IMG/VR virus record: IMGVR_UViG_3300049478_000004 | Location: 1 to 50,333 of that record | Reading direction: 5' to 3' (one strand) | DNA: 50,333 nucleotides | From: a virus | The notes under the pieces: generated by a model | The model's database searches: none | What the model saw: only the letters and a program-made list of their open reading frames with translations | Told to the model about the DNA's origin: nothing | In this document: positions 1-50,333 of the stretch, in pieces | How the letters are laid out: each line of letters begins with the position of its first letter | Numbering within the stretch: the stretch's first letter is position 1 | Position numbers and translations under genes: made by a program

Positions 1-2511
1 TATATCCTTTTTGAATCGAAACCGTTTGAGCTTCAACTTTTTTATGAGGTCATAGCTTGTTTGTGGATCGGCCTCCTCCTCGTCCTGTTTTGCGGCTCTC
101 TCTGAGGTCGTAAGGAATGCCCCGGCATATGCCCTATACCAGCGATACGATGTTGTTCCACAGCAGCCGTACAGGTCGCCGTTTGGGTGGATGGTTTCCT
201 CTCCGGTTCCGCCGCTGCCGAGCCCGGCATTGTCGATCTCAATTCTACGGTTTATATTATTTATGATCGCCGGAATGAGTGCCATGGTTCCGGTTTCGCG
301 CATGCTTATCATACGACCATCGGTTAGAGTGACGGCTCCTTTATCGACTCGCATATCGATACCGACGTCACTTTCGATGATCATGTCGTTGCCGGTTCCC
401 TCAAGTTTTATATCTGCTGTTTTGGAGGATGTTTTTATTCTGAACCATAATTCTGGGATGGCGGTCGCATTATATGTGGCGTTGCTGTCTGTGTTCGCGT
501 CAATATAGATTCGGCATGCTCCGTTTATTCCTTTTCCGCTTGTCATTCTCAAAGTCTTATAAATAATCCATGAATTGGGACAAAGGCTGCGATTGAATCT
601 AAGGCTGCGATAAAGTTGTTTCTCCTCCTCAAACTGACTTGCCACTTCCTTATTTACGACTTGCACACCGTCGATCAAATGCTTTGTTGTGTTCGCTGTG
701 CCGGTGGCGTTGAAAAAGGAAATCTCCAAATAAACAGTCGTTGCCGGGAGGCTTGCTCCTCCGTATACGAGGCCGCCGAACCGCTTCCATTGGTAGTTAT
801 AGGATGTACCCGTTCGGAGTTGAACGGTGAATGAATTCAGCGGGCTTGGACTCAGCCGGGTAAATGCAGCGTTACATGCATAAATCTCCATGGTCGCCAC
901 GGTGTCCGCTGTCGTTCCTTCGTATGCTGCGGCATAGGCCGATGCATAATATGGGCCGGTCAATCCGCCCGCTATGGTGATTCGGACATATTGGTATGGC
1001 CTCGACACCGGGCTCCTTTGGATCACTGCCGCTTGTGCTCCAAACATGACATTGGCATATTGTGATGCTGCCGTGCTGTAAATCATCGAATCTGCCGGTG
1101 TTTGCCAATTCCACCAGTCGTATGTTTGAACTTCTGCAAAAGCCGGGAAATCTGCATCTACTGCGAAGGTGTTTGTTACGATGGCGGCACCGGTCGCCGG
1201 TACGAGCTCGAAGCTAGGGTCTGATATCAGGTTTTCATCATAACCGCCGCCCTGCCATTTGTTTTGGTTCTGCTGGATCGTGTCGGAAGTCGATTGTACC
1301 GTTGCGCCCTGATCGACGGATAATGGAACGTAATTCCCGAAGGTGAATTCATTATTTTCCGGCTCTGCGAGATTTCGACGTATTTCAATAACCCGGACTT
1401 GGACTATGAGTTCCGGCTGGAAATCTGTATCAATAATGGTTACTGTATCGCCCAGCCTCACCTTTTCATATGAAAGGCCAGCTATTTCCTCAAGGTCAAC
1501 GGCCCGGATCGTGTACGAAAGCAGCGGCGTTTTTACTGTCTGCAAATAATCCCATGTCGCTGCAAGCAGGGTTTCTTCGTCGGTAATATCCTGATTGTTA
1601 TATATTCCGAATCGGTTTATGAGGTCGAGGGTCTGCGGGTTTACTCTGCAATATTGATTCTTTGCGGTTATATCCTCGATGTATTCCTGCCCGGTTGGTT
1701 TGTCTGCAGGATCGCCGCTTGAAATCAACCATTCGATGTCTTTGAATCGGAGGAGCTGCGATTGGCCCTCCGGAGTTTCGATCGAGGCCCCGAAGCCGTA
1801 CATGGCGGTTTTAACGCCTGTAGCGTCGACTTCTCTGGTTATGCTTGTTATGTCCTTGCTATACTCGAATCGCTTTCCTCTGTCTTGTCCACGGGCCGCC
1901 ACGATGTCTATATATCGCCGCTGGATTCCATTCGCGTCGTATTCAAATCGATAAGCCATTTCTGGGGCCGTGCCGCCGTTCGCGTCCGCGAATGCGTCCA
2001 GTGTGTCTTGTATGGCTGCCAGCTTGTTCGTTAATCTGAATGTGATACTGGCGATCGTGCCAAGCGCGACTATGGTTCCAGCCTCCCATCTGGAGGTCGT
2101 GTCCGGGTCGCCGGATGGGTCTAATATCCCAGCTATGATCTGGGCCAGTGTTGAGTTGAGCATACGTTTCCAGACGATCTGCTCGTCCAATAACTCAAAT
2201 ATTTGGTGTTCGCAGTATATCTGCTTTGTCAGAACGTCGCCGTGATCCTCGATGATCCTCTTTATCTCAAAAAATTGATATGTATCATCTATGTCCTTAA
2301 ATCCGGCAGTCATTCCCTCTGCGATATCATTAACGACCGGGTCTGTCGCTGGCAACGAAAACTCAAAGGTGTTCTGTCCGTTGATCTGCTCGATATGAAC
2401 AGCGTTATAATACCCGACCGAGCCGTTGTTTATATCTATGATGGCGGTTGTCCATTGTACGACTCCGGTATTATCAATAATAAAAATTGTCGTGTTTCGT
2501 CCTGCTGCCAT
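1..2511 (-). CDS. Tail-tip / tail endopeptidase-like protein with C-terminal S74 chaperone domain (allele 1, runs off left edge)
   Basis: The frame is open from the ATG at 2511 (GGAGGTG upstream) to base 1, so 837 residues are visible and the C-terminus is missing. The N-terminal ~370 residues look like a Tal/prophage-tail baseplate protein that follows Dit. The middle part is an adhesin-like beta-rich region. Near the left edge the segment containing TTSERAAKQDEEE matches the start of an S74 intramolecular chaperone, whose serine (in TSER) self-cleaves after the fibre trimerises. It comes directly after Dit in the tail operon, as expected for a receptor-binding tip. A second version of the same gene occupies 48652-50333; bases ~640-1527 are nearly identical to the right edge, while ~1-620 diverge. 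Function is inferred from position and the S74 signature. Confidence 0.85.
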   Translation of the reverse strand, partial: MAAGRNTTIFIIDNTGVVQWTTAIIDINNGSVGYYNAVHIEQINGQNTFEFSLPATDPVVNDIAEGMTAGFKDIDDTYQFFEIKRIIEDHGDVLTKQIYCEHQIFELLDEQIVWKRMLNSTLAQIIAGILDPSGDPDTTSRWEAGTIVALGTIASITFRLTNKLAAIQDTLDAFADANGGTAPEMAYRFEYDANGIQRRYIDIVAARGQDRGKRFEYSKDITSITREVDATGVKTAMYGFGASIETPEGQSQLLRFKDIEWLISSGDPADKPTGQEYIEDITAKNQYCRVNPQTLDLINRFGIYNNQDITDEETLLAATWDYLQTVKTPLLSYTIRAVDLEEIAGLSYEKVRLGDTVTIIDTDFQPELIVQVRVIEIRRNLAEPENNEFTFGNYVPLSVDQGATVQSTSDTIQQNQNKWQGGGYDENLISDPSFELVPATGAAIVTNTFAVDADFPAFAEVQTYDWWNWQTPADSMIYSTAASQYANVMFGAQAAVIQRSPVSRPYQYVRITIAGGLTGPYYASAYAAAYEGTTADTVATMEIYACNAAFTRLSPSPLNSFTVQLRTGTSYNYQWKRFGGLVYGGASLPATTVYLEISFFNATGTANTTKHLIDGVQVVNKEVASQFEEEKQLYRSLRFNRSLCPNSWIIYKTLRMTSGKGINGACRIYIDANTDSNATYNATAIPELWFRIKTSSKTADIKLEGTGNDMIIESDVGIDMRVDKGAVTLTDGRMISMRETGTMALIPAIINNINRRIEIDNAGLGSGGTGEETIHPNGDLYGCCGTTSYRWYRAYAGAFLTTSERAAKQDEEEADPQTSYDLIKKLKLKRFRFKKDI

Positions 2512-2528
2512 CTATCCATTCACCTCCA

Positions 2529-4697
2529 TTACAAGTACCTTGGAATGTACTCGAATGTATTTCCTACGCCTATGACTTTCCGGAATGCTTCAAGGCTCAC
2601 GTCATTGTCCGATGTCACATAGAACGTCATTTCCGTCGCTGTGAGCAATGGGAAAAAAACTGAATCAAATGTCAGGTATGTCATAGTTATAGTCAGGCCC
2701 GCAATTGATGAACCGGATAAAAATGTATTATTTTCAAAATTGAATCGAGTATAGTATGCGCCGTTCGTTGCGTGTACGGACTCAGCATCATTATTGTTAT
2801 ACAGTTTCAGCTCTGCGATATATATTGAGCGATTGAATGTAAAATATCCCTTTTGCGTCGCCACATTTCCGGTCGGAATATATAGCGTCGGCATCTGATC
2901 ACGGTCGAGTGGATATCTTACGGCCCCGGCTTTCGTTATTGTGAATTCATTGTTGACCGTGCTCGATAGGGCAGCGATCGTTGCTGCGACTTCGGTATCT
3001 GTCAGGGCCGTTGTATCGAAACGGACATCTGTAAAAATGCAATTCTCATAGTTTCCGCCGCCGTGATTATGTCCGAAATTTGAATTCGGGTAACTGGCGA
3101 ATGAGATCGGGGTCATGGCTGTTGTCGTGGTCGTGGTCAGGGTTTCGGAATGTGCCATGTCCCGAATATCCAGCTTTACATATCCGGTGCCAATATTTCC
3201 GGTCAGGTTCCATCTCACGCATACATAATACTTGTTGAATTGTGAACTTGCGGTCGTAAGCACCCTCGTCGCATAAATCGTTGTTGTGGTAGCTCCATTC
3301 GTGACCTGAACCTGAATAGTGCGGCGGCTCGTTCCGATCGATGTTCCGTGAAGAACGCAGATTCTGTCCTTTGCGTTTCCCGCATCATACTCTCCCCAAT
3401 CGAAAATGGCACCATATGGCTGCGGAATCGAAAAAGGCGAGAAAATAAACTGCAGTGTCCCGGATGTTCCGTTGCAAAGGCTCGACATTTGGAGGATCAT
3501 ATTTTCTGCTGTTCTGGTGTTTCCTTCCGCATTTCCGACTCCATAATGCCAGCTTGTGGCGTGTGCTTTCTGCTCAAGTTGCCACCCGGAGGTTAGAAAA
3601 TAGGCATTTGCTGTGTGTGCATCCTGCGTTACGACTTCAAGTCGGACGGTGGCGGTCGTTGCCGGTGTTGTGAATGTGTCGATCAGCCTCTGATATCCCA
3701 CGGCGGTCGTTGCTCTGTCAAATGCTGCGCTTAAATGGGATGAAATTAATACCATTCCTGCAGTATAGAATACTTCCTTCAAATACATATTTGCCGGGTC
3801 GACACCTTCAAACATAACACATGCGCTGAATGTATATTGCGTACTTGCCGAACACGACACATCACGATAGCATCCTTCCTCGTTCGCCGCTCCGTTAAGG
3901 TCGCATGTGGTTCCCGCTTGTTGCGGATTATATTTTGCTGATTGAATAGCTCCGTTGCCGATCGAACTTGAAAGCACGGAACCGATCGCCGTGTAAAATG
4001 TATGGCTTGTTCCCCATGCTGCGCCATCGGCTATAAGGTTTGTTGTTCCTTCCTCGACCAGGACTCCGTTGATCTGGGTGTCGGATAATGGGTATTGATC
4101 CACTGAATCATAAAAATACCGGGGAACGTAACCGTCTATCTGCTCGATATTTGTATTTGAAAGAATGCTATAAGTCGGATTGTGTCCGCCCATGTCAAAA
4201 TCATAAATAGAGAAACTTCCGGCCCTATCAGCTCCATGCTGCGTTGTTGCGACCGAGTTCCTTGATAACTCCAACGGATTAAATGGAAATGATAGGTAAG
4301 CCGCGGCATATGCGAATGCGTCTGGAACAAGGAATGTGACGGTTCCCCGCTTGAGCTCCAAAATCTGCGATATGTCCGTATTACCGGACACCACTGCGTA
4401 ATATGTCAGGTTTGGGTTATCATCGAATACAAGGGCCTTGAGGCCCGCTGTCGGGTCTAAAAAATCCGCAATATCCCGGACGTATGTTTCCGACTGGATC
4501 ATCGTCGATCCGTTTATATATACGTCAATATCGATGGTTCGCATATCAAAATCGGTCTTGAAAAACTGCGCTCCTGTCCGGCCCGGAATCGGGATCGTGC
4601 GGGCGTTGATCGGAGGCATAATGTCCCGCCGCACATGGGTTGTATTTAAAAATAAGGTTTCGGCTCTTACGCCGCCATATGTCCATGAATATGCCAT
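2529..4697 (-). CDS. Distal tail protein (evolved Dit) with inserted lectin-like region
   Basis: 722 residues. The N-terminal ~130 residues (RTIPIPGRTGAQFF, then DIDVYINGS and a segment ending near TVTFLVPDAFAYA) have the pattern of the Dit hub that links the tail tube to the tip. The C-terminal ~110 residues return to a Dit-like beta domain. Between them sits a long, Thr-rich region with a LamG/ConA-like feel (GTLQFIFSPFSIP, FDWGEYDAGN), so this is an 'evolved Dit' probably carrying carbohydrate binding. Its ATG overlaps the tape-measure stop (ATGA at 4697), showing translational coupling. The Dit role is established for this operon position; sugar binding is inference. Confidence 0.82.
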   Translation of the reverse strand: MAYSWTYGGVRAETLFLNTTHVRRDIMPPINARTIPIPGRTGAQFFKTDFDMRTIDIDVYINGSTMIQSETYVRDIADFLDPTAGLKALVFDDNPNLTYYAVVSGNTDISQILELKRGTVTFLVPDAFAYAAAYLSFPFNPLELSRNSVATTQHGADRAGSFSIYDFDMGGHNPTYSILSNTNIEQIDGYVPRYFYDSVDQYPLSDTQINGVLVEEGTTNLIADGAAWGTSHTFYTAIGSVLSSSIGNGAIQSAKYNPQQAGTTCDLNGAANEEGCYRDVSCSASTQYTFSACVMFEGVDPANMYLKEVFYTAGMVLISSHLSAAFDRATTAVGYQRLIDTFTTPATTATVRLEVVTQDAHTANAYFLTSGWQLEQKAHATSWHYGVGNAEGNTRTAENMILQMSSLCNGTSGTLQFIFSPFSIPQPYGAIFDWGEYDAGNAKDRICVLHGTSIGTSRRTIQVQVTNGATTTTIYATRVLTTASSQFNKYYVCVRWNLTGNIGTGYVKLDIRDMAHSETLTTTTTTAMTPISFASYPNSNFGHNHGGGNYENCIFTDVRFDTTALTDTEVAATIAALSSTVNNEFTITKAGAVRYPLDRDQMPTLYIPTGNVATQKGYFTFNRSIYIAELKLYNNNDAESVHATNGAYYTRFNFENNTFLSGSSIAGLTITMTYLTFDSVFFPLLTATEMTFYVTSDNDVSLEAFRKVIGVGNTFEYIPRYL

Positions 4698-6946
4698 CAG
4701 ACGTTATACCCCTTTCGTCTTAATCTGTCCTGCTGCAGCCGCCATAGTTGTGCTGAAATCTTTTCCACGTCGGCTTCCTCCCTGACGGAAAGGCCGGATA
4801 TATTGATAACCACTCCGCCGTTCTGAGCGTTCGCCACTGGCGATGCTGCCGCTGCTGGCGTGGCTGCCGTTACGCCATAGGCACCCGCCGTGGCGAGCTG
4901 CATTCTCCCCATCTGGAATGGTTCGCCTAACTTTCTTGCGGTCGTTGTGAATTGCGGCACTAATCGGTTCATGTTTGCGAGTGCGTTCTTGGCTCCTGTT
5001 ACCATGTTAATAAAAGAATCCTCGACGAGCGTTCTCGGTGATCCGAAAAGTCCGTTTTTGAAACCTTCCCAGAAACTGCTGGCGATTTCCTTTGCCTTGT
5101 CCCATAGTTTTCCGGGGAGCTCCTTGAGAAATGTCCAGATATTATTAAACATATCTTCAAAAAATCCGGGTATAGCTTCGACCTTTTCCTTTACCCCCTG
5201 AAATAAATTCCGGGCCGCTTCAATTACTTTGTTTTTGAGGTCAGTGAATGCGGTAACGGCATTGTTATATGCATTGACGAAAAATGTCTTTATATTTCCG
5301 GGAAGGTCTTTGAACCACTGGATTACTCCGTTATATAAAGCGATGGCTCCGTTTATTACGTCATCTTTCAGTTTGGTAAACCATGTAACGGCATTTGTCC
5401 ATAGTTCCACAAAGAATGCGCCGACTTTTCCCGGAAGTTCCGAAAAGAATTGAATTACTGCCGCCACTCCAGTTGCGACTGCGTTTGTGATCCACGCCCA
5501 GAATGTAGCAATATAACCCGGTATCGCTGTTATGAAATTCCATAGTGTTGTTAAAATGAATGCCCAAAATTTGATATATAGTCCAATTATTAATCCGAGT
5601 CCGTATGCGATCATCATTGGAAGGTTTTTAATGAAGGTTACTATCGCGTTCCATAGGTTAGTAAAAAATCCAGGTATTGATGCGAAGAAATCTGCGATCG
5701 CTTTACCCACTCCGCTGAAAAATCCGGTTATGCCTCCCCAGATGGAGCTCCAGAGATTTGCAAAAAAACCGGGAATGGATGCAAAGAAATTCGTTATTGC
5801 TGACCACACGGATTTCGCTCCCTCTACAATTCCGTCCCATAGATTTATAAAAAATCCCGATATAGCATCCCAATTTTTTATAATGAGATATGCTAAGGCT
5901 GCGACCGCTGCTCCTATCGCTATAAATGGAAGTAATGGTGCCATCGCTGTCCAAACTGCGACCGCAAATGCGGGAAGGGTAACGGTAATCAACGTCCATA
6001 AGGCTGGGATAAGTGCCCCTGTGATTGCTCCTGCTACGGCCCAAATCGCCAGTTGAACTCCGGGTGGGATCATGTTGGTGAAAAATTCTTTGATGGCTCC
6101 TACTGCGCCGAATTGCTCCACCATATCTTTTACCTTACCGGTAATATCTATGACCGATTGAATTGCTCCTTGTAGGTTGAATGCGTTTGTCAAATCCTTT
6201 CCGATGCTTGCCATGGTCATGTTTACATTATCTTTTAATGTTGAAATCAGGCCGTTTACTGTTTTGGATTGTGCGTCCATCATCCCAGCAAATTTTCCGC
6301 CCTCGCCTGACATATTTGCAAATGCTTTCTGCAGCTCCGGAAATCCGATTTTACCTTCTTTGACCAAGTCTTTAACTTGTGATTCGCTGACTCCGAATTG
6401 CTTTGCAAATTCCGCTATAATCGGGATGCCTCTCCCGGTGAGTTGATTTACGTCCTCGGCAAATAAACGGCCCTGCACTCTGGCTTTTCCGTATAGTTCC
6501 GATAATTCACCGATCGGAATACTAAGACCGGCGGCTACATCTCCAAGGCTTCTTAATGTCGGTTCCAGATCCTCTGCTGATACGCCAAAGGCCAATAATG
6601 ATTTGGCTGATTTTGCTACTTCCGGGAATTCAAACGGTGTCGTTGCTGCAAATTTTTGTAGGCTGGTTAATGTCTTTTGCGCCTCATCTGCACTGCCTAA
6701 AAGCACATTGAAAGCCGTTGTCGTGGTTTCCATGTCTGCGGCTGTTTTTAGCGATGCAATTCCTACTCCGATGATTGCTGTTGCAGCAATTGCCGCCCCA
6801 GCCGCCAGTGCTCCGGCTAACATACTGCTGGCTCCCGATGCTTTGGAGGTCAATGTTGATAAATCATTGCCCGCCTCGCTGACACCGGAAGAAAAACCCT
6901 TTATATCTGCCGTAATTCTAACGAGCAGCTCTGCTACAGTTGCCAA
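4697..6946 (-). CDS. Tail tape measure protein
   Basis: 749 residues, the longest tail gene, placed between the frameshifted tail chaperones and Dit. The N-terminus (ITADIKGFSSGVSEAGNDL, then a Gly/Ala/Ser-rich stretch) is typical of siphovirus tape measures. The centre has hydrophobic membrane-like segments around residues 295-360 and 430-500. It also has imperfect repeats of FFASIPGFF-NLW and WNAI--FIKNLP type that continue to about residue 640. If the lambda scaling of length to residues holds, the tail would be roughly 110 nm; that is an estimate. No lysozyme or peptidase motif was noticed. Confidence 0.93.
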   Translation of the reverse strand: MATVAELLVRITADIKGFSSGVSEAGNDLSTLTSKASGASSMLAGALAAGAAIAATAIIGVGIASLKTAADMETTTTAFNVLLGSADEAQKTLTSLQKFAATTPFEFPEVAKSAKSLLAFGVSAEDLEPTLRSLGDVAAGLSIPIGELSELYGKARVQGRLFAEDVNQLTGRGIPIIAEFAKQFGVSESQVKDLVKEGKIGFPELQKAFANMSGEGGKFAGMMDAQSKTVNGLISTLKDNVNMTMASIGKDLTNAFNLQGAIQSVIDITGKVKDMVEQFGAVGAIKEFFTNMIPPGVQLAIWAVAGAITGALIPALWTLITVTLPAFAVAVWTAMAPLLPFIAIGAAVAALAYLIIKNWDAISGFFINLWDGIVEGAKSVWSAITNFFASIPGFFANLWSSIWGGITGFFSGVGKAIADFFASIPGFFTNLWNAIVTFIKNLPMMIAYGLGLIIGLYIKFWAFILTTLWNFITAIPGYIATFWAWITNAVATGVAAVIQFFSELPGKVGAFFVELWTNAVTWFTKLKDDVINGAIALYNGVIQWFKDLPGNIKTFFVNAYNNAVTAFTDLKNKVIEAARNLFQGVKEKVEAIPGFFEDMFNNIWTFLKELPGKLWDKAKEIASSFWEGFKNGLFGSPRTLVEDSFINMVTGAKNALANMNRLVPQFTTTARKLGEPFQMGRMQLATAGAYGVTAATPAAAASPVANAQNGGVVINISGLSVREEADVEKISAQLWRLQQDRLRRKGYNV

Positions 6947-6963
6947 TCCGCATCACCTCCGAT

Positions 6964-7505
6964 CTAATGTTTGCGCTTCGCTCTGTTGGCCTCCTGCTTC
7001 ATCTTCTTTTCCTGTTCTTTTTGCTCATCATTACGAATCTTGAAAAAGGCGATCCATTCGGCCATTTCCGCTGAATCGACCTTTTCCAAGAGTTCGTTTA
7101 CCGAACACCCGAAGGTTTCCGCCAAGGAAAAATAGAATCTTCTCTCCGGGTGTGTTAGGAGTTTTTTTCTGCAGCCATCGCACTTTCGGTATCAAGACCG
7201 GAAAGCCGCATTGCTACTTTGGCGACTTTCTCCATGGCTCCGGCGTTCTTGCCGTTGAGAAGTTCCATGTCGGCTGTGGTGAACACCTTCTCTTTGGTTT
7301 CCGGATCGAATGCGGAGGCAATGATAATAACTGGATACGCCTTTTCAAAGTCCAACTTGCCTTTTGCGTCGATCGCCACGGAGAATAGGTTGCTGCGCTC
7401 TTTTCCGGTCATGCTGCGGACTAAAATGCTGCAGCCCCATTCCGGTACTTCGACAAGCTCCTCTTTTAAGTCGTTTGCGTTTAGGATGGTATCTCTTAAA
7501 CTCAT
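6964..7505 (-). CDS. Tail assembly chaperone gpGT-type frameshift product
   Basis: The upstream chaperone ORF (7155-7505) has the slippery heptamer A AAA AAC nine codons-worth of bases before its stop region. A -1 shift there opens a frame reading KLLTHPERRFYFSLAE and continuing about 65 residues to the TAG at 6964-6966. The extension is Lys/Glu-rich and ends just before the tape measure start at 6946. This is the classic lambda G/GT arrangement that sets tail chaperone stoichiometry. The extension frame has no good start codon plus ribosome site of its own, which supports frameshifting. Confidence 0.85.
7155..7505 (-). CDS. Tail assembly chaperone (gpG-like, unshifted form)
   Basis: 116 residues starting MSLRDTILNANDLKEE, with a conserved-looking VPEWGCSILVRSMTGKERSNL motif region. 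It lies between the tail tube gene and the tape measure, the standard place for the gpG-type chaperone that coats the tape measure during tail assembly. It terminates at TAA 7155-7157 immediately after the slippery run; most ribosomes would stop here. Similar proteins in Firmicutes siphoviruses carry the same VRSMTGKER-like segment. Confidence 0.88.
   Translation of the reverse strand: MSLRDTILNANDLKEELVEVPEWGCSILVRSMTGKERSNLFSVAIDAKGKLDFEKAYPVIIIASAFDPETKEKVFTTADMELLNGKNAGAMEKVAKVAMRLSGLDTESAMAAEKNS
7161..7167 (-). other. Programmed -1 ribosomal frameshift site (A AAA AAC)
   Basis: On the minus strand the codons GAA AAA AAC precede TCC TAA, so the heptamer A-AAA-AAC is in the correct phase for tandem slippage (X XXY YYZ). 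The -1 frame then stays open to 6964. The phase, the position in the G gene and the open downstream frame agree. Confidence 0.87.
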
Positions 7506-7523
7506 AATTTTATTCCTTTCATT

Positions 7524-8144
7524 TTAGAAAGGCCCAGTGCTGACGCATCGTTTGTCTGCGTCAAGTGTGCCCTCAAAGTCGACCGATTCTTCGCTTACTC
7601 CGTCCACCGAATTACTGAAATCATCACCGGCGATCTTTACCCATGCCCGGATGTCCGGGTCTGCTGCGTTATCGTGGTAAAATTCCAAGCAAAGATCGGT
7701 ATCTGCGGTTAATTTCCCCCAGAAATAATTGGTTATTTCGTAAAACTTCCCGCAGCTTGCGGAAAAGTCCTTGAGCCCTTGGATGCGATCGATCCACGCT
7801 CCCATGAACACGGTAATGTCCTGATTGTCGCCCGATATGGTGAAGCTATATTCTTTCGCATATGCCAAGGTCGTAATTGGTAAATATGTACCGGTGATAG
7901 TGATTACCCTTGCCACGGCTGTGCCAAAAGTAACCGAACCGTTGAGCCGGTTTACTGTGTACGCCTCCACGGTGGGGATTGCGCTGTCCTCGACGAGGAT
8001 CGTCCCGAACCGGCTCCATATTTGTTTCGCTGCGTTCGTGATCTGATAAGTCTTATTGTCGGATGTCGTTGTCGCCTCGTCTGTAAAGGCGACGCCTGTT
8101 CCAACAACGGAAACTTTTCCTAATTTACCGGCTGTCGCTGCCAT
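7524..8144 (-). CDS. Major tail tube protein, paralogue A
   Basis: 206 residues. The segment ISGDNQDITVFMGAWIDRI followed by QGLKDFSASCGKFYE, and the end GVSEESVDFEGTLD, match the beta-sandwich tail-tube family of siphoviruses. It lies just upstream of the chaperones. The neighbouring gene (8180-8584) repeats the same core, so the two are paralogues; this copy has an extra ~70 N-terminal residues rich in Thr/Ile that may form an added domain. Confidence 0.8.
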   Translation of the reverse strand: MAATAGKLGKVSVVGTGVAFTDEATTTSDNKTYQITNAAKQIWSRFGTILVEDSAIPTVEAYTVNRLNGSVTFGTAVARVITITGTYLPITTLAYAKEYSFTISGDNQDITVFMGAWIDRIQGLKDFSASCGKFYEITNYFWGKLTADTDLCLEFYHDNAADPDIRAWVKIAGDDFSNSVDGVSEESVDFEGTLDADKRCVSTGPF

Positions 8145-8179
8145 CTATTCCTGCACCTCCTTTTCGCCTCCTTTGGGTA

Positions 8180-8584
8180 CTACGGCAGAAGCGTCACGGC
8201 TCCGGCTCCGTCGAAGTCGATGCTTACTTCACACACTCCATCTACGGCATCGGATACGTCGAAGGATGCGACTTTCACCTGCTGCTGGAATCCTGCCGTG
8301 CCGCCTCCCGGAAAGACTTGGACATAAATTGCCGTATCGTTTACGAGCGCACTCAGAATCGCCACTTGTCCGTTCGTGTCGGTCGGATCATAGAATCCTC
8401 CAATCGACCATGATGCGTCTTTCAGGCCCTGAATCCTATCAATCCAGCTATCTCCAAAGACTGTAACGTCTTGGTTATCTCCGGAAAGGCTGGGCCCGGC
8501 ATCGTTAATCTCCGCTATTGTGTACCACGTTGTTCCGTTTACAGATGCCTTAACGACCGTTGCTTTCGCTGCTAATGCTGCCAT
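8180..8584 (-). CDS. Tail tube protein, paralogue B (short form)
   Basis: 134 residues with the same core as the next gene: SLSGDNQDVTVFGDSWIDRI, QGLKDASWSIGGFYD and DAVDGVCEVSIDFDG. The length (134) is that of a minimal tube subunit. Start has GAGGTGAA upstream. An octamer-repeat array lies between it and the upstream gene. Either the tube is built from two subunits or one copy is a terminator or initiator ring; the sequence alone cannot decide. Confidence 0.75.
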   Translation of the reverse strand: MAALAAKATVVKASVNGTTWYTIAEINDAGPSLSGDNQDVTVFGDSWIDRIQGLKDASWSIGGFYDPTDTNGQVAILSALVNDTAIYVQVFPGGGTAGFQQQVKVASFDVSDAVDGVCEVSIDFDGAGAVTLLP

Positions 8585-8614
8585 TCAAATTCACCTCAAT
8601 TCACGATTTATTGA

Positions 8615-8646
8615 TTTACTCTTTTACTCTTTTACTCCGTTACTCT
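8615..8646 (-). repeat. Octamer array, 4 units (GGAGTAAA-type)
   Basis: Four consecutive 8-bp units, TTTACTCT, TTTACTCT, TTTACTCC, GTTACTCT on the plus strand. On the minus strand this encodes the last codons and the stop of the upstream gene and leads to the next start. Confidence 0.9.
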
Positions 8647-8851
8647 GGCCCTCGTATTCGAAGCCGCAGTCCTTACATTTCCATCGTTCCGGGCCCCCCA
8701 TCGTTGTGAGGTTCAGCTTGTTTTCGTGCTTGCACACGCTGTCGTTTGCTGCGGCCTCTCTGTCCTCGATGTCCTCCAGCATCTTTGTTGCGGTTTCGAG
8801 CTGAATGGATATCCCATACAACAGGGTTTTGATAGTGTCGTATTTTCCCAT
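8624..8851 (-). CDS. Small zinc-ribbon protein in the tail operon
   Basis: 75 residues. A helical N-terminal half (KTLLYGISIQLETATKMLED) precedes a Cys/His cluster: CKHENKLNLTTMGG...WKCKDCGFEYEG. This arrangement would bind one zinc. The last residues (SNGVKE) and the stop are read from the octamer repeat array at 8615-8646, as if the array had replaced the gene's original end. Function unknown. Confidence 0.65.
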   Translation of the reverse strand: MGKYDTIKTLLYGISIQLETATKMLEDIEDREAAANDSVCKHENKLNLTTMGGPERWKCKDCGFEYEGQSNGVKE

Positions 8852-8873
8852 GGGTTTCTTTTCTCCCTTCTTC

Positions 8874-9284
8874 TTACGGTGTCGCTTGTGCTATGATCCG
8901 GAATTCGGCAGCGCATACCTTCGTGCGTCCGTCCGGGTCTGGATAAATCGAATGCTGCTCATACCGGCAATAAATAAGGGTCTGGTTCGCCAGCGTGAAC
9001 GTCTGGTAATCCAAACAGTCAATGAGAAGGTCTAAAATGGCTAATGCCTCCTTGTTCCCCTGATATTGGCTGTATATAGTGATTACGAGGTCGATGTTCT
9101 TGCCTTGCCGGTCAAACGTGTTGAATCTGTCGGATGTGTGTCGGCCTATGAATATATATGGGAATGATTCGGTCGCCGGTACATCATCAAATATTCCGGT
9201 TACGGCTGCCACAAGCGGTGCATTGCCGACCATCTTGTCATATACCGCTTTTTGGATAACGAGAGGGCTTGATTTATTTGCCAT
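8874..9284 (-). CDS. Tail completion / minor tail protein (DUF3168-like)
   Basis: 136 residues, MANKSSPLVIQKAVYDKMVGN..., with the pattern of the DUF3168/tail completion family: alternating short helices and strands with TESFPYIFIGRHTSDRF and a YCRYEQHSIYPDPDGRTK segment. Position between the gp10-like neck protein and the tail tube fits the tail-terminator role (lambda gpU/HK97 gp10 neighbourhood). Confidence 0.78.
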   Translation of the reverse strand: MANKSSPLVIQKAVYDKMVGNAPLVAAVTGIFDDVPATESFPYIFIGRHTSDRFNTFDRQGKNIDLVITIYSQYQGNKEALAILDLLIDCLDYQTFTLANQTLIYCRYEQHSIYPDPDGRTKVCAAEFRIIAQATP

Positions 9285-9288
9285 TTCA

Positions 9289-9735
9289 TCACCTCAAGCC
9301 TTGCAAAATAATTTTTATGCCGTTTATAAACTGATCCTTTTCGGCCTCATATGCCGGGAAAAGAAACGGCTGCTTTTTGGTTCCGGCCCTTGAGATTGCT
9401 CTTGCGATCAGATATTGCTTGCCGCTCAGTCCGTGCCTCCGGCTCCATCCTGCGAGTGCTGCCGTTGGTGGGAAGTGCGGCCTTGTTCCAAACTCGACCG
9501 CTGCCGCATAATCCACGGTTGGGAACACTTCGTATGAAAAACCACCTTTACTGATTCTGGTGTCGATGGCGGCTCTCAGGCGGCCTGTGTCAACCGGGGC
9601 CTTGTCCTTTGCTGCGGACTCTATTTTGAGCCCTGATTTTAGCACCTGTGTCTTGACAGCGAGTGCCGTTTTGCTGTCGATGCTTTTTAATTTCGCCCTC
9701 AGTTCTTTTCCGCCTATGATTTCTATTTCCGCCAT
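9289..9735 (-). CDS. HK97 gp10-like neck / tail completion protein
   Basis: 148 residues. MAEIEIIGGKELRAKLKSID, then APVDTGRLRAAI and a VDYAAAVEFGTRPHFPPT motif are hallmarks of the HK97_gp10 family: the DTGRLR and VEFGT-P segments are strongly conserved. It sits between the head-closure gene and the tail-terminator gene. Stop/start spacing with both neighbours is 1-4 bases, so they are translationally coupled. Confidence 0.9.
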   Translation of the reverse strand: MAEIEIIGGKELRAKLKSIDSKTALAVKTQVLKSGLKIESAAKDKAPVDTGRLRAAIDTRISKGGFSYEVFPTVDYAAAVEFGTRPHFPPTAALAGWSRRHGLSGKQYLIARAISRAGTKKQPFLFPAYEAEKDQFINGIKIILQGLR

Positions 9736-9736
9736 T

Positions 9737-10084
9737 TCAAATCCCTCCGGTCAGTTCGAGCTCCTCGCAGTCGACCTCATAATGGTGGTTCATTTGGCTA
9801 GGCTCTCGAACGAAAATAACACGCAGGGTGTGGCCCTCGCCGGTGACGATATCGTCCCTTTGAACGTTGGCGGCCACTTCAAGGAATAACTCATAGGTAT
9901 ATTTTCCCTCGAATTGATCCGCCCGGACGTTTTCGTTTGAGCTTCCCTTTAGTGATAACCGGCCCGCATATGTTCCAATCGTTCCGAGGCTCTGGGTTCG
10001 GCCTCCGTAACCGTCAGCCGTTTCTGTGTTCCGCTTTACGATGAAGGATGAAATTAGGAGGCTTGTGAAATCTGCGTCTGCCAT
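9737..10084 (-). CDS. Head closure (stopper) protein, SPP1 gp16-like
   Basis: 115 residues, with DGYGGRTQSLGTIGTYAGRL and NHHYEVDCEELE. The 'D.yGg....w...gt..grl' opening is typical of small head-tail joining proteins (phage_H_T_join type). Location directly after the connector (10088-10528) agrees. Confidence 0.8.
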   Translation of the reverse strand: MADADFTSLLISSFIVKRNTETADGYGGRTQSLGTIGTYAGRLSLKGSSNENVRADQFEGKYTYELFLEVAANVQRDDIVTGEGHTLRVIFVREPSQMNHHYEVDCEELELTGGI

Positions 10085-10087
10085 AAC

Positions 10088-10528
10088 TCATTCCCCCACT
10101 TCGGTGTCGGTACTCCCCGGAAATGTCATGTCGTTCCGAGTAAATGCGGGCTGCACGGTGTCGGTATTGTTCTCATCGATCTGCTTATCAGCCACGGAAA
10201 TTCCGCCAGCATATGGAGCAACTCGGCTAATGAGGGCCTTTGCTTGCGATTGCGCCAGTTGCGTTGCCAAGGCCAGATATTGACTCGCCTTTTGGCTGTT
10301 GGATATGGAATAATCACCGATCTTCTGGTCTGCTTTGCGTGAAAACTTTGAGGCGATCGTTCTGCAAGCGATTATTGCTGACGTATAAACGTCGTTCCCG
10401 GTTTGGGCCAGCAGATAGTTTATTTCCTCATTCTGCAGGAGCTGATCGGTTGTGTCGGTATCTCCAATCAGGAATCTTACGGCATCCAGATCGCTGCTGC
10501 TCGGATTGCCGCTATATGACCAGCTCAT
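10088..10528 (-). CDS. Head-tail connector (adaptor) protein
   Basis: 146 residues. The N-terminal MSWSYSGNPSSSDLDAVRFLIGDTD with EEINYLLAQTG is the usual start of adaptor proteins (gp6/gp15-like) in many siphoviruses: 'D.vRfliGDt...l.deEi..lL'. The body is helical. The C-terminus is acidic and probably disordered. Confidence 0.83.
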   Translation of the reverse strand: MSWSYSGNPSSSDLDAVRFLIGDTDTTDQLLQNEEINYLLAQTGNDVYTSAIIACRTIASKFSRKADQKIGDYSISNSQKASQYLALATQLAQSQAKALISRVAPYAGGISVADKQIDENNTDTVQPAFTRNDMTFPGSTDTEVGE

Positions 10529-10547
10529 GGATGCTCACCTCTTTGCT

Positions 10548-10997
10548 TTATATTTTTGCTTCGTTGCTATAAATGGCTGTGATCGTCCATGGGCCGCCTG
10601 TGCTCGACGCTCCACCTGTTTCCGCATATGTGCCGGTAACGGTGATATTCGTGGCCCCTGCTGCACCAAGATTTGATTGTGCTGCAGGAATGTACACGCC
10701 GACACCGGTCGATCCCTTTACATCGAAATCGTTGATATAGAAATTGCCGGTTCCGGTCTTTCCTATATCAAGAATGGCGGTTGTTCCTGCATCCGATGCA
10801 ACGGTTCCGTAAATATAAAATCCGATGAGCTCCGAATATGCCGGTAATGTGAACAGCGTCTTTGCGGATGTATCGGTTCGGGCGACGGTGTTGCTTTTCA
10901 TATAGACAATTTTTCCGGTTCCGAATTTGGCGGTTCCGTCATCGCCGGATTGAATGCCGCCGACCGTGGTCATGCCGCCTGATAATTTGTTAGGCAT
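10548..10997 (-). CDS. Virion-associated beta-rich protein, unknown role
   Basis: 149 residues, Gly/Thr-rich, starting MPNKLSGGMTTVGGIQSGDD. It ends with a beta-sandwich-like segment (GPWTITAIYSNEAK). It lies between the capsid and connector genes, so it is probably a minor capsid or decoration component. No family recognised. It overlaps the preceding gene by 8 bases. Confidence 0.6.
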   Translation of the reverse strand: MPNKLSGGMTTVGGIQSGDDGTAKFGTGKIVYMKSNTVARTDTSAKTLFTLPAYSELIGFYIYGTVASDAGTTAILDIGKTGTGNFYINDFDVKGSTGVGVYIPAAQSNLGAAGATNITVTGTYAETGGASSTGGPWTITAIYSNEAKI

Positions 10998-11211
10998 TTG
11001 ATTCAGCCTCCTTTTTTGATTTTGGTTTCCTTGTCACGGGCCGTTTCGGTTCGTAATCCTCCAACTCCGTTCCTTCATCGTTCTCCGCATGGATGCGGTG
11101 AAGTCTGAGATTGGCTTTAAGCTGCTGATAACCGAGCCCGACCACTTGCTGGCCTCTTTGGTGAATGATTCCGTTCACCCGAATGTCCCGGTCTGCTATG
11201 AATTTGACCAT
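10990..11211 (-). CDS. Small basic protein downstream of the capsid gene
   Basis: 73 residues from the ATG at 11211, which has AGGAGG upstream at good spacing; the open frame extends further but lacks a site there. Sequence MVKFIADRDIRVNGIIHQRG is a short SH3-like opening; the C-terminal third (PKRPVTRKPKSKKEAE) is very basic. Possibly a head accessory or head-tail joining protein. Function unknown. Confidence 0.65.
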   Translation of the reverse strand: MVKFIADRDIRVNGIIHQRGQQVVGLGYQQLKANLRLHRIHAENDEGTELEDYEPKRPVTRKPKSKKEAESNA

Positions 11212-11241
11212 GGCTGTTCCTCCTTCTGCGCCATAGGCTCT

Positions 11242-11265
11242 GGGCCAGCCGGTTATGGCTGGCCC
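11242..11265 (-). other. Hairpin between capsid gene and next gene
   Basis: GGGCCAGCC / GGCTGGCCC, a perfect 9-bp stem with a 6-base loop, lies in the 67-base gap after the capsid stop. In the transcript direction it has no U-run, so it is more likely an attenuator, RNase barrier or mRNA stabiliser than a full terminator. Confidence 0.6.
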
Positions 11266-11278
11266 TTTGCCCGCTTTT

Positions 11279-12253
11279 TTAGCTGATCGCCGTATTGAAG
11301 AACACACCGAGATCGGCAGCAACGAGCTTGTGATCGACTGCGAGTTCGCCCTCGATACGGTCGGATGAAAGTTGTTCCATGCGGAATCTCTTGATCCTCT
11401 GCCCATTGCCACCGGCTCCGAAATATCCTGTCCAAGCGAACGAATAACCGGCAGACGGTGTCAAAAGCGACGGTCTGGGGTTAGCGTAAACAAGCATCGC
11501 TCCCTTGATCTGGGCGATGAAGCTGATTGCGTCTGTGGCTCCCATGGCTGCAGTGTTCTCGACTGCGCCGATGGTCATTACTCTCTCCACGTCGAACAAT
11601 GATGCGAGGATGTCAGCCGTTACCACGCCACGCTGGGTGTATTTGATGCGGTCGATGATGTCGGCGTTGTTCTTCAGCGCATTGTAAACGAATGGATTGA
11701 GGACGAGCGTATTCGGCTTGTAACCGGTCGACTGCTGCATGGTAACGGCTGCGCCGGTGATGTCCTCGACCGGGGTGCTGTTGGCATCGTCCCAGCGGAG
11801 GAATTGGTTTGCGACCGGTGCGGCTGCGACGCCGGTCAGGTCTGTCCATACGCCTGTCTTGAAATAGTTTGCCACCCAATTTTTCTCACGACGGATCATG
11901 AGCTGCTGCGTAACCCACTGTGTGGCATCTCTGTCAAAGTTGATGGGTGCGTCAGCATTGGCTCTGATCTGATCGTCTACGTCTTTATGAACGGCATCGA
12001 CTCCGGCATAATATGTCGGTGTATTGTCGATGTTATATCCGGAACCGGCTGACTCCGTGCCCGGTGCTCTGAGCTGGGCCTCGCTACGAAACCAGTCTCC
12101 CTTTGGATATAGGAAATAACGATCGCTCTGTTTCTGAACAGGAACGGTCGGGAATACTTTGTCAGCGATGAAATTCACTGCTTCCTGCATGTACGCAATA
12201 GAAATATTGGTTAACGGTGCATTTACATGGACATCTCCTGCGGTTGGGTTCAT
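11279..12253 (-). CDS. Major capsid protein
   Basis: 324 residues. MNPTAGDVHVNAPLTNISIAYMQEA, the segment with KVFPTVPVQKQSDRYFLYPKG and the conserved NPFVYNALKNNADI region match the major capsid family found with Mu-like heads and many Firmicutes siphoviruses. It follows scaffold and decoration genes and precedes the connector. An N-terminal delta domain is not cut from a fused scaffold; the scaffold is separate (13014-13859). Confidence 0.88.
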   Translation of the reverse strand: MNPTAGDVHVNAPLTNISIAYMQEAVNFIADKVFPTVPVQKQSDRYFLYPKGDWFRSEAQLRAPGTESAGSGYNIDNTPTYYAGVDAVHKDVDDQIRANADAPINFDRDATQWVTQQLMIRREKNWVANYFKTGVWTDLTGVAAAPVANQFLRWDDANSTPVEDITGAAVTMQQSTGYKPNTLVLNPFVYNALKNNADIIDRIKYTQRGVVTADILASLFDVERVMTIGAVENTAAMGATDAISFIAQIKGAMLVYANPRPSLLTPSAGYSFAWTGYFGAGGNGQRIKRFRMEQLSSDRIEGELAVDHKLVAADLGVFFNTAIS

Positions 12254-12285
12254 ATTCTTTCACTCCTTCTTTGCAAAATTTGGTA

Positions 12286-13011
12286 TTAACCGAATACGAT
12301 CAGAAGATTCCCGGCTCCTTCGATGAAGGTCGTAACGCCTGAAATCTCAATGCTGATCGTATCAGTTGCGGTGAATGTATTGGCTGCGGTGATGGCGGTT
12401 GCGTCAACTACTGCCCCCAGCGGTGTGCAGTTTGCACTTGTCAGCGACAGAACGCCGCCTGTCAGGTTCGTGGCATTGATCTCCATGTTGATCGTTGCGG
12501 CTTTGGCTGCGGTTGTGACCGCTGTCGTAACGGCAAATGAAATCTTGGTAATCGAGCCAGCGAAGCCCGGCGTGTAGTTTGTCATATAGTCGCCGTTCGC
12601 CAATGCCGACAGGGTGAGAGGAATGGAAAGAATGGCCTTTGTGTTCATGCCGGTTGCGGTTCTCGTTACGAGGTACACGGTGCGGATTTCGTTTGTTGTT
12701 CCACTTTCCGCTGCTACTGCAAGAACACAATCGCTTCCGCCCGCTGTTACAAGTCGACCGCTGGCATCGGGTGTCAGGTTGGCTCCGGCTGTTACGGCTG
12801 CGCCATAAATTGCGAATGACTCCCCTACAACAGCGACGTTGGTGGCCTGTCCCGATGTCGGCTCATTCTGGATAATGCCGACCGAATTCTCCCCTGCGCC
12901 ACTCAAAACGGCATAGCCGGAAGAATTGATTTTGCATGCATAATATTGTTTAGCTGAAAGGTCAGCCCCTGCGACGAGGGTGCTGTTCCATACTGGTAAT
13001 TCACGTGCCAT
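12286..13011 (-). CDS. Capsid decoration protein (DUF2190-like N-terminus) with added C-terminal domain
   Basis: 241 residues. Residues 1-110 (VAGADLSAKQYYACKINSSG, VGIIQNEPTSGQATNVAVVG, G--LTPDASGRLVTAG) fit the RecA/radC-like DUF2190 decoration fold that binds capsid three-fold sites. Residues ~120-241 form a separate Thr/Ala-rich beta domain, probably displayed on the outside. Placed between scaffold and capsid genes. Confidence 0.8.
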   Translation of the reverse strand: MARELPVWNSTLVAGADLSAKQYYACKINSSGYAVLSGAGENSVGIIQNEPTSGQATNVAVVGESFAIYGAAVTAGANLTPDASGRLVTAGGSDCVLAVAAESGTTNEIRTVYLVTRTATGMNTKAILSIPLTLSALANGDYMTNYTPGFAGSITKISFAVTTAVTTAAKAATINMEINATNLTGGVLSLTSANCTPLGAVVDATAITAANTFTATDTISIEISGVTTFIEGAGNLLIVFG

Positions 13012-13013
13012 GA

Positions 13014-13859
13014 TTATTTCGCTCCTTTCTCGTTCAGATACTCGTCATAGAGATTCGGGTTTTCCTCGATGATCTTGGAAACCGCAGCCGCTTTTGTGAT
13101 CTTATCTTTGGTCGCCATGGCCTCTGCGGATTTCTCGATTTTCCCCCATGCGGTTGCGGGTTCGCCGCCTCCTGCGCTGCCGATCTCGGCAAACAGGCCG
13201 CCCTTGCTGAGTGCTACATCGGCGGCCTTGAGCACGGCCTCAACCTTTGCGTATTCGTCCGGGTTCGCCAGAGCTATTGCCTTGAGAACCGGCCCGAATT
13301 CGTCGGCTTTGATAGCGAGATTTTTATATGTGGCGGCTTTTTCGATGTACTCTTTGGTAACCTTCTCGTTTTCTGCCTTTTTAATCTGAGCTTCCAGCTC
13401 CTGTGCCTTTTTCGCCGTGTCCTCATGTTCCTTCCAGAGTGATTCCAAGGCGGGCTTGATATCCTCCGGCACACCATCGAGGTCGAGCGTTCCATCGGCC
13501 TTTGCCAGTGATTTCTTTTTCTTATCGCCGTATTCATAAGGCGTTGCATAACCGTAACCGGAAAGGTCTGCCAGCATCTTCATGACATTCTTTGGCATCT
13601 CATCCTTATATGCTGATAGCGTCTTGAGGACGCTCTTGCATGCTGCGGTGGCCTTGTCGGAAAGTTTGGCTTGCTTCATTACTTTGTCCACTTCCGGCTC
13701 GTTTTCGAGATCGGTTTCTAAGACCGATTTTAGGATTTCGTCGTAATTCATTTGATCTGTGCCTCCTTCGTCAGATTTTAATATTAAGAATTTCCGTTTA
13801 TTGGCGGCCTTGGGAACAAGGCTCACCTCGAACGTTTCAAGATTTGTGAGTTCGGCCAT
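13014..13859 (-). CDS. Scaffold-like protein starting with the tail end of an XkdF-type protease domain
   Basis: 281 residues. The first ~28 residues (ELTNLETFEVSLVPKAANKR) are the sequence that normally ends XkdF/S78-type prohead protease domains. They are followed by long, charged helices (residues ~145-175, KKAQELEAQIKKAENEK) and a disordered Lys/Ala-rich C-terminus, as in internal scaffolds. The start overlaps the 3' end of the giant protease gene by 23 bases, with AAGGAGG about nine bases upstream. It looks like re-initiation that splits one ancestral protease-scaffold polypeptide in two. Confidence 0.75.
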   Translation of the reverse strand: MAELTNLETFEVSLVPKAANKRKFLILKSDEGGTDQMNYDEILKSVLETDLENEPEVDKVMKQAKLSDKATAACKSVLKTLSAYKDEMPKNVMKMLADLSGYGYATPYEYGDKKKKSLAKADGTLDLDGVPEDIKPALESLWKEHEDTAKKAQELEAQIKKAENEKVTKEYIEKAATYKNLAIKADEFGPVLKAIALANPDEYAKVEAVLKAADVALSKGGLFAEIGSAGGGEPATAWGKIEKSAEAMATKDKITKAAAVSKIIEENPNLYDEYLNEKGAK

Positions 13860-16800
13860 CTCCTTTAGCCTCCTTCCTTATGCCATACCCGCCGACAGAG
13901 AATCCGGTATAATAACCGCTTTTTACGAGTTTCCAAAGGTCGGGGTCTGTTATTCTTACCGATATAACCCACGTTCCTTTCTTCACTTTCTGGTCATTTA
14001 ATGCGAAATCATCCGGGGCGATATAGCTTTCAACTAAATCTGCTTGTGCCTTTTTATGGTGCGAATCTCCAATGATGCGTGACTTCTCCATAAAGAAATG
14101 CGCTGCCATTTCGATTTCGTCCGGGGTCATATGGTCGCCCTGACTGTCGGTTGAGTTTGGTTCCAGCACGACTCCTGTTACAATCTGCTTTTCATCATCA
14201 GCCTTTAGGATGTCGGCATAGTATTGCTTTTCAATCTTGGCGGTCTGGACGTTTATTTTTTGCGGCTTTTCGCCGGGCAGTCCCCAGATTAACCATTTCT
14301 GCCCTTTTCCCTTTAACTCGCTTATTACATCAGCGAGGTCGTGGCTCTCTGCGTAAGGTGTTTGATCTGTCGGCTTATCTATAAGCCACACCCGGTTCTT
14401 GCCATCTCCAACCGGGGCGTATTCGAGAATGAATCGGCCTTTGAGCTTCTTACCGTCGATGAATAGCTCGATCATGTGCTCTCGCCACACACCGGTCTTA
14501 TATGTCCCGGTGTCCTCGGCCCAAAACTTGGCCCATGTGTTTGCCTCGCTGCCTACGCCTCCGGGCGGGCTCAAATATGGCTTTTTGGTTCCTACGTTCA
14601 GCCATTCGGCGGGCTGCTGCAGTTTGAATGTGCCCTGCAGATTGTCCTCCGGTGGGAGGTTTATAAGGCGATCTCCTCCGGGTTCCTTTCGGTTGTCTGC
14701 TGTGGTTCCAAGGAATACCGAAAATCCCCAGAGGCCGTCGTTTGATTGGAATCGAAGGTCACCGTGGAGGCTGTTGTCGGTGTTGAGGAGCTGCGCTTCG
14801 TTGAGGTCTTTTTCGTCCTCTGTGAGACCTCTCCAATGGTGCTGATATACGAACCGGCCCTCTCCGTCTGTCGGGGCCATGTCCTGCCAATTTTTAAGCC
14901 AGAAGTCCGTTGCGGCTGCGGCTCTGGTTCCGCCCTCCGCATCGTCCGCCTTTGTGACGTTGTCGTTTATGGCTCTTTGTATCTGTTTGAGTTTGCGGTT
15001 CAATTCGCCGCTGTCACCGAATCTCCGGATGGCGGTGGGGTGAGGCAGCACGAAATCGGCCTTTTCTCCCAGAGTTTTCTTCGCTGTTTGCCCTAAAGCG
15101 ACTATAATGTGGGGATTCGCTTTCGCCAACTCGTCATCGAGCCATTGTTTCCATTGTGCTATTTCCTCCGGATTCGGCTCTCGCACGTCGCCGGTTTCGT
15201 CGGTCAAGTAAAGCGGCACCACGTTTGTTATGAACACATCATTGCGGTTCAGGCCCAGCGGCTTTAAATATAAATCGTTGAATGTTGCGCCGGATGGCCC
15301 GACGAACGGCTCCCCTCTTGCGGCCTCGATCCTGCCGGGGCTGGCCCCTACAAATCCGATGGCTGCGTTGTCCGGGCCGCTGCTGGGTATGATGTCCGCC
15401 ACTTCCTTTTGGATCACCTTGCCTCGTTCCGCTATGTCGATGATCTGATTGCTTGAATATGGCTCTTTGCGTGTATCGTCTATGTCGAGGACGGTCGGCC
15501 CTAACCACGCCAGCGTTTTTGCTTCCTCATCTGGAATGAGTTCCAAAATCGAAACGGTGAGGATGTCGCCGGGTTTTGCGTCGATCTTTGTTGAGAAGGT
15601 CTTGCCTAGATCGATATATTCCTTGCCTTCGAATGTTTCCGTGTTGGCCCATTGCGGGCCCCCTGCGGATGGTGCTATGCCTCCGTAATAATTGAATATG
15701 CCCTTGTTTTTGGTTTCCTTTTTGTCCAATACAAGGACTTTTATTTCAACGATCCGCTTTAGCTTCGACCACTCGTTTGTGCCGCCCTTCTCATATGGGC
15801 CGGTCGGCGTTTTGGCAACGAGCCCCTCGCTTGCGTCCTGATTGAACGCCCATTTAACGGCTGTCTTGAGATCGTTTTCGTTGTTTACCCATCGAACCGG
15901 CGAGAGTTTGATGTCCCGGCTGCCGATGGTGTTGTATAGGCTTGTTAATGCATCCCGGCGTTCTGTGAATGGTTTTTGACTCAAATCCTCTTTGAAATAT
16001 GGGAGGTCAAAAAGCGTTAACACAACGGTTTCGTCCGGCTCAAACACCGGCTTATCCGCATTAAAACGCATCAGGTCAGGCCGGGATTCCCGCTTGCCGC
16101 CTCGTTCGATGCCGAGGTCTGCGTCCAGGATAAAGTCGCCATTTATTTTGGCGAGTTCTTCCTTGAGTTTCGGGAATTTGTCGATCATGTTGTCGCTGGG
16201 TTTCCCCTCAAACCAGAGCCGGATGTCTGCTCCGTCCTTCGTTACAATGCAACGGAAGCCGTTCCATTTCGGCTCGATATCGATCGGCCATTTATTGTCT
16301 ATCCATTTCAGGAGATCCGTCATGTCGAATGCTTCCGTGGTTCCTGCCATCTGCGGTTTCGGCGGAACGAATGCGATTGACGGTGATAGCTTTGCGATCT
16401 GCTCCTCTGCAGCTCCCGGTTTTTTCAGGACAGCATCGATATAATGCAGACCATTTGGCTCCTCCCGGTCGTTTACGCACACATTTTCAAAGCACGGCCT
16501 GTGTTCGATCAGCTCCGGGTTCGTCCAGAAGTCAAAACTGGCCTTATTAAAAAATGATTTGTGGCCCGGATGTGCAAAGGCTCCGTCTGTTTCCGTGCTG
16601 GGCACGGTGATTATGGCAAGGCCGCCCGGCATGAGGCTGCGGAATATTTCGGTCATTATGTTTTCTGTGTCCGGTAAATGCTCCAGAAAATGATTCGCCC
16701 TTATAACGGCAGCGGTGTCGCTCTGTATCGGGAGCCCATATCTCATATCCGTTACGATGTCGACTCCGTCGTAATTATCCGAATCGATCCCGATGAAACC

Positions 16801-17625
16801 GTCCGGCTTGCTGTTCCCGCATCCGAGGTCGTATCTGGGGCCCTCTGGGGCTTGTTCCTTGTACGTTTCCCAATCGGGCATACATGAGGCCCCTGTGTCT
16901 GCTTTTACGATTTCACGCTTGAATGTGGGCTTCCTACGCAGCACCAGATCATAGCAGGAAACATAATCGCCATGGCTGCCCTGCGGGTTCAAAATAAAAT
17001 GCAGGATGTCCTCTTTGTTCGGGTCGAGGATATTCCTTACCGGGAGCCACACATTATCGCTCTGGATGAGGTAATGCCCGCCCTCGTCCGATTCCGCCCT
17101 GAATAGAACGTCGATGTCGTTCGGGTTCTGTTTGTCCTTTGCTGCCGATCCTACGATCGAAACGAAATCACGCACCACCATGGTTTCCTTTGGCAGCGCA
17201 TAAAAATTCTTTACAATGTCATATTTTTTGGTGGGCTTGAAGTTCTCCACGGCCCGGTAAAGGTCGCCGGTCTGATCTATATCAAATTTGCGGTTCTTCA
17301 TTTCCTCAATAACCCAGATAGCAGCATTTACAAAGTTTTCGATGGCCTGATTCTTTTCCTTGGCTCCGCCATACCACTGATTGAGCCTATGCCATGCGGA
17401 TAATATTTCCGTATCGGGCGCATCGGTCAGAACGTCGGGCCGCATCTCCTCCAGTGTGAGCTTTTCAATCTGGGCGGCTTGTGCTTGCTGCTGTGTTCGT
17501 TTGTTGGCTCTGGCCTTGCCTCCCGATTGTGGAATCGCCGCTCGTTGAATCTCTGTAAACAGCCATTCCGGGAGGAATTCCTTTGCTTTATCAAGCATAG
17601 CCTCCAAATACTCAGACGATGGCAT
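13837..17625 (-). CDS. Giant capsid protease fused to nucleotidyltransferase, methyltransferase, DNA ligase, uracil-DNA glycosylase and LigD-like phosphoesterase domains
   Basis: 1262 residues, ATG at 17625 with GGAGGG upstream. Domains in order: nucleotidyltransferase-like ~100-240 (G159-S160, D170, D172 in NDIDVLF); SAM methyltransferase-like ~260-400 (DLGCGNSKPDGFIGID at 266-281, HFLEHLP); ATP-dependent DNA ligase ~440-715 (catalytic Lys453 in KWNGFR, EGLVAK at 600-605, later OB part); family 4/5 uracil-DNA glycosylase ~755-890 (GEPFVG at 771-776, HPTAIRRF at 862-869); LigD 3'-phosphoesterase-like ~920-1090 (His929/930, then H954-D956-R958 in LHGDLRF, IDGKKLKGRF at 1056-1065); XkdF protease ~1140-1250 (VTGVVLEPNSTDSQGDHMT). 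It occupies the prohead protease place between minor head protein and scaffold. The protease part could deliver the repair enzymes into the capsid; that is inference. Confidence 0.83.
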   Translation of the reverse strand: MPSSEYLEAMLDKAKEFLPEWLFTEIQRAAIPQSGGKARANKRTQQQAQAAQIEKLTLEEMRPDVLTDAPDTEILSAWHRLNQWYGGAKEKNQAIENFVNAAIWVIEEMKNRKFDIDQTGDLYRAVENFKPTKKYDIVKNFYALPKETMVVRDFVSIVGSAAKDKQNPNDIDVLFRAESDEGGHYLIQSDNVWLPVRNILDPNKEDILHFILNPQGSHGDYVSCYDLVLRRKPTFKREIVKADTGASCMPDWETYKEQAPEGPRYDLGCGNSKPDGFIGIDSDNYDGVDIVTDMRYGLPIQSDTAAVIRANHFLEHLPDTENIMTEIFRSLMPGGLAIITVPSTETDGAFAHPGHKSFFNKASFDFWTNPELIEHRPCFENVCVNDREEPNGLHYIDAVLKKPGAAEEQIAKLSPSIAFVPPKPQMAGTTEAFDMTDLLKWIDNKWPIDIEPKWNGFRCIVTKDGADIRLWFEGKPSDNMIDKFPKLKEELAKINGDFILDADLGIERGGKRESRPDLMRFNADKPVFEPDETVVLTLFDLPYFKEDLSQKPFTERRDALTSLYNTIGSRDIKLSPVRWVNNENDLKTAVKWAFNQDASEGLVAKTPTGPYEKGGTNEWSKLKRIVEIKVLVLDKKETKNKGIFNYYGGIAPSAGGPQWANTETFEGKEYIDLGKTFSTKIDAKPGDILTVSILELIPDEEAKTLAWLGPTVLDIDDTRKEPYSSNQIIDIAERGKVIQKEVADIIPSSGPDNAAIGFVGASPGRIEAARGEPFVGPSGATFNDLYLKPLGLNRNDVFITNVVPLYLTDETGDVREPNPEEIAQWKQWLDDELAKANPHIIVALGQTAKKTLGEKADFVLPHPTAIRRFGDSGELNRKLKQIQRAINDNVTKADDAEGGTRAAAATDFWLKNWQDMAPTDGEGRFVYQHHWRGLTEDEKDLNEAQLLNTDNSLHGDLRFQSNDGLWGFSVFLGTTADNRKEPGGDRLINLPPEDNLQGTFKLQQPAEWLNVGTKKPYLSPPGGVGSEANTWAKFWAEDTGTYKTGVWREHMIELFIDGKKLKGRFILEYAPVGDGKNRVWLIDKPTDQTPYAESHDLADVISELKGKGQKWLIWGLPGEKPQKINVQTAKIEKQYYADILKADDEKQIVTGVVLEPNSTDSQGDHMTPDEIEMAAHFFMEKSRIIGDSHHKKAQADLVESYIAPDDFALNDQKVKKGTWVISVRITDPDLWKLVKSGYYTGFSVGGYGIRKEAKGDGRTHKS

Positions 17626-17639
17626 AGGTGCTTCCCTCC

Positions 17640-17663
17640 TTTACTCTTTTACTCCTTTACTCC
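17640..17663 (-). repeat. Octamer array, 3 units
   Basis: TTTACTCT, TTTACTCC, TTTACTCC (plus strand). It supplies the TAA stop of the minor head gene (17657-17659) and the leader of the giant protease gene, which carries its own GGAGGG closer to the ATG. Confidence 0.9.
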
Positions 17664-18586
17664 TTGAACCGAACGCCAAGCGTACAACGGCATGAAGGGT
17701 GCAATGGTGGAGTATCTATGTTTCCGGCTGCTGTGCTGAAAGGCTGGCCCAGCGTGGTAGTTACGCCCGCCATTTCCTTGCACTTGTCACAAAGTCGGTC
17801 ATCCGGTGTTAAAATCCAATATATTTCGTATGTGCTCGGCGGCAGGATTCCTTGATCGGCACCTTGCTGCAGCATCTCGTTAAATCCTTGATTCGAGGCC
17901 CGCATGAGTTCCGTCCGTGCTATATTCTCGGCCCTATATTGAAGCAGCCGTTTTGAATATTTATCCGCCATTGTCTGGGCTCGTTCGTATTTCTTGCCGC
18001 TTGAGATCAGCCGGTCACGATAGTTGGTAACGGCTCCCGCTTGCCGGGTCGTGAGTCCGATAAGTGATTTCAAATGTTCGGCTGTCTTGTCCGCTCCATA
18101 ACCAGCTTCCGCCGCCGATCGGACTGCCTCCCGAAGTGCGAGGACGGTTTCATTCGAGACTTCCGTTACTAACTCCGCTGTTCTGGCCTTTATCCATGAA
18201 AGGCTCCGGGGTGATCCGGTATCGAACACAACGTCCCTTTGCTCCATCGGAAGCGTGACAATCATTTCCTGTCCGCTCCGGTTCAGCGTGTCCTCCATCA
18301 ATGGTTCTGCTGCCGTGAGTTCGGCCTTGAATGCATCCCATGGCACGGCGTTTTCGATCTTGACTGAATCGTTGTTATATATCCCCTGCAGCATTTGCTT
18401 GATGTCAGCCTCGCTGCGGGTCTTATCGGCTGCCCTGATCACCATATCCGTCATGGCTTCGGTGTTCTTATCGGCTGCCGCTTGTATGATTTTCCATGCC
18501 CTGCTGTTCGGCGTTTTATCTGCGATCGGGCCGCCTGTGTGCAGCTCCGGTGGTTGGATATCTTTTTGTTTAAAGATCCACGGCAT
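17657..18586 (-). CDS. Minor head / head morphogenesis protein (Mu gpF-like)
   Basis: 309 residues. The C-terminal part has the family signature: ENIARTELMRASNQG, then DDRLCDKCKEMAG and PPLHPSCRCTLGV, with three cysteines and a histidine that probably bind zinc. The helical N-terminal half resembles the portal-binding part of SPP1 gp7/Mu gpF proteins. It lies downstream of the portal, separated by three small accessory genes. Involved in head assembly and DNA ejection in relatives. Confidence 0.9.
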   Translation of the reverse strand: MPWIFKQKDIQPPELHTGGPIADKTPNSRAWKIIQAAADKNTEAMTDMVIRAADKTRSEADIKQMLQGIYNNDSVKIENAVPWDAFKAELTAAEPLMEDTLNRSGQEMIVTLPMEQRDVVFDTGSPRSLSWIKARTAELVTEVSNETVLALREAVRSAAEAGYGADKTAEHLKSLIGLTTRQAGAVTNYRDRLISSGKKYERAQTMADKYSKRLLQYRAENIARTELMRASNQGFNEMLQQGADQGILPPSTYEIYWILTPDDRLCDKCKEMAGVTTTLGQPFSTAAGNIDTPPLHPSCRCTLGVRFKE

Positions 18587-18606
18587 GTCGGCCCTCCTTT
18601 TACAGA

Positions 18607-18630
18607 TTTACTCTTTTACTCCTTTATTCC
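18607..18630 (-). repeat. Octamer array, 3 units
   Basis: TTTACTCT, TTTACTCC, TTTATTCC on the plus strand, between a zinc-ribbon gene stop (18637) and the minor head start (18586). Confidence 0.9.
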
Positions 18631-18636
18631 CGATTA

Positions 18637-18759
18637 TTAGGCAGATTCTTCCGCTGATTTTGGAATCTCTGCGCCGCATGTCTGGCAGTCCCACGGCTGA
18701 TCGGTTGTATCGGATGAATACCAATATTCTCCGCATTCCGGGCATTTACGCTTTACCAT
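18637..18759 (-). CDS. Small zinc-ribbon protein (40 residues)
   Basis: Reads MVKRKCPECGEYWYSSDT...WDCQTCGAEIPK with two CxxC pairs 18 residues apart, a rubredoxin-like knuckle. Start has AGGAGG at good spacing. It is between Acb2-like and minor head genes, in the late operon. Function unknown. Confidence 0.72.
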   Translation of the reverse strand: MVKRKCPECGEYWYSSDTTDQPWDCQTCGAEIPKSAEESA

Positions 18760-18770
18760 GACTGTTCCTC

Positions 18771-19034
18771 CTATTCATTCCGGGCGATGGCTGCATTGGC
18801 CCACATGATGGATTCCTCCAACTTCGTTAAAAATAAGCTCTGCTCTCTGGATGGCGGGGTGTTCTCCAAAATCAGATAAGCCATCTCCTTTGCTGCGTCC
18901 CTGATTTTCTGGTATCGTTCGACCTGATCGCCCTTTGGAGGATGATAGGTGAATTTACTCTCGATATCGCTGCGGCCTCCTCGGATAAATTCCTTGCGGG
19001 CCGGGCTGCGTTTGTATTCATAGGACTCTGCCAT
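18771..19034 (-). CDS. Acb2/Tad1-type hairpin protein, putative cyclic-nucleotide sponge against CBASS or Thoeris
   Basis: 87 residues. The C-terminal two thirds fit the Acb2/Tad1 hairpin family: FTYHPPKGDQVERYQKIRDA (28-47), then a helix with NTPPSREQSLFLTKLEESI (58-76) and MWANAAIARNE (77-87). Proteins of this family form small helical oligomers that bind cyclic di- and trinucleotides or gcADPR and so blunt CBASS/Thoeris signalling. The N-terminal 25 residues are basic and not part of the core. It sits in the late head operon beside a SpoIIID-like gene. The family call comes from remembered motif patterns, not from a search; which ligand it binds is unknown. Confidence 0.78.
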   Translation of the reverse strand: MAESYEYKRSPARKEFIRGGRSDIESKFTYHPPKGDQVERYQKIRDAAKEMAYLILENTPPSREQSLFLTKLEESIMWANAAIARNE

Positions 19035-19050
19035 CTTTGCCTCGCTCCTT

Positions 19051-19311
19051 TCAGCAAGCTGTTCTGATCATTTCGAATTTGTCATGAGTGGCCTTACCGC
19101 CGTTGATATGGCGCACGGCTTTGTGGCGTTCCATAATAACCGCCACCTCATAGGACAGGTCTGGGTCGATATCCGGAAGCCGATATCTCAAATCTTTGTG
19201 GATGGTGGATTTTGAATAACCCAATTCCGTCATGGCCTGTCTAATCGTTTTGTTTGTTTCAACGATATAGTTTCCAATTCTTACGGCACGTTCTTCGATG
19301 TTCTCTCTCAT
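19051..19311 (-). CDS. SpoIIID-like sporulation transcription regulator
   Basis: 86 residues from the ATG at 19311 (GGAGG ten bases upstream); an upstream GTG at 19329 lacks a site. The sequence closely follows Bacillus SpoIIID: IEERAVRIGNYIVETNKTIR, YSKSTIHKDLRYRLPDIDPD and HKAVRHINGGKATHDKF. The STIHKDL segment is the recognition helix of the HTH. SpoIIID in the host switches mother-cell genes between SigE and SigK stages. Here it lies between portal and Acb2-like genes in the late operon, so it would be made during particle production. The similarity is strong; the phage role is unknown. Confidence 0.87.
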   Translation of the reverse strand: MRENIEERAVRIGNYIVETNKTIRQAMTELGYSKSTIHKDLRYRLPDIDPDLSYEVAVIMERHKAVRHINGGKATHDKFEMIRTAC

Positions 19312-19329
19312 CGTTTTGTCATCCTCCAC

Positions 19330-20598
19330 TTATTTATTAATTGGCAAATTGGCGAGCTTCAGGAGGTACTTCTCCAGCTCCTCGTTCGGGAACAGCGGCA
19401 TACCGGCCCCGGAAAGATCACTCAGATATTTGCCAAGTTCTTCTAACGGAATCGATTCAATATCGCCCGGCACGATCGCCGGTAATGCTTCGATGCTGAA
19501 TGAGTTCAGTTCAAAAAGGCGGGGCACGGCATATCTGTTGAACACGTCGGCTATGCTGTTTAACCATGCCCCGATCGCCACGGCGAATAATTCCGTCTTA
19601 CTGCTTGAAAGTGCGAAACTGCCGACGTTCTTTGTGCCTAAAAGGATAAAATCTGCCAGAACCGTCATTGCGATCCGGCTGTCGTATCTCTGGACAATGG
19701 TGTCGGTGTCAAACTGGCGACGGCCTCCGGTTGATAGCAGGGTAAGGTCATAAATTTTATTATTGTTCTCGTCATATGAAAGCGGGAACACAATTCCTTC
19801 CTGCTCATCCCGGCGAATATTGCGGACGATCTTCTTTATCTCCGCTAATACGGCCTTGTCCCCTGCGCTGGCTGTACTATCCAGAAGCTCCGCTGGCACC
19901 CAAGCCACCGGCAGACCGGCGAGGTCACGCTCGATGCCGATGCCCTCTATGCTCTCGATATTTTTCTTGTAATACCATGGGCGATACGCATTACGCAGAA
20001 CGCTCCGGCCCTCCGGGTTTCCCTTGCGGGTTACTGTCCGGAACAGCAGGGCCTTTTCCATAGGTATGCGGACGAGCTCATATGTCGGCGGCCCCATCTG
20101 CCACATGGCGATAATGTCGCCCGCTTCGTCAAACTCCCACTCGTTGAGCGTTTCCTGCGCTCTGATCGGTATCTTGCGCCAGCCGATGCGTCCGTCATTG
20201 AATCGGCTGTGTGTTTTCGGGTCTGCGGTCGGGCCTAATCTCCGTTTATAAACGAGTTCGTGATAGCTCCATCCGAACACCAACATGCTCAAAATTTCGC
20301 AGATCAGTTCGCTCCACGGCTGGTTCATGTCGTTCATGCAACTATCAAGAAAATCTGCCGCCTCTGTGTCCTTGTCTGAATCGCTCACTGGTTCGACTTG
20401 CCATAAAACTTGCCGAATTAGCATTTCTATTGCAAAAAGGATAGAGCCCACGGTTGGGTCGTTATCCCGCATTTCCTTATATGTCCGGATTCCTTTTAGC
20501 CCTTGGAGTTGTGTGAGCTGCTCCTCGTAAACATAACCAGCCGCCCGATCGAGGCCGGTGTTGCCTAGCTCCATGTACATTCTTCCGTTAATTGCCAA
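19330..20598 (-). CDS. Portal protein (DUF935/Mu gp29-like)
   Basis: 422 residues between large terminase and the head genes. The opening (EEQLTQLQGLKGIRTYKEMRDND) and the segment MLVFGWSYHELVYKRRLG match DUF935-type portals, in which 'fGwsyhEivyk' is characteristic. The length fits a dodecameric portal subunit. The C-terminal ~60 residues are probably the tunnel and crown. Confidence 0.88.
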   Translation of the reverse strand: MAINGRMYMELGNTGLDRAAGYVYEEQLTQLQGLKGIRTYKEMRDNDPTVGSILFAIEMLIRQVLWQVEPVSDSDKDTEAADFLDSCMNDMNQPWSELICEILSMLVFGWSYHELVYKRRLGPTADPKTHSRFNDGRIGWRKIPIRAQETLNEWEFDEAGDIIAMWQMGPPTYELVRIPMEKALLFRTVTRKGNPEGRSVLRNAYRPWYYKKNIESIEGIGIERDLAGLPVAWVPAELLDSTASAGDKAVLAEIKKIVRNIRRDEQEGIVFPLSYDENNNKIYDLTLLSTGGRRQFDTDTIVQRYDSRIAMTVLADFILLGTKNVGSFALSSSKTELFAVAIGAWLNSIADVFNRYAVPRLFELNSFSIEALPAIVPGDIESIPLEELGKYLSDLSGAGMPLFPNEELEKYLLKLANLPINK

Positions 20599-20620
20599 TC
20601 ATCTCACCTCGCTTTAATTC

Positions 20621-21928
20621 TTAGTCCCATGATGATGTGCCTGTGATGCCTGTCGGTTTCACCCTTTTTGCGGGTTGTTTCCCTAACAGCAGGGCGGTCA
20701 ATGCATGAACCATTGCGTCTAATCTGTCCGGGCTGTCCTCTGCTCCGGGCACCCATGTTGTCATCTGATCCTCAAGAACCGCAATGCTGCCGATATGGTG
20801 AACACGGCCCTGCTCGTAAAGCGAGGAGATCGGCTCCGCTCTGGTTTGCTTGCCCCGGCTTGCGTGGATCAACTTGACCGGAACATTCGGGTCTACTGTG
20901 TGAATGGTAAAAGAGACCATGTCTCCGCCCTGATTGCTCTCCGCCACGACGTAATCGGCATCGTGATCGTAATAGGCATCGACCACTCGCTTGGCCCATG
21001 CTGCGGGCTTTAGTTGCCCGGAATAATCCGCCAGAATAAAACCTTCTATTGCTTTTGAACCGGCGACAATGATTCCGGTTTCGTCGGAGTCCTCGTTCGT
21101 GGAAACTGCCGGGTCTACTCCGATAACGATTCGGTCAAGTTCCGGCTGCTCGTTCACCCTGTGTAAATCCAGAATTGCCCTTGTCCAAAGGGCTCCCGGC
21201 GTATCGTCGAGAATTTCTGCGTTGAGTTCCTGTCTGCCGAGGCGTGTTCCCTCATACTTTGAAATGATGGTACTTAAAAATATTTTGGATAGATTCTCCG
21301 CATTGTCGTATGTGCTGCCCCTTGTGATCACCGTTCCCGGCGTTTTCATTATTTCCTTGAGGATTTTAATGGGCTTTGGTGTGGTAGTGACTACGCATTG
21401 CGGATTATCCCCTAAACGGAGGCCCAGCATCAGCATGTCGTATGCCTCCGGATATCTCCAAGAACACAGTTCGTCGGCCCATGCGGTGTCATTGTTCGGG
21501 CCTCTCAATCGCTCCGGTTCGTCCGCCGAGTAAACTGTCGCCGTTGCGCCGGTGTAGAAGGTCAGCCGCCGCTTCGATGGCTCGTATATGGGCCGGTATG
21601 ATTTTGGGAACACGTTGAGGATTCCGCTTTCGCCCTCGACCATGATGTCCCTTCCGTCTGCCGCTGTCGGCGCGACAAGGGCGATTCTCGCTGCCTGTTT
21701 GGTTTCCACCCGGTATCTTATCCATTCGGCCCCGGTGCGGGTCTTACCGAAGCCACGGCCCGCTAATATGAGCCAGACGATCCACGGCATGTCCGGAGGC
21801 TTTTGTTCTGGCCTCGCTATCCCGATTTTTCCCATCCAGTCATAATTCAGGGCCATGAGTTCTTTATCTTCCATGAGCATTACGCCATTCCGGATCATGG
21901 TCTTATTGCGCCTCTGCTCCTTTGTCAT
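20621..21928 (-). CDS. terL: Terminase large subunit
   Basis: 435 residues. Walker A is GRGFGKTRTGAEW (residues 57-69). A Walker-B-like region (NNDTAWADELCSW) and the coupling motif follow. The nuclease domain contains VIGVDPAVSTNEDSDETG with the acidic metal-binding residues of an RNase H-like fold. It translocates DNA into the prohead and cuts the concatemer. Its start overlaps the stop of the small subunit by four bases. Confidence 0.95.
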   Translation of the reverse strand: MTKEQRRNKTMIRNGVMLMEDKELMALNYDWMGKIGIARPEQKPPDMPWIVWLILAGRGFGKTRTGAEWIRYRVETKQAARIALVAPTAADGRDIMVEGESGILNVFPKSYRPIYEPSKRRLTFYTGATATVYSADEPERLRGPNNDTAWADELCSWRYPEAYDMLMLGLRLGDNPQCVVTTTPKPIKILKEIMKTPGTVITRGSTYDNAENLSKIFLSTIISKYEGTRLGRQELNAEILDDTPGALWTRAILDLHRVNEQPELDRIVIGVDPAVSTNEDSDETGIIVAGSKAIEGFILADYSGQLKPAAWAKRVVDAYYDHDADYVVAESNQGGDMVSFTIHTVDPNVPVKLIHASRGKQTRAEPISSLYEQGRVHHIGSIAVLEDQMTTWVPGAEDSPDRLDAMVHALTALLLGKQPAKRVKPTGITGTSSWD

Positions 21929-22443
21929 AATTCAATCCCTCCATCTGGGCCTATGGGTTCCAGATCGTCCGGGATACCTTGCATTTTTTCAAGTCGACGG
22001 ATTAATTTCTCTCTGGCCTTTTCGATATCTTCCGTGGTTATGCTGCCGATTTGCTCGTTTGCATTTTGGGTTTCCTGAGTTCCGTTGTTTCTCCATTTCT
22101 TATACCGGCCCGACATGAGCATCTTATATGCAAAGTTTGGATCATCCTTCGCTGCTGCATAGCATAACTGCGCGTATCGGATTTCACTCTCTACGTCAGC
22201 CCTCTCAACTGCGTTGCAAAAATCAACGTAAGGAACCTCTGACTGTTTGATTTTGCTGGATAAATTGGCTTCCAGACGCTGAATCTCTCTTTTGCCTCTT
22301 GTGATCCATCTCCACAAAGTTGTCCTGTCTACGCCATTAAAAGCCGCCGCTGTTTCGAGGAAGTTCCCGAAACGGAGGTAGTGGATTATATTCTCTTGAA
22401 GCTCCGGTGTGAGCTTTGGCGGTCTGCCTCTCTGGTCAGCCAT
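21925..22443 (-). CDS. terS: Terminase small subunit
   Basis: 172 residues beginning MADQRGRPPKLTPELQENII, with an HTH (ETAAAFNGVDRTTLWRWIT) that binds the packaging site, a central oligomerisation region (YAQLCYAAAKDDPNFAYKML, SGRYKKWRN) and an acidic tail. This matches small terminases of Firmicutes phages. It is coupled to the large subunit by an ATGA overlap. Confidence 0.88.
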   Translation of the reverse strand: MADQRGRPPKLTPELQENIIHYLRFGNFLETAAAFNGVDRTTLWRWITRGKREIQRLEANLSSKIKQSEVPYVDFCNAVERADVESEIRYAQLCYAAAKDDPNFAYKMLMSGRYKKWRNNGTQETQNANEQIGSITTEDIEKAREKLIRRLEKMQGIPDDLEPIGPDGGIEL

Positions 22444-23820
22444 TTACACCACTTTCCATTCTTTTACGTCACTGATGTGTCGCTCCTTCCCATTTCTTAT
22501 AAGCCGGACTCCAACGTCGGAATCTCTGAATTTTAGGTATCGTTTGACGATAACGTCCGTATATACCGGCGAGAGCTCCATGCCGTAACAAATGCGGCCT
22601 AACTGCTCCGCTGCGATCAGCGTTGATCCGCTTCCGAGGAAAGGGTCGAACACAATGTTGTCCGATCGGCTGCTGTTCTCCATGTAATGCCTCAAAAGCG
22701 GCAGCGGCTTCATGGTCGGATGTTCTGTGCTGCGGGTTGGCTTGTCATCTCTAGTGACGGTTGTTTGTAATTGGTTTAATAGGTCTTTTATATAGGCCCG
22801 GAGCTCATCCTTCTTCATTGCGTCGATGTCCGGCAGCCCCTCATCATAAACGGTTGATTTGTCCCTGAATCCGAACCAGCAGTGGGCCTCCCCTTCCTTC
22901 CAGCCATATAAGATCGGTTCGTGCTGCCAGTGATAATCTTGGCGGCCCATTACGATCGTGTTTTTAACCCACACAAGGACTTGCTTGAGGGTGAGGCCCG
23001 CCTCTGCTGTTGCGGTTCGGAAAATAAGGCCCTTCGTGTCTGCATGAAATATATAAAACGGCCCGCCCGCTTTGAGAACGCTCCGGGCGTTCGTTAACGC
23101 CGATAAAATAAAATCGTGGAATTGCTGGTCGTTCATGTCATCGTTGTCGATGGTCAGCGCATCGGCTGTCTTTCCAACATAATCCACGTTATAAGGCGGG
23201 TCGGTCAGCAGCATGTCCGCCGTTTTACTGTCCAATAAAGCGGACACATCACGGCTGCTTGTTGCATCGCCGCAGATCACACGGTGCTTACCTAAACACC
23301 ATATGTCGCCGGTCTTGCTCACCGGCTCCTCTATTTTGGCGGCCTCCTCCTCCGGGTTGAAGTCCTCCTCCTCTTGGATGGGCCGGTCGCCGTATTCTGC
23401 GATTAAGTCCTCTATTTCGTCCGGATTGAAACCGGTTAGTTCCATGTCAAATTCGCCGGTGTCGAGGTCGAGCAATATCTGGGCCAGCTTTTTATAATCC
23501 CATTGGGCCCACTCTCCGGCCCGATTATCCGCTATGGAGAACGCTTCCGCTTTCGCCTCACTGTCAAATTCAACGTATATGACCGGCACTTTTTCGATGC
23601 CCTTGAGTTCCGCCGCCTTGATGCGGGTATGGCCCGCCCGGACGGTTCCGTCTGGGGTTGCGATTACCGGGTTAATGAATCCGTGCTCCTCGATCAGTCC
23701 TGAGAGGCGTTCCGCTGCGTCATCGTTGTTTCTGGGATTCTTCGTCCAGCCTTTTAGCTTAGAAATGGGAACATATTCAATCTTCAATTTGCGGTCTTGC
23801 ACTCTGGCACTTCCCCTCAT
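22444..23820 (-). CDS. ParB/Srx-domain fused DNA N4/N6 methyltransferase (beta class)
   Basis: 458 residues. Residues 12-150 are a ParB/sulfiredoxin-like domain (YVPISKLKGWTKNPRNND, GFINPVIATPDG, VRAGHTRIKAA). Residues 170-440 are a beta-class methyltransferase with catalytic DPPY (207-210) before the SAM-binding FDPFLGSGST (391-400). The target base cannot be told, but it may protect the genome or mark packaging sites. It is the first gene of the late operon, one base from the small terminase. The ATG at 23820 has a weak site; the GTG six codons in, with AGGGG upstream, is an alternative start. Confidence 0.9.
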   Translation of the reverse strand: MRGSARVQDRKLKIEYVPISKLKGWTKNPRNNDDAAERLSGLIEEHGFINPVIATPDGTVRAGHTRIKAAELKGIEKVPVIYVEFDSEAKAEAFSIADNRAGEWAQWDYKKLAQILLDLDTGEFDMELTGFNPDEIEDLIAEYGDRPIQEEEDFNPEEEAAKIEEPVSKTGDIWCLGKHRVICGDATSSRDVSALLDSKTADMLLTDPPYNVDYVGKTADALTIDNDDMNDQQFHDFILSALTNARSVLKAGGPFYIFHADTKGLIFRTATAEAGLTLKQVLVWVKNTIVMGRQDYHWQHEPILYGWKEGEAHCWFGFRDKSTVYDEGLPDIDAMKKDELRAYIKDLLNQLQTTVTRDDKPTRSTEHPTMKPLPLLRHYMENSSRSDNIVFDPFLGSGSTLIAAEQLGRICYGMELSPVYTDVIVKRYLKFRDSDVGVRLIRNGKERHISDVKEWKVV

Positions 23821-24048
23821 CTTTATACTTTTAATTATATGCGTAAAATGTTACAATCTGGCGGCCTTTTTTCGGGCCAAATACGGAATAAAAGCGGAAC
23901 AAGCCCTAAAAAGTTGACGCTCTGTGTGTAACTCTGTGGATAATGTGGAAAACCGCTTTACCATCATTTGTGTGTGGACTTAGTAAACAAAATGAGGTAT
24001 ACTTATATTATCAAAGGGGGCCGGTACTGGCCCGGAAAGGTTAAAAAT
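23821..24048. promoter_or_regulatory. Divergent intergenic region with DnaA box and dyad-operator promoter
   Basis: Holds an exact DnaA box (TGTGGATAA, 23935-23943). It also contains a plus-strand promoter, TGGACT (23975-23980), 17 bases, TATACT (23998-24003), overlapped by the dyad TGTGGACTTAGTAAACA at 23973-23989. No clear minus-strand promoter for the late operon was found, suggesting that a phage activator is needed or that transcription enters from further upstream. Confidence 0.7.
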
Positions 24049-24204
24049 ATGAATGAACTGCTTACAAAAATCGCGGGGGAAATGCTGAATATAGAAACCC
24101 TCGAAACCCGGAATAGCGATGACCTTGATTTTCATGAGGTGTCCGTCTGGAGCCTGAAAAAAGCCCTTGAAGCTGCGTATGCTGCGGGCCGGGAAAGCAA
24201 ATAA
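24049..24204 (+). CDS. DUF6900-like small protein
   Basis: 51 residues, ATG 24049 with AAAGG upstream. MNELLTKIAGEMLNIETLE, NSDDLDFHEVSVWSLKKAL and EAAYAAGR match the small DUF6900 family of phages. It is the only plus-strand gene between 1 and 33.5 kb, driven by a dyad-operator promoter and closed by a strong terminator, so it is expressed with the 40-46 kb accessory genes, not with its neighbours. Function unknown. Confidence 0.72.
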   Translation: MNELLTKIAGEMLNIETLETRNSDDLDFHEVSVWSLKKALEAAYAAGRESK

Positions 24205-24212
24205 AAAAAAGG

Positions 24213-24229
24213 CCCCGCCTCTGGCGGGG
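24213..24229 (+). terminator. Rho-independent terminator
   Basis: CCCCGCC / GGCGGGG stem followed by TCTTTCC and a T-run; ends the 24049-24204 transcript. Confidence 0.85.
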
Positions 24230-24240
24230 TCTTTCCTGTT

Positions 24241-24264
24241 TTTATTCTTTTACTCTTTTACTCT
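24241..24264 (-). repeat. Octamer array, 3 units
   Basis: TTTATTCT, TTTACTCT, TTTACTCT on plus, immediately after the stop of the RHH gene ending at 24264. Confidence 0.9.
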
Positions 24265-24395
24265 TATTTTTCCGTGATGTTTTTTTCGTGGAGCCGCTTG
24301 ATCGCCTCTGCGATAATCTCCTCCGGGCTTTTGCCTGTTTCCTCGGATAACACCTTGATCTGCTGTTCGGTCGCGTCTGTTAATGTGATTTTCAT
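24264..24395 (-). CDS. Small ribbon-helix-helix protein
   Basis: 43 residues, MKITLTDATEQQIKVLSEETGKSPEEIIAEAI plus a short basic end; the strand followed by two helices with TGKSPEE is typical of Arc/CopG DNA-binding folds. Its ATG overlaps the stop of the zinc-finger gene upstream (ATGA), and both are coupled to HicB, so it may help to control or extend the HicAB operon. Confidence 0.65.
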   Translation of the reverse strand: MKITLTDATEQQIKVLSEETGKSPEEIIAEAIKRLHEKNITEK

Positions 24396-24580
24396 TTGTG
24401 TACCTCTTTTCTAAATCTTGGGGCCTTGCGAAACCGGCTGCAAAAATGGGCCCAGCTTATTTGCTTTGCCCCGCCGCAGCTTGGGCATGTGACCGGCGTG
24501 AGGAATATCTCACCTTGGAATCGCTGCTCGATATCATACTGGCCCGCGCCATCGCACTCCGGGCATTTCACCATTCTCAT
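24392..24580 (-). CDS. Small DnaJ-type zinc-finger protein
   Basis: 62 residues from ATG 24580. CPECDGAGQYDI and CPSCGGAKQ form two CxxCxGx knuckles as in the DnaJ cysteine-rich domain, with a basic C-terminus (SRFRKAPRFRKEVHK). Start overlaps the HicB stop. Function unknown, probably binds zinc. Confidence 0.6.
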   Translation of the reverse strand: MRMVKCPECDGAGQYDIEQRFQGEIFLTPVTCPSCGGAKQISWAHFCSRFRKAPRFRKEVHK

Positions 24581-25014
24581 GGTCTGCTCCGTTCGCGCTC
24601 TCTGTGTTGTGCCGGGATGTGTAACTCTTTGGCGAGGGCGGTCTGCAAAATAGCCGATACGTTTATCCCGGCTTTTTCGGCGCGATAGTCCAGCCATCCG
24701 GGAATGGTTACATTTCGGCGCACCGATTTCTGCTCGATCGATCTGCGGTATTCGGTCAGGTCTACGTCGACCAGCGTTACGATATCGCCGGGGCCGCGCT
24801 CTATTGATTCCATTGGGAATGGTTCAGGCAGCGGCTTTCCCTCATCCTGCAGATCGGTACAAATACAGCCGATAAAATCCCGCGCCATGAATATTGCCTC
24901 TGCCATATCCTTGCCGCTTGTGCCGGTGCCCCACTCATACAAATCCGGGACGGTTACTATATGGGAGCCATCGGGCGTTTTTTCGGAAATGATAACCGGG
25001 TAAATCACTCTCAT
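24577..25014 (-). CDS. hicB: HicB-like antitoxin
   Basis: 145 residues from ATG 25014 (GGAGG eight bases upstream). The N-terminal part (MRVIYPVIISEKTPDGSHIV then TVPDLYEWGTG and a GKDMAEAIFMARD helix) is the partial RNase H-like HicB fold that covers the toxin. The C-terminus (RRNVTIPGWLDYRAEKAGIN) is an RHH DNA-binding part. It follows HicA directly and would repress the promoter at 25248-25276. Confidence 0.9.
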   Translation of the reverse strand: MRVIYPVIISEKTPDGSHIVTVPDLYEWGTGTSGKDMAEAIFMARDFIGCICTDLQDEGKPLPEPFPMESIERGPGDIVTLVDVDLTEYRRSIEQKSVRRNVTIPGWLDYRAEKAGINVSAILQTALAKELHIPAQHRERERSRP

Positions 25015-25052
25015 GTCTATTACCTCCATTTTTATTTTTGCGGGAAGGGGGC

Positions 25053-25226
25053 TTATTTCAGCCCCCGCCGCTTGATGATGGCTTTTGCCAGTAGCTCTGG
25101 GATTTCGGTGTGCCGCTCGATCGGCTCTATGTCTTTGCCGTTCGTGTATACGTCGTGCCCTCCCTTTGACCTCAAAAGCCACCAACCGTTCTGTCCGAGG
25201 AGCCGAATTAAGTCTTTCCTTTTCAT
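25053..25226 (-). CDS. hicA: HicA-like mRNA interferase toxin
   Basis: 57 residues from ATG 25226. MKRKDLIRLLGQNGWWLLRS, KGGHDVYTNG (with the catalytic histidine in GGHDVY) and IPRH-like region (ERHTEIPELLAKAIIK) are the dsRBD-like HicA pattern. It cleaves mRNA when free from HicB. On a phage or plasmid the pair could give maintenance or exclusion of rivals. Confidence 0.9.
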   Translation of the reverse strand: MKRKDLIRLLGQNGWWLLRSKGGHDVYTNGKDIEPIERHTEIPELLAKAIIKRRGLK

Positions 25227-25247
25227 ATCGTCCCCCTTACTCTTACT

Positions 25248-25276
25248 ATTATACACACCTTATGTGTATTATGCAA
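25248..25276 (-). promoter_or_regulatory. hicAB promoter with HicB-type operator
   Basis: Minus-strand TTGCAT (25271-25276), 17 bases, TATAAT (25248-25253). The spacer holds the perfect inverted repeat ATACACA-ccTTA-TGTGTAT at 25251-25269, a likely HicB RHH site for autoregulation. Confidence 0.8.
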
Positions 25277-25296
25277 TGGTATCTTTCGGAAGAAAA

Positions 25297-25315
25297 GCCG
25301 GGGTTATTCCCCGGC
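25297..25315 (-). terminator. Terminator after the 25322-25507 gene
   Basis: GCCGGGG / CCCCGGC stem; on the minus strand it is followed by TTTTCTTCC. It isolates the hicAB promoter from upstream transcription. Confidence 0.8.
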
Positions 25316-25321
25316 TCTGCT

Positions 25322-25507
25322 TTATATTGTCCATTTTCCCGGTTCCTTGTTTATATAGTCCGTGCAGTCATCCGGCGCGATTTCCATCAGGTCTATGCAT
25401 TTTCCGCTGACGGTGCATTGGATCATGCCTCCGTCAAAGCTGCCGTCGATCAGGATGTGTTTTCCGCAATTGAAGCAGAATTTCTTTGGCCCTTTCGGAT
25501 TGTCCAT
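25322..25507 (-). CDS. Small cysteine-rich protein
   Basis: 61 residues with CFNCGKHILIDGSF, C (TVSGKC) and a second C (DDCTDY); probable single zinc site. The ATG is preceded directly by the octamer array, which supplies the only ribosome-site-like sequence (GGAATAAAA). Unknown function. Confidence 0.62.
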   Translation of the reverse strand: MDNPKGPKKFCFNCGKHILIDGSFDGGMIQCTVSGKCIDLMEIAPDDCTDYINKEPGKWTI

Positions 25508-25508
25508 T

Positions 25509-25532
25509 TTTATTCCTTTACTCTTTTATTCC
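25509..25532 (-). repeat. Octamer array, 3 units
   Basis: TTTATTCC, TTTACTCT, TTTATTCC on plus; in the transcript it joins one gene's stop (25532-25534) to the next ATG (25507). Confidence 0.88.
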
Positions 25533-25801
25533 TATTTTCCATCTCTTATTTTCACTTGAAGGGCGTATATCTTGATCAGCGATCGTTCCGCCTGATTATA
25601 TATCGCCTTTACCCTCCAGACCTTGCTTCCGATTTGCTTTGCTACTTGTTCATATGTTTTGTTCTTGAAATATATCGCCTCAAAGACATTCCATTGCCAA
25701 AGTAATCCTCGGTGTTCCATATATGCCTCGGATATATTCGGATCAATCATTTTGAGGATATCCTTCCTCTGTTGAGCGGTCATGTGTGCCATATATGCCA
25801 T
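25532..25801 (-). CDS. Small HTH protein, sigma-like
   Basis: 89 residues from ATG 25801 (GAGGAC upstream). MAYMAHMTAQQRKDILKMID, WNVFEAIYFKNKTYEQVAKQ, VWRVKAIYNQAERSLIK: the second half has the spacing of a sigma region-4 or phage late-regulator HTH. Could control late genes; not certain. Confidence 0.6.
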   Translation of the reverse strand: MAYMAHMTAQQRKDILKMIDPNISEAYMEHRGLLWQWNVFEAIYFKNKTYEQVAKQIGSKVWRVKAIYNQAERSLIKIYALQVKIRDGK

Positions 25802-25820
25802 TTGCTTGTCCTCCTCTGTC

Positions 25821-26015
25821 TTATTTCTTCCGGAAGGTATCAGCAGCCGGGCATGTGGCCCAATGCGACACACGGCCCACGATGATGTCACCGTCCTCTG
25901 TAACGACGCTTACCTTCTCCGGGTCACAAGGTATGTGTTTTCCCGCTTTACTTGTGATCCAAACAATAGGAAAACCGCAGCCTTTACACTCCACCTGTGA
26001 ATGGTTTTTTTCCAT
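25821..26015 (-). CDS. Small zinc-binding protein
   Basis: 64 residues from ATG 26015 (GGAG nine bases upstream). VECKGCGFPIVWITSKAGKH, IPCDPEKVSVV and HWATCPAA give CxxC...C...H..C metal ligands. This layout recurs in many phages as a predicted DNA/RNA-binding zinc ribbon. Overlaps the upstream gene by 32 bases. Confidence 0.65.
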   Translation of the reverse strand: MEKNHSQVECKGCGFPIVWITSKAGKHIPCDPEKVSVVTEDGDIIVGRVSHWATCPAADTFRKK

Positions 26016-26292
26016 CGGGATGCTCCTCTCCATAAATTATGTAATTTATTAGGGCTTTGAGCGGTGGCTCAAATTTTAAACCATGTGGTTCAACGGTATC
26101 CACGGCCTCGTATATGGCTTTTATTACGCTTTCAAAATTAATGGACAAACTATCAGCGGTAAATGCATCGAGCTCCTTCTCCGCTTTGGCGATGGCCTTA
26201 TATTGCCCAGCGCGGAAGTCGACCAGGATAATGGCCTCTTGCAGCCGGTCGACGATTTCAGCTTTTTGCTGCAGCGTGTATATGCTTTTCAT
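25984..26292 (-). CDS. Hypothetical helical protein
   Basis: 102 residues, MKSIYTLQQKAEIVDRLQEA..., mostly helical and acidic, no recognised motif. Coupled to neighbours by overlaps at both ends, so it belongs to the early operon. Confidence 0.6.
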   Translation of the reverse strand: MKSIYTLQQKAEIVDRLQEAIILVDFRAGQYKAIAKAEKELDAFTADSLSINFESVIKAIYEAVDTVEPHGLKFEPPLKALINYIIYGEEHPDGKKPFTGGV

Positions 26293-26885
26293 CGCTTTCC
26301 TGTTTCATCTCCTTCTGTTTTTCTTTTTCGTCCTGTTTTTTTAACCGGCGGAGCCTCACTGTGTGCGATATCATAAAGCCGCGCCTCGTTCGGATATCCC
26401 TCCCGCCACAATCGTCGAACGTCATCTATTACGAGCTGTTCTTTCGATGCGCTGCCGAAGGATATATTTAGAAATTCTTGTTTTAACGAATCCTTTAATC
26501 GCCATTTTTTTAGAAAATAGCACGGTGTATCTGCTGGTTTTTTCGTCGTGATCCTGTTTAAATCAATTATCCCGACTTCATCGTCATTTACTGGAATAAT
26601 CATGAGGTGAGGTGCAAAAATTGTCATGTCAAATATAAAACCGGAATCAAGAAGTGTAAGGGCTTCTTTTTCGTTATGTACTGGAATTCGAACGGTTTCA
26701 TCTTCTTTTTTTGGGATGGCATCCCTTGTTTGGCTTTTTCGTTTAATCGATTGCGCGATGACGATTTCTAAAATCCGGCTAAACTCTTGTTCTGGAAGAT
26801 TATTTAGTATACTTATAAGGCCGCTTTCCGGGATGGTATATACTTCATCATAGGGGGTTATCCCTCGATAACAATTTTCAATCAT
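26289..26885 (-). CDS. Hypothetical protein with basic C-terminal tail
   Basis: 198 residues. MIENCYRGITPYDEVYTIPE opens a mixed alpha/beta protein; the last ~20 residues (VKKTGRKRKTEGDETGKR) are strongly basic. Coupled to both neighbours. No family recognised. Its AT content is a little higher than that of its neighbours, which may mark a recent arrival. Confidence 0.6.
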   Translation of the reverse strand: MIENCYRGITPYDEVYTIPESGLISILNNLPEQEFSRILEIVIAQSIKRKSQTRDAIPKKEDETVRIPVHNEKEALTLLDSGFIFDMTIFAPHLMIIPVNDDEVGIIDLNRITTKKPADTPCYFLKKWRLKDSLKQEFLNISFGSASKEQLVIDDVRRLWREGYPNEARLYDIAHSEAPPVKKTGRKRKTEGDETGKR

Positions 26886-27087
26886 GCACGGCCTCCTGCT
26901 CCTCCAGCTCTGCCAGCCGCCTCATGATGTTGTCCGTCCCGCCATTTTCGGCTATGTAGTCCATGAGCTGATCTGAGAATTCGTGGGTGAGGCACACGCT
27001 TTCGATGCCTTTTTTCATGGTACAAATGCCGAGTTGTGTCATGTCCAGTGTGAGGTCGCCTCCGCATAGAGCGCATTTGTATTCCAT
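26878..27087 (-). CDS. Small zinc-knuckle protein
   Basis: 69 residues from ATG 27087 (AAGGAGG upstream). YKCALCGGDLTLDMTQLG starts a CxxC knuckle; one later pair (C in GICTMK and in VCLTHEF) may complete it. The rest is helical. Unknown function. Confidence 0.6.
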   Translation of the reverse strand: MEYKCALCGGDLTLDMTQLGICTMKKGIESVCLTHEFSDQLMDYIAENGGTDNIMRRLAELEEQEAVHD

Positions 27088-27098
27088 AACCTTCCTCC

Positions 27099-27446
27099 TT
27101 ATCCTACAAATATTTTTGGCGGAGTTTCGTATACTTCCCCGATTTTCTTCCAAAGGTGGAGGCAGTGCGGATATCGATTTACATACTGACTTTTAGGCGG
27201 GTGAAATTGAACGACGCACTCCTCCTCATCCCAGAATATATCCTTTATCATGCACATTTCGTCCCATGTCGGGCATCTGTTCCGCATCGATACGCTTACA
27301 TGTTCCCATCCGCCGCCCCATGATGCGATTATGAACACGGCTCCAAGTTTTATGTTCGGGTATACGAGCGAGGCTTGGAATCCGTCGAATCCTTCCCTCT
27401 CGATAAAAAGCCGATAGTTCTGCTTTATGTCCGCCAGAGGTCGCAT
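27099..27446 (-). CDS. DUF7694-like phage protein
   Basis: 115 residues. The core (WEHVSVSMRNRCPTWDEMC, IKDIFWDEEECVVQFHPPKS, YVNRYPHCLHLWKKIGE) matches a widespread small phage family with conserved CPTWdEM, FHPpks.YvN and CLHLW motifs. Biochemical role unknown. It is in the replication-side operon. Confidence 0.72.
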   Translation of the reverse strand: MRPLADIKQNYRLFIEREGFDGFQASLVYPNIKLGAVFIIASWGGGWEHVSVSMRNRCPTWDEMCMIKDIFWDEEECVVQFHPPKSQYVNRYPHCLHLWKKIGEVYETPPKIFVG

Positions 27447-27458
27447 AATTCCTCCCTT

Positions 27459-27908
27459 CTACTTGTCCGGCTTCACCGCCCGACCGGTCTTTGATTTCTC
27501 CCATGGAATTCCGTATTTTTTGCAGCGTTGATATTCGTTGTGGATATCCCGGCACCTTTGGCAATAGGCATAACCGTCATCTGCCGGGTTCCCGCATTGC
27601 GGGCATAGTCCCTGCGCCTTTCGCTTTTGCGTCCGCCTTTTGGCGTGTCGGTTCGCTTTGTTGAGGCATGCCTTACAGAACCAGCCCTCCCTGTCTAATG
27701 GGCCGCCGCAATAAGCGCATATACCCTTTTCTTTGTTCCTTATCCGGCACCGTGTTTTCATGGCATTACATTTTTCGAGGCATGCCTTACAATGCCAGCC
27801 CTCTCTATCAAGGAGGCCGCCGCAAATGATACAAACACCGGCTGCTTTCCGTTGCTGCCGGATATTGGTCATGGAAGGTGAACCACTATGAATTCTATAT
27901 TTAGTCAT
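27459..27908 (-). CDS. Triple zinc-ribbon protein
   Basis: 149 residues with three tandem units of CxxCGGxLDREGWxCKAC type: CIICGGLLDREGWHCKAC, CAYCGGPLDREGWFCKAC and CPQCGNPADDGYAYCQRC. Each unit has two CxxC pairs about 13 residues apart and is followed by a basic helix. The repeats suggest a nucleic-acid-binding string. The ATG at 27908 has GAGGAG upstream. Confidence 0.68.
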   Translation of the reverse strand: MTKYRIHSGSPSMTNIRQQRKAAGVCIICGGLLDREGWHCKACLEKCNAMKTRCRIRNKEKGICAYCGGPLDREGWFCKACLNKANRHAKRRTQKRKAQGLCPQCGNPADDGYAYCQRCRDIHNEYQRCKKYGIPWEKSKTGRAVKPDK

Positions 27909-27927
27909 TGCCGATTCGGTTCTCCTC

Positions 27928-28260
27928 TCATGTCATCTGCATTATTCTCTCCAAGACTTGGAGGGCTTTCCTCTTGAGTTTCCGGGCCCCTCTTTCGCCC
28001 ATATGCAATTCGGCGCACACGATAAAATAGGGCTCCCCATCTATAATCCGTCGTTCAATAATCCGCCGCTGCAGCTCCGGAAGTGAGGCCAGTGCATCGT
28101 CTATAATTTTGATCCGCTTGCTTAAAATGAACACTTCATCGTCGATCTGCTTTTTGGTCTTGCCTCTGGCACCGTTCAGGATATTTTTCCCGGTCGCTTT
28201 GATAGTTTCCTGATCATCCTTTAAAACGCCGAGTGTGGTCTTGATCTCCTTATATCCCAT
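27928..28260 (-). CDS. Sigma region-4/ArpU-like regulator (start possibly ATT at 28299)
   Basis: 110 residues from ATG 28260. MGYKEIKTTLGVLKDDQETI, DDALASLPELQRRIIERRII and EPYFIVCAELHMGERGARKL have the sigma-factor region 4/ArpU layout of late-gene regulators. The ATG lacks a ribosome site. In the same frame, 13 codons upstream, an ATT at 28299 follows GGAGGAGG at ideal spacing and adds the residues ITNEEKQTIEELL, natural for this family. Probable activator of the late operon. Confidence 0.72.
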   Translation of the reverse strand: MGYKEIKTTLGVLKDDQETIKATGKNILNGARGKTKKQIDDEVFILSKRIKIIDDALASLPELQRRIIERRIIDGEPYFIVCAELHMGERGARKLKRKALQVLERIMQMT

Positions 28261-28312
28261 GAGCAATTCTTCGATCGTTTGCTTTTCTTCGTTCGTAATA
28301 AGCCCCTCCTCC

Positions 28313-28723
28313 TTATTGTTCCAATTGTTCCACCTCTATCTCAGTCCTTGAGTTTTTGGGGTCTACGCTTCCGGAAAGTTCCAGCGTTACGTTTTTGAAA
28401 CTGTCATCTGCTATGATTCCGGCTTTTTTCAAACCGTCCATGATGAATTTGCCGCTGTAATTGTCAGGATCGCGCCTTATATTGTCCGAAAAATAATAAT
28501 TGATTTTAACCTTCGACCGTTTCCATTTCGGTTTCGTTCCTCGCACCGGCAGCGGGATCGACGCCAGCACCAGCCACTCCCATTTCGCCTTGTCGTTTCG
28601 GTATGTGTTGAAGTTGTGAGAATTTCCGAGGTACTTGTTCAGGCTTGGCGGGATTTCCTTTATGACGAGGCATAGTTTGTCCAATTCACCCGGCCCTTTT
28701 TTTAAGTCTTTTCTTAATTCCAA
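28313..28723 (-). CDS. RusA-like Holliday junction resolvase
   Basis: 136 residues. IPPSLNKYLGNSHNFNTYR, the basic stretch KPKWKRSKVKINYYFSDN and RRDPDNYSGKFIMDGLKK-AGIIADDS carry the RusA signature: the aspartates of 'rDpDNl' and 'giidDD' coordinate metal. It resolves recombination branches before packaging. Frequently found beside replication genes. Confidence 0.9.
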   Translation of the reverse strand: MELRKDLKKGPGELDKLCLVIKEIPPSLNKYLGNSHNFNTYRNDKAKWEWLVLASIPLPVRGTKPKWKRSKVKINYYFSDNIRRDPDNYSGKFIMDGLKKAGIIADDSFKNVTLELSGSVDPKNSRTEIEVEQLEQ

Positions 28724-28968
28724 ATTTGGGTAAGTTGCATGAAAATAGCTTTTTTCAAGGCTTGTACCAATTTACCAATTTACAAAGGGCTTGTTCTGTG
28801 ATATCATAAAATTAACCTGCGAGTAGTAGTATGATTTTGAGACTGAGTGATTTCCCTTTCTTGCGTTTCTCCGGTCTTTTACTACTCTTTACTCAACGAA
28901 TTTTTTTATTGAAGAAGTTTCTTTCATGTATAACCCTGCTCCAAGGGTTTTGAAAGAAACTTTTTCTA
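28724..28968. other. Non-coding stretch with a compound hairpin
   Basis: Contains a perfect 12-bp stem, AAGTTTCTTTCA (28915-28926) and TGAAAGAAACTT (28951-28962), with a second stem AACCCT/AGGGTT in its loop, right after the loader stop codon. There is no U-run in the transcript direction. A single octamer-like TTTACTAC/TTTACTC lies at ~28877-28893, and GGGCTTGTTC at 28787. Confidence 0.6.
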
Positions 28969-29961
28969 TTATTCGGGGTTTTCGATCGGGGACTCCATCA
29001 TCGCATCAAACTCCATGCCCTTTATGAACATGCGCTCATCTCGCTGCTCCCCAAGGTTTACCACGATGCTGTTTCCGATCAGCCGGGAATATAAACGCTC
29101 TTGTATGCAATCACTGAGCCGGGCCCGGAGCTCCGCTTCGGAAAAGTTTGTCGTTGTTATGATCGGGCGGTTCTGGGCCGTTCTCCGGTCATATACTTGT
29201 TCGATCATATTCAGGGCCCACTCTGTTGTGCTGTTCGCCATCAGGTCATCGAAAACGAGGAGGCCGCAATTACACACCCTGTCCATGATGTCGCTCTTTG
29301 TTTTTCGCTTTTCCCTGCTGCTGTTGTAACCATAACTCGTATCATCGAAGGTTTCTTTTATATCGTCGAGGAATTGCTCAACCGATATGAACACGGCATC
29401 GCCACCCTTCATGATGATCTCTTTGGCTATGACGGAGGCGATATGGCTTTTCCCGATGCCGGTGCTTCCAGTGAAGGTCAGGCCCATGCCGATCTTCGTC
29501 GGCTCCGGCCATATTTTAATATATCGCTTTGCCCTGTCCACCATTTCTGTATTGCCTTTATTGATTCGGAAATTCTCAAAACTGGCATTCTGCAGTTTCG
29601 GCGGGATGCCGCAGTTCATTGCCTTGTTCTGTCTATATTCGATTTGTTCCCTCCTGTGCCTCTCCGCTTCCTCCGCCTCTCGCTTTGCCTTGACGCATTG
29701 GCATTCCCCCCGACTTATAATGCCGCCGCCGTATGGCGTGATTGTCGGCTTCACAAAGGCCCCGCAATCATCGCATATGTCCCCGGCTAATTCGAGACCG
29801 TATTGTGAAAATATCGCAGGAAGATCCGTCAGGTCACTGTATCTCATAAAAATGTCGCCGCTGGACACTATTGCCGCCGCTTCCGGGGTCAGCATTTCGA
29901 GGTATCTTGGAAAGTCCTTTGCATTCCAGCTATTAACTTCCTGTTCTTGACATGAATTCAT
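28969..29961 (-). CDS. DnaC/DnaI-type helicase loader (AAA+)
   Basis: 330 residues from ATG 29961; the frame is open further up but that part overlaps the initiator gene in another frame. A zinc region (CDDCGAFV ... RGECQCVKAK) precedes the AAA+ core with Walker A FTGSTGIGKSHIA, Walker B GLLVFDDLMA and sensor IITTTNFS. The arginine-finger region follows (LSDCIQERLYSRLIGN). It loads the host replicative helicase at the origin in the upstream gene. Confidence 0.9.
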   Translation of the reverse strand: MNSCQEQEVNSWNAKDFPRYLEMLTPEAAAIVSSGDIFMRYSDLTDLPAIFSQYGLELAGDICDDCGAFVKPTITPYGGGIISRGECQCVKAKREAEEAERHRREQIEYRQNKAMNCGIPPKLQNASFENFRINKGNTEMVDRAKRYIKIWPEPTKIGMGLTFTGSTGIGKSHIASVIAKEIIMKGGDAVFISVEQFLDDIKETFDDTSYGYNSSREKRKTKSDIMDRVCNCGLLVFDDLMANSTTEWALNMIEQVYDRRTAQNRPIITTTNFSEAELRARLSDCIQERLYSRLIGNSIVVNLGEQRDERMFIKGMEFDAMMESPIENPE

Positions 29962-31168
29962 CGGCAAGTTCTCGTTCAACTCTCCTTCTGAATATTTCGA
30001 ATTTTGCATTGTCATATCTTGGATCACTGTCGATTCTGAGGAATGTTTCTTTGACTGATTCTCCCGGAAGTCTGATATAGAGTCCTTCATCGTCGAATTC
30101 TGGTTCGGCTGCTGGTCTGGCCTTAACTGGATCACCCTGTTTATTATCTCGTTTAATGCTTGTGGTTCCGGCATTCTTTATCCCTCCCATGCGCTTCATC
30201 TGTGCTTGTATTGTGCTTGATTTATCTCTGAAAAACCTGACCTTTTTTAAGGTCGTGGCCCAGAAATGATCCGGGCTGGTATATATGTAATTCAGCATGG
30301 CCCTGATTTCGTCCCAAGTAAAGCCCATCGTGCCATTCGGCGGCCCGATCCGGTTCAGCCGCTCCATCTCCTTTACTTCCTCCAGCAGTTCCTTATTAGT
30401 CGGCGTGAGCTCCTCGCTGATCTGCTTATCGTTCGGGAAATACTCAGCCACCTTCCTGAAGAATCCGATCGTTAATTCGACCGCCTCTTTCGGCTGCTCA
30501 TCGAAAGGATTTATAATCGGCTTTTTTATTTCTCCATTTTCAATTTTTGAAATTGCATTTTCAATTGCGGGCGAGTCCGGCTCTGCCGGGCCTCCTTCTT
30601 TTATATCTTTAGAATCGTTATTTATTAATTCTTTATTTATTAATTCTTTATTTATTAGATCATTATTTATTAGTCTGCGGTTTTCCACATGTGGGCTTCC
30701 CACAAGTGGTTTTCCCACATGTGGAATTTCAACAAGTGGCTTTTCTTGTTCCGTTGGTTCCACTTGTGGGTTTTCATCAAGTGGGACAAGTTGTTTATCT
30801 TTTGATTGATTTGCCTTTCTTTTAAGCATGGACTGCGTCATCTTTTTGGCCTTGATCTTCGGATCGACTTCGATAGGTACTTCGTAAACGATGCGCTCCC
30901 ATTCGATGATCTTTCCGTTTTCTTTTATCGGTCGGCGGGTAAGATATCCTTCGGCCTCCAGTTCTGTCAACGCCGATCTTACGCTGCTTGAACCGTCAGG
31001 CGTTACCTTCGATAAATGTTCGATGCTGATATTCCAATTATCGGGTTTTGATAAAAGATAAGTCAATAATCCTATTGCTTTCCATGTCAGCATTCCGTTA
31101 TTAAGAATGTCTTTGTCGATCATAACAAATGGGTTTTCACGGTTGTGACAAACTCTGATTATGCTCAT
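29933..31168 (-). CDS. DnaD-like replication initiator carrying an internal origin
   Basis: 411 residues. N-terminal winged HTH ~1-100 (MIDKDILNNGMLTWKAIGLL, TRRPIKENGKIIEW) and a C-terminal DnaD-type part (~245-330, IGPPNGTMGFTWDEIRAMLN). Between residues 127 and 185 lies a low-complexity pentapeptide region (VEIPHVGKPLVGSPHVEN, then LINKELINKELINND). Its DNA is the iteron and AT-rich array at 30618-30784. The gene directly precedes the helicase loader, and the protein probably binds the iterons inside its own gene, like lambda O. Confidence 0.87.
   Translation of the reverse strand: MSIIRVCHNRENPFVMIDKDILNNGMLTWKAIGLLTYLLSKPDNWNISIEHLSKVTPDGSSSVRSALTELEAEGYLTRRPIKENGKIIEWERIVYEVPIEVDPKIKAKKMTQSMLKRKANQSKDKQLVPLDENPQVEPTEQEKPLVEIPHVGKPLVGSPHVENRRLINNDLINKELINKELINNDSKDIKEGGPAEPDSPAIENAISKIENGEIKKPIINPFDEQPKEAVELTIGFFRKVAEYFPNDKQISEELTPTNKELLEEVKEMERLNRIGPPNGTMGFTWDEIRAMLNYIYTSPDHFWATTLKKVRFFRDKSSTIQAQMKRMGGIKNAGTTSIKRDNKQGDPVKARPAAEPEFDDEGLYIRLPGESVKETFLRIDSDPRYDNAKFEIFRRRVERELADEFMSRTGS
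30618..30784. other. Candidate origin of replication: iterons plus AT-rich unwinding repeats
   Basis: Six 10-bp palindrome-like iterons of CCACWWGTGG type begin at 30685, 30700, 30715, 30730, 30760 and 30775, all in a 15-bp register (one slot at 30745 is degenerate). Beside them TTATTTATTA repeats four times at 30618, 30633, 30648 and 30663, also exactly 15 bp apart. Iterons next to an AT-rich block inside an initiator gene is the lambda-type origin layout. Confidence 0.85.
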
Positions 31169-31234
31169 TTTTATACCTGCTTTCTACAATATGATTTTTT
31201 TCGAGTAATTTGATCAGATTGATTCCTCCCACTT

Positions 31235-31369
31235 TTACTTCCACTTCTTCTCTTGCCACTCTTTACTCTGAATCGCTTTGAAATCGGCCCCGCACCAATT
31301 ACAAAAAGTAACGGCTCCATATGCTGGGCGGATCACAACATCCCGTATGTCGAACGGATTACTTCTCAT
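31235..31369 (-). CDS. Small zinc-ribbon protein (44 residues)
   Basis: MRSNPFDIRDVVIRPAYGAV then TFCNWCGADFKA; one CxxC knuckle in a pattern common in phage early regions. The ATG at 31369 has no strong site, so confidence is modest. Precedes the initiator gene. Confidence 0.55.
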   Translation of the reverse strand: MRSNPFDIRDVVIRPAYGAVTFCNWCGADFKAIQSKEWQEKKWK

Positions 31370-31675
31370 TATATATTGGACTTGTCCCGATTGCAACCAC
31401 CTAAAATAATGCGTATGTCAAAATTGGTCATTCATTTTACTCCTTTACTCCATTACTCTTTTACTCTTGGATAGCAGTGTTTTACTCATTGTATAGTTAT
31501 CTGATAGCATATCGTGTTATCTGGTGCAATATGGTACACAATCGGTTGGTTTCTTTTTACTCTTTTACTCATTTATTCTTTTACTCTTAGCATAAAAACA
31601 GGTCGAATTATGCGAAAAAATTATTTTAAAAAAAATAAAAGGCCCGGATTTTTCGTCCGGGTCTTTTGCCACTCT
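31370..31675. repeat. Intergenic stretch with two octamer arrays and a terminator
   Basis: No gene of useful size. Array 1 at 31436-31467 (TTTACTCC, TTTACTCC, ATTACTCT, TTTACTCT); array 2 at 31556-31587 (TTTACTCT, TTTACTCA, TTTATTCT, TTTACTCT); plus a lone TTTACTCA at 31481. A terminator ends the stretch. Confidence 0.85.
31643..31661 (-). terminator. Bidirectional terminator after the recombination operon
   Basis: CCCGGA / TCCGGG stem within AAAAGG...TCTTTT; followed by A/T runs on both sides. On the minus strand it ends the transcript of the annealing-protein operon. Confidence 0.8.
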
Positions 31676-32509
31676 TTACTCTGCTGAATCTCTTTTTTCA
31701 CCGGCTTGTCCCTGCGGCTGCTGCTCCGGCTGGCCTTGGGTTTCGTCTTGATCTCTGGGGTCTAACTCCGGGCCCTCGTTTGGCTCTGACTCTCCGACCG
31801 TCGCCGTGATCTCCGCCAGTATTGCGTTGTAATGAATTTTCCTGACTTCCGCCGATTTCTGGTAATGGAATTTCTCCATGGCGTTTCTGACAATATCCTC
31901 GTTACCGAGGGCCACTTCAAATAACCGCTTTGCTTCTCTCTTGTTAATGGTTCCGTCCTGATCGGTTGCGACTCTGTCCTCTGGCCTCTGGGCCTTGTTC
32001 CCTTCGATGTCCATGTCCTCTAAGTCCTGCGTGAATATATCCGAAAGGCTGCCGACCAGCAGGGCTGCGTCAACGAGGGCCCGCTTCTTTGCCATCTTGA
32101 GGAGGGTATTGTCGACGCTCCATGGATTCTGTTTGGCATACTTGTTTTCCTTCGAGTTCGCCGTGCCGATGCCCTCCGTGATCAGAAGGTTGCCCTTGTA
32201 CAGTTTCGCTCTTACGAGGTAGTGAATGAAGCCGTTCTCCATGTCCATCGTTTTGTCCCAATCGAATTCTGACCGGAGGCCCAGCAGCATAGTTATTTTC
32301 TCCGCTCCGGGTTTGAGCAGCGTCGGCTTCGTGCCGGTTCCGGGAATGATGCCGTAATCGAGATTCGGTTTCAGCGTCCTGTGAACGATCGCCTGAAAGT
32401 TTGCTATTTTTGCCATGACCTTCTCGATATCGTTCAGATCGACATAGTCAATGATGCGGGTGCTGTCGACCACTTCGACATCATATTGCTTCATTAATTC
32501 GTTAGCCAT
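31676..32509 (-). CDS. Single-strand annealing-type recombination protein (candidate)
   Basis: 277 residues. The core, NLDYGIIPGTGTKPTLLKPG then AEKITMLLGLRSEF and the segment TLLKMAKKRALVDAALL, recurs in phage and ICE proteins placed with Gam or exonucleases. The last ~50 residues are Glu/Gln/Pro-rich and disordered. No exonuclease gene lies nearby. The recombination role is inferred from the Gam neighbour and from family context, not from a catalytic motif. Confidence 0.68.
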   Translation of the reverse strand: MANELMKQYDVEVVDSTRIIDYVDLNDIEKVMAKIANFQAIVHRTLKPNLDYGIIPGTGTKPTLLKPGAEKITMLLGLRSEFDWDKTMDMENGFIHYLVRAKLYKGNLLITEGIGTANSKENKYAKQNPWSVDNTLLKMAKKRALVDAALLVGSLSDIFTQDLEDMDIEGNKAQRPEDRVATDQDGTINKREAKRLFEVALGNEDIVRNAMEKFHYQKSAEVRKIHYNAILAEITATVGESEPNEGPELDPRDQDETQGQPEQQPQGQAGEKRDSAE

Positions 32510-32513
32510 TGTT

Positions 32514-33080
32514 TTACTCTCCTTTTGTTTTTACTGTTATTTTGGCACCCTGCTCGATGATCGTTATGCCCTCCACCAGAAGTCCGTTGTCATCGACTAC
32601 GACTCCAGATTCGGTCATTTTGAATTTGTCCTTTATATCTGAAAGGGCCGGTTCCTCTTTTACCCTTATAAGGTCGGTGTGCTCGTTCTCTTTGAGCCAC
32701 TTGATTAATGTTTCGTCGTTGGTTTCCCATTTCGGTTGCAGTCTACGGCTGGTCACGCTGCCGTATGGCGTGGAACACTTGAATTTGGGGTCGGCCTCTT
32801 TTTCTCTTACATAATAGAAGGTCAGGAGGTTTTGGAAATATTCGATCGACTGCTGAATGCCTTTGATTTCTTTCTCTTGCCATTCCTTTACTCTGTCGAT
32901 CTCCACTTGGGCCACCTCGTTTACTTCGTTGATTTTCTTCTCCAGCGACCGCATCTTGCGGAATGCCCATGTCGCTGCGCCGAGGTCGGTAATTTCGAAT
33001 TGTGTTTTCTGCTCCTCCGGGAGCTGCTGGACTTCCTCGATCTCGATTTCGTCAAGCCTTGTCATCGCATTCTGCTGCAT
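32514..33080 (-). CDS. gam: Gam-like host nuclease inhibitor
   Basis: 188 residues from ATG 33080 (GGAGGG upstream). DLGAATWAFRKMRSLEKKIN, the long coiled helix EVAQVEIDRVKEWQEKEIKG and FYYVREKEADPKFKCSTPYG match the Mu Gam family that coats DNA ends and blocks RecBCD/AddAB. It lies directly upstream of the annealing protein and overlaps the HTH gene by 29 bases. Confidence 0.88.
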   Translation of the reverse strand: MQQNAMTRLDEIEIEEVQQLPEEQKTQFEITDLGAATWAFRKMRSLEKKINEVNEVAQVEIDRVKEWQEKEIKGIQQSIEYFQNLLTFYYVREKEADPKFKCSTPYGSVTSRRLQPKWETNDETLIKWLKENEHTDLIRVKEEPALSDIKDKFKMTESGVVVDDNGLLVEGITIIEQGAKITVKTKGE

Positions 33081-33312
33081 TCTGTTTACCCTCCTTTTCT
33101 GGGACAAATATGTCCTCGATCGTTTTTTTATTTAACGCCTTTTTCAGCTTGAGTAAATCCTCCAGCGTAAAAGTTGCCGGGTTGTGTTCTTTTCTTCGGT
33201 AAGTGTTCGGGTGCATGTCCAATCGGGCCGCCAGTTCAGTCTTTGGTATTCCGGCCAGATTCCTTGAATACTCAAGCCCCGCCCTCAGTTCTTTGGCGTT
33301 TATCTCATCCAA
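33052..33312 (-). CDS. Cro-like Xre-family regulator (TTG start)
   Basis: 86 residues. NLAGIPKTELAARLDMHPNTY, then RRKEHNPATFTLEDLLKLKK is an HTH. GGAGG lies eight bases before TTG 33312; the longer frame contains promoter DNA and is unlikely to be translated. First gene of the leftward early operon and divergent from the plus-strand repressor, so it is in the Cro position. Confidence 0.75.
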   Translation of the reverse strand: MDEINAKELRAGLEYSRNLAGIPKTELAARLDMHPNTYRRKEHNPATFTLEDLLKLKKALNKKTIEDIFVPEKEGKQNAAECDDKA

Positions 33313-33539
33313 TTGTTTCACCTCCTTTACTCCTATTATACAACCAGAATGTAAGTAAATCCACTGAAATAATATGGTAATCACTATATTTGCAGCGGTT
33401 ATGTGTACTTAATGTAATTTATTAGGAGTAAATGAAGCGAACAAAAAGTATTAAAGTGCCGAATTGTAATAATTAGGGCTTGTCCTTAATAAAATATTAA
33501 GGTATAATCTGATAGGTATAATTCTGACCAGAAAGGTAT
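33313..33539. promoter_or_regulatory. Lysogeny switch: divergent control region
   Basis: Plus-strand promoter TTGTCC (33480-33485), 17 bases, TATAAT (33503-33508); its spacer is the perfect palindrome CCTTAATAAAATATTAAGG (33484-33502), a likely repressor operator. GGCTTGTCC overlaps the -35. On the minus strand TATAAT (33335-33340) lies before the Cro-like gene with a weak -35. Confidence 0.75.
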
Positions 33540-33917
33540 GTGGTAAAATTGGCTTATCGAGAGTTCGATAAATCCTTATTTATTCAGAGAATGAAAAGGT
33601 TGCGGGCTGACAAAGATTTAACCCAGAAACAGTTGGGACTAATGTTGGACTGCTCCCCTGCCGCGATTGCTCATTGGGAACGTGGCGCGAGAGTCCCGTC
33701 CGTTGACCTTCTCATTACCGTTGCAAATATTTTTGATTGCTCACTCGAATACATCATGGGCGTATCTGATTTTAGGCATGAAAATGAGGCCATAAAATAT
33801 ATGCTGGAAAAAATGGTCGATACCGGGCTTGTTGATGAAGATGGATATGTGAAGCAGAATATTGTTGATCGGTTTATTGGATATATTAAGGCACTTGAGC
33901 AAATACCTATGAAATGA
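33540..33917 (+). CDS. CI-like Xre-family repressor
   Basis: 125 residues, GTG start. HTH at 18-55: MKRLRADKDLTQKQLGLMLD, CSPAAIAHWERGARVPS. The C-terminal half is a helical dimer domain and has no LexA-type Ser/Lys peptidase, so release would need something other than RecA cleavage. Convergent with 33966-34118 across a shared terminator. Confidence 0.85.
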   Translation: MVKLAYREFDKSLFIQRMKRLRADKDLTQKQLGLMLDCSPAAIAHWERGARVPSVDLLITVANIFDCSLEYIMGVSDFRHENEAIKYMLEKMVDTGLVDEDGYVKQNIVDRFIGYIKALEQIPMK

Positions 33918-33922
33918 AAAAG

Positions 33923-33940
33923 CGCAGCCGGGTGGCTGCG
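33923..33940 (+). terminator. Terminator after the repressor
   Basis: CGCAGCC / GGCTGCG stem, then TCTTTTTTTT; A-run on the other side makes it work for the convergent small gene also. Confidence 0.88.
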
Positions 33941-33965
33941 TCTTTTTTTTTATTTATTTATTTGG

Positions 33966-34118
33966 TTACTCCATCGGCGGCCCGGCTCTTTTGGTTTGAA
34001 GCAGGATGTCGAGGAGCTCATCAATTTCTGCTCTGGTCATGCGCCTCAGAATGTGCTTGCTTTCGATGAGAATATTTGCGAATTCTTCCACGGTTATTTT
34101 TTCATGCGGCATCGGCAT
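33966..34118 (-). CDS. Small helical protein between repressor and recombinase
   Basis: 50 residues from ATG 34118 (GGAGGG upstream). MPMPHEKITVEEFANILIES ... MTRAEIDELLDILLQ; two amphipathic helices, unknown role. Could be an excisionase-like or antirepressor peptide by position, but no motif supports that. Confidence 0.55.
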   Translation of the reverse strand: MPMPHEKITVEEFANILIESKHILRRMTRAEIDELLDILLQTKRAGPPME

Positions 34119-34359
34119 CAGCATTCCCTCCTGTCAGTTAATAACAATACTATCTAACATTAATTTACAGCGGGATTGAGTCGAAACTAGAGAGTGCCTG
34201 TACATTATACTATATATACAGGAAAAACACCAGTTGTTGTTATAATGTTATTAAAATTGTATAATATTAGATAGCTCTGGAAGAACTGGAATGATAATAA
34301 GCGAGATAATGATCGATTGAAGTCGTTCTATTCGCTGCAAACAGGCCATTTCTCTGGTT
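34119..34359. other. Non-coding stretch, candidate recombination (attP/dif-like) site
   Basis: Long inverted repeat CTATCTAA (~34151) ... TTAGATAG (~34267), enclosing a hairpin CCTGTA (~34198) ... TACAGG (~34218) and runs of A/T. Adjacent to the 3' end of the tyrosine recombinase, where attP usually lies. No bacterial-tRNA-like piece was seen. Confidence 0.45.
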
Positions 34360-34947
34360 TCATTTCCGTTTCTCCCATAGGCCGATCATGTCCATTATGT
34401 CGCCGGGTACGACGTGCGTGTAAACCATTGTCGTGCTCACGTCGGTATGACCGAGGGCCTCCTGTACTTTTCGGATGTTCTTTGTCTTTTCCAGATATCG
34501 GGTTGCGAAGGTATGACGGAGCATATGCGGGGTGATATGCTTTTCGAGCCCGGCCCGATCCCTATAGTTGTTGACCATCTGTTCTATATACCGAGGCTGC
34601 AGCTGCCCGCCTTTGTGTGTCGTGAATACAAACTCGCAGCGGCCCAACTGCTGGCCCTGTCGTGTCCTCCAGTGCTGTAGCTCCGTCAGGTACTCGCCGC
34701 CGATCCAGATGACGCGGTCTTTGCCTCCCTTACCGTCTACTATATAAATGCTGCCGGAATTGAGGTCTATGTCCGTCCATTTCACGTCGATGCCCTCCGA
34801 GAGCCGCGCTCCGGTATTCAAATAGAAATTCAGCAGCACACGGTTTCTCTCGCCAGTGAAATATCTCATATTCGGAATTGCGACGATCGCCTCGACCTCA
34901 TCCTCAGTCAAAAACTTTGGAAGTCTTTTCCTATTTCTCTTTGCCAT
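34360..34947 (-). CDS. Small tyrosine recombinase (catalytic domain only)
   Basis: 195 residues from ATG 34947 (GGAGG upstream). Catalytic Arg in NTGARLSEG, HxxR in TPHMLRHTFATRYL, the later His in ALGHTDVSTT and Tyr in TMVYTHV are present. The usual N-terminal SAM-like core-binding domain is missing (full integrases are 300-400 residues). It could be an integrase or a plasmid multimer resolvase of XerC/D type. Confidence 0.85.
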   Translation of the reverse strand: MAKRNRKRLPKFLTEDEVEAIVAIPNMRYFTGERNRVLLNFYLNTGARLSEGIDVKWTDIDLNSGSIYIVDGKGGKDRVIWIGGEYLTELQHWRTRQGQQLGRCEFVFTTHKGGQLQPRYIEQMVNNYRDRAGLEKHITPHMLRHTFATRYLEKTKNIRKVQEALGHTDVSTTMVYTHVVPGDIMDMIGLWEKRK

Positions 34948-35009
34948 GGGCCTTGTCCTCCAATAATACGTTTTCTGTATAAATTCCGTAGTCATTCACA
35001 TTAGTTTTA

Positions 35010-35046
35010 ATTATAAATCAGCTTGTCCCATTTTGCAAGGACAAGC
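35010..35046 (-). promoter_or_regulatory. Recombinase promoter with GCTTGTCC inverted repeat
   Basis: Minus-strand TTGCAA (35033-35038), 17 bases, TATAAT (35010-35015). GCTTGTCC (35021-35028) and GGACAAGC (35039-35046) form an 8-bp inverted repeat around it, a candidate operator. Confidence 0.75.
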
Positions 35047-35082
35047 CGGGGAAAAACGTATTTATTCACATGTAAAAAATAT

Positions 35083-35106
35083 GGCAGCCGATCATCATCG
35101 GCTGCC
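35083..35106 (-). terminator. Terminator after 35111-35410
   Basis: GGCAGCCGAT / ATCGGCTGCC stem; minus strand continues ATATTTTTTACATG. Confidence 0.87.
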
Positions 35107-35110
35107 TGTC

Positions 35111-35410
35111 TTATTGTTTGAACTTTATATTGAGATTTGTTTTTTTGGAATATATCGGCTGCCCGCATGAAATGGCATCGTTATATGTTTTTTCTACGCC
35201 GGGCCAGTCAATGTCGAAATAATTCATTTGCATTTTCGGCGGGTCGAAAAGCTCCGCCTTTAGGATGCTGCCCTCAAGATGGAATGAAACAATAAAGTCC
35301 TCGATTTTCTTACCGCCGACGATTACATACCAGCCTTTGGTTATGAGGTCTTTTGCTTGTGCCCAACTCGTGACTGGAACATATCCAAATTCTGAAAGAT
35401 CTGTTTTCAT
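35111..35410 (-). CDS. Hypothetical protein
   Basis: 99 residues, MKTDLSEFGYVPVTSWAQAK..., alpha/beta, no recognised motif. Overlaps its upstream neighbour by four bases and ends at a terminator; last gene of the maintenance operon's first segment. Confidence 0.6.
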   Translation of the reverse strand: MKTDLSEFGYVPVTSWAQAKDLITKGWYVIVGGKKIEDFIVSFHLEGSILKAELFDPPKMQMNYFDIDWPGVEKTYNDAISCGQPIYSKKTNLNIKFKQ

Positions 35411-36150
35411 CGTTTTTTCTTCTCCGTTCTCATCTCCAGAACGGTCTTTGCCATCTCCAGCGCGGACTTACAATGTCCGTTGATCCATTCGTAATAGTTG
35501 AGGCCGCCGCTGCGGGCGATCTGCCGTGCATATTCCTTGATGGTCTTGAAATCCTCCGGCCAGCCCCAAAGCTCGAACGCCTCCGGCACCGGCCCGCATA
35601 GGAAAGGCCACTGATCGTCCTTGCCGAAATCAAAGAACTCGCCCTCTTGCACCTTTATGGTGAAATCGACCACCGCGTCGCCAATCGTCAGGAATGCGTG
35701 AACGCCGGTCTGTACCGGGCCCCATGGTATGAATTCGGGCCAGTCGGCGCGGAGGTCGTGCTTATAAAAACCCTGTATGAGCTTTAACTCCTCCGGCTTA
35801 TATCCATTGAGCTGTTCTAAGAGGCAAGCGGAAAGCACCGAAAGGTATATGCAAAAACCGCCAGCGTCCTCCCATTGCATGACTTCATCTTTGAGATGCT
35901 TTGGCACCGGCAGTACATTCTGCGAATGAAACACACCGGCTGCCTGACTGCAATAGGTTTCGACGCAGCCCATGACAACGGAATATGGCTGTTTCCCGCC
36001 CTTGTACCGCTGCACGGTCGCAGCCTCGTATTTATATCCTTGTTTCCATCGCTGCTCAAACTTCTCGACTACATACGGCACGATGTCCTCAATCGTCGGA
36101 TTTGCTGGCAGGACGGTTGCGTCGTTGCCGAATATATTCTCAAGATTCAT
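35407..36150 (-). CDS. Putative papain/transglutaminase-like protein
   Basis: 247 residues. Cys100 (GGFCIYLSVLSACLL), His151 (TGVHAFLTIG) and Asp162 (DAVVDFT) have the order and local sequence of transglutaminase-like/cysteine peptidase folds, where Cys starts a helix and His and Asp lie on adjacent strands. Target unknown. It precedes 35111 and follows 36147 in one coupled unit. Confidence 0.5.
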   Translation of the reverse strand: MNLENIFGNDATVLPANPTIEDIVPYVVEKFEQRWKQGYKYEAATVQRYKGGKQPYSVVMGCVETYCSQAAGVFHSQNVLPVPKHLKDEVMQWEDAGGFCIYLSVLSACLLEQLNGYKPEELKLIQGFYKHDLRADWPEFIPWGPVQTGVHAFLTIGDAVVDFTIKVQEGEFFDFGKDDQWPFLCGPVPEAFELWGWPEDFKTIKEYARQIARSGGLNYYEWINGHCKSALEMAKTVLEMRTEKKKR

Positions 36151-36692
36151 TTCTTCACTTCCTGCGTCGGCCCCTGCCCTTGTCTAAGGGCGCACATGGT
36201 ACAGACCGATTTTATCGGATATTGTTTTTCGAGGTTGGCATGCTCCGGGGTTCGCCAGCAGTCGCAGCCGCACACCGGGCATTGCGTGAGCGTCCATCCC
36301 CGGCTGGGGTCAGGCTTCGGTATGTTCGCCGCCATGGGCATGGCGAGGTAACCGGGGCCGCCGCTGTATGGCTCAATTATTGGTTTCATTGCTCTCTGCT
36401 CCTCTATGGCTTTTTCAAGGGCCGCCAGCGGCTCCTCGACGGTTTCGATGAATAATGCCTCGCTTTGGTCTTTGCCCTTATCGGAGGCAACGATTCCATG
36501 GCCCAATCCCCGCGCCATCTCTCCGGCGATCTCTATGCGATCGGAACTCTGCAGCTTTTTAATGATGTCCTCTTTGAACCAGTCGGTGCCGAACAGCGCA
36601 TTCGGCAAACTGCGGAAGGTGTGAATTTCTTCTCTGTCCGGTATAACGGACAGGGCCTGTTCGACCGTGATGAAAATGCGCTCATCGTGCAT
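36147..36692 (-). CDS. Hypothetical protein with C-terminal zinc cluster
   Basis: 181 residues. The N-terminal two thirds are helical (REEIHTFRSLPNALFGTDWF). The C-terminus has CPVCGCDCW and VCTMCALRQG, enough for a zinc site. Coupled at both ends. Unknown function. Confidence 0.6.
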   Translation of the reverse strand: MHDERIFITVEQALSVIPDREEIHTFRSLPNALFGTDWFKEDIIKKLQSSDRIEIAGEMARGLGHGIVASDKGKDQSEALFIETVEEPLAALEKAIEEQRAMKPIIEPYSGGPGYLAMPMAANIPKPDPSRGWTLTQCPVCGCDCWRTPEHANLEKQYPIKSVCTMCALRQGQGPTQEVKK

Positions 36693-36929
36693 TTATTCCG
36701 CCTCTTTCACCGAGGATGCTTTCGCCAAGGCCAGAAGGTCACTTGCTTTCATGCCGGTTGCCTTGAGAACTTCCTGCAGCTCTTTCATGGCGACTGCTTC
36801 CTTTTCTGCTTCAAGTCCGGCGATGATGTCCTCTACTTCTTTGATGTGTCCTTTGAGTCGTTCGATTCGTTCATAGTTTTTCTGGATTTCATCATCAAAA
36901 TCTCTCTTTTTTATTGGGCCCCGCGCCAT
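36693..36929 (-). CDS. Coiled-coil small protein
   Basis: 78 residues: charged heptad region YERIERLKGHIKEVEDIIAG and continuing, then a short hydrophobic end (ASDLLALAKA). Probably an oligomerisation or nucleoid-associated helper (H-NS-like length), not proven. Confidence 0.55.
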   Translation of the reverse strand: MARGPIKKRDFDDEIQKNYERIERLKGHIKEVEDIIAGLEAEKEAVAMKELQEVLKATGMKASDLLALAKASSVKEAE

Positions 36930-36952
36930 GGCAATAGCACCCTTTCTATCGT

Positions 36953-37456
36953 TTAATCATTAAGTGATTTGAAACGCTTAAAACCTAAACTCTGGGGTGG
37001 GCCGGTAAAGACGTCACGCAGCCACACGGTGCTCTCGCAGTCCCATCCGTAGAATGTGTATGGGTGCGTCATTCGCGTGGCCCACTGGCCTCTGTCGGTC
37101 AAATGGACGGCATCGTATTCCTCCGATATGCGTATGAAGTCGAGCTGCTGCATGCCGGAGCCTTTATATAACGGGCTACTATATTTTTTAAATAGGGCCT
37201 CGCAGTCCGGATATGTATCTACCACATAAATCCGGGCATCCGGTCTGGGTTGAAATAAGAATCCTTCCCAGAGGCCGCCGCTGGGTACGTTGAATTGCTC
37301 ATTGAAACACCACTGTACCCAGCCGGAGCCAGATTCTTCGTCATATGTCGATGTCCACAGGCCGCCATCCGGCTTACATATCAATGTTCCTATTTTCTGT
37401 AACGGTTTGACTTCCGGGTAATGGTTCCCGGTGTAAAGTTGCGGGCCTAATTGCAT
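36953..37456 (-). CDS. Conserved phage protein, GGLWTST family
   Basis: 167 residues with ICKPDGGLWTSTYDEESG, YDAVHLTDRGQWATRMT and YGWDCESTVWLR. These motifs recur in an unnamed family spread through actinophages and Firmicutes phages; the fold may be ART-like but that is a guess. Confidence 0.55.
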   Translation of the reverse strand: MQLGPQLYTGNHYPEVKPLQKIGTLICKPDGGLWTSTYDEESGSGWVQWCFNEQFNVPSGGLWEGFLFQPRPDARIYVVDTYPDCEALFKKYSSPLYKGSGMQQLDFIRISEEYDAVHLTDRGQWATRMTHPYTFYGWDCESTVWLRDVFTGPPQSLGFKRFKSLND

Positions 37457-37475
37457 GCTTCACTCCTCTCCGCCG

Positions 37476-37793
37476 TTACGCCGTTTTATATACTTCGTTT
37501 ATCCGGTCGAGGACTTCCTTTGTGCTCACGATCTCTTTTTCGCTGGGCCTCATAAGGCACACGAAGCTCAATGCGGAAACGGCCCGCTGCAGGTCGATCT
37601 CTGAAATGTGTATCTGGCAAAATGTGAAAATCTCGCCGCAGCATTCCTGCTGGAGCCCGACCGTGTTCTCTTGCAGCCGCATTAAAAATTTTAGGAAGGT
37701 CGTTTTATCATCAACGGCCACTTCATTATAGTATTGATCTAAACCGTTCTTGAATGCTGCAAAATCTTCAAGAGATAGCATGAATTCTGTCAT
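37476..37793 (-). CDS. Hypothetical helical protein
   Basis: 105 residues from ATG 37793 (AGGAGG upstream). MTEFMLSLEDFAAFKNGLDQ..., all helical, no motif recognised. A GGGCTTGTCC sequence overlaps its ribosome site. Confidence 0.55.
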   Translation of the reverse strand: MTEFMLSLEDFAAFKNGLDQYYNEVAVDDKTTFLKFLMRLQENTVGLQQECCGEIFTFCQIHISEIDLQRAVSALSFVCLMRPSEKEIVSTKEVLDRINEVYKTA

Positions 37794-37821
37794 TGGGCTT
37801 GTCCTCCTTTGTGACGATGAT

Positions 37822-37846
37822 AAGGCGGGCATCGTTCGCCCGCCTT
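37822..37846 (-). terminator. Hairpin terminator after the partition genes
   Basis: AAGGCGGGC / GCCCGCCTT stem; U-run short. Lies between the RHH stop (37867) and the next start (37793). Confidence 0.65.
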
Positions 37847-37866
37847 TATCGTTGATGTGTTATTCG

Positions 37867-38181
37867 TTATTCCTGTATAAAAGTTTCAATTATTGCAGCC
37901 TTGTTTTTTTCATATAGATCATCAATGGCAATCTTCAAAAGGTCGGATAACGCCTTACCCTTATAAACTCGCCTGATGTCATCTAGCCTCTGAATGGTAT
38001 CTTCTTGAAGCATATAACTTCGTTTGAATTTCTGAGGTTTTTTATATTTCTTTTTTCTCGCCTGTTCTAATGGAATGCGCCGCTCATCTCTGTTCGCCAT
38101 GGCTGAAAGGCCCGGCAGAAGTTCTCCCCCTGCTCCCAGCTCGTTCTGGATTTCAGCAACCGTCTTTTTTCTATTGGCCAT
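37867..38181 (-). CDS. RHH partner of ParA (ParB-like small partition protein)
   Basis: 104 residues. A basic, disordered N-terminus contains ARKKKYKKPQKFKR; then YMLQEDTIQRLDDIRRVYKG and LSDLLKIAIDDLYEK make an RHH. Small RHH proteins coupled to ParA serve as centromere binders in many Firmicutes plasmids. Its start overlaps the ParA stop by 11 bases. Confidence 0.75.
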   Translation of the reverse strand: MANRKKTVAEIQNELGAGGELLPGLSAMANRDERRIPLEQARKKKYKKPQKFKRSYMLQEDTIQRLDDIRRVYKGKALSDLLKIAIDDLYEKNKAAIIETFIQE

Positions 38182-38935
38182 CGGTCAACATCTCCTTCGC
38201 CAGCTCGATGTACTGAATCGCCGCTTTTGCTTTGTGATCGTAAAACACAAGGGGCGTTTTGTTTCGCTGGGACTCTTTGATTTTTTCGTTGCTGTTTATT
38301 ATGGTATTGAATACCAGGGGGCCGTACTTCTCCCCAAGGTCGGCCCGGCATAAGTCTGCGTCTTTCGATCGGGCGGGCACCCTTGTTAATAGAATCCCGG
38401 CGATGTCGATCTTGCTTATGTCTTGCACCAGTTCGATCGTGTTTGCCAGCCATTCTACTCCCTGCAGCGAAAATGACGCCGGTTCAACCGGGATGATAAT
38501 ACTGTTTGCGGCACACAGGCCGTTCAGATTCAAAACGCCAAGCGTGGGGCTGGTATCGATGAATATAAAATCGTATTCGTCGGAAAGCTGCGCCATGCGT
38601 ATGGCCTTTTTGAGAATGCTCTCCCTGCTTATTATTCCGCTGATCTGCAGTTCCGCATTCGCCAGAACGATGCTTGAGGGCACTATGTCGAGCCCTTCCC
38701 ACTTCGTTGTGATTATTGCGTCCCGCATTGATATTCCCTCGACCAGAACATTATACGATGTAACTGGCATGTTCGTCGGAATATCGAGGCCCGCTGTCAG
38801 GTGCGCTTGTGGATCGAGGTCTATTACCAGACACCGCCTCTTAAACAGCAGCATGGCTGCTGCCAGATTGATTGTCGTGGTAGTCTTTGCCACACCACCT
38901 TTTTGATTTGAGATTGTAATTACTTTCATTTCCAT
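38171..38935 (-). CDS. parA: ParA/Soj partition ATPase
   Basis: 254 residues. Deviant Walker A KGGVAKTTTTINLAAAM (signature lysine in KGGVAKTT), Walker B VIDLDPQAHLT, and IDTSPTLGVLNLN. It partitions low-copy replicons, so the element probably replicates as a plasmid in the lysogen. Promoter: 39312-39340. Confidence 0.93.
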   Translation of the reverse strand: MEMKVITISNQKGGVAKTTTTINLAAAMLLFKRRCLVIDLDPQAHLTAGLDIPTNMPVTSYNVLVEGISMRDAIITTKWEGLDIVPSSIVLANAELQISGIISRESILKKAIRMAQLSDEYDFIFIDTSPTLGVLNLNGLCAANSIIIPVEPASFSLQGVEWLANTIELVQDISKIDIAGILLTRVPARSKDADLCRADLGEKYGPLVFNTIINSNEKIKESQRNKTPLVFYDHKAKAAIQYIELAKEMLTDGQ

Positions 38936-38961
38936 AGCTCCAATCTGGAAATTTTATTTAT

Positions 38962-39258
38962 TTATTGGTGTTCAACATCCCATTTTGCCACTATACTGAT
39001 GCATTCCAAGATTTCTATGCGAGTTAAACCTATAAAATCCGCTTTTTTTCTCCCTACAAAGAATATCGTGCCGCATAAATTAAATCGGTTCCGTGGAAGA
39101 TCGTAAATGAGGCCCTCCTCGTTGCAAAGGATCAGGATATCTTCCCGGACTTGTACTGGTTCGATCAGTCCTCCGACGATGGCTTGCATCTCCTCAAGTT
39201 CGCCTTTGATGTCTTTAGCATATGGTGGTTTATTTGGTTCGCAAACCAATATTGTCAT
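38962..39258 (-). CDS. DUF3846-like protein
   Basis: 98 residues from ATG 39258 (GAGGTG upstream). LEEMQAIVGGLIEPV, LILCNEEGLIYDLPRN and FNLCGTIFFVG follow the DUF3846 pattern of phage and ICE proteins. First gene of the parA transcript. Function unknown. Confidence 0.78.
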   Translation of the reverse strand: MTILVCEPNKPPYAKDIKGELEEMQAIVGGLIEPVQVREDILILCNEEGLIYDLPRNRFNLCGTIFFVGRKKADFIGLTRIEILECISIVAKWDVEHQ

Positions 39259-39278
39259 GAATTTCACCTCTGAGAATA

Positions 39279-39302
39279 ATTACTCTTTTACCGTTTTACT
39301 CT
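39279..39302 (-). repeat. Octamer array, 3 units
   Basis: ATTACTCT, TTTACCGT, TTTACTCT on plus, in the leader of the DUF3846/parA transcript. Confidence 0.8.
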
Positions 39303-39311
39303 CGTTTATAA

Positions 39312-39340
39312 ATTATACCAACAAATTTTTAGCTTGTCCA
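39312..39340 (-). promoter_or_regulatory. Promoter of DUF3846-parA operon with GCTTGTCC box
   Basis: Minus-strand TGGACA (39335-39340), 17 bases, TATAAT (39312-39317). GCTTGTCC (39332-39339) covers the -35. Confidence 0.8.
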
Positions 39341-39366
39341 CTTCTTTGTAATTAGTAACTTCAAAT

Positions 39367-39864
39367 TTAATTCTCGCCATTGTTCCCGGATTCCGGTTCC
39401 TCTGCTTCTTTTTCGGGCTGCGGCTCCGTTTTTATTTCTTTTATATCGAATGTGAGTTGATAATTGCTGTCCTTACTTAGTATGTCAACGATCCTCATGA
39501 GCCGGTCAGATATTTCCTCGCCCTTTGTTTTGCAGCACAGTCGAATGGTGAAGGAGTCTGGTTCCAGAATGTTGTTATTAGCCATTTTTTTTGTGATCTC
39601 CTTTTCTGCCGTGACCGGCATATAATTGGGTTCCTTGTTTATGATCTTTTTGGCATAAGGTGTTTTCGGTGGGCTGATGTTTCCTTTAGAAGTGGGCAGT
39701 CCTAAATTACGCCGCATGTCATAAAGGTTCCCTTCTTTACAATCCCACTTTTCGGCAAGGGTTTTGATGCTCTGATTGGACAATTCTTCCGATAGAACTT
39801 TTCGTCTATCATCCATCTCTAAATTCTTAAAATCTTCAAATGTATTCACGTTTAAACTATTCAT
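39367..39864 (-). CDS. Putative replication/maintenance protein, paralogue 1
   Basis: 165 residues. NQSIKTLAEKWDCKEGNLYD is an HTH-like start (LAEKWDCKEGNLYDMRR); the C-terminus (DRLMRIVDILSKDSNYQLTF then DIKEIKTE) is a beta-ended domain that also closes the next gene (HEYHLTLTIKENIK). The two genes overlap by eight bases, so they are a tandem pair of related proteins. Role unknown; proximity to par suggests plasmid control. Confidence 0.55.
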   Translation of the reverse strand: MNSLNVNTFEDFKNLEMDDRRKVLSEELSNQSIKTLAEKWDCKEGNLYDMRRNLGLPTSKGNISPPKTPYAKKIINKEPNYMPVTAEKEITKKMANNNILEPDSFTIRLCCKTKGEEISDRLMRIVDILSKDSNYQLTFDIKEIKTEPQPEKEAEEPESGNNGEN

Positions 39865-40450
39865 TTTTTATATTCTCCTTTATGGTTAAAGTAAGATGAT
39901 ATTCATGACCCGAAAAGAAAATCTTTGAAATAGCTTGTATCTTTTGAATGACTTCTTTTCCGGTCAAATTCATTTCACTAAAGTGTAATGATAAAATATA
40001 GGCGAATATTTCGTCAATGTCCTTCGATGATAAGGCTTTTTGCTTTGGTGATGTGGGCGCAGTTTCTCCGCTGTTCCTTGTGTGCGTCTGGCTTCCGAGG
40101 CCATACCTATAAATAAAACCATCTAAGGCTGCTCTCGATCCCCACGCTTGACCGATTTCTTGTTTCGTATGTCGTTTTAACAATTCTGTTAATGCGATTA
40201 CCCTCTTATCGGTGTTATACGATTTGAACTCGTCAAGTGGCGTAATGGTGTCATATGGACTCGTAATAATTAACTCACCAGCTTTCGTGTATTCTTTTTT
40301 TGCTTTCCCTGTTAGCATGTCTGAATAGAAACTCACGCCTCTACTTGCGACTTTGTTTTTAGATGCGTTTGCAATAGCTTTCTTTTCTCTTACATCGTCC
40401 GAATATAGTTGACGGGGATCATCGTTTTCGGTTTCGCCATTCTGATACAT
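39857..40450 (-). CDS. Putative replication/maintenance protein, paralogue 2
   Basis: 197 residues from ATG 40450 (GGAGGAG upstream). EFKSYNTDKRVIALTELLKR, HTKQEIGQAWGSRAALDGFI has an HTH (QEIGQAWGS); the end has the same YxLTxxIKE motif as paralogue 1. It has its own promoter 40642-40670 with a GGCTTGTCC box. Function unknown. Confidence 0.55.
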   Translation of the reverse strand: MYQNGETENDDPRQLYSDDVREKKAIANASKNKVASRGVSFYSDMLTGKAKKEYTKAGELIITSPYDTITPLDEFKSYNTDKRVIALTELLKRHTKQEIGQAWGSRAALDGFIYRYGLGSQTHTRNSGETAPTSPKQKALSSKDIDEIFAYILSLHFSEMNLTGKEVIQKIQAISKIFFSGHEYHLTLTIKENIKNE

Positions 40451-40474
40451 GTCGAGCACTCCTCCTAATATCAA

Positions 40475-40807
40475 ATTTAAGTTGATCGGTCATACTTTGA
40501 TTTAAGGATCGATAGGCATCTCATGGCTTCACCTCTTTTCGATCGTCTATATATTCGGGGTATCTATCAAAAAAAGCCATCATAAAACCGGACAGTGTGT
40601 AATTTGGTGTTGCACTCCGACGTTTTGTGTGGCTTGTCCCCATTATACAACTTTGGAAATTACTGGTCAATACCTCCGCTGTCGAAATATATCGATATTT
40701 CTAGTTTATTATACCTTTTTTTCACTCTGAATATCAACTGGAAGGATTTTATGGTAGACTAAGTAAACATTTAGAGTTATACTTCTAATTGAAAGCCGGT
40801 GATTCGT
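40475..40807. promoter_or_regulatory. Divergent control region
   Basis: Minus promoter TTGACC (40665-40670), 17 bases, TATAAT (40642-40647), with GGCTTGTCC at 40631-40639. Plus promoter TAGACT (40756-40761), 17 bases, TATACT (40779-40784), covered by the dyad copy 40754-40770. A further dyad (GAAATAT / ATATTTC) lies near 40684-40701. Confidence 0.75.
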
Positions 40808-40957
40808 GTGAAAATAAAAAATCTTATTTATCGAGCGTTGTCGATCGTGAATACGGTGAACGCCACTGCAAAAGGGCCCGCTGCTCTCGGTAAACGTTAT
40901 GTTAGAAAAACGGCATATAAAATGACCGGGACTATGCTTCGAAAAATACTCAAATAA
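40808..40957 (+). CDS. Small basic protein (49 residues)
   Basis: GTG start; about one fifth Lys/Arg, with an uncharged middle (NTVNATAKGPAALGK). Sits between a dyad-operator promoter and the cyclotransferase gene, 14 bases upstream. The ribosome site is weak. Possibly a DNA- or membrane-interacting peptide. Confidence 0.5.
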   Translation: MKIKNLIYRALSIVNTVNATAKGPAALGKRYVRKTAYKMTGTMLRKILK

Positions 40958-40971
40958 GGAGATTGGTTTCA

Positions 40972-41487
40972 ATGTTAAACAATGAATTTTTGAATCTGCC
41001 AGACAATTCAAAGCCGGATAGAAAACATGCATTATATTTTGCATATGGCTCAAATCTCAATCTGGATCAAATGGGCCGCCGCTGTCCGGCAGCCTCGCCG
41101 CTGGCAACCGTTACCCTTAAAGATTATAAACTGCTATTCTGCGGAAGCAATCGGGCCGGTGTCGCTACGGTCGAACCGTGCAAAGGCTCCAACGTGATCG
41201 GCGGCCTGTGGCTCATCACTTCCGATTGCCTCCGGGCACTCGATATATATGAAGGGTTTCCTCGCTTATATGAACGGGTCGCCCTCGACGTTGTCGATGA
41301 TGCCGGTCTGGTCTATAATGCCATCACATATTATATGGTCGGGGAACCGCCGCTCTCGCTTCCGTCCCGGTATTATTTCGATGTGATCCGGGAAGGTTAC
41401 GACGATTTTAATTTGTCAGAAAGTGCGCTTTATGAGACAGTGCGGAATCAATATGAACAGATGTTGCGGCCTTTGAAATTCGGTTGA
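40972..41487 (+). CDS. Gamma-glutamyl cyclotransferase-like (AIG2/GGCT family)
   Basis: 171 residues from ATG 40972 (AAGGAG upstream). The opening ALYFAYGSNLNLDQMGRRCP is the family fingerprint (yGSNL); LDIYEGFPRLYERV supplies the catalytic glutamate, and the Tyr-rich ending fits. Family members convert gamma-glutamyl amides to pyroglutamate. An amidoligase 1.3 kb away would make the matching amide bonds. Confidence 0.87.
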   Translation: MLNNEFLNLPDNSKPDRKHALYFAYGSNLNLDQMGRRCPAASPLATVTLKDYKLLFCGSNRAGVATVEPCKGSNVIGGLWLITSDCLRALDIYEGFPRLYERVALDVVDDAGLVYNAITYYMVGEPPLSLPSRYYFDVIREGYDDFNLSESALYETVRNQYEQMLRPLKFG

Positions 41488-41506
41488 ACATACCAGTATA
41501 TTCTAC

Positions 41507-41544
41507 TTGAATTCACGCATAATATGTATTACAATGTTATACAT
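41507..41544 (+). promoter_or_regulatory. relBE promoter and operator
   Basis: TTGAAT (41507-41512), 17 bases, TACAAT (41530-41535). ATGTAT (41524-41529) and ATACAT (41539-41544) flank the -10 as an inverted repeat, a probable RHH antitoxin site. Confidence 0.7.
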
Positions 41545-41561
41545 GAAAGGAGTTGATCGAA

Positions 41562-41783
41562 ATGGCTGTTGTTTTTAGGGTGACAGAGGAACAGGATAAT
41601 ATTATCCGGCGTTATGCTGCAGAGAAGCATCTGTCGGTTTCCGATGTGGCGAGGGCCGCATTGCTTGAAAAAATTGAGGATGAATACGATTATCAAATTG
41701 CTGCCAAAGCTCTTGAGGAGCATCGTAAAAATCCAATTACCCATACGCATGAAGAAGTATGGCTCCGGCTGGATCGGCTATGA
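41562..41783 (+). CDS. RelB/DUF6290-type RHH antitoxin
   Basis: 73 residues from ATG 41562 (AAAGGAG upstream). MAVVFRVTEEQDNIIRRYAA, EKHLSVSDVARAALLEKIED is an RHH; the C-terminus wraps the toxin. Its TGA overlaps the toxin ATG, the usual type II TA coupling. Confidence 0.87.
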   Translation: MAVVFRVTEEQDNIIRRYAAEKHLSVSDVARAALLEKIEDEYDYQIAAKALEEHRKNPITHTHEEVWLRLDRL

Positions 41784-42046
41784 TATACGCTGTCGATTAT
41801 TCGTCTAAAGCAATTAGGGCATTGGAAAAAATTGATCGTCCATCACGATCTGCGATACGCGATTGGATCAAGATAAATCTTGTAGGCTGCGATAATCCCC
41901 GGCTGCGTGGAAAGGCTTTATCCGGGCCTCTGGGTGACCTGTGGCGATATCGTATTGGTGATTATCGGATAATAGCAGAAATTAAGGACGCCAATGTCAC
42001 TATACTGATCGTTGATGTAGGTCATCGCCGGTATATCTATAAATAA
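41780..42046 (+). CDS. RelE/ParE-type toxin
   Basis: 88 residues. MIYAVDYSSKAIRALEKIDR, LRGKALSGPLGDLWRYRIGD, YRIIAEIKDANVTILIVDVG, HRRYIYK. The RYRIGDYR and GHRRYIYK motifs are RelE-superfamily hallmarks (ribosome-dependent mRNA cleavage in RelE members). Ends at a strong terminator. Confidence 0.9.
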   Translation: MIYAVDYSSKAIRALEKIDRPSRSAIRDWIKINLVGCDNPRLRGKALSGPLGDLWRYRIGDYRIIAEIKDANVTILIVDVGHRRYIYK

Positions 42047-42050
42047 AAAC

Positions 42051-42070
42051 GCCCTGCCATCTGGCGGGGC
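42051..42070 (+). terminator. Terminator after relE
   Basis: GCCCTGCCA / TGGCGGGGC stem followed by ATTTTATT. Confidence 0.87.
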
Positions 42071-42141
42071 ATTTTATTATCCTCGTTCGGGGTGCGTCAC
42101 ATCTTGAGCCCCCTCCCTACTGTATCGATTATATCATAATA

Positions 42142-42158
42142 AGTATACTAAGTAAACA
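42142..42158. promoter_or_regulatory. Dyad operator copy (AGTATACTAAGTAAACA)
   Basis: Fits nnTnnACTnAGTnnACA. A minus-strand promoter-like pair (TTTACT, 17 bases, TATAAT 42129-42134) overlaps it; there is no obvious gene downstream of it on that strand. Confidence 0.6.
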
Positions 42159-42167
42159 GTAACTAAA

Positions 42168-42205
42168 AGAGCAGGGCCCCGGTTCCGTCCGGGGTTTCCT
42201 GCTCT
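42168..42205 (-). terminator. Long hairpin terminator
   Basis: AGAGCAGG / CCTGCTCT with inner CCCCGG / CCGGGG; ends the minus pair 42207-42523 and is followed by CTTTTAG. Confidence 0.85.
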
Positions 42206-42206
42206 C

Positions 42207-42350
42207 TTATTTTAGCGGGTATTTATATCCATATCGGGCCCATAGTTCGTTCCAGAATGTATCCCGCATATGAAGGAGCCCCGCGTCGGTGGCCCCCTGC
42301 AGGGCCTCTATCTCGTTGATCAGGTATTGGCTGTAATCGTCGAAACTCAT
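42207..42350 (-). CDS. Small protein (47 residues)
   Basis: MSFDDYSQYLINEIEALQGA ... DTFWNELWARYGYKYPLK. Its ATG overlaps the stop of the upstream gene (ATGA). Acidic helical start, aromatic end. Unknown function. Confidence 0.6.
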   Translation of the reverse strand: MSFDDYSQYLINEIEALQGATDAGLLHMRDTFWNELWARYGYKYPLK

Positions 42351-42523
42351 AATCCCATCTCCCTGTATGCCCTGTCGTTGTCCTGCCGTGCCTCGTATTC
42401 GTCCGTATATCTGACCGCCTTGTTATATTCGAAGTATAGCTTCCAATCGTCGGCGGTGAAATTCGCTCTAGTATTCATATTTGATTTCCTTATATATTCC
42501 GGTATGGTTTCAATCTTTATCAT
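42347..42523 (-). CDS. Small protein (58 residues), minus-strand island gene
   Basis: Starts at ATG 42523 (AGGAGG upstream), not at the further upstream ATG that lies inside the promoter. MIKIETIPEYIRKSNMNTRA..., charged and aromatic, no family recognised. It and its partner are the only minus genes within the plus block and use the same dyad-operator type of promoter. Confidence 0.65.
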   Translation of the reverse strand: MIKIETIPEYIRKSNMNTRANFTADDWKLYFEYNKAVRYTDEYEARQDNDRAYREMGL

Positions 42524-42553
42524 GTGGATTGTCCTCCTGTTCTTTATATACCT

Positions 42554-42584
42554 ATTATATAATGATTCGTTTACTAAGTCCACA
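42554..42584 (-). promoter_or_regulatory. Minus-strand dyad-operator promoter
   Basis: TGGACT (42577-42582), 17 bases, TATAAT (42554-42559); operator 42568-42584 reads TGTGGACTTAGTAAACG on the minus strand. Confidence 0.85.
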
Positions 42585-42621
42585 CGATAATAATACCAAT
42601 TGTAAGCGTGTGATATATTCT

Positions 42622-42637
42622 TTTATTCCTTTACTCC
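42622..42637 (-). repeat. Octamer pair
   Basis: TTTATTCC, TTTACTCC on plus, upstream of the minus promoter; a partial third unit precedes. Confidence 0.65.
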
Positions 42638-42670
42638 GTATTATCCGCACACATGGTAAATTTTTAGACT

Positions 42671-42701
42671 TGTTTACTTAGTCCACAAGAGTTATTATAA
42701 A
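42671..42701 (+). promoter_or_regulatory. Amidoligase promoter with dyad operator
   Basis: Operator TGTTTACTTAGTCCACA (42671-42687, reverse form). Promoter TTTACT (42673-42678), 17 bases, TATAAA (42696-42701). The start of RNA near 42708 rules out the ATG at 42705 and supports ATG 42750. Confidence 0.78.
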
Positions 42702-42749
42702 CACATGGTTCAGGGCAAACAAAAAATAAACTTTGTGGGGTATACGAAA

Positions 42750-43634
42750 ATGGCTAACGATATGATAAAGAATCAAAACTTCGGTGTTGAAATCGAATTT
42801 AACGGCATCACTCGTTCGGACGCTTGTGAAGCGATCGCGGTTGCGATGAATTGGTCGGCCCCGGAATTTACGCTCTCTTATTACACCTATACTACTAAAG
42901 ACGAGCAGGGCCGTTCGTGGAAGGTCATGCGGGATGCCTCAGTCAATGGCTCCGATGATTGCAAATGCGAACTGGTCACGCCGATCCTGAATTACTCCGA
43001 TATCGAAACGCTTCAGGCCGTCGTTCGTGTGATCCGCAAAGCGGGCGGCAAGGTCGACAACTCCACTGGCCTCCATATCCATGTTGACAAGGCCAATCAT
43101 ACAGCTGCTACGCTTCGTAACCTCATCAATATCGTTGCTTCAAAGGAAGCCCTTATTAATAAAGCATTCGCGGTCAAGGGCGAAAGACTCACCCGCTGGT
43201 GCCGTCCGGTCGATAAAACACTTGTCGAGAAGGTCAATAGCCAGAAGCCGAAAACAATTCAGGCCCTCGGAGAACTCTGGTATGCCGGTTATAATGACCG
43301 ATACACGCATTACTCATCCAGCCGTTACCATGGCTTAAACCTCCACAATGTGTGGTACGCTCATACGGTCGAATTCCGGTATTTCAATTCCACGCTTCAC
43401 GCTGGCAAGGTCAAGGCTTACATTCAGTTTTGTCTCGCTGTATCGGCACAGGCCATCGTGCAAAAATCAGCCAGCCCGATTCAAACGGTCAGCTCCAATG
43501 AGAAATATACCTTTAGAACTTGGATGCTCCGGCTGGGCCTCATTGGTAAGGAATTCGAAACTTGCCGCCTCCATCTCCTCGCCAATCTCGACGGCGATAT
43601 CGCATTCCATGATGGAAGACCGAGAGCTTGCTAA
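42750..43634 (+). CDS. Amidoligase (Amidoligase_2, glutamine-synthetase-like fold)
   Basis: 294 residues. NFGVEIEFNGITRSDACEAI opens with the family's metal-binding 'GvEiEf'. WKVMRDASVNG-CELVTPIL (KxxxDxS and E-VTP) and STGLHIHVDKANHTA (GLHIHV) are the further conserved catalytic stretches, and the ending has HTVEFRYFNSTL. Such COOH-NH2 ligases use ATP to join amino acids to carboxylates and are often encoded with AIG2/GGCT proteins. Substrate unknown. Confidence 0.9.
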   Translation: MANDMIKNQNFGVEIEFNGITRSDACEAIAVAMNWSAPEFTLSYYTYTTKDEQGRSWKVMRDASVNGSDDCKCELVTPILNYSDIETLQAVVRVIRKAGGKVDNSTGLHIHVDKANHTAATLRNLINIVASKEALINKAFAVKGERLTRWCRPVDKTLVEKVNSQKPKTIQALGELWYAGYNDRYTHYSSSRYHGLNLHNVWYAHTVEFRYFNSTLHAGKVKAYIQFCLAVSAQAIVQKSASPIQTVSSNEKYTFRTWMLRLGLIGKEFETCRLHLLANLDGDIAFHDGRPRAC

Positions 43635-43654
43635 ATCGGCCAGCTCTGAACCAT

Positions 43655-43679
43655 GGCCCGGAGATTATTTCTCCGGGCC
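43655..43679 (+). terminator. Terminator after the amidoligase
   Basis: GGCCCGGAGA / TCTCCGGGCC stem, then TTTAATCTT. Confidence 0.87.
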
Positions 43680-43709
43680 TTTAATCTTATTTTATTTCCA
43701 TAAATTATC

Positions 43710-43770
43710 TGTAGACAAAGTAAACAGGATATGTTATTATGACATCATGAAGCTGTGGACTTAGTAAACA
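43710..43770 (+). promoter_or_regulatory. Promoter of the DUF932 operon with two dyad operators
   Basis: TAGACA (43712-43717), 17 bases, TATTAT (43735-43740); operator 1 TGTAGACAAAGTAAACA (43710-43726). Operator 2 TGTGGACTTAGTAAACA (43754-43770) lies just past the expected RNA start, so it could act as a roadblock. Confidence 0.83.
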
Positions 43771-43794
43771 GCAAAACGAAAAGGAGAACCTATT

Positions 43795-44625
43795 ATGAAA
43801 ACTCTTGCTGCTACGTTCGGTAGAAACTCAACCTTTATGAAACAGGATTCGCCGCTGTCCAATGACCAGCTCATGACCGTGGCTCCGTCCATCTTCGCTG
43901 CTGAGAAGCATGATTCACGCTCAGTACGGTATACTTACATTCCGACGATCGACGTGCTTGAGGGCCTCCGTCGTGAGGGATTCATGCCGTTCTTTGCGGC
44001 TCAGTCGAAATCTCGCATCGAGGGCAAGGCCGAATTCACCAAGCATATGATCCGGCTACGCAGGGCCGATATGGTCAGCGCGGATGAGGCCCATGAAATT
44101 ATCCTCATCAACTCGCATGACGGCACCAGCTCATATCAAATGCTGGCGGGCGAGTTTCGGTTCGTGTGCATGAATGGTATGGTAACCGGCGATAAGATCG
44201 AGGACGTGCGTGTCCCGCATCGCGGCAATATCATTGATAACGTCATTGAGGCCGCTTATACTATCGTTGATGAATTCGATGAGGTCGGTGAAAATATCGC
44301 GGCTATGAAATCGATCCGGCTGTCGGAGCCCGAACAGGCAATATTCGCAAAGGCCGCGCTGGTTCTCAAATATGACGATGCCGAAAAAGACCCGCCCATC
44401 CGTCCGACGCAGTTGCTCCTCCCGAAACGCATGGCCGATTCCAAGGATGACCTCTGGACAAAATTCAATACCGTGCAGGAGAATCTTGTGCGTGGCGGTC
44501 AACCGGGCCGGGATGCTGCAGGGCACCGCACCAGAACGAGGCCGATTAATTCGATCGATAAAAATGTCAAACTCAACCGGGCCCTGTGGATGCTTGCCGA
44601 CGAAATGGCCCGGCTCAAGGCTTAA
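43795..44625 (+). CDS. DUF932 phage/plasmid protein
   Basis: 276 residues. YTYIPTIDVLEGLRREGFMP, KHMIRLRRADM, EIILINSHDGTSSYQMLAGE, FRFVCMNGMVTGD match the DUF932/TIGR03299 family common on plasmids and phages. Function unknown. It leads a four-gene plus operon under a double operator. Confidence 0.87.
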   Translation: MKTLAATFGRNSTFMKQDSPLSNDQLMTVAPSIFAAEKHDSRSVRYTYIPTIDVLEGLRREGFMPFFAAQSKSRIEGKAEFTKHMIRLRRADMVSADEAHEIILINSHDGTSSYQMLAGEFRFVCMNGMVTGDKIEDVRVPHRGNIIDNVIEAAYTIVDEFDEVGENIAAMKSIRLSEPEQAIFAKAALVLKYDDAEKDPPIRPTQLLLPKRMADSKDDLWTKFNTVQENLVRGGQPGRDAAGHRTRTRPINSIDKNVKLNRALWMLADEMARLKA

Positions 44626-44635
44626 AATATAAACG

Positions 44636-44672
44636 GCTGGGGCTCTCTAAAATCGGAGGCCCCAGCCCCCAA
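44636..44672 (+). other. Hairpin in the DUF932 operon
   Basis: GGCTGGGGC / GCCCCAGCC stem, loop ~16, without a U-run; perhaps reduces downstream transcription. Confidence 0.6.
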
Positions 44673-44692
44673 AATGGGGAAGGAGAATTATT

Positions 44693-44875
44693 ATGCATTT
44701 CAAAGCAATGGTTCACAGTCAGGAAGAAAAAGGCCCGCAGCAAATTGAAATTTTGGACAAGGTCGGAGATAATAAATATGTTTGCCTCACGCCGGATGGC
44801 GTTAAATGCATGGCTATATTTAATCCTTTTTCCGGCCTGTATTATGCCGATGATATCTATGAGGTGATCAAATGA
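44693..44875 (+). CDS. Small hypothetical protein
   Basis: 60 residues, MHFKAMVHSQEEKGPQQIEI..., AAGGAG upstream. Beta-rich, resembles the short SH3-like 'DDIY' proteins of phages; unknown role. Stop overlaps the next ATG. Confidence 0.6.
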   Translation: MHFKAMVHSQEEKGPQQIEILDKVGDNKYVCLTPDGVKCMAIFNPFSGLYYADDIYEVIK

Positions 44876-45219
44876 AACTAGATAGAGAAATACCGAAGTT
44901 TTACCATTGTACGATGCAAAATAACGGCTGGCGTATCCATGAGAAGGGCCTCAAACGCGGGCCGGACGGCTGCGTTTATCTTGCCGAAACCATGAATGAC
45001 AGTGCAAAATTTCTATTGATTCGCGGGGCCAAGGTGCCCGATCTGCTATTCGTGGAGATCGATGCTGCTTGCCTCGATAAAGAAAAGCTGAATTATTCCA
45101 ATGATCACAGCGTGTCCTTCTTTGGCTGCGAGGCGTTCTCGTATGATGCCGATATCCCGGCCCGGTTTTGCCGGGGACATATGTTCACGGCGACGGAGGC
45201 TGCTCATGGAATTCTTTGA
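44872..45219 (+). CDS. ADP-ribosyltransferase-like small protein (candidate)
   Basis: 115 residues. FYHCTMQNNGWRIHEKGLK and CVYLAETMNDSAKFLL resemble the first half of Tpt1/Arr-type ART folds: 'fYHgT...i...GL.....vYla...e.A'. The H and Y positions fit the H-Y-E clade; a C-terminal Glu is uncertain. Could modify host targets or be a remnant. Coupled to its neighbours by overlaps. Confidence 0.5.
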   Translation: MKLDREIPKFYHCTMQNNGWRIHEKGLKRGPDGCVYLAETMNDSAKFLLIRGAKVPDLLFVEIDAACLDKEKLNYSNDHSVSFFGCEAFSYDADIPARFCRGHMFTATEAAHGIL

Positions 45220-45355
45220 AACCATCGCCGGTCGCCGGTTCTTTGAGAAGCAATTGCCCGATCTGATTCGCGTCATGGAGAAAATCGCCGCCGAGCTCCA
45301 GCGGTCAAATGACCTAAAGGAAAAAGACGGCGCGGAGTCCACAGATTGTCAGTAG
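45206..45355 (+). CDS. Small helical protein
   Basis: 49 residues, MEFFETIAGRRFFEKQLPDL..., GGAGG upstream. Overlaps the previous gene by 14 bases. The last codons contain the next dyad operator. Unknown function. Confidence 0.6.
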   Translation: MEFFETIAGRRFFEKQLPDLIRVMEKIAAELQRSNDLKEKDGAESTDCQ

Positions 45356-45367
45356 ACAAAGTAAACA
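45351..45367 (+). promoter_or_regulatory. Dyad operator before the membrane protein gene
   Basis: AGTAGACAAAGTAAACA. TAGACA (45353-45358) as -35; the -10 is uncertain (TACGCT at 17 bases, TATAAT too close at nine). Confidence 0.65.
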
Positions 45368-45428
45368 TATAATGCTACGCTTGGAGCAGCTCAAATGAGC
45401 TCAATATTAAAAATTAGAGGAGTATATC

Positions 45429-45965
45429 ATGAAAGAAAAAGTTAAGAAGCCATTCTATAAAAAATGGTGGGTGTGGGTATGTGCAATCGTCGTTGTTATT
45501 TGCATTATCTCAGGTGGTTCTAAGCCGTCCGATACAAAGGCATCCGTTTCCGCTTCACCGTCTGCATTGCCGTCTGCAGTTGCATCGCCATCACCGTCAC
45601 CAACGCCATCTGCATCGAAATCACCATCCGGTATCAAGTCCGAGGAATTCACGGCTGCCATCAATAATTTCATTGATACTTTTAATGGAAAGGACACAGG
45701 GATCGGAGATATTTCGGTAAAAGTTACCGTCAGCGGCTCAACGGCTCTAGTCGATTTCTATTTTTCAGATCTCACTGCATGGTCTAATTCGAATGAAACC
45801 GATCGAAAAGAATTAATCAATACGTTGGGGAATAGTATGGATTCAGCCGCCGCCCACAATGCTTATTCAACAAAGGATACCGTAGGCGTTACCACGACAC
45901 TCTTTTCACCCAGCGGTTTAAAGTTGGCATCGCGTTCGGTTTATGGTACTGTGAAACTCTACTAA
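45429..45965 (+). CDS. Membrane-anchored exported protein with Ser/Pro linker
   Basis: 178 residues. Basic start (MKEKVKKPFYKKWW), one membrane helix ~15-30 (VWVCAIVVVICIISGG), then a long Ser/Pro/Ala linker (~36-75, SPSPSPTPSASKSP) and a ~100-residue extracytoplasmic domain. This resembles host surface proteins of Firmicutes. In a temperate phage it could alter the lysogen surface or block superinfection; that is inference. Confidence 0.75.
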   Translation: MKEKVKKPFYKKWWVWVCAIVVVICIISGGSKPSDTKASVSASPSALPSAVASPSPSPTPSASKSPSGIKSEEFTAAINNFIDTFNGKDTGIGDISVKVTVSGSTALVDFYFSDLTAWSNSNETDRKELINTLGNSMDSAAAHNAYSTKDTVGVTTTLFSPSGLKLASRSVYGTVKLY

Positions 45966-45980
45966 AAACCATTAATTCCA

Positions 45981-46012
45981 TGTAGACAAAGTAAACTAAT
46001 TCGTGGTATAAT
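45981..46012 (+). promoter_or_regulatory. Dyad-operator promoter
   Basis: TAGACA (45983-45988), 18 bases, TATAAT (46007-46012); operator TGTAGACAAAGTAAACT 45981-45997. Confidence 0.85.
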
Positions 46013-46040
46013 TGACTATGCTGGGGAAGGGGGCAAATTT

Positions 46041-46283
46041 ATGGTGACTTTGAATTTTAGGCCGGGCACTCCGGCGTTGTCGGTTCTTGAGGCGATTCGG
46101 CAGGAATCGTTTGATCCTGAGCATTTCGGCTCCATGGATGATTACATTGATTGGCTCAAAGATAATCTGCTGCGCTGCAGCGATATTATCGTCAGCGTGT
46201 CTGGTAAGTCAACCGATGAAAGGGCCGCCTCGCTCGTGTCTGAACTGCAACGTAACGGCCTCATTTCTTATGGGAGGCAATGA
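46041..46283 (+). CDS. Small hypothetical protein
   Basis: 80 residues, MVTLNFRPGTPALSVLEAIR..., GGGGG upstream. Alpha/beta, no motif. Its stop overlaps the next ATG, so the pair form one unit. Confidence 0.6.
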   Translation: MVTLNFRPGTPALSVLEAIRQESFDPEHFGSMDDYIDWLKDNLLRCSDIIVSVSGKSTDERAASLVSELQRNGLISYGRQ

Positions 46284-46543
46284 TGGAAACTATCGACACA
46301 CTTGAATCCGTTATCGAATCTGAATCTAAGGCAATCCCGCAGTTGTGTGGAATCTCCGAATTTGCGAGGTCGCTCGGATGGTATAAACAAAAGGTTCACA
46401 CCTATGCTGCGAGGGGGCTGCTGCCGCAGCCGATCACGCATATCGGGAACCGCCCGATCTGGACTCGGACTCAGGTTTATAAGTTTGCGATTGAAAAGGG
46501 CTTGCCATATTATGAGCAACCGTTCGAGCCGCATGAAAAATAA
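46280..46543 (+). CDS. Small HTH (MerR/excisionase-like) protein
   Basis: 87 residues. ISEFARSLGWYKQKVHTYAA, RGLLPQPITHIGNRPIWTRT is a winged-helix pattern like MerR or excisionases. It is the last gene of the plus block and might regulate excision or the dyad-operator genes; unproven. Confidence 0.65.
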   Translation: MMETIDTLESVIESESKAIPQLCGISEFARSLGWYKQKVHTYAARGLLPQPITHIGNRPIWTRTQVYKFAIEKGLPYYEQPFEPHEK

Positions 46544-46552
46544 GTAAGACGA

Positions 46553-46576
46553 AAGACCGGGATTGCTCCCGGTCTT
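46553..46576 (+). terminator. Terminator ending the plus block
   Basis: AAGACCGGG / CCCGGTCTT stem, then TGTTTTTT. Confidence 0.87.
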
Positions 46577-46627
46577 GTTTTTTACGTCGTTATTTCTGCA
46601 TTCTACGCCAAAACTATTGACATTTTA

Positions 46628-46957
46628 TTATTTTGGTGCTGTGTCGGTCGGTGTTTCATTCGGTGCCGTCGTGTCTGTCGTTCCTGTGGCTCCTGTGCCG
46701 CCGCTCTTGCTCTTTCCGTTCAAGGCCATATACTTTGCCCCGGAATAAAGGCCGGATGCGGACAGGCCGATCATGATGCCGTCAAACGTCGCCTTTCGCC
46801 AATCGCCCGGAGATATGTAGACGATGGCTGCTACTATTCCTAAAACGAGGGCAAGCACAGGCGAAAATTTGGGCGGCATACCCATCATCTTTGCAAAACT
46901 CACTAAGGCCAATATAACCGGGATAATTGCTACACCGTAAATATCATAATCTGGCAT
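46628..46957 (-). CDS. Holin-like membrane protein
   Basis: 109 residues. Two to three membrane segments (VAIIPVILALVSFAKMMG, VLALVLGIVAAIVYI, and a weaker one ~60-80) and a charged/Thr-rich hydrophilic tail. Follows the endolysin gene in the same transcript. Typical small holin of Firmicutes phages. Confidence 0.8.
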   Translation of the reverse strand: MPDYDIYGVAIIPVILALVSFAKMMGMPPKFSPVLALVLGIVAAIVYISPGDWRKATFDGIMIGLSASGLYSGAKYMALNGKSKSGGTGATGTTDTTAPNETPTDTAPK

Positions 46958-46975
46958 TTGAATCTCCTTTCGATT

Positions 46976-46999
46976 CTTACTCCTTTACTCCTTTACTCC
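46976..46999 (-). repeat. Octamer array, 3 units
   Basis: CTTACTCC, TTTACTCC, TTTACTCC on plus, between endolysin stop and holin start. Confidence 0.9.
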
Positions 47000-47003
47000 T
47001 GTA

Positions 47004-47738
47004 TTACGTCAGAAGTCGTCCCCATGTCTGAGCCCCGACAATGCCGTCCTCCACTATATCTTCGGCGTTCTGGAATTTCAGCACTGCGGACTCGGTTTTC
47101 GGGCCGAATTCTCCATCCGGGATTCCGCTAGGATAGCCAAGCGCATTGAGCATGAATTGGAGCGTCTGGACTTGTGCCCCTGAATCGCCGCGCTGTATCT
47201 CGACGAGGGTTACTGTTACTTTCGGATTCACTGTGCCGCCTCCTGTCGTTGTGGTTTCACCATAGCCGTAATATGTAGCGAGGGCCGTGCAGGATGCCGT
47301 CGTGCGTCCGTTCATGAAATATTCGAATGCTCCGGCCTTATAAAACCCCCATGCGATGAAAACAACACACCATGCATAGTTCTCGCCGCTGACCGGATGT
47401 CCGTAATACCATGTATTGTACAGAACATTATTACTTTCAGGCGGGTATTCGGTAACCTTTGCGTCGGCCTCTGCTTCGAGAATGGCAATGATCTTTTCTC
47501 TGATTTCCGGTGATGGATATGCCGGTCGGCAAGCTCCGGCGATCTGACTTGGATATCGTGTCTGCCTGAGTACGGCCCCGCCATTTGAATAGTTCACCGA
47601 GCCGGTGTTTCCTTCTACAGTCATAAAATATTCGTGGTAGTCAAACAAACACATGCCCATGTGCTGGATGCCTGCGCCGAAATCAAATATGAATATATCG
47701 CCACGCTGATAATCGGATATTACCCATTGGCCTTTCAT
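47004..47738 (-). CDS. Endolysin: CHAP-type amidase with swapped halves plus peptidoglycan-binding domain
   Basis: 244 residues from ATG 47738 (AGGAGGCC upstream). Residues 1-62 (KGQWVISDYQRGDIFIFDFG, IQHMG with His26, VEGNTG with Glu42/Asn44) are what normally ends a CHAP domain. Residues 75-160 (IREKIIAILEAEADAKVTEY, NYAWCVVFIAW with Cys124, ASCTALATYYG) are what normally begins it. Thus the catalytic order is His-Glu/Asn-Cys, not Cys-His-Glu. A PG_binding_1 domain follows (~180-244, GDSGAQVQTLQFMLNALG). It cuts host peptidoglycan; whether the swapped form is active must be tested. Confidence 0.85.
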   Translation of the reverse strand: MKGQWVISDYQRGDIFIFDFGAGIQHMGMCLFDYHEYFMTVEGNTGSVNYSNGGAVLRQTRYPSQIAGACRPAYPSPEIREKIIAILEAEADAKVTEYPPESNNVLYNTWYYGHPVSGENYAWCVVFIAWGFYKAGAFEYFMNGRTTASCTALATYYGYGETTTTGGGTVNPKVTVTLVEIQRGDSGAQVQTLQFMLNALGYPSGIPDGEFGPKTESAVLKFQNAEDIVEDGIVGAQTWGRLLT

Positions 47739-47753
47739 GGCTGGCCTCCTATC

Positions 47754-47777
47754 TTTACTCCTTTACTCCATTACTCC
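47754..47777 (-). repeat. Octamer array, 3 units
   Basis: TTTACTCC, TTTACTCC, ATTACTCC on plus, in the leader of the endolysin gene. Confidence 0.9.
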
Positions 47778-47782
47778 TGTTT

Positions 47783-48301
47783 TTAATTCCCTGATTCATA
47801 CCATGTAATATTTATAGTAAAAGATGACGTTTGTGTACCTCCGTTATAAAATACTAAACAATACTTTGTGCTTGGCTTTAAGATTCTTTCCGTTGCGCCG
47901 GATACGAATGATGCGGTTGTTTTTGGGCCTCCACCTGTCGGGATTACATCCCGATCGATCAGAGTACCTCCGGAAACACCTGTGGGATTGATATAGTTTA
48001 GAAATGTCGGTGTCTTTGCCGATCTCCTGTCAAGATTACTCGTAATGTCCGGAGGTGTTGTTCCGTCTGTGATTGTTGGTGCTTCATAAAGGCTGCATGT
48101 AACCGGGCCTCCACCCTCAACGTCCATAGTTCTGCTGAAAATATGGATTAACTTTCCCGCAGGAACGATCCCTTGCATATATGCTGTTCCTAATGATGCT
48201 ATTGAGTATGTGTGTCCAAATTTAAACATTTGACCATTGAATAAATACTGCATCCAGTATGTCCTTGGATTATTTGTGCTGCTCCCTATAACTGCCGCCA
48301 T
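47783..48301 (-). CDS. Tail-associated protein, unknown
   Basis: 172 residues, MAAVIGSSTNNPRTYWMQYL..., beta-rich, with a probable carbohydrate-binding-like jelly roll (TKYCLVFYNGGTQTSSFTIN). Coupled to the upstream gene (two-base gap). Probably an accessory tip protein or module of the fibre. Confidence 0.65.
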   Translation of the reverse strand: MAAVIGSSTNNPRTYWMQYLFNGQMFKFGHTYSIASLGTAYMQGIVPAGKLIHIFSRTMDVEGGGPVTCSLYEAPTITDGTTPPDITSNLDRRSAKTPTFLNYINPTGVSGGTLIDRDVIPTGGGPKTTASFVSGATERILKPSTKYCLVFYNGGTQTSSFTINITWYESGN

Positions 48302-48302
48302 A

Positions 48303-48638
48303 TCATATCACCTCTGCAATTCGTATTGTATTTGTGACTTCATCTGTCGCAACCCAGAATCTCTCAGGGATTTGATCCGGTGGATTTGGGTCTAAGTCTA
48401 TTGTGATTGTCTCTCCAGAAAAACTGATGAATGTCGGTGTTGTTCCGGGTGTAAATGTGCTCCTATCTGCCAGATACATCATGTTGCTAGAATCATTTAT
48501 AATATAGATTCTCGTCCGTCCAGCTAAAATGTCCGCTCCAACTTTGATTTCTGTTGGCGTTGTAGAAACGGTAATATTGCCAATTACATACTGACTCAAA
48601 ACTGGTGATGCGTTTCTGTGGTGATTTGACCCTTCCAT
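48303..48638 (-). CDS. Small tail-tip protein, unknown
   Basis: 111 residues, MEGSNHHRNASPVLSQYVIG..., with SSNMMYLADRSTFTPGTTPT as in capsid/tail 'ornament' proteins. Between fibre and 47783 gene. Unknown role. Confidence 0.6.
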   Translation of the reverse strand: MEGSNHHRNASPVLSQYVIGNITVSTTPTEIKVGADILAGRTRIYIINDSSNMMYLADRSTFTPGTTPTFISFSGETITIDLDPNPPDQIPERFWVATDEVTNTIRIAEVI

Positions 48639-48651
48639 AATTCATACCTCC

Positions 48652-50333
48652 TTATTGGTTTAACTTGGATTCCAATGCTTCAATTTTGCTCATCAGGATT
48701 TGGTTTGCTCCGATTAAATGTCCGATCAGGGCGTTGAGACTGACGTTGTGCTTGCCCTCGTCTGTCATATCCTCATCCGGGAGATCGTCGGCTATGATGC
48801 CGATGTGCTTGTTTACTTCCTCCGGCTCGTCCTTATAATGGAACCGTTTCATCTTGAGGGCTTTTATCCGGTTGTAACTGTCGGTGCAGTCTGCGTCCTC
48901 CTCATCCTTTTTGACGGATCGCTCCGACGTTGTCAGGAATGCTCCGGCATAGGCTTGATAATATCGGTGTGAGGTTGTTCCGATAAATCCGTGAAGGTCT
49001 ACGGCGGGCCGCAGCGTTTCTTCATTGGTGCTGCCGTTGACTCCCTCGTTGTCAAATTCCATGCGGCGGTTGCTATCGTTACAAATTGCGGCAATGAATG
49101 CCATGGTTCCGGTTTCGCGCATGCTGATCATGCGGTTTTCGCCGGATAGGACTCCTTCTCCCACACGGAATTCGAGGCCGTTATTGGATGCCATCGTGAA
49201 ATCGTTCGCCGTGTAGTCCATATACATATGGCCCCGATATGTGTTGTTCTTAAACCGCATAAATAATTCCGGAAGGGCTGCTGAATAAGCCGAGTTATCG
49301 GTATTCGAATCAATATAGAACAACGATGATCCGTTTATTCCGGCCCCGGATGTGAGCCTTAAAGCCTTGTATACGATCCATGTATTTGGGCATAGACTCC
49401 GATTAAATCGGAGGCTGCGATAAAGCTGTTTCTCCTCCTCGAATTGGCTTGCTGTTTCCTTGTTTACGATCTGGGCCCCATCGATCAGGTGTTTTGATGT
49501 GTTCGCCGTTCCGACTGCGTTAAAGAATGAAATCTCCAAATAAACAGTCGTTGCCGGGAGGCTTGCTCCTCCGTATACGAGGCCCCCGAACCGCTTCCAT
49601 TGGTAGTTATAGGATGTCCCTGTCCGGAGTTGAACGGTGAATGAATTCAGAGGACTTGGACTCAGCCGGGTATATGCGGCGTTACATGCATAAATCTCCA
49701 TGGTCGCCACGGTGTCCGCTGTCGTTCCCTCATATGCACACGCATAGGCCGAGGCGTAATATGGGCCGACGAGCCCGCCCGCAATGGTGAGCCTTACATA
49801 TTGGTATGGCCTCGACACCGGACTCCTCTGAATGACCGCTGCTTGTGCTCCAAACATGACATTGGCATATTGACTTGCTGCCGTGCTATAAATCATTGAG
49901 TTTGCCGGGGTATCCCATTTCCACCAGTCGTATGTCTGAACCTCTGCAAAGGCTGGGAAATTGGCATCAACGGCGAATGTGTTTGTTACGATGGCGGCAC
50001 CGGTCGCCGGTACGAGCTCAAAGCTGGGATCGGAGATCAGGTTTTCATCATAACCGCCGCCCTGCCATTTGTTTTGGTTCTGCTGGATCGTGTCGGATGT
50101 CGATTGTACCGTTGCGCCTTGATCGACGGATAATGGAACATAATTCCCGAAAGTGAATTCATTATTTTCCGGCTCTGCGAGATTTCGCCGTATTTCAATA
50201 ACCCGAACTTGGACTATGAGTTCCGGCTGGAAATCTGTATCAATAATGGTTACTGTATCGCCCAGCCTCACCTTTTCATATGAAAGGCCAGCTATTTCCT
50301 CAAGGTCAACGGCCCGGATCGTGTACGAAAGCA
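48652..50333 (-). CDS. Tail-tip protein with S74 chaperone domain (allele 2, runs off right edge)
   Basis: The frame is open past base 50333; the visible 3' part codes about 560 residues. The C-terminus has a complete S74 chaperone: TTSERSVKKDEEDAD (catalytic Ser in TSER), IKALKMKRFHYKDEPEEVNK, HIGIIADDLPDEDMTD, NALIGHLIGANQILM and a coiled end SKIEALESKLNQ. From 50333 down to about 49530 it closely matches 1527 to ~720; further on it diverges in the receptor-binding part. Confidence 0.87.
   Translation of the reverse strand, partial: LSYTIRAVDLEEIAGLSYEKVRLGDTVTIIDTDFQPELIVQVRVIEIRRNLAEPENNEFTFGNYVPLSVDQGATVQSTSDTIQQNQNKWQGGGYDENLISDPSFELVPATGAAIVTNTFAVDANFPAFAEVQTYDWWKWDTPANSMIYSTAASQYANVMFGAQAAVIQRSPVSRPYQYVRLTIAGGLVGPYYASAYACAYEGTTADTVATMEIYACNAAYTRLSPSPLNSFTVQLRTGTSYNYQWKRFGGLVYGGASLPATTVYLEISFFNAVGTANTSKHLIDGAQIVNKETASQFEEEKQLYRSLRFNRSLCPNTWIVYKALRLTSGAGINGSSLFYIDSNTDNSAYSAALPELFMRFKNNTYRGHMYMDYTANDFTMASNNGLEFRVGEGVLSGENRMISMRETGTMAFIAAICNDSNRRMEFDNEGVNGSTNEETLRPAVDLHGFIGTTSHRYYQAYAGAFLTTSERSVKKDEEDADCTDSYNRIKALKMKRFHYKDEPEEVNKHIGIIADDLPDEDMTDEGKHNVSLNALIGHLIGANQILMSKIEALESKLNQ

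What the first reader, a model, noticed from the sequence alone, without database searches (positions are those of the whole stretch)
13837..17625. Prohead protease fused to a complete set of DNA-repair domains
One 1262-residue ORF in the prohead-protease position joins a nucleotidyltransferase-like domain, a SAM methyltransferase, an ATP-dependent ligase (Lys453), a family 4/5 uracil-DNA glycosylase, a LigD-like 3'-phosphoesterase (H954-D956-R958) and an XkdF protease. The key residues of each enzyme are visible. If the protease part is built into the procapsid like other XkdF proteins, the particle may carry repair enzymes that mend or mark the genome at packaging or after ejection. The LigD-like ligase plus phosphoesterase hints at end-joining of broken DNA, useful to a phage of dormant, spore-forming hosts.
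Basis: partly seen in the sequence, partly recalled or inferred. Interest (0 to 1): 0.92.

Follow-up and report, generated by a model that had tools for sequence, protein, structure and literature searches.

The report
Phage head protease carrying repair enzymes
A phage gene makes one 1262-residue protein that joins the enzyme that matures the virus shell to DNA-joining and DNA-end-trimming enzymes, and dozens of related phages carry the same build with swappable parts, which suggests these viruses carry a small DNA repair and counter-defence kit in their heads.

Summary
On the minus strand (17625..13837) one 1262-aa ORF joins a helical N-terminus, a Pol-beta-type nucleotidyltransferase (NTase), a SAM methyltransferase, an ATP-dependent ligase, a UDG-superfamily domain, a LigD-type 3'-phosphoesterase (PE) and an XkdF prohead protease. 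It is not an assembly artefact: a PE profile pulled in 79 IMG/VR contigs, whose uncut ORFs mostly keep the order NTase-ligase-PE-XkdF while UDG and methyltransferase come and go. A structure model gives a LigD PE fold (Z 13.4) followed by a T4 gp21 protease fold (Z 8.8). The gene sits between MuF/portal and scaffold/capsid. In 17 of 17 records with XkdF, the fusion holds the only copy. Every domain is under purifying selection. Some relatives add Acb1 (anti-CBASS), Dam-type methylase, MBL-fold or 2H domains. Best reading: an undescribed 'polyvalent protein' with the protease at its C-terminus, loaded into the procapsid and probably injected, a mostly Ku-free, LigD-like end-healing kit. Packaging, cleavage and activity are inferred.

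The parts
13837..17625 (-). Fusion gene, 1262 aa, NTase-MTase-ligase-UDG-PE-XkdF
   Evidence: same order in L032 and L033
17254..17625 (-). N-terminal helical region, residues 1-124
   Evidence: model with pLDDT mostly over 90; no significant family
16894..17253 (-). Pol-beta-type minimal nucleotidyltransferase, residues 125-244; G159 S160 D170 D172 D226
   Evidence: G159, D170, D172 in 67/67, S160 91%, D226 88%; NTP_transf_2 in 6 and DNA_pol_B_palm in 2 of 53 relatives, weak; fold search inconclusive
16393..16881 (-). SAM methyltransferase, residues 249-411
   Evidence: PF13489 4.5e-6, PF08241 1.7e-4; DLGCG motif conserved; optional in the family
15454..16353 (-). ATP-dependent DNA ligase adenylation domain plus C-terminal part (OB-like by inference), residues 425-724; K453, E600, K621
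   Evidence: PF01068 7.6e-16, NHEJ ligase TIGR02779 1.1e-17 below its cut-off, residues
14941..15438 (-). Uracil-DNA-glycosylase superfamily domain without Fe-S cysteines, residues 730-895; N801, H862
   Evidence: PF03167 1.5e-22, UDG chains of the PDB 1e-12, residues
14251..14928 (-). LigD-type 3'-phosphoesterase domain, residues 900-1125; Q928 H930 H954 D956 R958; H84 and Y88 equivalents are Q1004 and W1008
13861..14238 (-). XkdF prohead protease (Peptidase_S78_2), residues 1130-1255; D1160, H1189, S1243
   Evidence: PF14550 4e-33; T4 gp21 fold Z 8.8; residues 98-100%; only XkdF copy in the record
13014..13859 (-). Next gene, 281 aa, overlaps the fusion by 23 bases; a homologue follows the fusion in about 50 relatives
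12286..13011 (-). Head scaffolding protein
   Evidence: phrog_673 1.1e-14
11279..12253 (-). Major capsid protein
   Evidence: phrog_1005 5.9e-88
17657..18586 (-). MuF-like head morphogenesis protein
   Evidence: PF04233 8e-11, phrog_3517 9e-42
19330..20598 (-). Portal protein
   Evidence: PF06074 1e-32, phrog_113 7e-81
20621..21928 (-). Terminase large subunit
   Evidence: PF03237 1e-24, PF17289 7e-17
21925..22443 (-). Terminase small subunit
   Evidence: phrog_4102 1e-18

Best explanation
The gene encodes a modular polyvalent protein whose C-terminal module is the phage's own XkdF-type prohead protease. Shown: all domains lie in one conserved reading frame, the protease is the phage's only XkdF copy, the gene sits in the head module, and every domain is under purifying selection. 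Inferred: the protease module brings the protein into the procapsid, as other prohead proteases do. It cuts scaffold and capsid proteins and probably its own linkers. The freed NTase, ligase, phosphoesterase and UDG parts stay in the head and enter the next cell with the DNA. There they heal and seal broken or nicked genome ends (3'-end cleaning, nucleotide transfer, ligation), a LigD-like kit that usually works without its own Ku and guards the incoming genome against damage and host nucleases. The swappable slots (UDG, methyltransferase, Dam, MBL-fold, 2H, Acb1) adapt the kit to local damage and defence systems.
For: 79 IMG/VR contigs with the PE domain; domain order and modular variation; the MuF - fusion - 281-aa homologue - scaffold - capsid order in most loci with enough flank, about 50 with the 281-aa homologue; XkdF is C-terminal, within 21 residues of the end in all but two ORFs; one XkdF copy per record in 17 of 17 records that have one; LigD PE fold and T4 gp21 fold; conserved catalytic residues; dN/dS about 0.03-0.2 per domain between L032 and L033. 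XkdF-less NTase-ligase-PE proteins also sit in head clusters near portal or MuF. Polyvalent proteins are encoded with late virion genes, and assemblin-like peptidases stand at their C-termini (PMC5512222). Anti-CBASS Acb1 occurs in the same polypeptide in L046.
Against: No virion proteome, cleavage site or enzyme assay exists for any member. Many prohead proteases act in numerous copies, and a 140-kDa fusion in each would be bulky; no conserved internal start that would make a free protease was found. PE and UDG have substitutions at residues important in their best-studied relatives (PMC8656161). Ku is absent from all 17 XkdF-bearing records tested, the window included. The NTase fold search was inconclusive.
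Confidence: 0.52

Rival explanations
1. Same polypeptide, but the enzymes act in the producing cell: the ligase, PE and UDG mend the concatemer or the packaging substrate while the procapsid is being filled, and are cut off and lost before the particle is finished.
Against: Anti-CBASS Acb1, MBL-fold and 2H modules in the same polypeptide are more useful at entry; a repair enzyme for replication would more naturally sit with the replication genes at 29-31 kb, not fused to a capsid protease.
Confidence: 0.25
2. Mainly a counter-defence protein: the ligase, PE and NTase reseal cuts made by restriction, CRISPR or nicking defence enzymes, or process signalling nucleotides, and general DNA-damage repair is secondary.
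For: Acb1 in L046 (PF23474 2e-23; PDB Acb1 2e-8), 2H/LigT domain in L139, MBL-fold domains in L034 and L100, Dam-type methylases in L041, L107 and L075.
Against: The commonest core is ligase plus LigD-type PE, an end-healing pair, and UDG is present in about half; no defence target is known.
Confidence: 0.15
3. The enzyme folds are kept for binding, not catalysis: they act as an internal scaffold or DNA-binding core tethered to the protease.
For: UDG lacks Fe-S cysteines and the motif-1 Glu; PE lacks His84 and Tyr88; some members lack ligase, UDG or methyltransferase altogether.
Against: NTase DxD, ligase K/E/K and the PE metal-binding His-His-Asp are nearly invariant with low dN/dS; intein-type inserts sit in NTase, ligase and PE regions of L148, a habit of inteins in active enzymes.
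Confidence: 0.07
4. The fusion is a sequencing or assembly artefact, or a decayed read-through.
For: A few relatives (L039, L052, L069, L141) are split in frame.
Against: Intact long ORFs with the same order in dozens of independent contigs and purifying selection in every domain.
Confidence: 0.01

Closest known systems
Polyvalent proteins of phages and conjugative elements (Iyer et al. 2017, PMC5512222)
   Same: Many disparate enzyme domains in one long polypeptide, encoded with late virion genes; a prohead-type (assemblin-like) peptidase at the C-terminus; Pol-beta NTase, methylase and 2H domains are in their catalogue.
   Different: DNA ligase, LigD-type phosphoesterase and UDG are not mentioned as polyvalent domains in the main text (supplements not read). 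Here the NTase-ligase-PE trio is the usual core and the protease is the phage's only XkdF copy.
ANMV-1 virus AJP62006 'ATP-dependent DNA ligase' (KP703175)
   Same: Collinear NTase, ligase, PE; BLASTP 2e-4, 8e-17 and 2e-7 for the three parts.
   Different: No methyltransferase, UDG or XkdF; that virus has a separate gene annotated as prohead protease. Virus of an uncultured marine archaeon.
Bacterial LigD (NHEJ)
   Same: ATP ligase and 3'-phosphoesterase of LigD type in one protein, with a third nucleotide-adding domain.
   Different: Pol-beta-type NTase in place of the LigD primase-type polymerase; PE has Q1004 and W1008 in place of His84 and Tyr88; no Ku in the window; fused to a capsid protease.
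Stand-alone XkdF / Peptidase_S78_2 prohead proteases (Lactococcus phage 28201, Rhizobium phage RHph_Y1_11, Pseudomonas phage Boevelstad)
   Same: Same protease family in the same gene slot between portal/MuF and capsid.
   Different: Those proteins are about 150-350 aa, without the fused enzymes; no INPHARED record has the fusion.
Phage P1 DdrB and N4 virion RNA polymerase (as described in PMC5512222)
   Same: Large enzyme-bearing proteins that go into the phage head, DdrB after proteolytic processing.
   Different: They carry zincin-like peptidases, not the head-maturation protease, and other enzyme domains.

Membership tests
Polyvalent protein (Iyer et al. 2017) | Multiple domains with disparate biochemical activities in one polypeptide | tested here: met
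   six enzyme or protease domains in one ORF
Polyvalent protein (Iyer et al. 2017) | Encoded with late, virion genes | tested here: met
   terminase, portal, MuF, fusion, scaffold, capsid order
Polyvalent protein (Iyer et al. 2017) | Carried in the particle and delivered at infection | not testable with these tools
   needs virion proteomics
XkdF prohead protease (Peptidase_S78_2) | Sequence over the family cut-off and prohead-protease fold | tested here: met
   114.5 bits against cut-off 24; T4 gp21 Z 8.8, 2.4 A over 107
XkdF prohead protease (Peptidase_S78_2) | Catalytic His and Ser | tested here: met
   H1189 98%, S1243 100% in 65 relatives; the catalytic roles are by analogy
LigD 3'-phosphoesterase superfamily | Beta-barrel PE fold | tested here: met
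   3p43 Z 13.4, 2.1 A over 123 of 124
LigD 3'-phosphoesterase superfamily | Mn-binding His42, His48, Asp50 and Arg52 | tested here: met
   H930, H954, D956, R958
LigD 3'-phosphoesterase superfamily | Phosphate-site His84 and Tyr88 | tested here: not met
   aligned with Q1004 and W1008; mutants at these sites are inactive in P. aeruginosa LigD (PMC8656161). Fold membership stands, full active-site identity does not
Bacterial LigD / NHEJ system | LigD polymerase domain of primase type | tested here: not met
   the N-terminal enzyme bears a Pol-beta GS..DxD signature instead; no primase-type hit
Bacterial LigD / NHEJ system | Ku partner | tested here: not met
   no Ku in the window record; 1 of 20 records has one, an XkdF-less relative; records may be fragments and the host's Ku could serve
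Family 4 uracil-DNA glycosylase | UDG superfamily sequence signature | tested here: met
   PF03167 1.5e-22; TIGR00758 4.5e-21 but below its curated cut-off
Family 4 uracil-DNA glycosylase | Four Fe-S cysteines and motif-1 Glu (GEAPG) | tested here: not met
   0-1 Cys in 37 of 39 domains; GASPG in motif 1; the family 4 motif is from general knowledge
ATP-dependent DNA ligase | Motif I lysine and motifs III, IV, V | tested here: met
   K453, D540, E600, K621; Asn455 in place of Asp, as in 35 of 66 relatives
Pol-beta superfamily nucleotidyltransferase | GS and DxD plus third acidic residue | tested here: met
   G159, S160, D170, D172, D226
Pol-beta superfamily nucleotidyltransferase | NTase fold | tested here: inconclusive
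   model of moderate confidence, no match

The most novel reading that the evidence does not exclude
A widespread, undescribed lineage of tailed phages carries, inside its heads, a self-cleaving protease polyprotein that is a virion-borne DNA break-repair machine (NTase, LigD-type phosphoesterase, ligase) with interchangeable counter-defence cassettes, repairing the phage genome on entry largely without a phage Ku.
Probability: 0.4. Interest if true: 0.9.

Novelty: new variant of a known kind. Interest (0 to 1): 0.8.

Why it matters
It would be a case in which the head-maturation protease itself is the carrier for DNA end-repair enzymes, linking capsid assembly to genome repair in one polypeptide across dozens of phages. 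It makes testable the open question of whether phages bring repair enzymes in the particle, and it shows a modular polypeptide into which anti-CBASS and other counter-defence domains are swapped, useful as a search bait for new ones.

Tried and rejected
Assembly-fusion artefact: rejected by independent contigs. Known 'DNA methyltransferase/prohead protease' fusions in Rhizobium, Pseudomonas and Lactococcus phages: the regions fetched show short stand-alone XkdF genes; the label probably stems from the name of PHROG 1530. Closest terminase relatives: none of 17 such virus records has a PF01068 ligase, so the terminase does not track the fusion. A free protease from an internal start: no conserved site. 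A KA[DE] motif at domain boundaries as self-cleavage site: enriched, but the main site is simply the conserved start of the XkdF domain, so left as a weak hint. NTase fold search: no significant match, only helical-bundle look-alikes, uninformative. T4 endonuclease V-like (Pyr_excise) N-terminus: weak hits in 4 of 53 relatives, best 6e-4, not confirmed in ten members scanned one by one. First scans with the single protein found no relative. Host assignment was not resolved: a strong PE match in 1 of 249 genomes of the Bacillota MAG's phylum and in 2 of 251 of the Dehalococcoides MAG's phylum.

Full report
What is there. The ORF lies on the minus strand of the window, 17625 to 13837, 1262 aa, with an AGGAGG site before the ATG. 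Pfam finds XkdF protease (4e-33), UDG (1.5e-22), ATP ligase (7.6e-16) and a methyltransferase (4.5e-6). The phosphoesterase part is invisible to Pfam in this protein alone (E 0.019) but 15 of 20 relatives hit LigD_N and the profile's only PDB hits are LigD PE chains. A structure model of residues 895-1262 (mean pLDDT 89) matches the archaeal LigD PE 3p43 with Z 13.4, 2.1 A over 123 residues, and its C-terminal part matches the T4 prohead protease gp21 with Z 8.8, 2.4 A over 107 residues. The NTase rests on its GS-x9-DxD signature and on weak hits of relatives to NTP_transf_2 and the Pol-beta palm; its fold search was inconclusive.

The family. A single-sequence scan found nothing, but the archaeal ANMV-1 virus 'ligase' has a collinear NTase-ligase-PE, and an alignment of the two PE regions brought in 39, then 79, IMG/VR contigs, plus one Bacillota and one Dehalococcoides MAG contig. 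Because the PE was the bait, its presence in all is by construction. Among ORFs not cut by contig ends the orders are NT-lig-UDG-PE-Xk 14, NT-lig-PE 11, NT-MT-lig-UDG-PE-Xk 10 (the window's, window included), NT-lig-PE-Xk 8, NT-MT-lig-PE-Xk 7 and rarer ones. On a tree of 44 PE+XkdF members the methyltransferase changes at least 8 times, UDG at least 4 and ligase at least 4. Ligase identity to the window falls to 35-40% in L034, L038 and L040 while PE stays at 63-67%, a sign of module swapping. Inserted modules in relatives: Acb1 anti-CBASS in L046, Dam-type methylase in L041, L107 and L075, MBL-fold domains in L034 and L100, a 2H/LigT domain in L139 and LAGLIDADG (intein-type) inserts in L147 and L148.

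Gene context. About 50 loci have a homologue of the 281-aa downstream gene next to the fusion, followed where flank allows by scaffold and capsid homologues, and about 39 have a MuF homologue upstream (my count from that table). XkdF-less relatives L140 and L075 also lie near portal, MuF or capsid genes. In 17 of 17 records with XkdF the fusion holds the only copy, so these phages must use this protein as their XkdF protease, unless they have an unrelated one. Ku was found in none of those, and in 1 of 20 records tested: the virus of L147, which has NT-lig-PE without XkdF.

Function by residue. NTase G159, S160, D170, D172, D226; ligase K453, D540, E600, K621; PE H930, H954, D956, R958; XkdF D1160, H1189, S1243 are nearly invariant. 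Between L032 and L033 dN/dS is about 0.03-0.2 in each domain (computed from its dN and dS). Departures: UDG domains hold 0-1 Cys in 37 of 39 and have GASPG in place of the family 4 motif-1 Glu; PE has Q1004 and W1008 where LigD has His84 and Tyr88, whose mutants are inactive in P. aeruginosa LigD (PMC8656161). Asn455 in ligase motif I is as common as Asp (35 to 28). So ligase and NTase activity are likely, PE activity plausible but altered, UDG activity uncertain. The specificity of the methyltransferase is unknown.

How it would work. The protease module gives entry to the procapsid by analogy with T4 gp21 and other prohead proteases (established knowledge). In polyvalent proteins with a C-terminal assemblin-like peptidase the same role was proposed (PMC5512222), and P1 DdrB is processed before it is packaged (same source). 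The rest (self-cleavage in the linkers, retention in the head, injection, end healing by PE and NTase followed by ligation) is inference. The rival in which the enzymes act during packaging in the producing cell fits the genomic data almost as well; the counter-defence modules of relatives tilt me to action at entry.

Known or new. The frame is the polyvalent protein of Iyer et al. 2017 (PMC5512222): many disparate enzyme domains, encoded with late virion genes, likely injected; assemblin-like peptidase always at the C-terminus. Their text does not mention DNA ligase, UDG or LigD PE domains (supplement not read), and my searches for XkdF with ligase, UDG or LigD found no description (only open-licence papers are held). 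No record among 50,697 phages has the fusion; the best single match covers 22% of it. I therefore file it as a new variant of a known kind.

Noticed in passing
L046:3772-4548: Acb1 anti-CBASS domain (PF23474 2e-23; PDB Acb1 2e-8) inside the fusion protein of a relative.
   Followed up: partly
L147 and L148, segments within the fusion ORFs: LAGLIDADG-type inserts (intein-like) within the NTase, ligase or PE regions; the L148 ORF is 2592 aa.
   Followed up: partly
L165 (G533:C1:26061-26534, virus of L147): Ku gene in a phage that also encodes NTase-ligase-PE without XkdF: a possible phage NHEJ pair.
   Followed up: no
window 38171-38935 and 22444-23820: ParA-like protein, and a ParB-N plus N6/N4 DNA-methylase fusion next to the terminase; suggestive of plasmid-like maintenance or of DNA marking before packaging.
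   Followed up: no
window 42705-43634: Amidoligase enzyme (phrog_2443 2.5e-96) among the phage's plus-strand genes.
   Followed up: no
public phage records (e.g. L150, L151) and phrog_1530: Stand-alone XkdF proteases of about 150-350 aa are annotated 'DNA methyltransferase' in several phages, apparently through a PHROG name.
   Followed up: partly
L156 (Dehalococcoides MAG contig): A second PE-bearing ORF of 693 aa in the same MAG as L075.
   Followed up: no
window protein residues 240, 891, 1140: A KA[DE] motif recurs at three domain boundaries; could be protease cleavage sites or chance plus the conserved XkdF start.
   Followed up: partly

Follow-up and report, generated by a model that had tools for sequence, protein, structure and literature searches.

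An Acb2-type hairpin protein encoded among the head genes of a phage

In a 50,333-nucleotide window of viral DNA (the whole stretch analysed here, positions 1 to 50,333 of IMG/VR record IMGVR_UViG_3300049478_000004), the minus strand encodes an 87-aa protein (P0001; 18771–19034) that adds a new member to the established Acb2 family and is, to judge from its sequence and a structural model, very probably a nucleotide sponge directed against CBASS. As we picture it, the protein would fold as a helical hairpin, would assemble into a multimer as Acb2 does (a hexamer), and would bind, rather than cut, the cyclic di- and/or trinucleotides produced by CBASS enzymes; CBASS effectors would then remain off and the infection would not be aborted by the host. 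The sponge would be made along with the head genes from a terminase–portal–MuF operon.

The gene has an ATG start with AAGGAG about 12 bases 5' of it, and the conserved domain of its product spans residues 24–87. The preliminary description of this DNA had placed the ORF at exactly these positions, without a strand, and the segments that it quoted (YHPPKGDQVERY, NTPPSRE and KLEESIMWANAAIAR) are all found in the translation; conservation of YHPPKGDQ across IMG/VR loci is partly ascertainment, as this peptide was one search seed. Megablast of half of the window against phages gave no match, and a tRNA search of the phage sequence found none.

Family assignment and predicted fold

That the protein is of the Acb2 type is well supported by its profile score, its predicted hairpin and the key pocket positions it has kept. 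The Acb2/Tad1 hairpin family PF24729 matches residues 29–85 at 70.3 bits (E 1.6e-19, against a cut-off of 27 bits) over 58 of 58 model positions, far beyond chance, which bears out the profile search that had been proposed as a check. T4 Vs.4, an Acb2 proven by experiment, has an equal score on the same model (71.4 bits). The PHROGs family phrog_1454, listed with function unknown, matches the protein at 88 bits. A profile made from relatives alone, with all known Acb2 proteins left out, reached PDB entry 9ptq, "Acb2 homolog 43" (E 3.5e-5). A match to 7uq2 by the first profile (A1) was discarded as circular, T4 Vs.4 being among the A1 sequences.

An AlphaFold model built with 33 relatives is a two-helix hairpin, with helices at residues 35–58 and 63–84 predicted at high confidence (mean pLDDT 81, and about 92–95 across residues 41–80) and a less certain N-terminal stretch. 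This fits the two long antiparallel helices described for Acb2 (PMC12043709). A Foldseek search against the PDB returned no match at E <= 0.001, the fold being too simple to be informative. VIA-align superposed T4 Vs.4 over 56 residues with an rmsd of 2.9, and the resulting Z of 5.8 lies inside helical-hairpin noise, with unrelated hairpins ranking higher; T4 Vs.4 had the highest sequence identity (23%) in that list.

The model is all helical, with no beta domain, and the sequence ahead of the hairpin domain is only about 27 residues long; because the beta domain is absent, we regard the protein as Acb2-type rather than Tad1. The label originally given, Acb2/Tad1-like, thus holds in its Acb2 half, whereas its Tad1 half is not supported, nor is inhibition of Thoeris through gcADPR, which we do not expect. 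A Tad1-like sponge for gcADPR that blocks Thoeris would have in its favor that the PF24729 hairpin family is common to both groups and that the Acb2-free profile of relatives also matches Tad1 hairpins, weakly (E 0.04). However, Tad1 has an antiparallel beta-sheet domain at its N terminus, and its gcADPR pocket is reported to be formed by conserved loops together with helices of the hairpin from the partner protomer (PMC12043709); no such N-terminal domain is present in the 87-aa protein, and we consider this reading most improbable. A hairpin relative with a layout that recalls Tad1 does occur at locus L026 (5707–6252, plus strand), where an extra N-terminal domain of ~90 residues, with no Pfam match, is fused to the hairpin.

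The nearest sequence in the PDB is Acb2 homolog 43, which shares the short loop and the P-x-G/S-R-E-K/Q-S...TKLEE motif, although its chain has 76 aa and the alignment is restricted to the hairpin. With the Tad1 hairpin domain (PDB 7uav, 8kbg), the protein has in common the second-helix motif SRE...T..EEA.MW.N. T4 Acb2 (Vs.4, PDB 7uq2) is almost the same length (88 aa versus 87) but only 26% identical, with a longer loop between the helices (about 20 residues), and T4 vs.4 lies outside any head operon, unlike the gene described here. The Acb2 of Pseudomonas phages PaMx33/PaP2 (p26; PDB 8ixz, 8h2j) likewise has a longer inter-helix region, and its overall identity is low. Mycobacteriophage Xandras gp101 is 38% identical over 68 aligned columns and was named a CBASS antagonist by its annotators (PMC11953737); its gene has those for a ClpP-like protease and SSB as neighbors instead of head genes. 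The same name has been given by annotators to relatives in mycobacteriophages and in a Microbacterium phage. Our literature search found no binding or plaque report on any relative more than 40% identical.

Nucleotide-pocket positions

To compare pocket positions, we aligned 56 matched domains with the T4 and PaMx33 Acb2 proteins. Residue Y30 aligns with T4 Y8 and PaMx33 Y11, and position 30 is Tyr in 48 of the 53 aligned relatives that have a residue there. The T4 substitution Y8A abolishes dinucleotide binding and leaves Panoptes untriggered (PMC12657218; PMC12657230). Residue T70 aligns with T4 T68, at which T68M lowers affinity (PMC12657230), and the PaMx33 protein also has Thr at this position. 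The basic residue R45 (Arg in 50/54 relatives) aligns with Lys in both references, K23 of T4 and K26 of PaMx33, and R63 aligns with PaMx33 R67 and with the Arg of homolog 43 and of Tad1, whereas T4 has Asp (D61). Both K26 and R67 are positions that we take to have a role in PaMx33 Acb2. A point against the sponge reading is that the base-stacking F82 of T4 Acb2 is replaced by A84, although PaMx33 Acb2 has Ala there too.

Positions 63 and 70 vary together. R63 is found in each of the 38 domains with T70, and A63 in each of the ten with R70 (Fisher p 1e-9, a value that does not count independent events, and shared ancestry may explain part of it); most of the R70 rows also have Arg at position 73. 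The 87-aa protein is of the R63/T70 type, like PaMx33 Acb2. Within the short-loop clade, this switch between R63/T70 and A63/R70 is a candidate marker, at the level of sequence, for two types of pocket that may differ in specificity, and as such it is a clear candidate for a specificity determinant and one accessible to binding assays.

Head-operon context

On the minus strand, the genes run from a DNA methyltransferase with a ParB domain and a 172-aa gene to the terminase large subunit (TerL; 20621–21928, PF03237 and PF17289), the portal protein (19330–20598; PF06074 at 114 bits, phrog_113), a SpoIIID-like DNA-binding protein (19051–19329; PF12116 at 97.2 bits, phrog_11726), the Acb2-type protein, a Cys4 zinc-ribbon protein of 40 aa (18637–18759) and a MuF-like head morphogenesis protein (17657–18586; PF04233, phrog_3517), followed by a 1262-aa ORF, a scaffold and the major head protein. 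No promoter-like site was found on the minus strand from TerL to MuF, and these genes are therefore probably co-transcribed. Expression of the Acb2-type gene would presumably be late, as far as its position tells, and CBASS, as the preliminary description supposed, might fire late in infection. The placement in a head operon that had been remarked on is real, with portal and TerL on one side and MuF on the other, but it is not unique, as relatives elsewhere also adjoin portal or terminase genes.

The zinc-ribbon gene, directly downstream of the Acb2-type gene, has GGAGG 5' of its ATG and encodes a CPECG...CQTCG motif; its zinc-ribbon matches are weak and below Pfam cut-offs. It likely belongs to the same inserted cassette as the Acb2-type gene. 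Directly upstream, the SpoIIID-like gene is listed with a GTG start, although the ATG at 19311, which follows GTGGAGGA, is the likelier one, and its stop codon lies 16 bases 5' of the Acb2-type gene. This tight pairing within one operon could be taken to mean that cyclic dinucleotides of the host itself (e.g., c-di-AMP) are the main target of the sponge, which would steer sporulation or physiology together with its SpoIIID-like neighbor, and Acb2 proteins can indeed bind 3'3'-cAA (PMC12043709) and 2',3'-c-di-AMP (PMC12657218). The pairing was seen, however, only in this phage: no SpoIIID-like gene was detected within the fetched flanks of the 80 loci with a related portal described below, nor at the other 38 hairpin loci, and counter-defence is the known biology of Acb2. 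We hold a host-directed role to be very unlikely.

In the 1262-aa ORF (13837–17625, minus strand), Pfam domains of an ATP-dependent ligase, a methyltransferase and a uracil-DNA-glycosylase (UDG) are combined with a prohead protease of the XkdF type at the C terminus. The product resembles a polyprotein, from which enzymes could be set free in the capsid, and long versions of the ORF are present in three of the portal-related contigs (L054, L055, L060).

Accessory status and the placement of relatives

We compared the locus with 80 IMG/VR contigs that carry a related portal (50%–66% identity), using fetched flanks of up to 5 kb per side. Within these flanks, the hairpin gene was found in none of the 80, and the portal is joined directly to MuF in 50 of the 59 contigs having both genes. 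On this comparison, the stretch of SpoIIID-like, Acb2-type and zinc-ribbon genes is an insert here and not a conserved part of the head module. We take the Acb2-type gene to be probable accessory cargo and not a component of the head.

By tblastn, relatives of the protein occur in 321 phage records, chiefly from phages of Mycobacterium, Paenibacillus and Gordonia; a few plasmids carry relatives as well. Some lie directly after the portal (Gordonia phages ChisanaKitsune and UBSmoodge) or just 5' of the terminase (Mycobacterium phages RonRayGun, Mitti and Aminay; Arthrobacter phage Jasmine), and in nine IMG/VR loci they adjoin or lie near portal, TerL or MuF (L002, L003, L005, L007, L012, L014, L016, L019, L031). 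Others are in replication or metabolism modules (phages Bob, Heath, JSwag and Jenst; loci L008, L017, L020, L028, L034). Among records of at least 20 kb with a detected TerL or portal, those without a detected marker dropping out, the hairpin gene is nearer to TerL or portal than random placement predicts (14 records, the window excluded; Fisher p about 0.014), a modest signal that is suggestive of proximity to head and packaging genes.

This proximity, and the fact that several unrelated phages have a relative adjoining portal or terminase, would also be expected of a virion-assembly or packaging factor, such as a terminase or portal accessory, that uses the hairpin fold but has lost nucleotide binding, its placement reflecting its role. 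Against such a factor, the gene was missing from every fetched flank of the portal relatives, where portal and MuF usually abut, other relatives are housed in replication or DNA-metabolism modules, and Y30 and T70 of the nucleotide pocket are conserved; we judge it unlikely. An Acb2-type sponge carried as cargo is the reading that we prefer. A more elaborate version, in which members of the hairpin clade are head-linked sponges produced late, together with portal and MuF, and perhaps carried in the particle and ejected, seems to us very unlikely. If it were true, the next infected cell would receive a ready-made CBASS antagonist along with the DNA, and this would be the reason why unrelated phages independently came to place the gene next to portal or terminase. 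The recurrent adjacency raises, in any case, the question, open to experiment, of whether counter-defence can be late or tied to the virion.

Many database records name members of this clade phosphomannomutase or hypothetical. Given these mislabelled records and the listing of phrog_1454 as function unknown, hundreds of phage genomes would seem to carry a likely CBASS antagonist that is unannotated. The name "putative phosphomannomutase" on family members (MH460826, KT151955 and others) is a misannotation of a hairpin protein of ~70 aa. In two Gordonia loci (L131, 3989–6253; L136, 3989–6292), the hairpin gene directly past the portal is followed by genes for an RNA ligase and for a VIP2-like ADP-ribosyltransferase. 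Elsewhere in the window, the plus strand at 42705–43634 encodes a protein of the Amidoligase_2 family (217 bits).

Follow-up and report, generated by a model that had tools for sequence, protein, structure and literature searches.

A SpoIIID family member is encoded in a phage head operon

What would a regulator of spore development do in a phage, and on which promoters would it act? The question is raised by a gene in an IMG/VR virus record of 50,333 bp, which we analyzed over its full length (the window) using ORF-based gene calls. The window encodes a terminase, portal, capsid, tape measure, endolysin, integrase, ParA, and Rep. As originally predicted, the gene of interest lies between portal and Acb2 genes, with the two neighbors matching Portal_Mu/phrog_113 and Acb2_Tad1 (PF24729). 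The region is arranged as follows.

19330–20598, minus strand: portal protein (phrog_113 / Portal_Mu), gene upstream of spoIIID
19051–19311, minus strand: SpoIIID-like regulator gene, 86 aa, ATG at 19311, stop ending at 19051
18771–19034, minus strand: Acb2/Tad1-hairpin protein, putative anti-CBASS sponge (PF24729, 70 bits), downstream of spoIIID
18637–18759, minus strand: small zinc-ribbon-like ORF, 40 aa, every match under its gathering cut-off
17657–18586, minus strand: head morphogenesis MuF-like protein, closing the portal-MuF cargo slot

The SpoIIID-like gene is preceded by a GGAGG ribosome-binding site and lies 16–19 bp from the co-directional genes on either side; an alternative GTG start at 19329 would add 6 aa, for a total of 92 aa. 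Nearby, 13837–17625 encodes a 1262-aa head-module protein with methyltransferase-like and ATP-dependent DNA ligase-like stretches and a C-terminal head maturation protease. Upstream of the terminase genes, 25532–25891 encodes a sigma-70 region 4-like protein (below the gathering cut-off) with GGAGGACAAGC at its ribosome-binding site, which is possibly a late activator.

Homology to SpoIIID over nearly the whole protein was confirmed by agreeing Pfam, PHROG, and PDB matches. The protein scores 97.5 bits against Pfam PF12116 (cut-off 27, E = 4.9e-28), the PHROG 11726 profile ("sporulation stage III protein D") covers residues 2–82, approximately its full length (E = 2.8e-21), and residues 1–80 align to residues 1–80 of B. 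subtilis SpoIIID (PDB 2l0k, E = 1.4e-24). With an AlphaFold model (pLDDT 89), Foldseek returned 2l0k as the sole significant PDB match (E = 1.2e-5, TM 0.74), the next having an E of about 1. Chance is ruled out as the source of this homology. At 98.2 bits the protein falls below the TIGR02844 equivalog cut-off of 111.5, which 160 of the 166 genomes having a match pass; it is a member of the SpoIIID family and not an equivalog.

The recognition helix is conserved and the basic region is weakened

The helix-turn-helix and a C-terminal basic region have been reported as the two regions essential for DNA binding by SpoIIID. We compared the residues of both with those of 53 distinct chromosomal SpoIIIDs.

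19192–19215, minus strand: recognition helix SKSTIHKD, codons 33–40, as compared with the 53 chromosomal SpoIIIDs
19072–19122, minus strand: altered C-terminal basic region, codons 64–80, with R70N, H76, D77, and E80

The STIHKDL recognition helix is intact, as had been claimed, and reads SKSTIHKD as in chromosomal SpoIIID. Each of its residues is the commonest in the chromosomal set or, for I37, also occurs there, and the protein fits the pattern S-K-S-T-V/I-H-K-D. The HINGGKAT tail, the second motif on which the original prediction relied, is present, but it is exactly where the phage protein departs from all 53 (R70N, K/R76H). R70 is found in 53 of 53 chromosomal proteins and is N in the phage, position 76 is K or R in the former and H in the latter, and phage residues D77 and E80 are acidic. 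The net charge of the region is +2, as compared with +3 to +6 (mean 4.4) in chromosomal SpoIIIDs, with R67, G71, G72, A74, T75, and K78 retained. With respect to DNA contacts, the recognition helix is kept, but the basic region is weakened and R70 is lost.

The expected relationship to host SpoIIID was upheld in part: the protein sits on a long branch with Bacilli-type SpoIIID (support 97/91 once the longest branches were removed), but a placement outside this group was not rejected (AU test, p = 0.34). The closest match in 398 genomes reaches 54% identity, which gives no indication of recent copying from a sampled host. Where bacterial genomes have an additional SpoIIID copy, it proved to be a fragment or a weak match, with no prophage copies among them. 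Because of the Bacilli-type affinity and a Bacillota MAG that holds a portal relative at 65%, a spore-forming host is plausible; searches with ParA relatives and DNA indicated no host.

The gene recurs in the head modules of distant phages

A SpoIIID-like ORF was absent from the examined flanks of the 80 nearest portal relatives and 26 TerL relatives, where the portal-MuF junction is empty or holds unrelated small genes. In one such slot (L018, 10116–10418) we noted by eye a small AbrB-like protein, another regulator-type gene. A single-protein search for the SpoIIID gene in viral contigs gave no match, and the examined flanks of fecal putative "phage" scaffolds held no chromosomal spoIIID neighborhood. 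Larger, distant phages (G402, G404, G406, G410, and G482) do carry a SpoIIID-like gene within the same kind of head module, where the order is portal, MuF, SpoIIID, small CxxC protein, protease; in G410 the gene immediately follows the portal gene. The hypothesis that the window gene and the G402-type genes share one origin was weakly rejected (AU p = 0.018), with long branches as a caveat. Separately, the Lysinibacillus phage LC76P1 (L008, 3998–4276) encodes a diverged SpoIIID-like protein with the altered recognition helix SKSYVHFLV, and its 165-kb genome has no GGACAAGC.

Candidate SpoIIID boxes lie on early and lysogeny promoters

The B. subtilis SpoIIID consensus is TAGGACAAGC (PMC11180830), and the core GGACAAGC was fixed before any sites were counted. 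The window contains 8 copies of it, against 1.9 expected (order-3 model). Five of these are intergenic, compared to 0.10–0.16 expected from Markov simulations (maximum 2 in 300; Poisson P = 8e-7). Six same-composition scrambles were absent from the window, and GGACAAGC itself was absent from relatives' intergenic DNA, of which about 100 kb was scanned. The degenerate consensus WWRRACARNY showed no enrichment in the window (29 vs 27 expected). Allowing one mismatch to GGACAAGC gave 64 matches in the whole window against 38 expected, a count we did not use because most of the matches lie on the coding strand of coding regions. The five intergenic boxes and one near-exact GGACAAGT all fall on strong sigma-A promoters, in each of which a perfect TATAAT follows a 17-bp spacer.

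33478–33485, minus strand: SpoIIID box GGACAAGC, forming the -35 of the XRE promoter TTGTCC-17-TATAAT (33480–33508, plus strand)
33540–33917, plus strand: CI-like XRE repressor (HTH_3), with the box on its promoter
35021–35028, minus strand: SpoIIID box GGACAAGC, in the spacer of the integrase promoter TTGCAA-17-TATAAT (35010–35038, minus strand)
35039–35046, plus strand: second SpoIIID box, inverted, abutting the integrase -35 on its upstream side
34360–34947, minus strand: tyrosine integrase; the ORF opens at 34995 and a GGAGG site indicates the ATG at 34947
39332–39339, minus strand: SpoIIID box overlapping the -35 of TGGACA-17-TATAAT (39312–39340, minus strand), with a DUF3846 gene (38962–39267) downstream
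40632–40639, minus strand: SpoIIID box right after the -10 of TTGACC-17-TATAAT (40642–40670, minus strand), with an early gene (39857–40474) downstream
31380–31387, minus strand: near-exact box GGACAAGT in the spacer of TTGCAA-17-TATAAT (31368–31396, minus strand), with the rep gene (29933–31168) downstream
25804–25811, minus strand: GGACAAGC at the ribosome-binding site of the sigma70_r4-like gene (GGAGGACAAGCAAATG), which may be chance
37797–37804, minus strand: GGACAAGC at a ribosome-binding site (GGAGGACAAGCCCAATG), which may be chance

The suggestion that the phage controls its own genes through SpoIIID-like sites was borne out to the extent that candidate boxes occur on phage promoters, but these are early and lysogeny promoters and not those of late genes. 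Across 24 noncoding promoter regions, the two most-shared 8-mer groups were the SpoIIID box and a near-palindromic operator, TGTNGACWWAGTAAACA.

Additional repeats and genes in the window

The operator TGTNGACWWAGTAAACA is dispersed, with 15 strand-wise matches against 2.6 expected, including sites at 23973, 40753, 42142, 42569, 42671, 43710, 43754, 45351, and 45981. Sites lie upstream of plus-strand accessory genes (amidoligase, DUF932, Sie-like) and near a ParB-methyltransferase gene, and are likely to be those of a dimeric repressor. Phased octamer repeats (GGAGTAAA / AGAGTAAA, minus strand) occur at many gene junctions and resemble tandem Shine-Dalgarno-like repeats.

8601, 17626, 18593, 24235, 25495, 31430, 31550, 46962, 47740: phased octamer repeats

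The two ends of the record hold a diverged duplicate (211–787 / 49030–49597, 71–79% identity) in or near the tail-fiber gene, and 41563–42046 encodes a likely ParDE-type toxin-antitoxin pair, with the ParE toxin matching PF05016 and the preceding small ORF a presumed antitoxin.

Boxes occupy the same promoter positions in related SpoIIID-bearing phages

In G402, G404, G406, and G410, six of seven exact boxes are noncoding, and five of these fall on promoter elements, in the three arrangements also seen in the window. As controls, we used 13 records of portal or TerL relatives with no SpoIIID seen near either gene (the region checked), in which 1 of 29 boxes is noncoding; the hosts of these controls may not form spores. 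The noncoding share differs between the two sets (Fisher 2e-5), with the reservation that sites in related phages are not independent, two of the six noncoding ones being homologous. Whole-record counts of GGACAAGC fail to separate SpoIIID phages from controls, and position alone does.

The integrase promoters of G402 and of G406, whose integrase is 54% identical, carry boxes; searches with the integrase yielded few relatives. In the viral collection, the XRE repressor has its nearest relatives in these SpoIIID-bearing phages, and all ten orthologous XRE loci have CTTGTCC at the -35. In an alignment of the window's XRE promoter with those of eight relatives, CTTGTCC and TATAAT were the conserved blocks, with CTTGTCC (GGACAAG) invariant; since it overlaps the -35, promoter constraint may explain part of this invariance. 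SpoIIID is present in 5 of 5 records longer than 80 kb that have the orthologous XRE, and both SpoIIID and a box upstream of XRE are missing from the six records whose XRE hits are unrelated. In an IMG/VR scan for TAGGACAAGC upstream of TATAAT, one of the 50 long records among the matches listed had SpoIIID, and this was the known G404.

SpoIIID-bearing viruses outside this lineage (G400, G407, G409, G411, and G412) have boxes only within ORFs, or none. The 152-kb G412 contains two inverted GGACAAGC pairs covered by small ORFs (5100–5122 and 82496–82528; L229, L230), one of them about 1.3 kb from its SpoIIID gene.

A proposed phage regulon and its alternatives

We consider it reasonably probable that the phage uses the SpoIIID-like protein as a regulator of its own promoters, probably as a repressor that acts late on early and lysogeny promoters. 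It would probably bind GGACAAGY boxes as a monomer, through its unchanged recognition helix. Candidate boxes overlap the -35, spacer, or start site of the sigma-A promoters that drive the CI-like repressor, integrase, and replication operon as well as two early operons. Given the position of the gene within the head and packaging operon, its product is expected late, and on binding it would shut early and lysogeny promoters. The late-made protein would block them sterically, turning those genes off while the late program is kept on. Steric interference at sites overlapping promoters is how SpoIIID represses in B. subtilis (PMC517825). Activation instead of repression is possible at the repressor promoter. 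That the phage protein is the binder, that it represses, when it does so, and how it affects lysis and lysogeny are all four points that we infer. In favor of the regulon are the homology, predicted fold, helix identity, box enrichment, promoter positions, and recurrence in SpoIIID-bearing phages. Against it we count the unenriched WWRRACARNY, the weakened basic region, and the other SpoIIID-bearing viruses that lack promoter boxes. Since SpoIIID sites are found at the repressor, integrase, and replication promoters of the phage itself, a spore-development switch has probably been rewired to run the phage's life cycle.

A larger claim, which we hold only tentatively, is that a temperate lineage built SpoIIID into its lysis-lysogeny circuit. 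The boxes fused to the repressor -35 and on the integrase and replication promoters would mean that phage SpoIIID sets the switch, with host SpoIIID feeding the sporulation state into the same operators.

It is unlikely that the protein is instead directed at the host, acting on SpoIIID-dependent mother-cell genes to delay or misdirect sporulation as phage sigF/sigG homologues do. With the recognition helix unchanged, host boxes should be readable, late expression is compatible with such a role, and phage sporulation sigma factors and the listing of spoIIID in gut phages are precedents; however, this leaves unexplained the boxes on the phage repressor, integrase, and early promoters and their recurrence in SpoIIID-bearing relatives. 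The original suggestions that the phage disturbs mother-cell timing or traps itself in spores gained no specific support. We also find it improbable that host SpoIIID reads the boxes, such that prophage integrase and repressor follow mother-cell development and the phage copy substitutes for the host protein or competes with it. The box does equal the B. subtilis consensus, and in that species SpoIIID sites have been mapped at spoIVCA, the recombinase gene of the skin element, among other genes (PMC517825). Against this, the box-bearing promoters are of the sigma-A type, and the boxes track the phage SpoIIID gene in our sample (the five long records, and the six with neither). Harder still to credit is that GGACAAG boxes are operators of another phage regulator, such as the CI-like XRE, with SpoIIID as unrelated cargo. 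XRE orthologues and boxes do co-occur, and one box is on XRE's own promoter, where autoregulation is usual, but the boxes are single, non-palindromic, and match the SpoIIID consensus, and the separate near-palindromic TGTNGACWWAGTAAACA better suits a dimeric XRE repressor. Recent, functionless cargo decaying in an accessory slot would fit the portal-MuF junctions of relatives and the long branch, but is very improbable given an open frame with a ribosome-binding site, an unchanged recognition helix despite 54% best identity, and repeated occurrence in the head module of relatives.

Relation to known systems

The phage protein resembles B. subtilis SpoIIID (PF12116, TIGR02844, 2l0k) in full-length homology at 54% identity, predicted fold, recognition helix, and a GGACAAG(C) box overlapping promoters; it differs in its place in a phage head operon, a score below the TIGR equivalog cut-off, a weakened basic C-terminus, and boxes on phage sigma-A promoters. 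Phage-borne spoIIID has been published in the moron or host-takeover category (PHROG 11726; Schwartz et al. 2023 mBio, PMC10294663), and therefore the proposed regulon alone is new. Those earlier genes were listed by homology with no target, and a 2025 review gives phage spoIIID as not validated (PMC12713726), whereas the present case adds boxes on lysogeny and early promoters of the phage itself, and a head-module lineage as well. The sigF/sigG-like sigma factors of phages (Schwartz et al. 2022, PMC9429907) are likewise homologues of sporulation transcription regulators; they cut spore yield and were shown to act on host sporulation genes, whereas the evident targets here are phage promoters. 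As in CI/Cro-type lysis-lysogeny switches, the candidate operators overlap repressor, integrase, and replication promoters, but the candidate regulator is a monomeric SpoIIID-type HTH protein with non-palindromic boxes and a gene in a late operon.

Phage sporulation genes have been catalogued with targets that are mostly guesses, and here the phage genomes themselves display candidate target sites, giving a specific hypothesis on short promoter fragments. If true, a developmental regulator would have been reused as part of a phage switch, and sporulation would be linked to the lysis-lysogeny decision.
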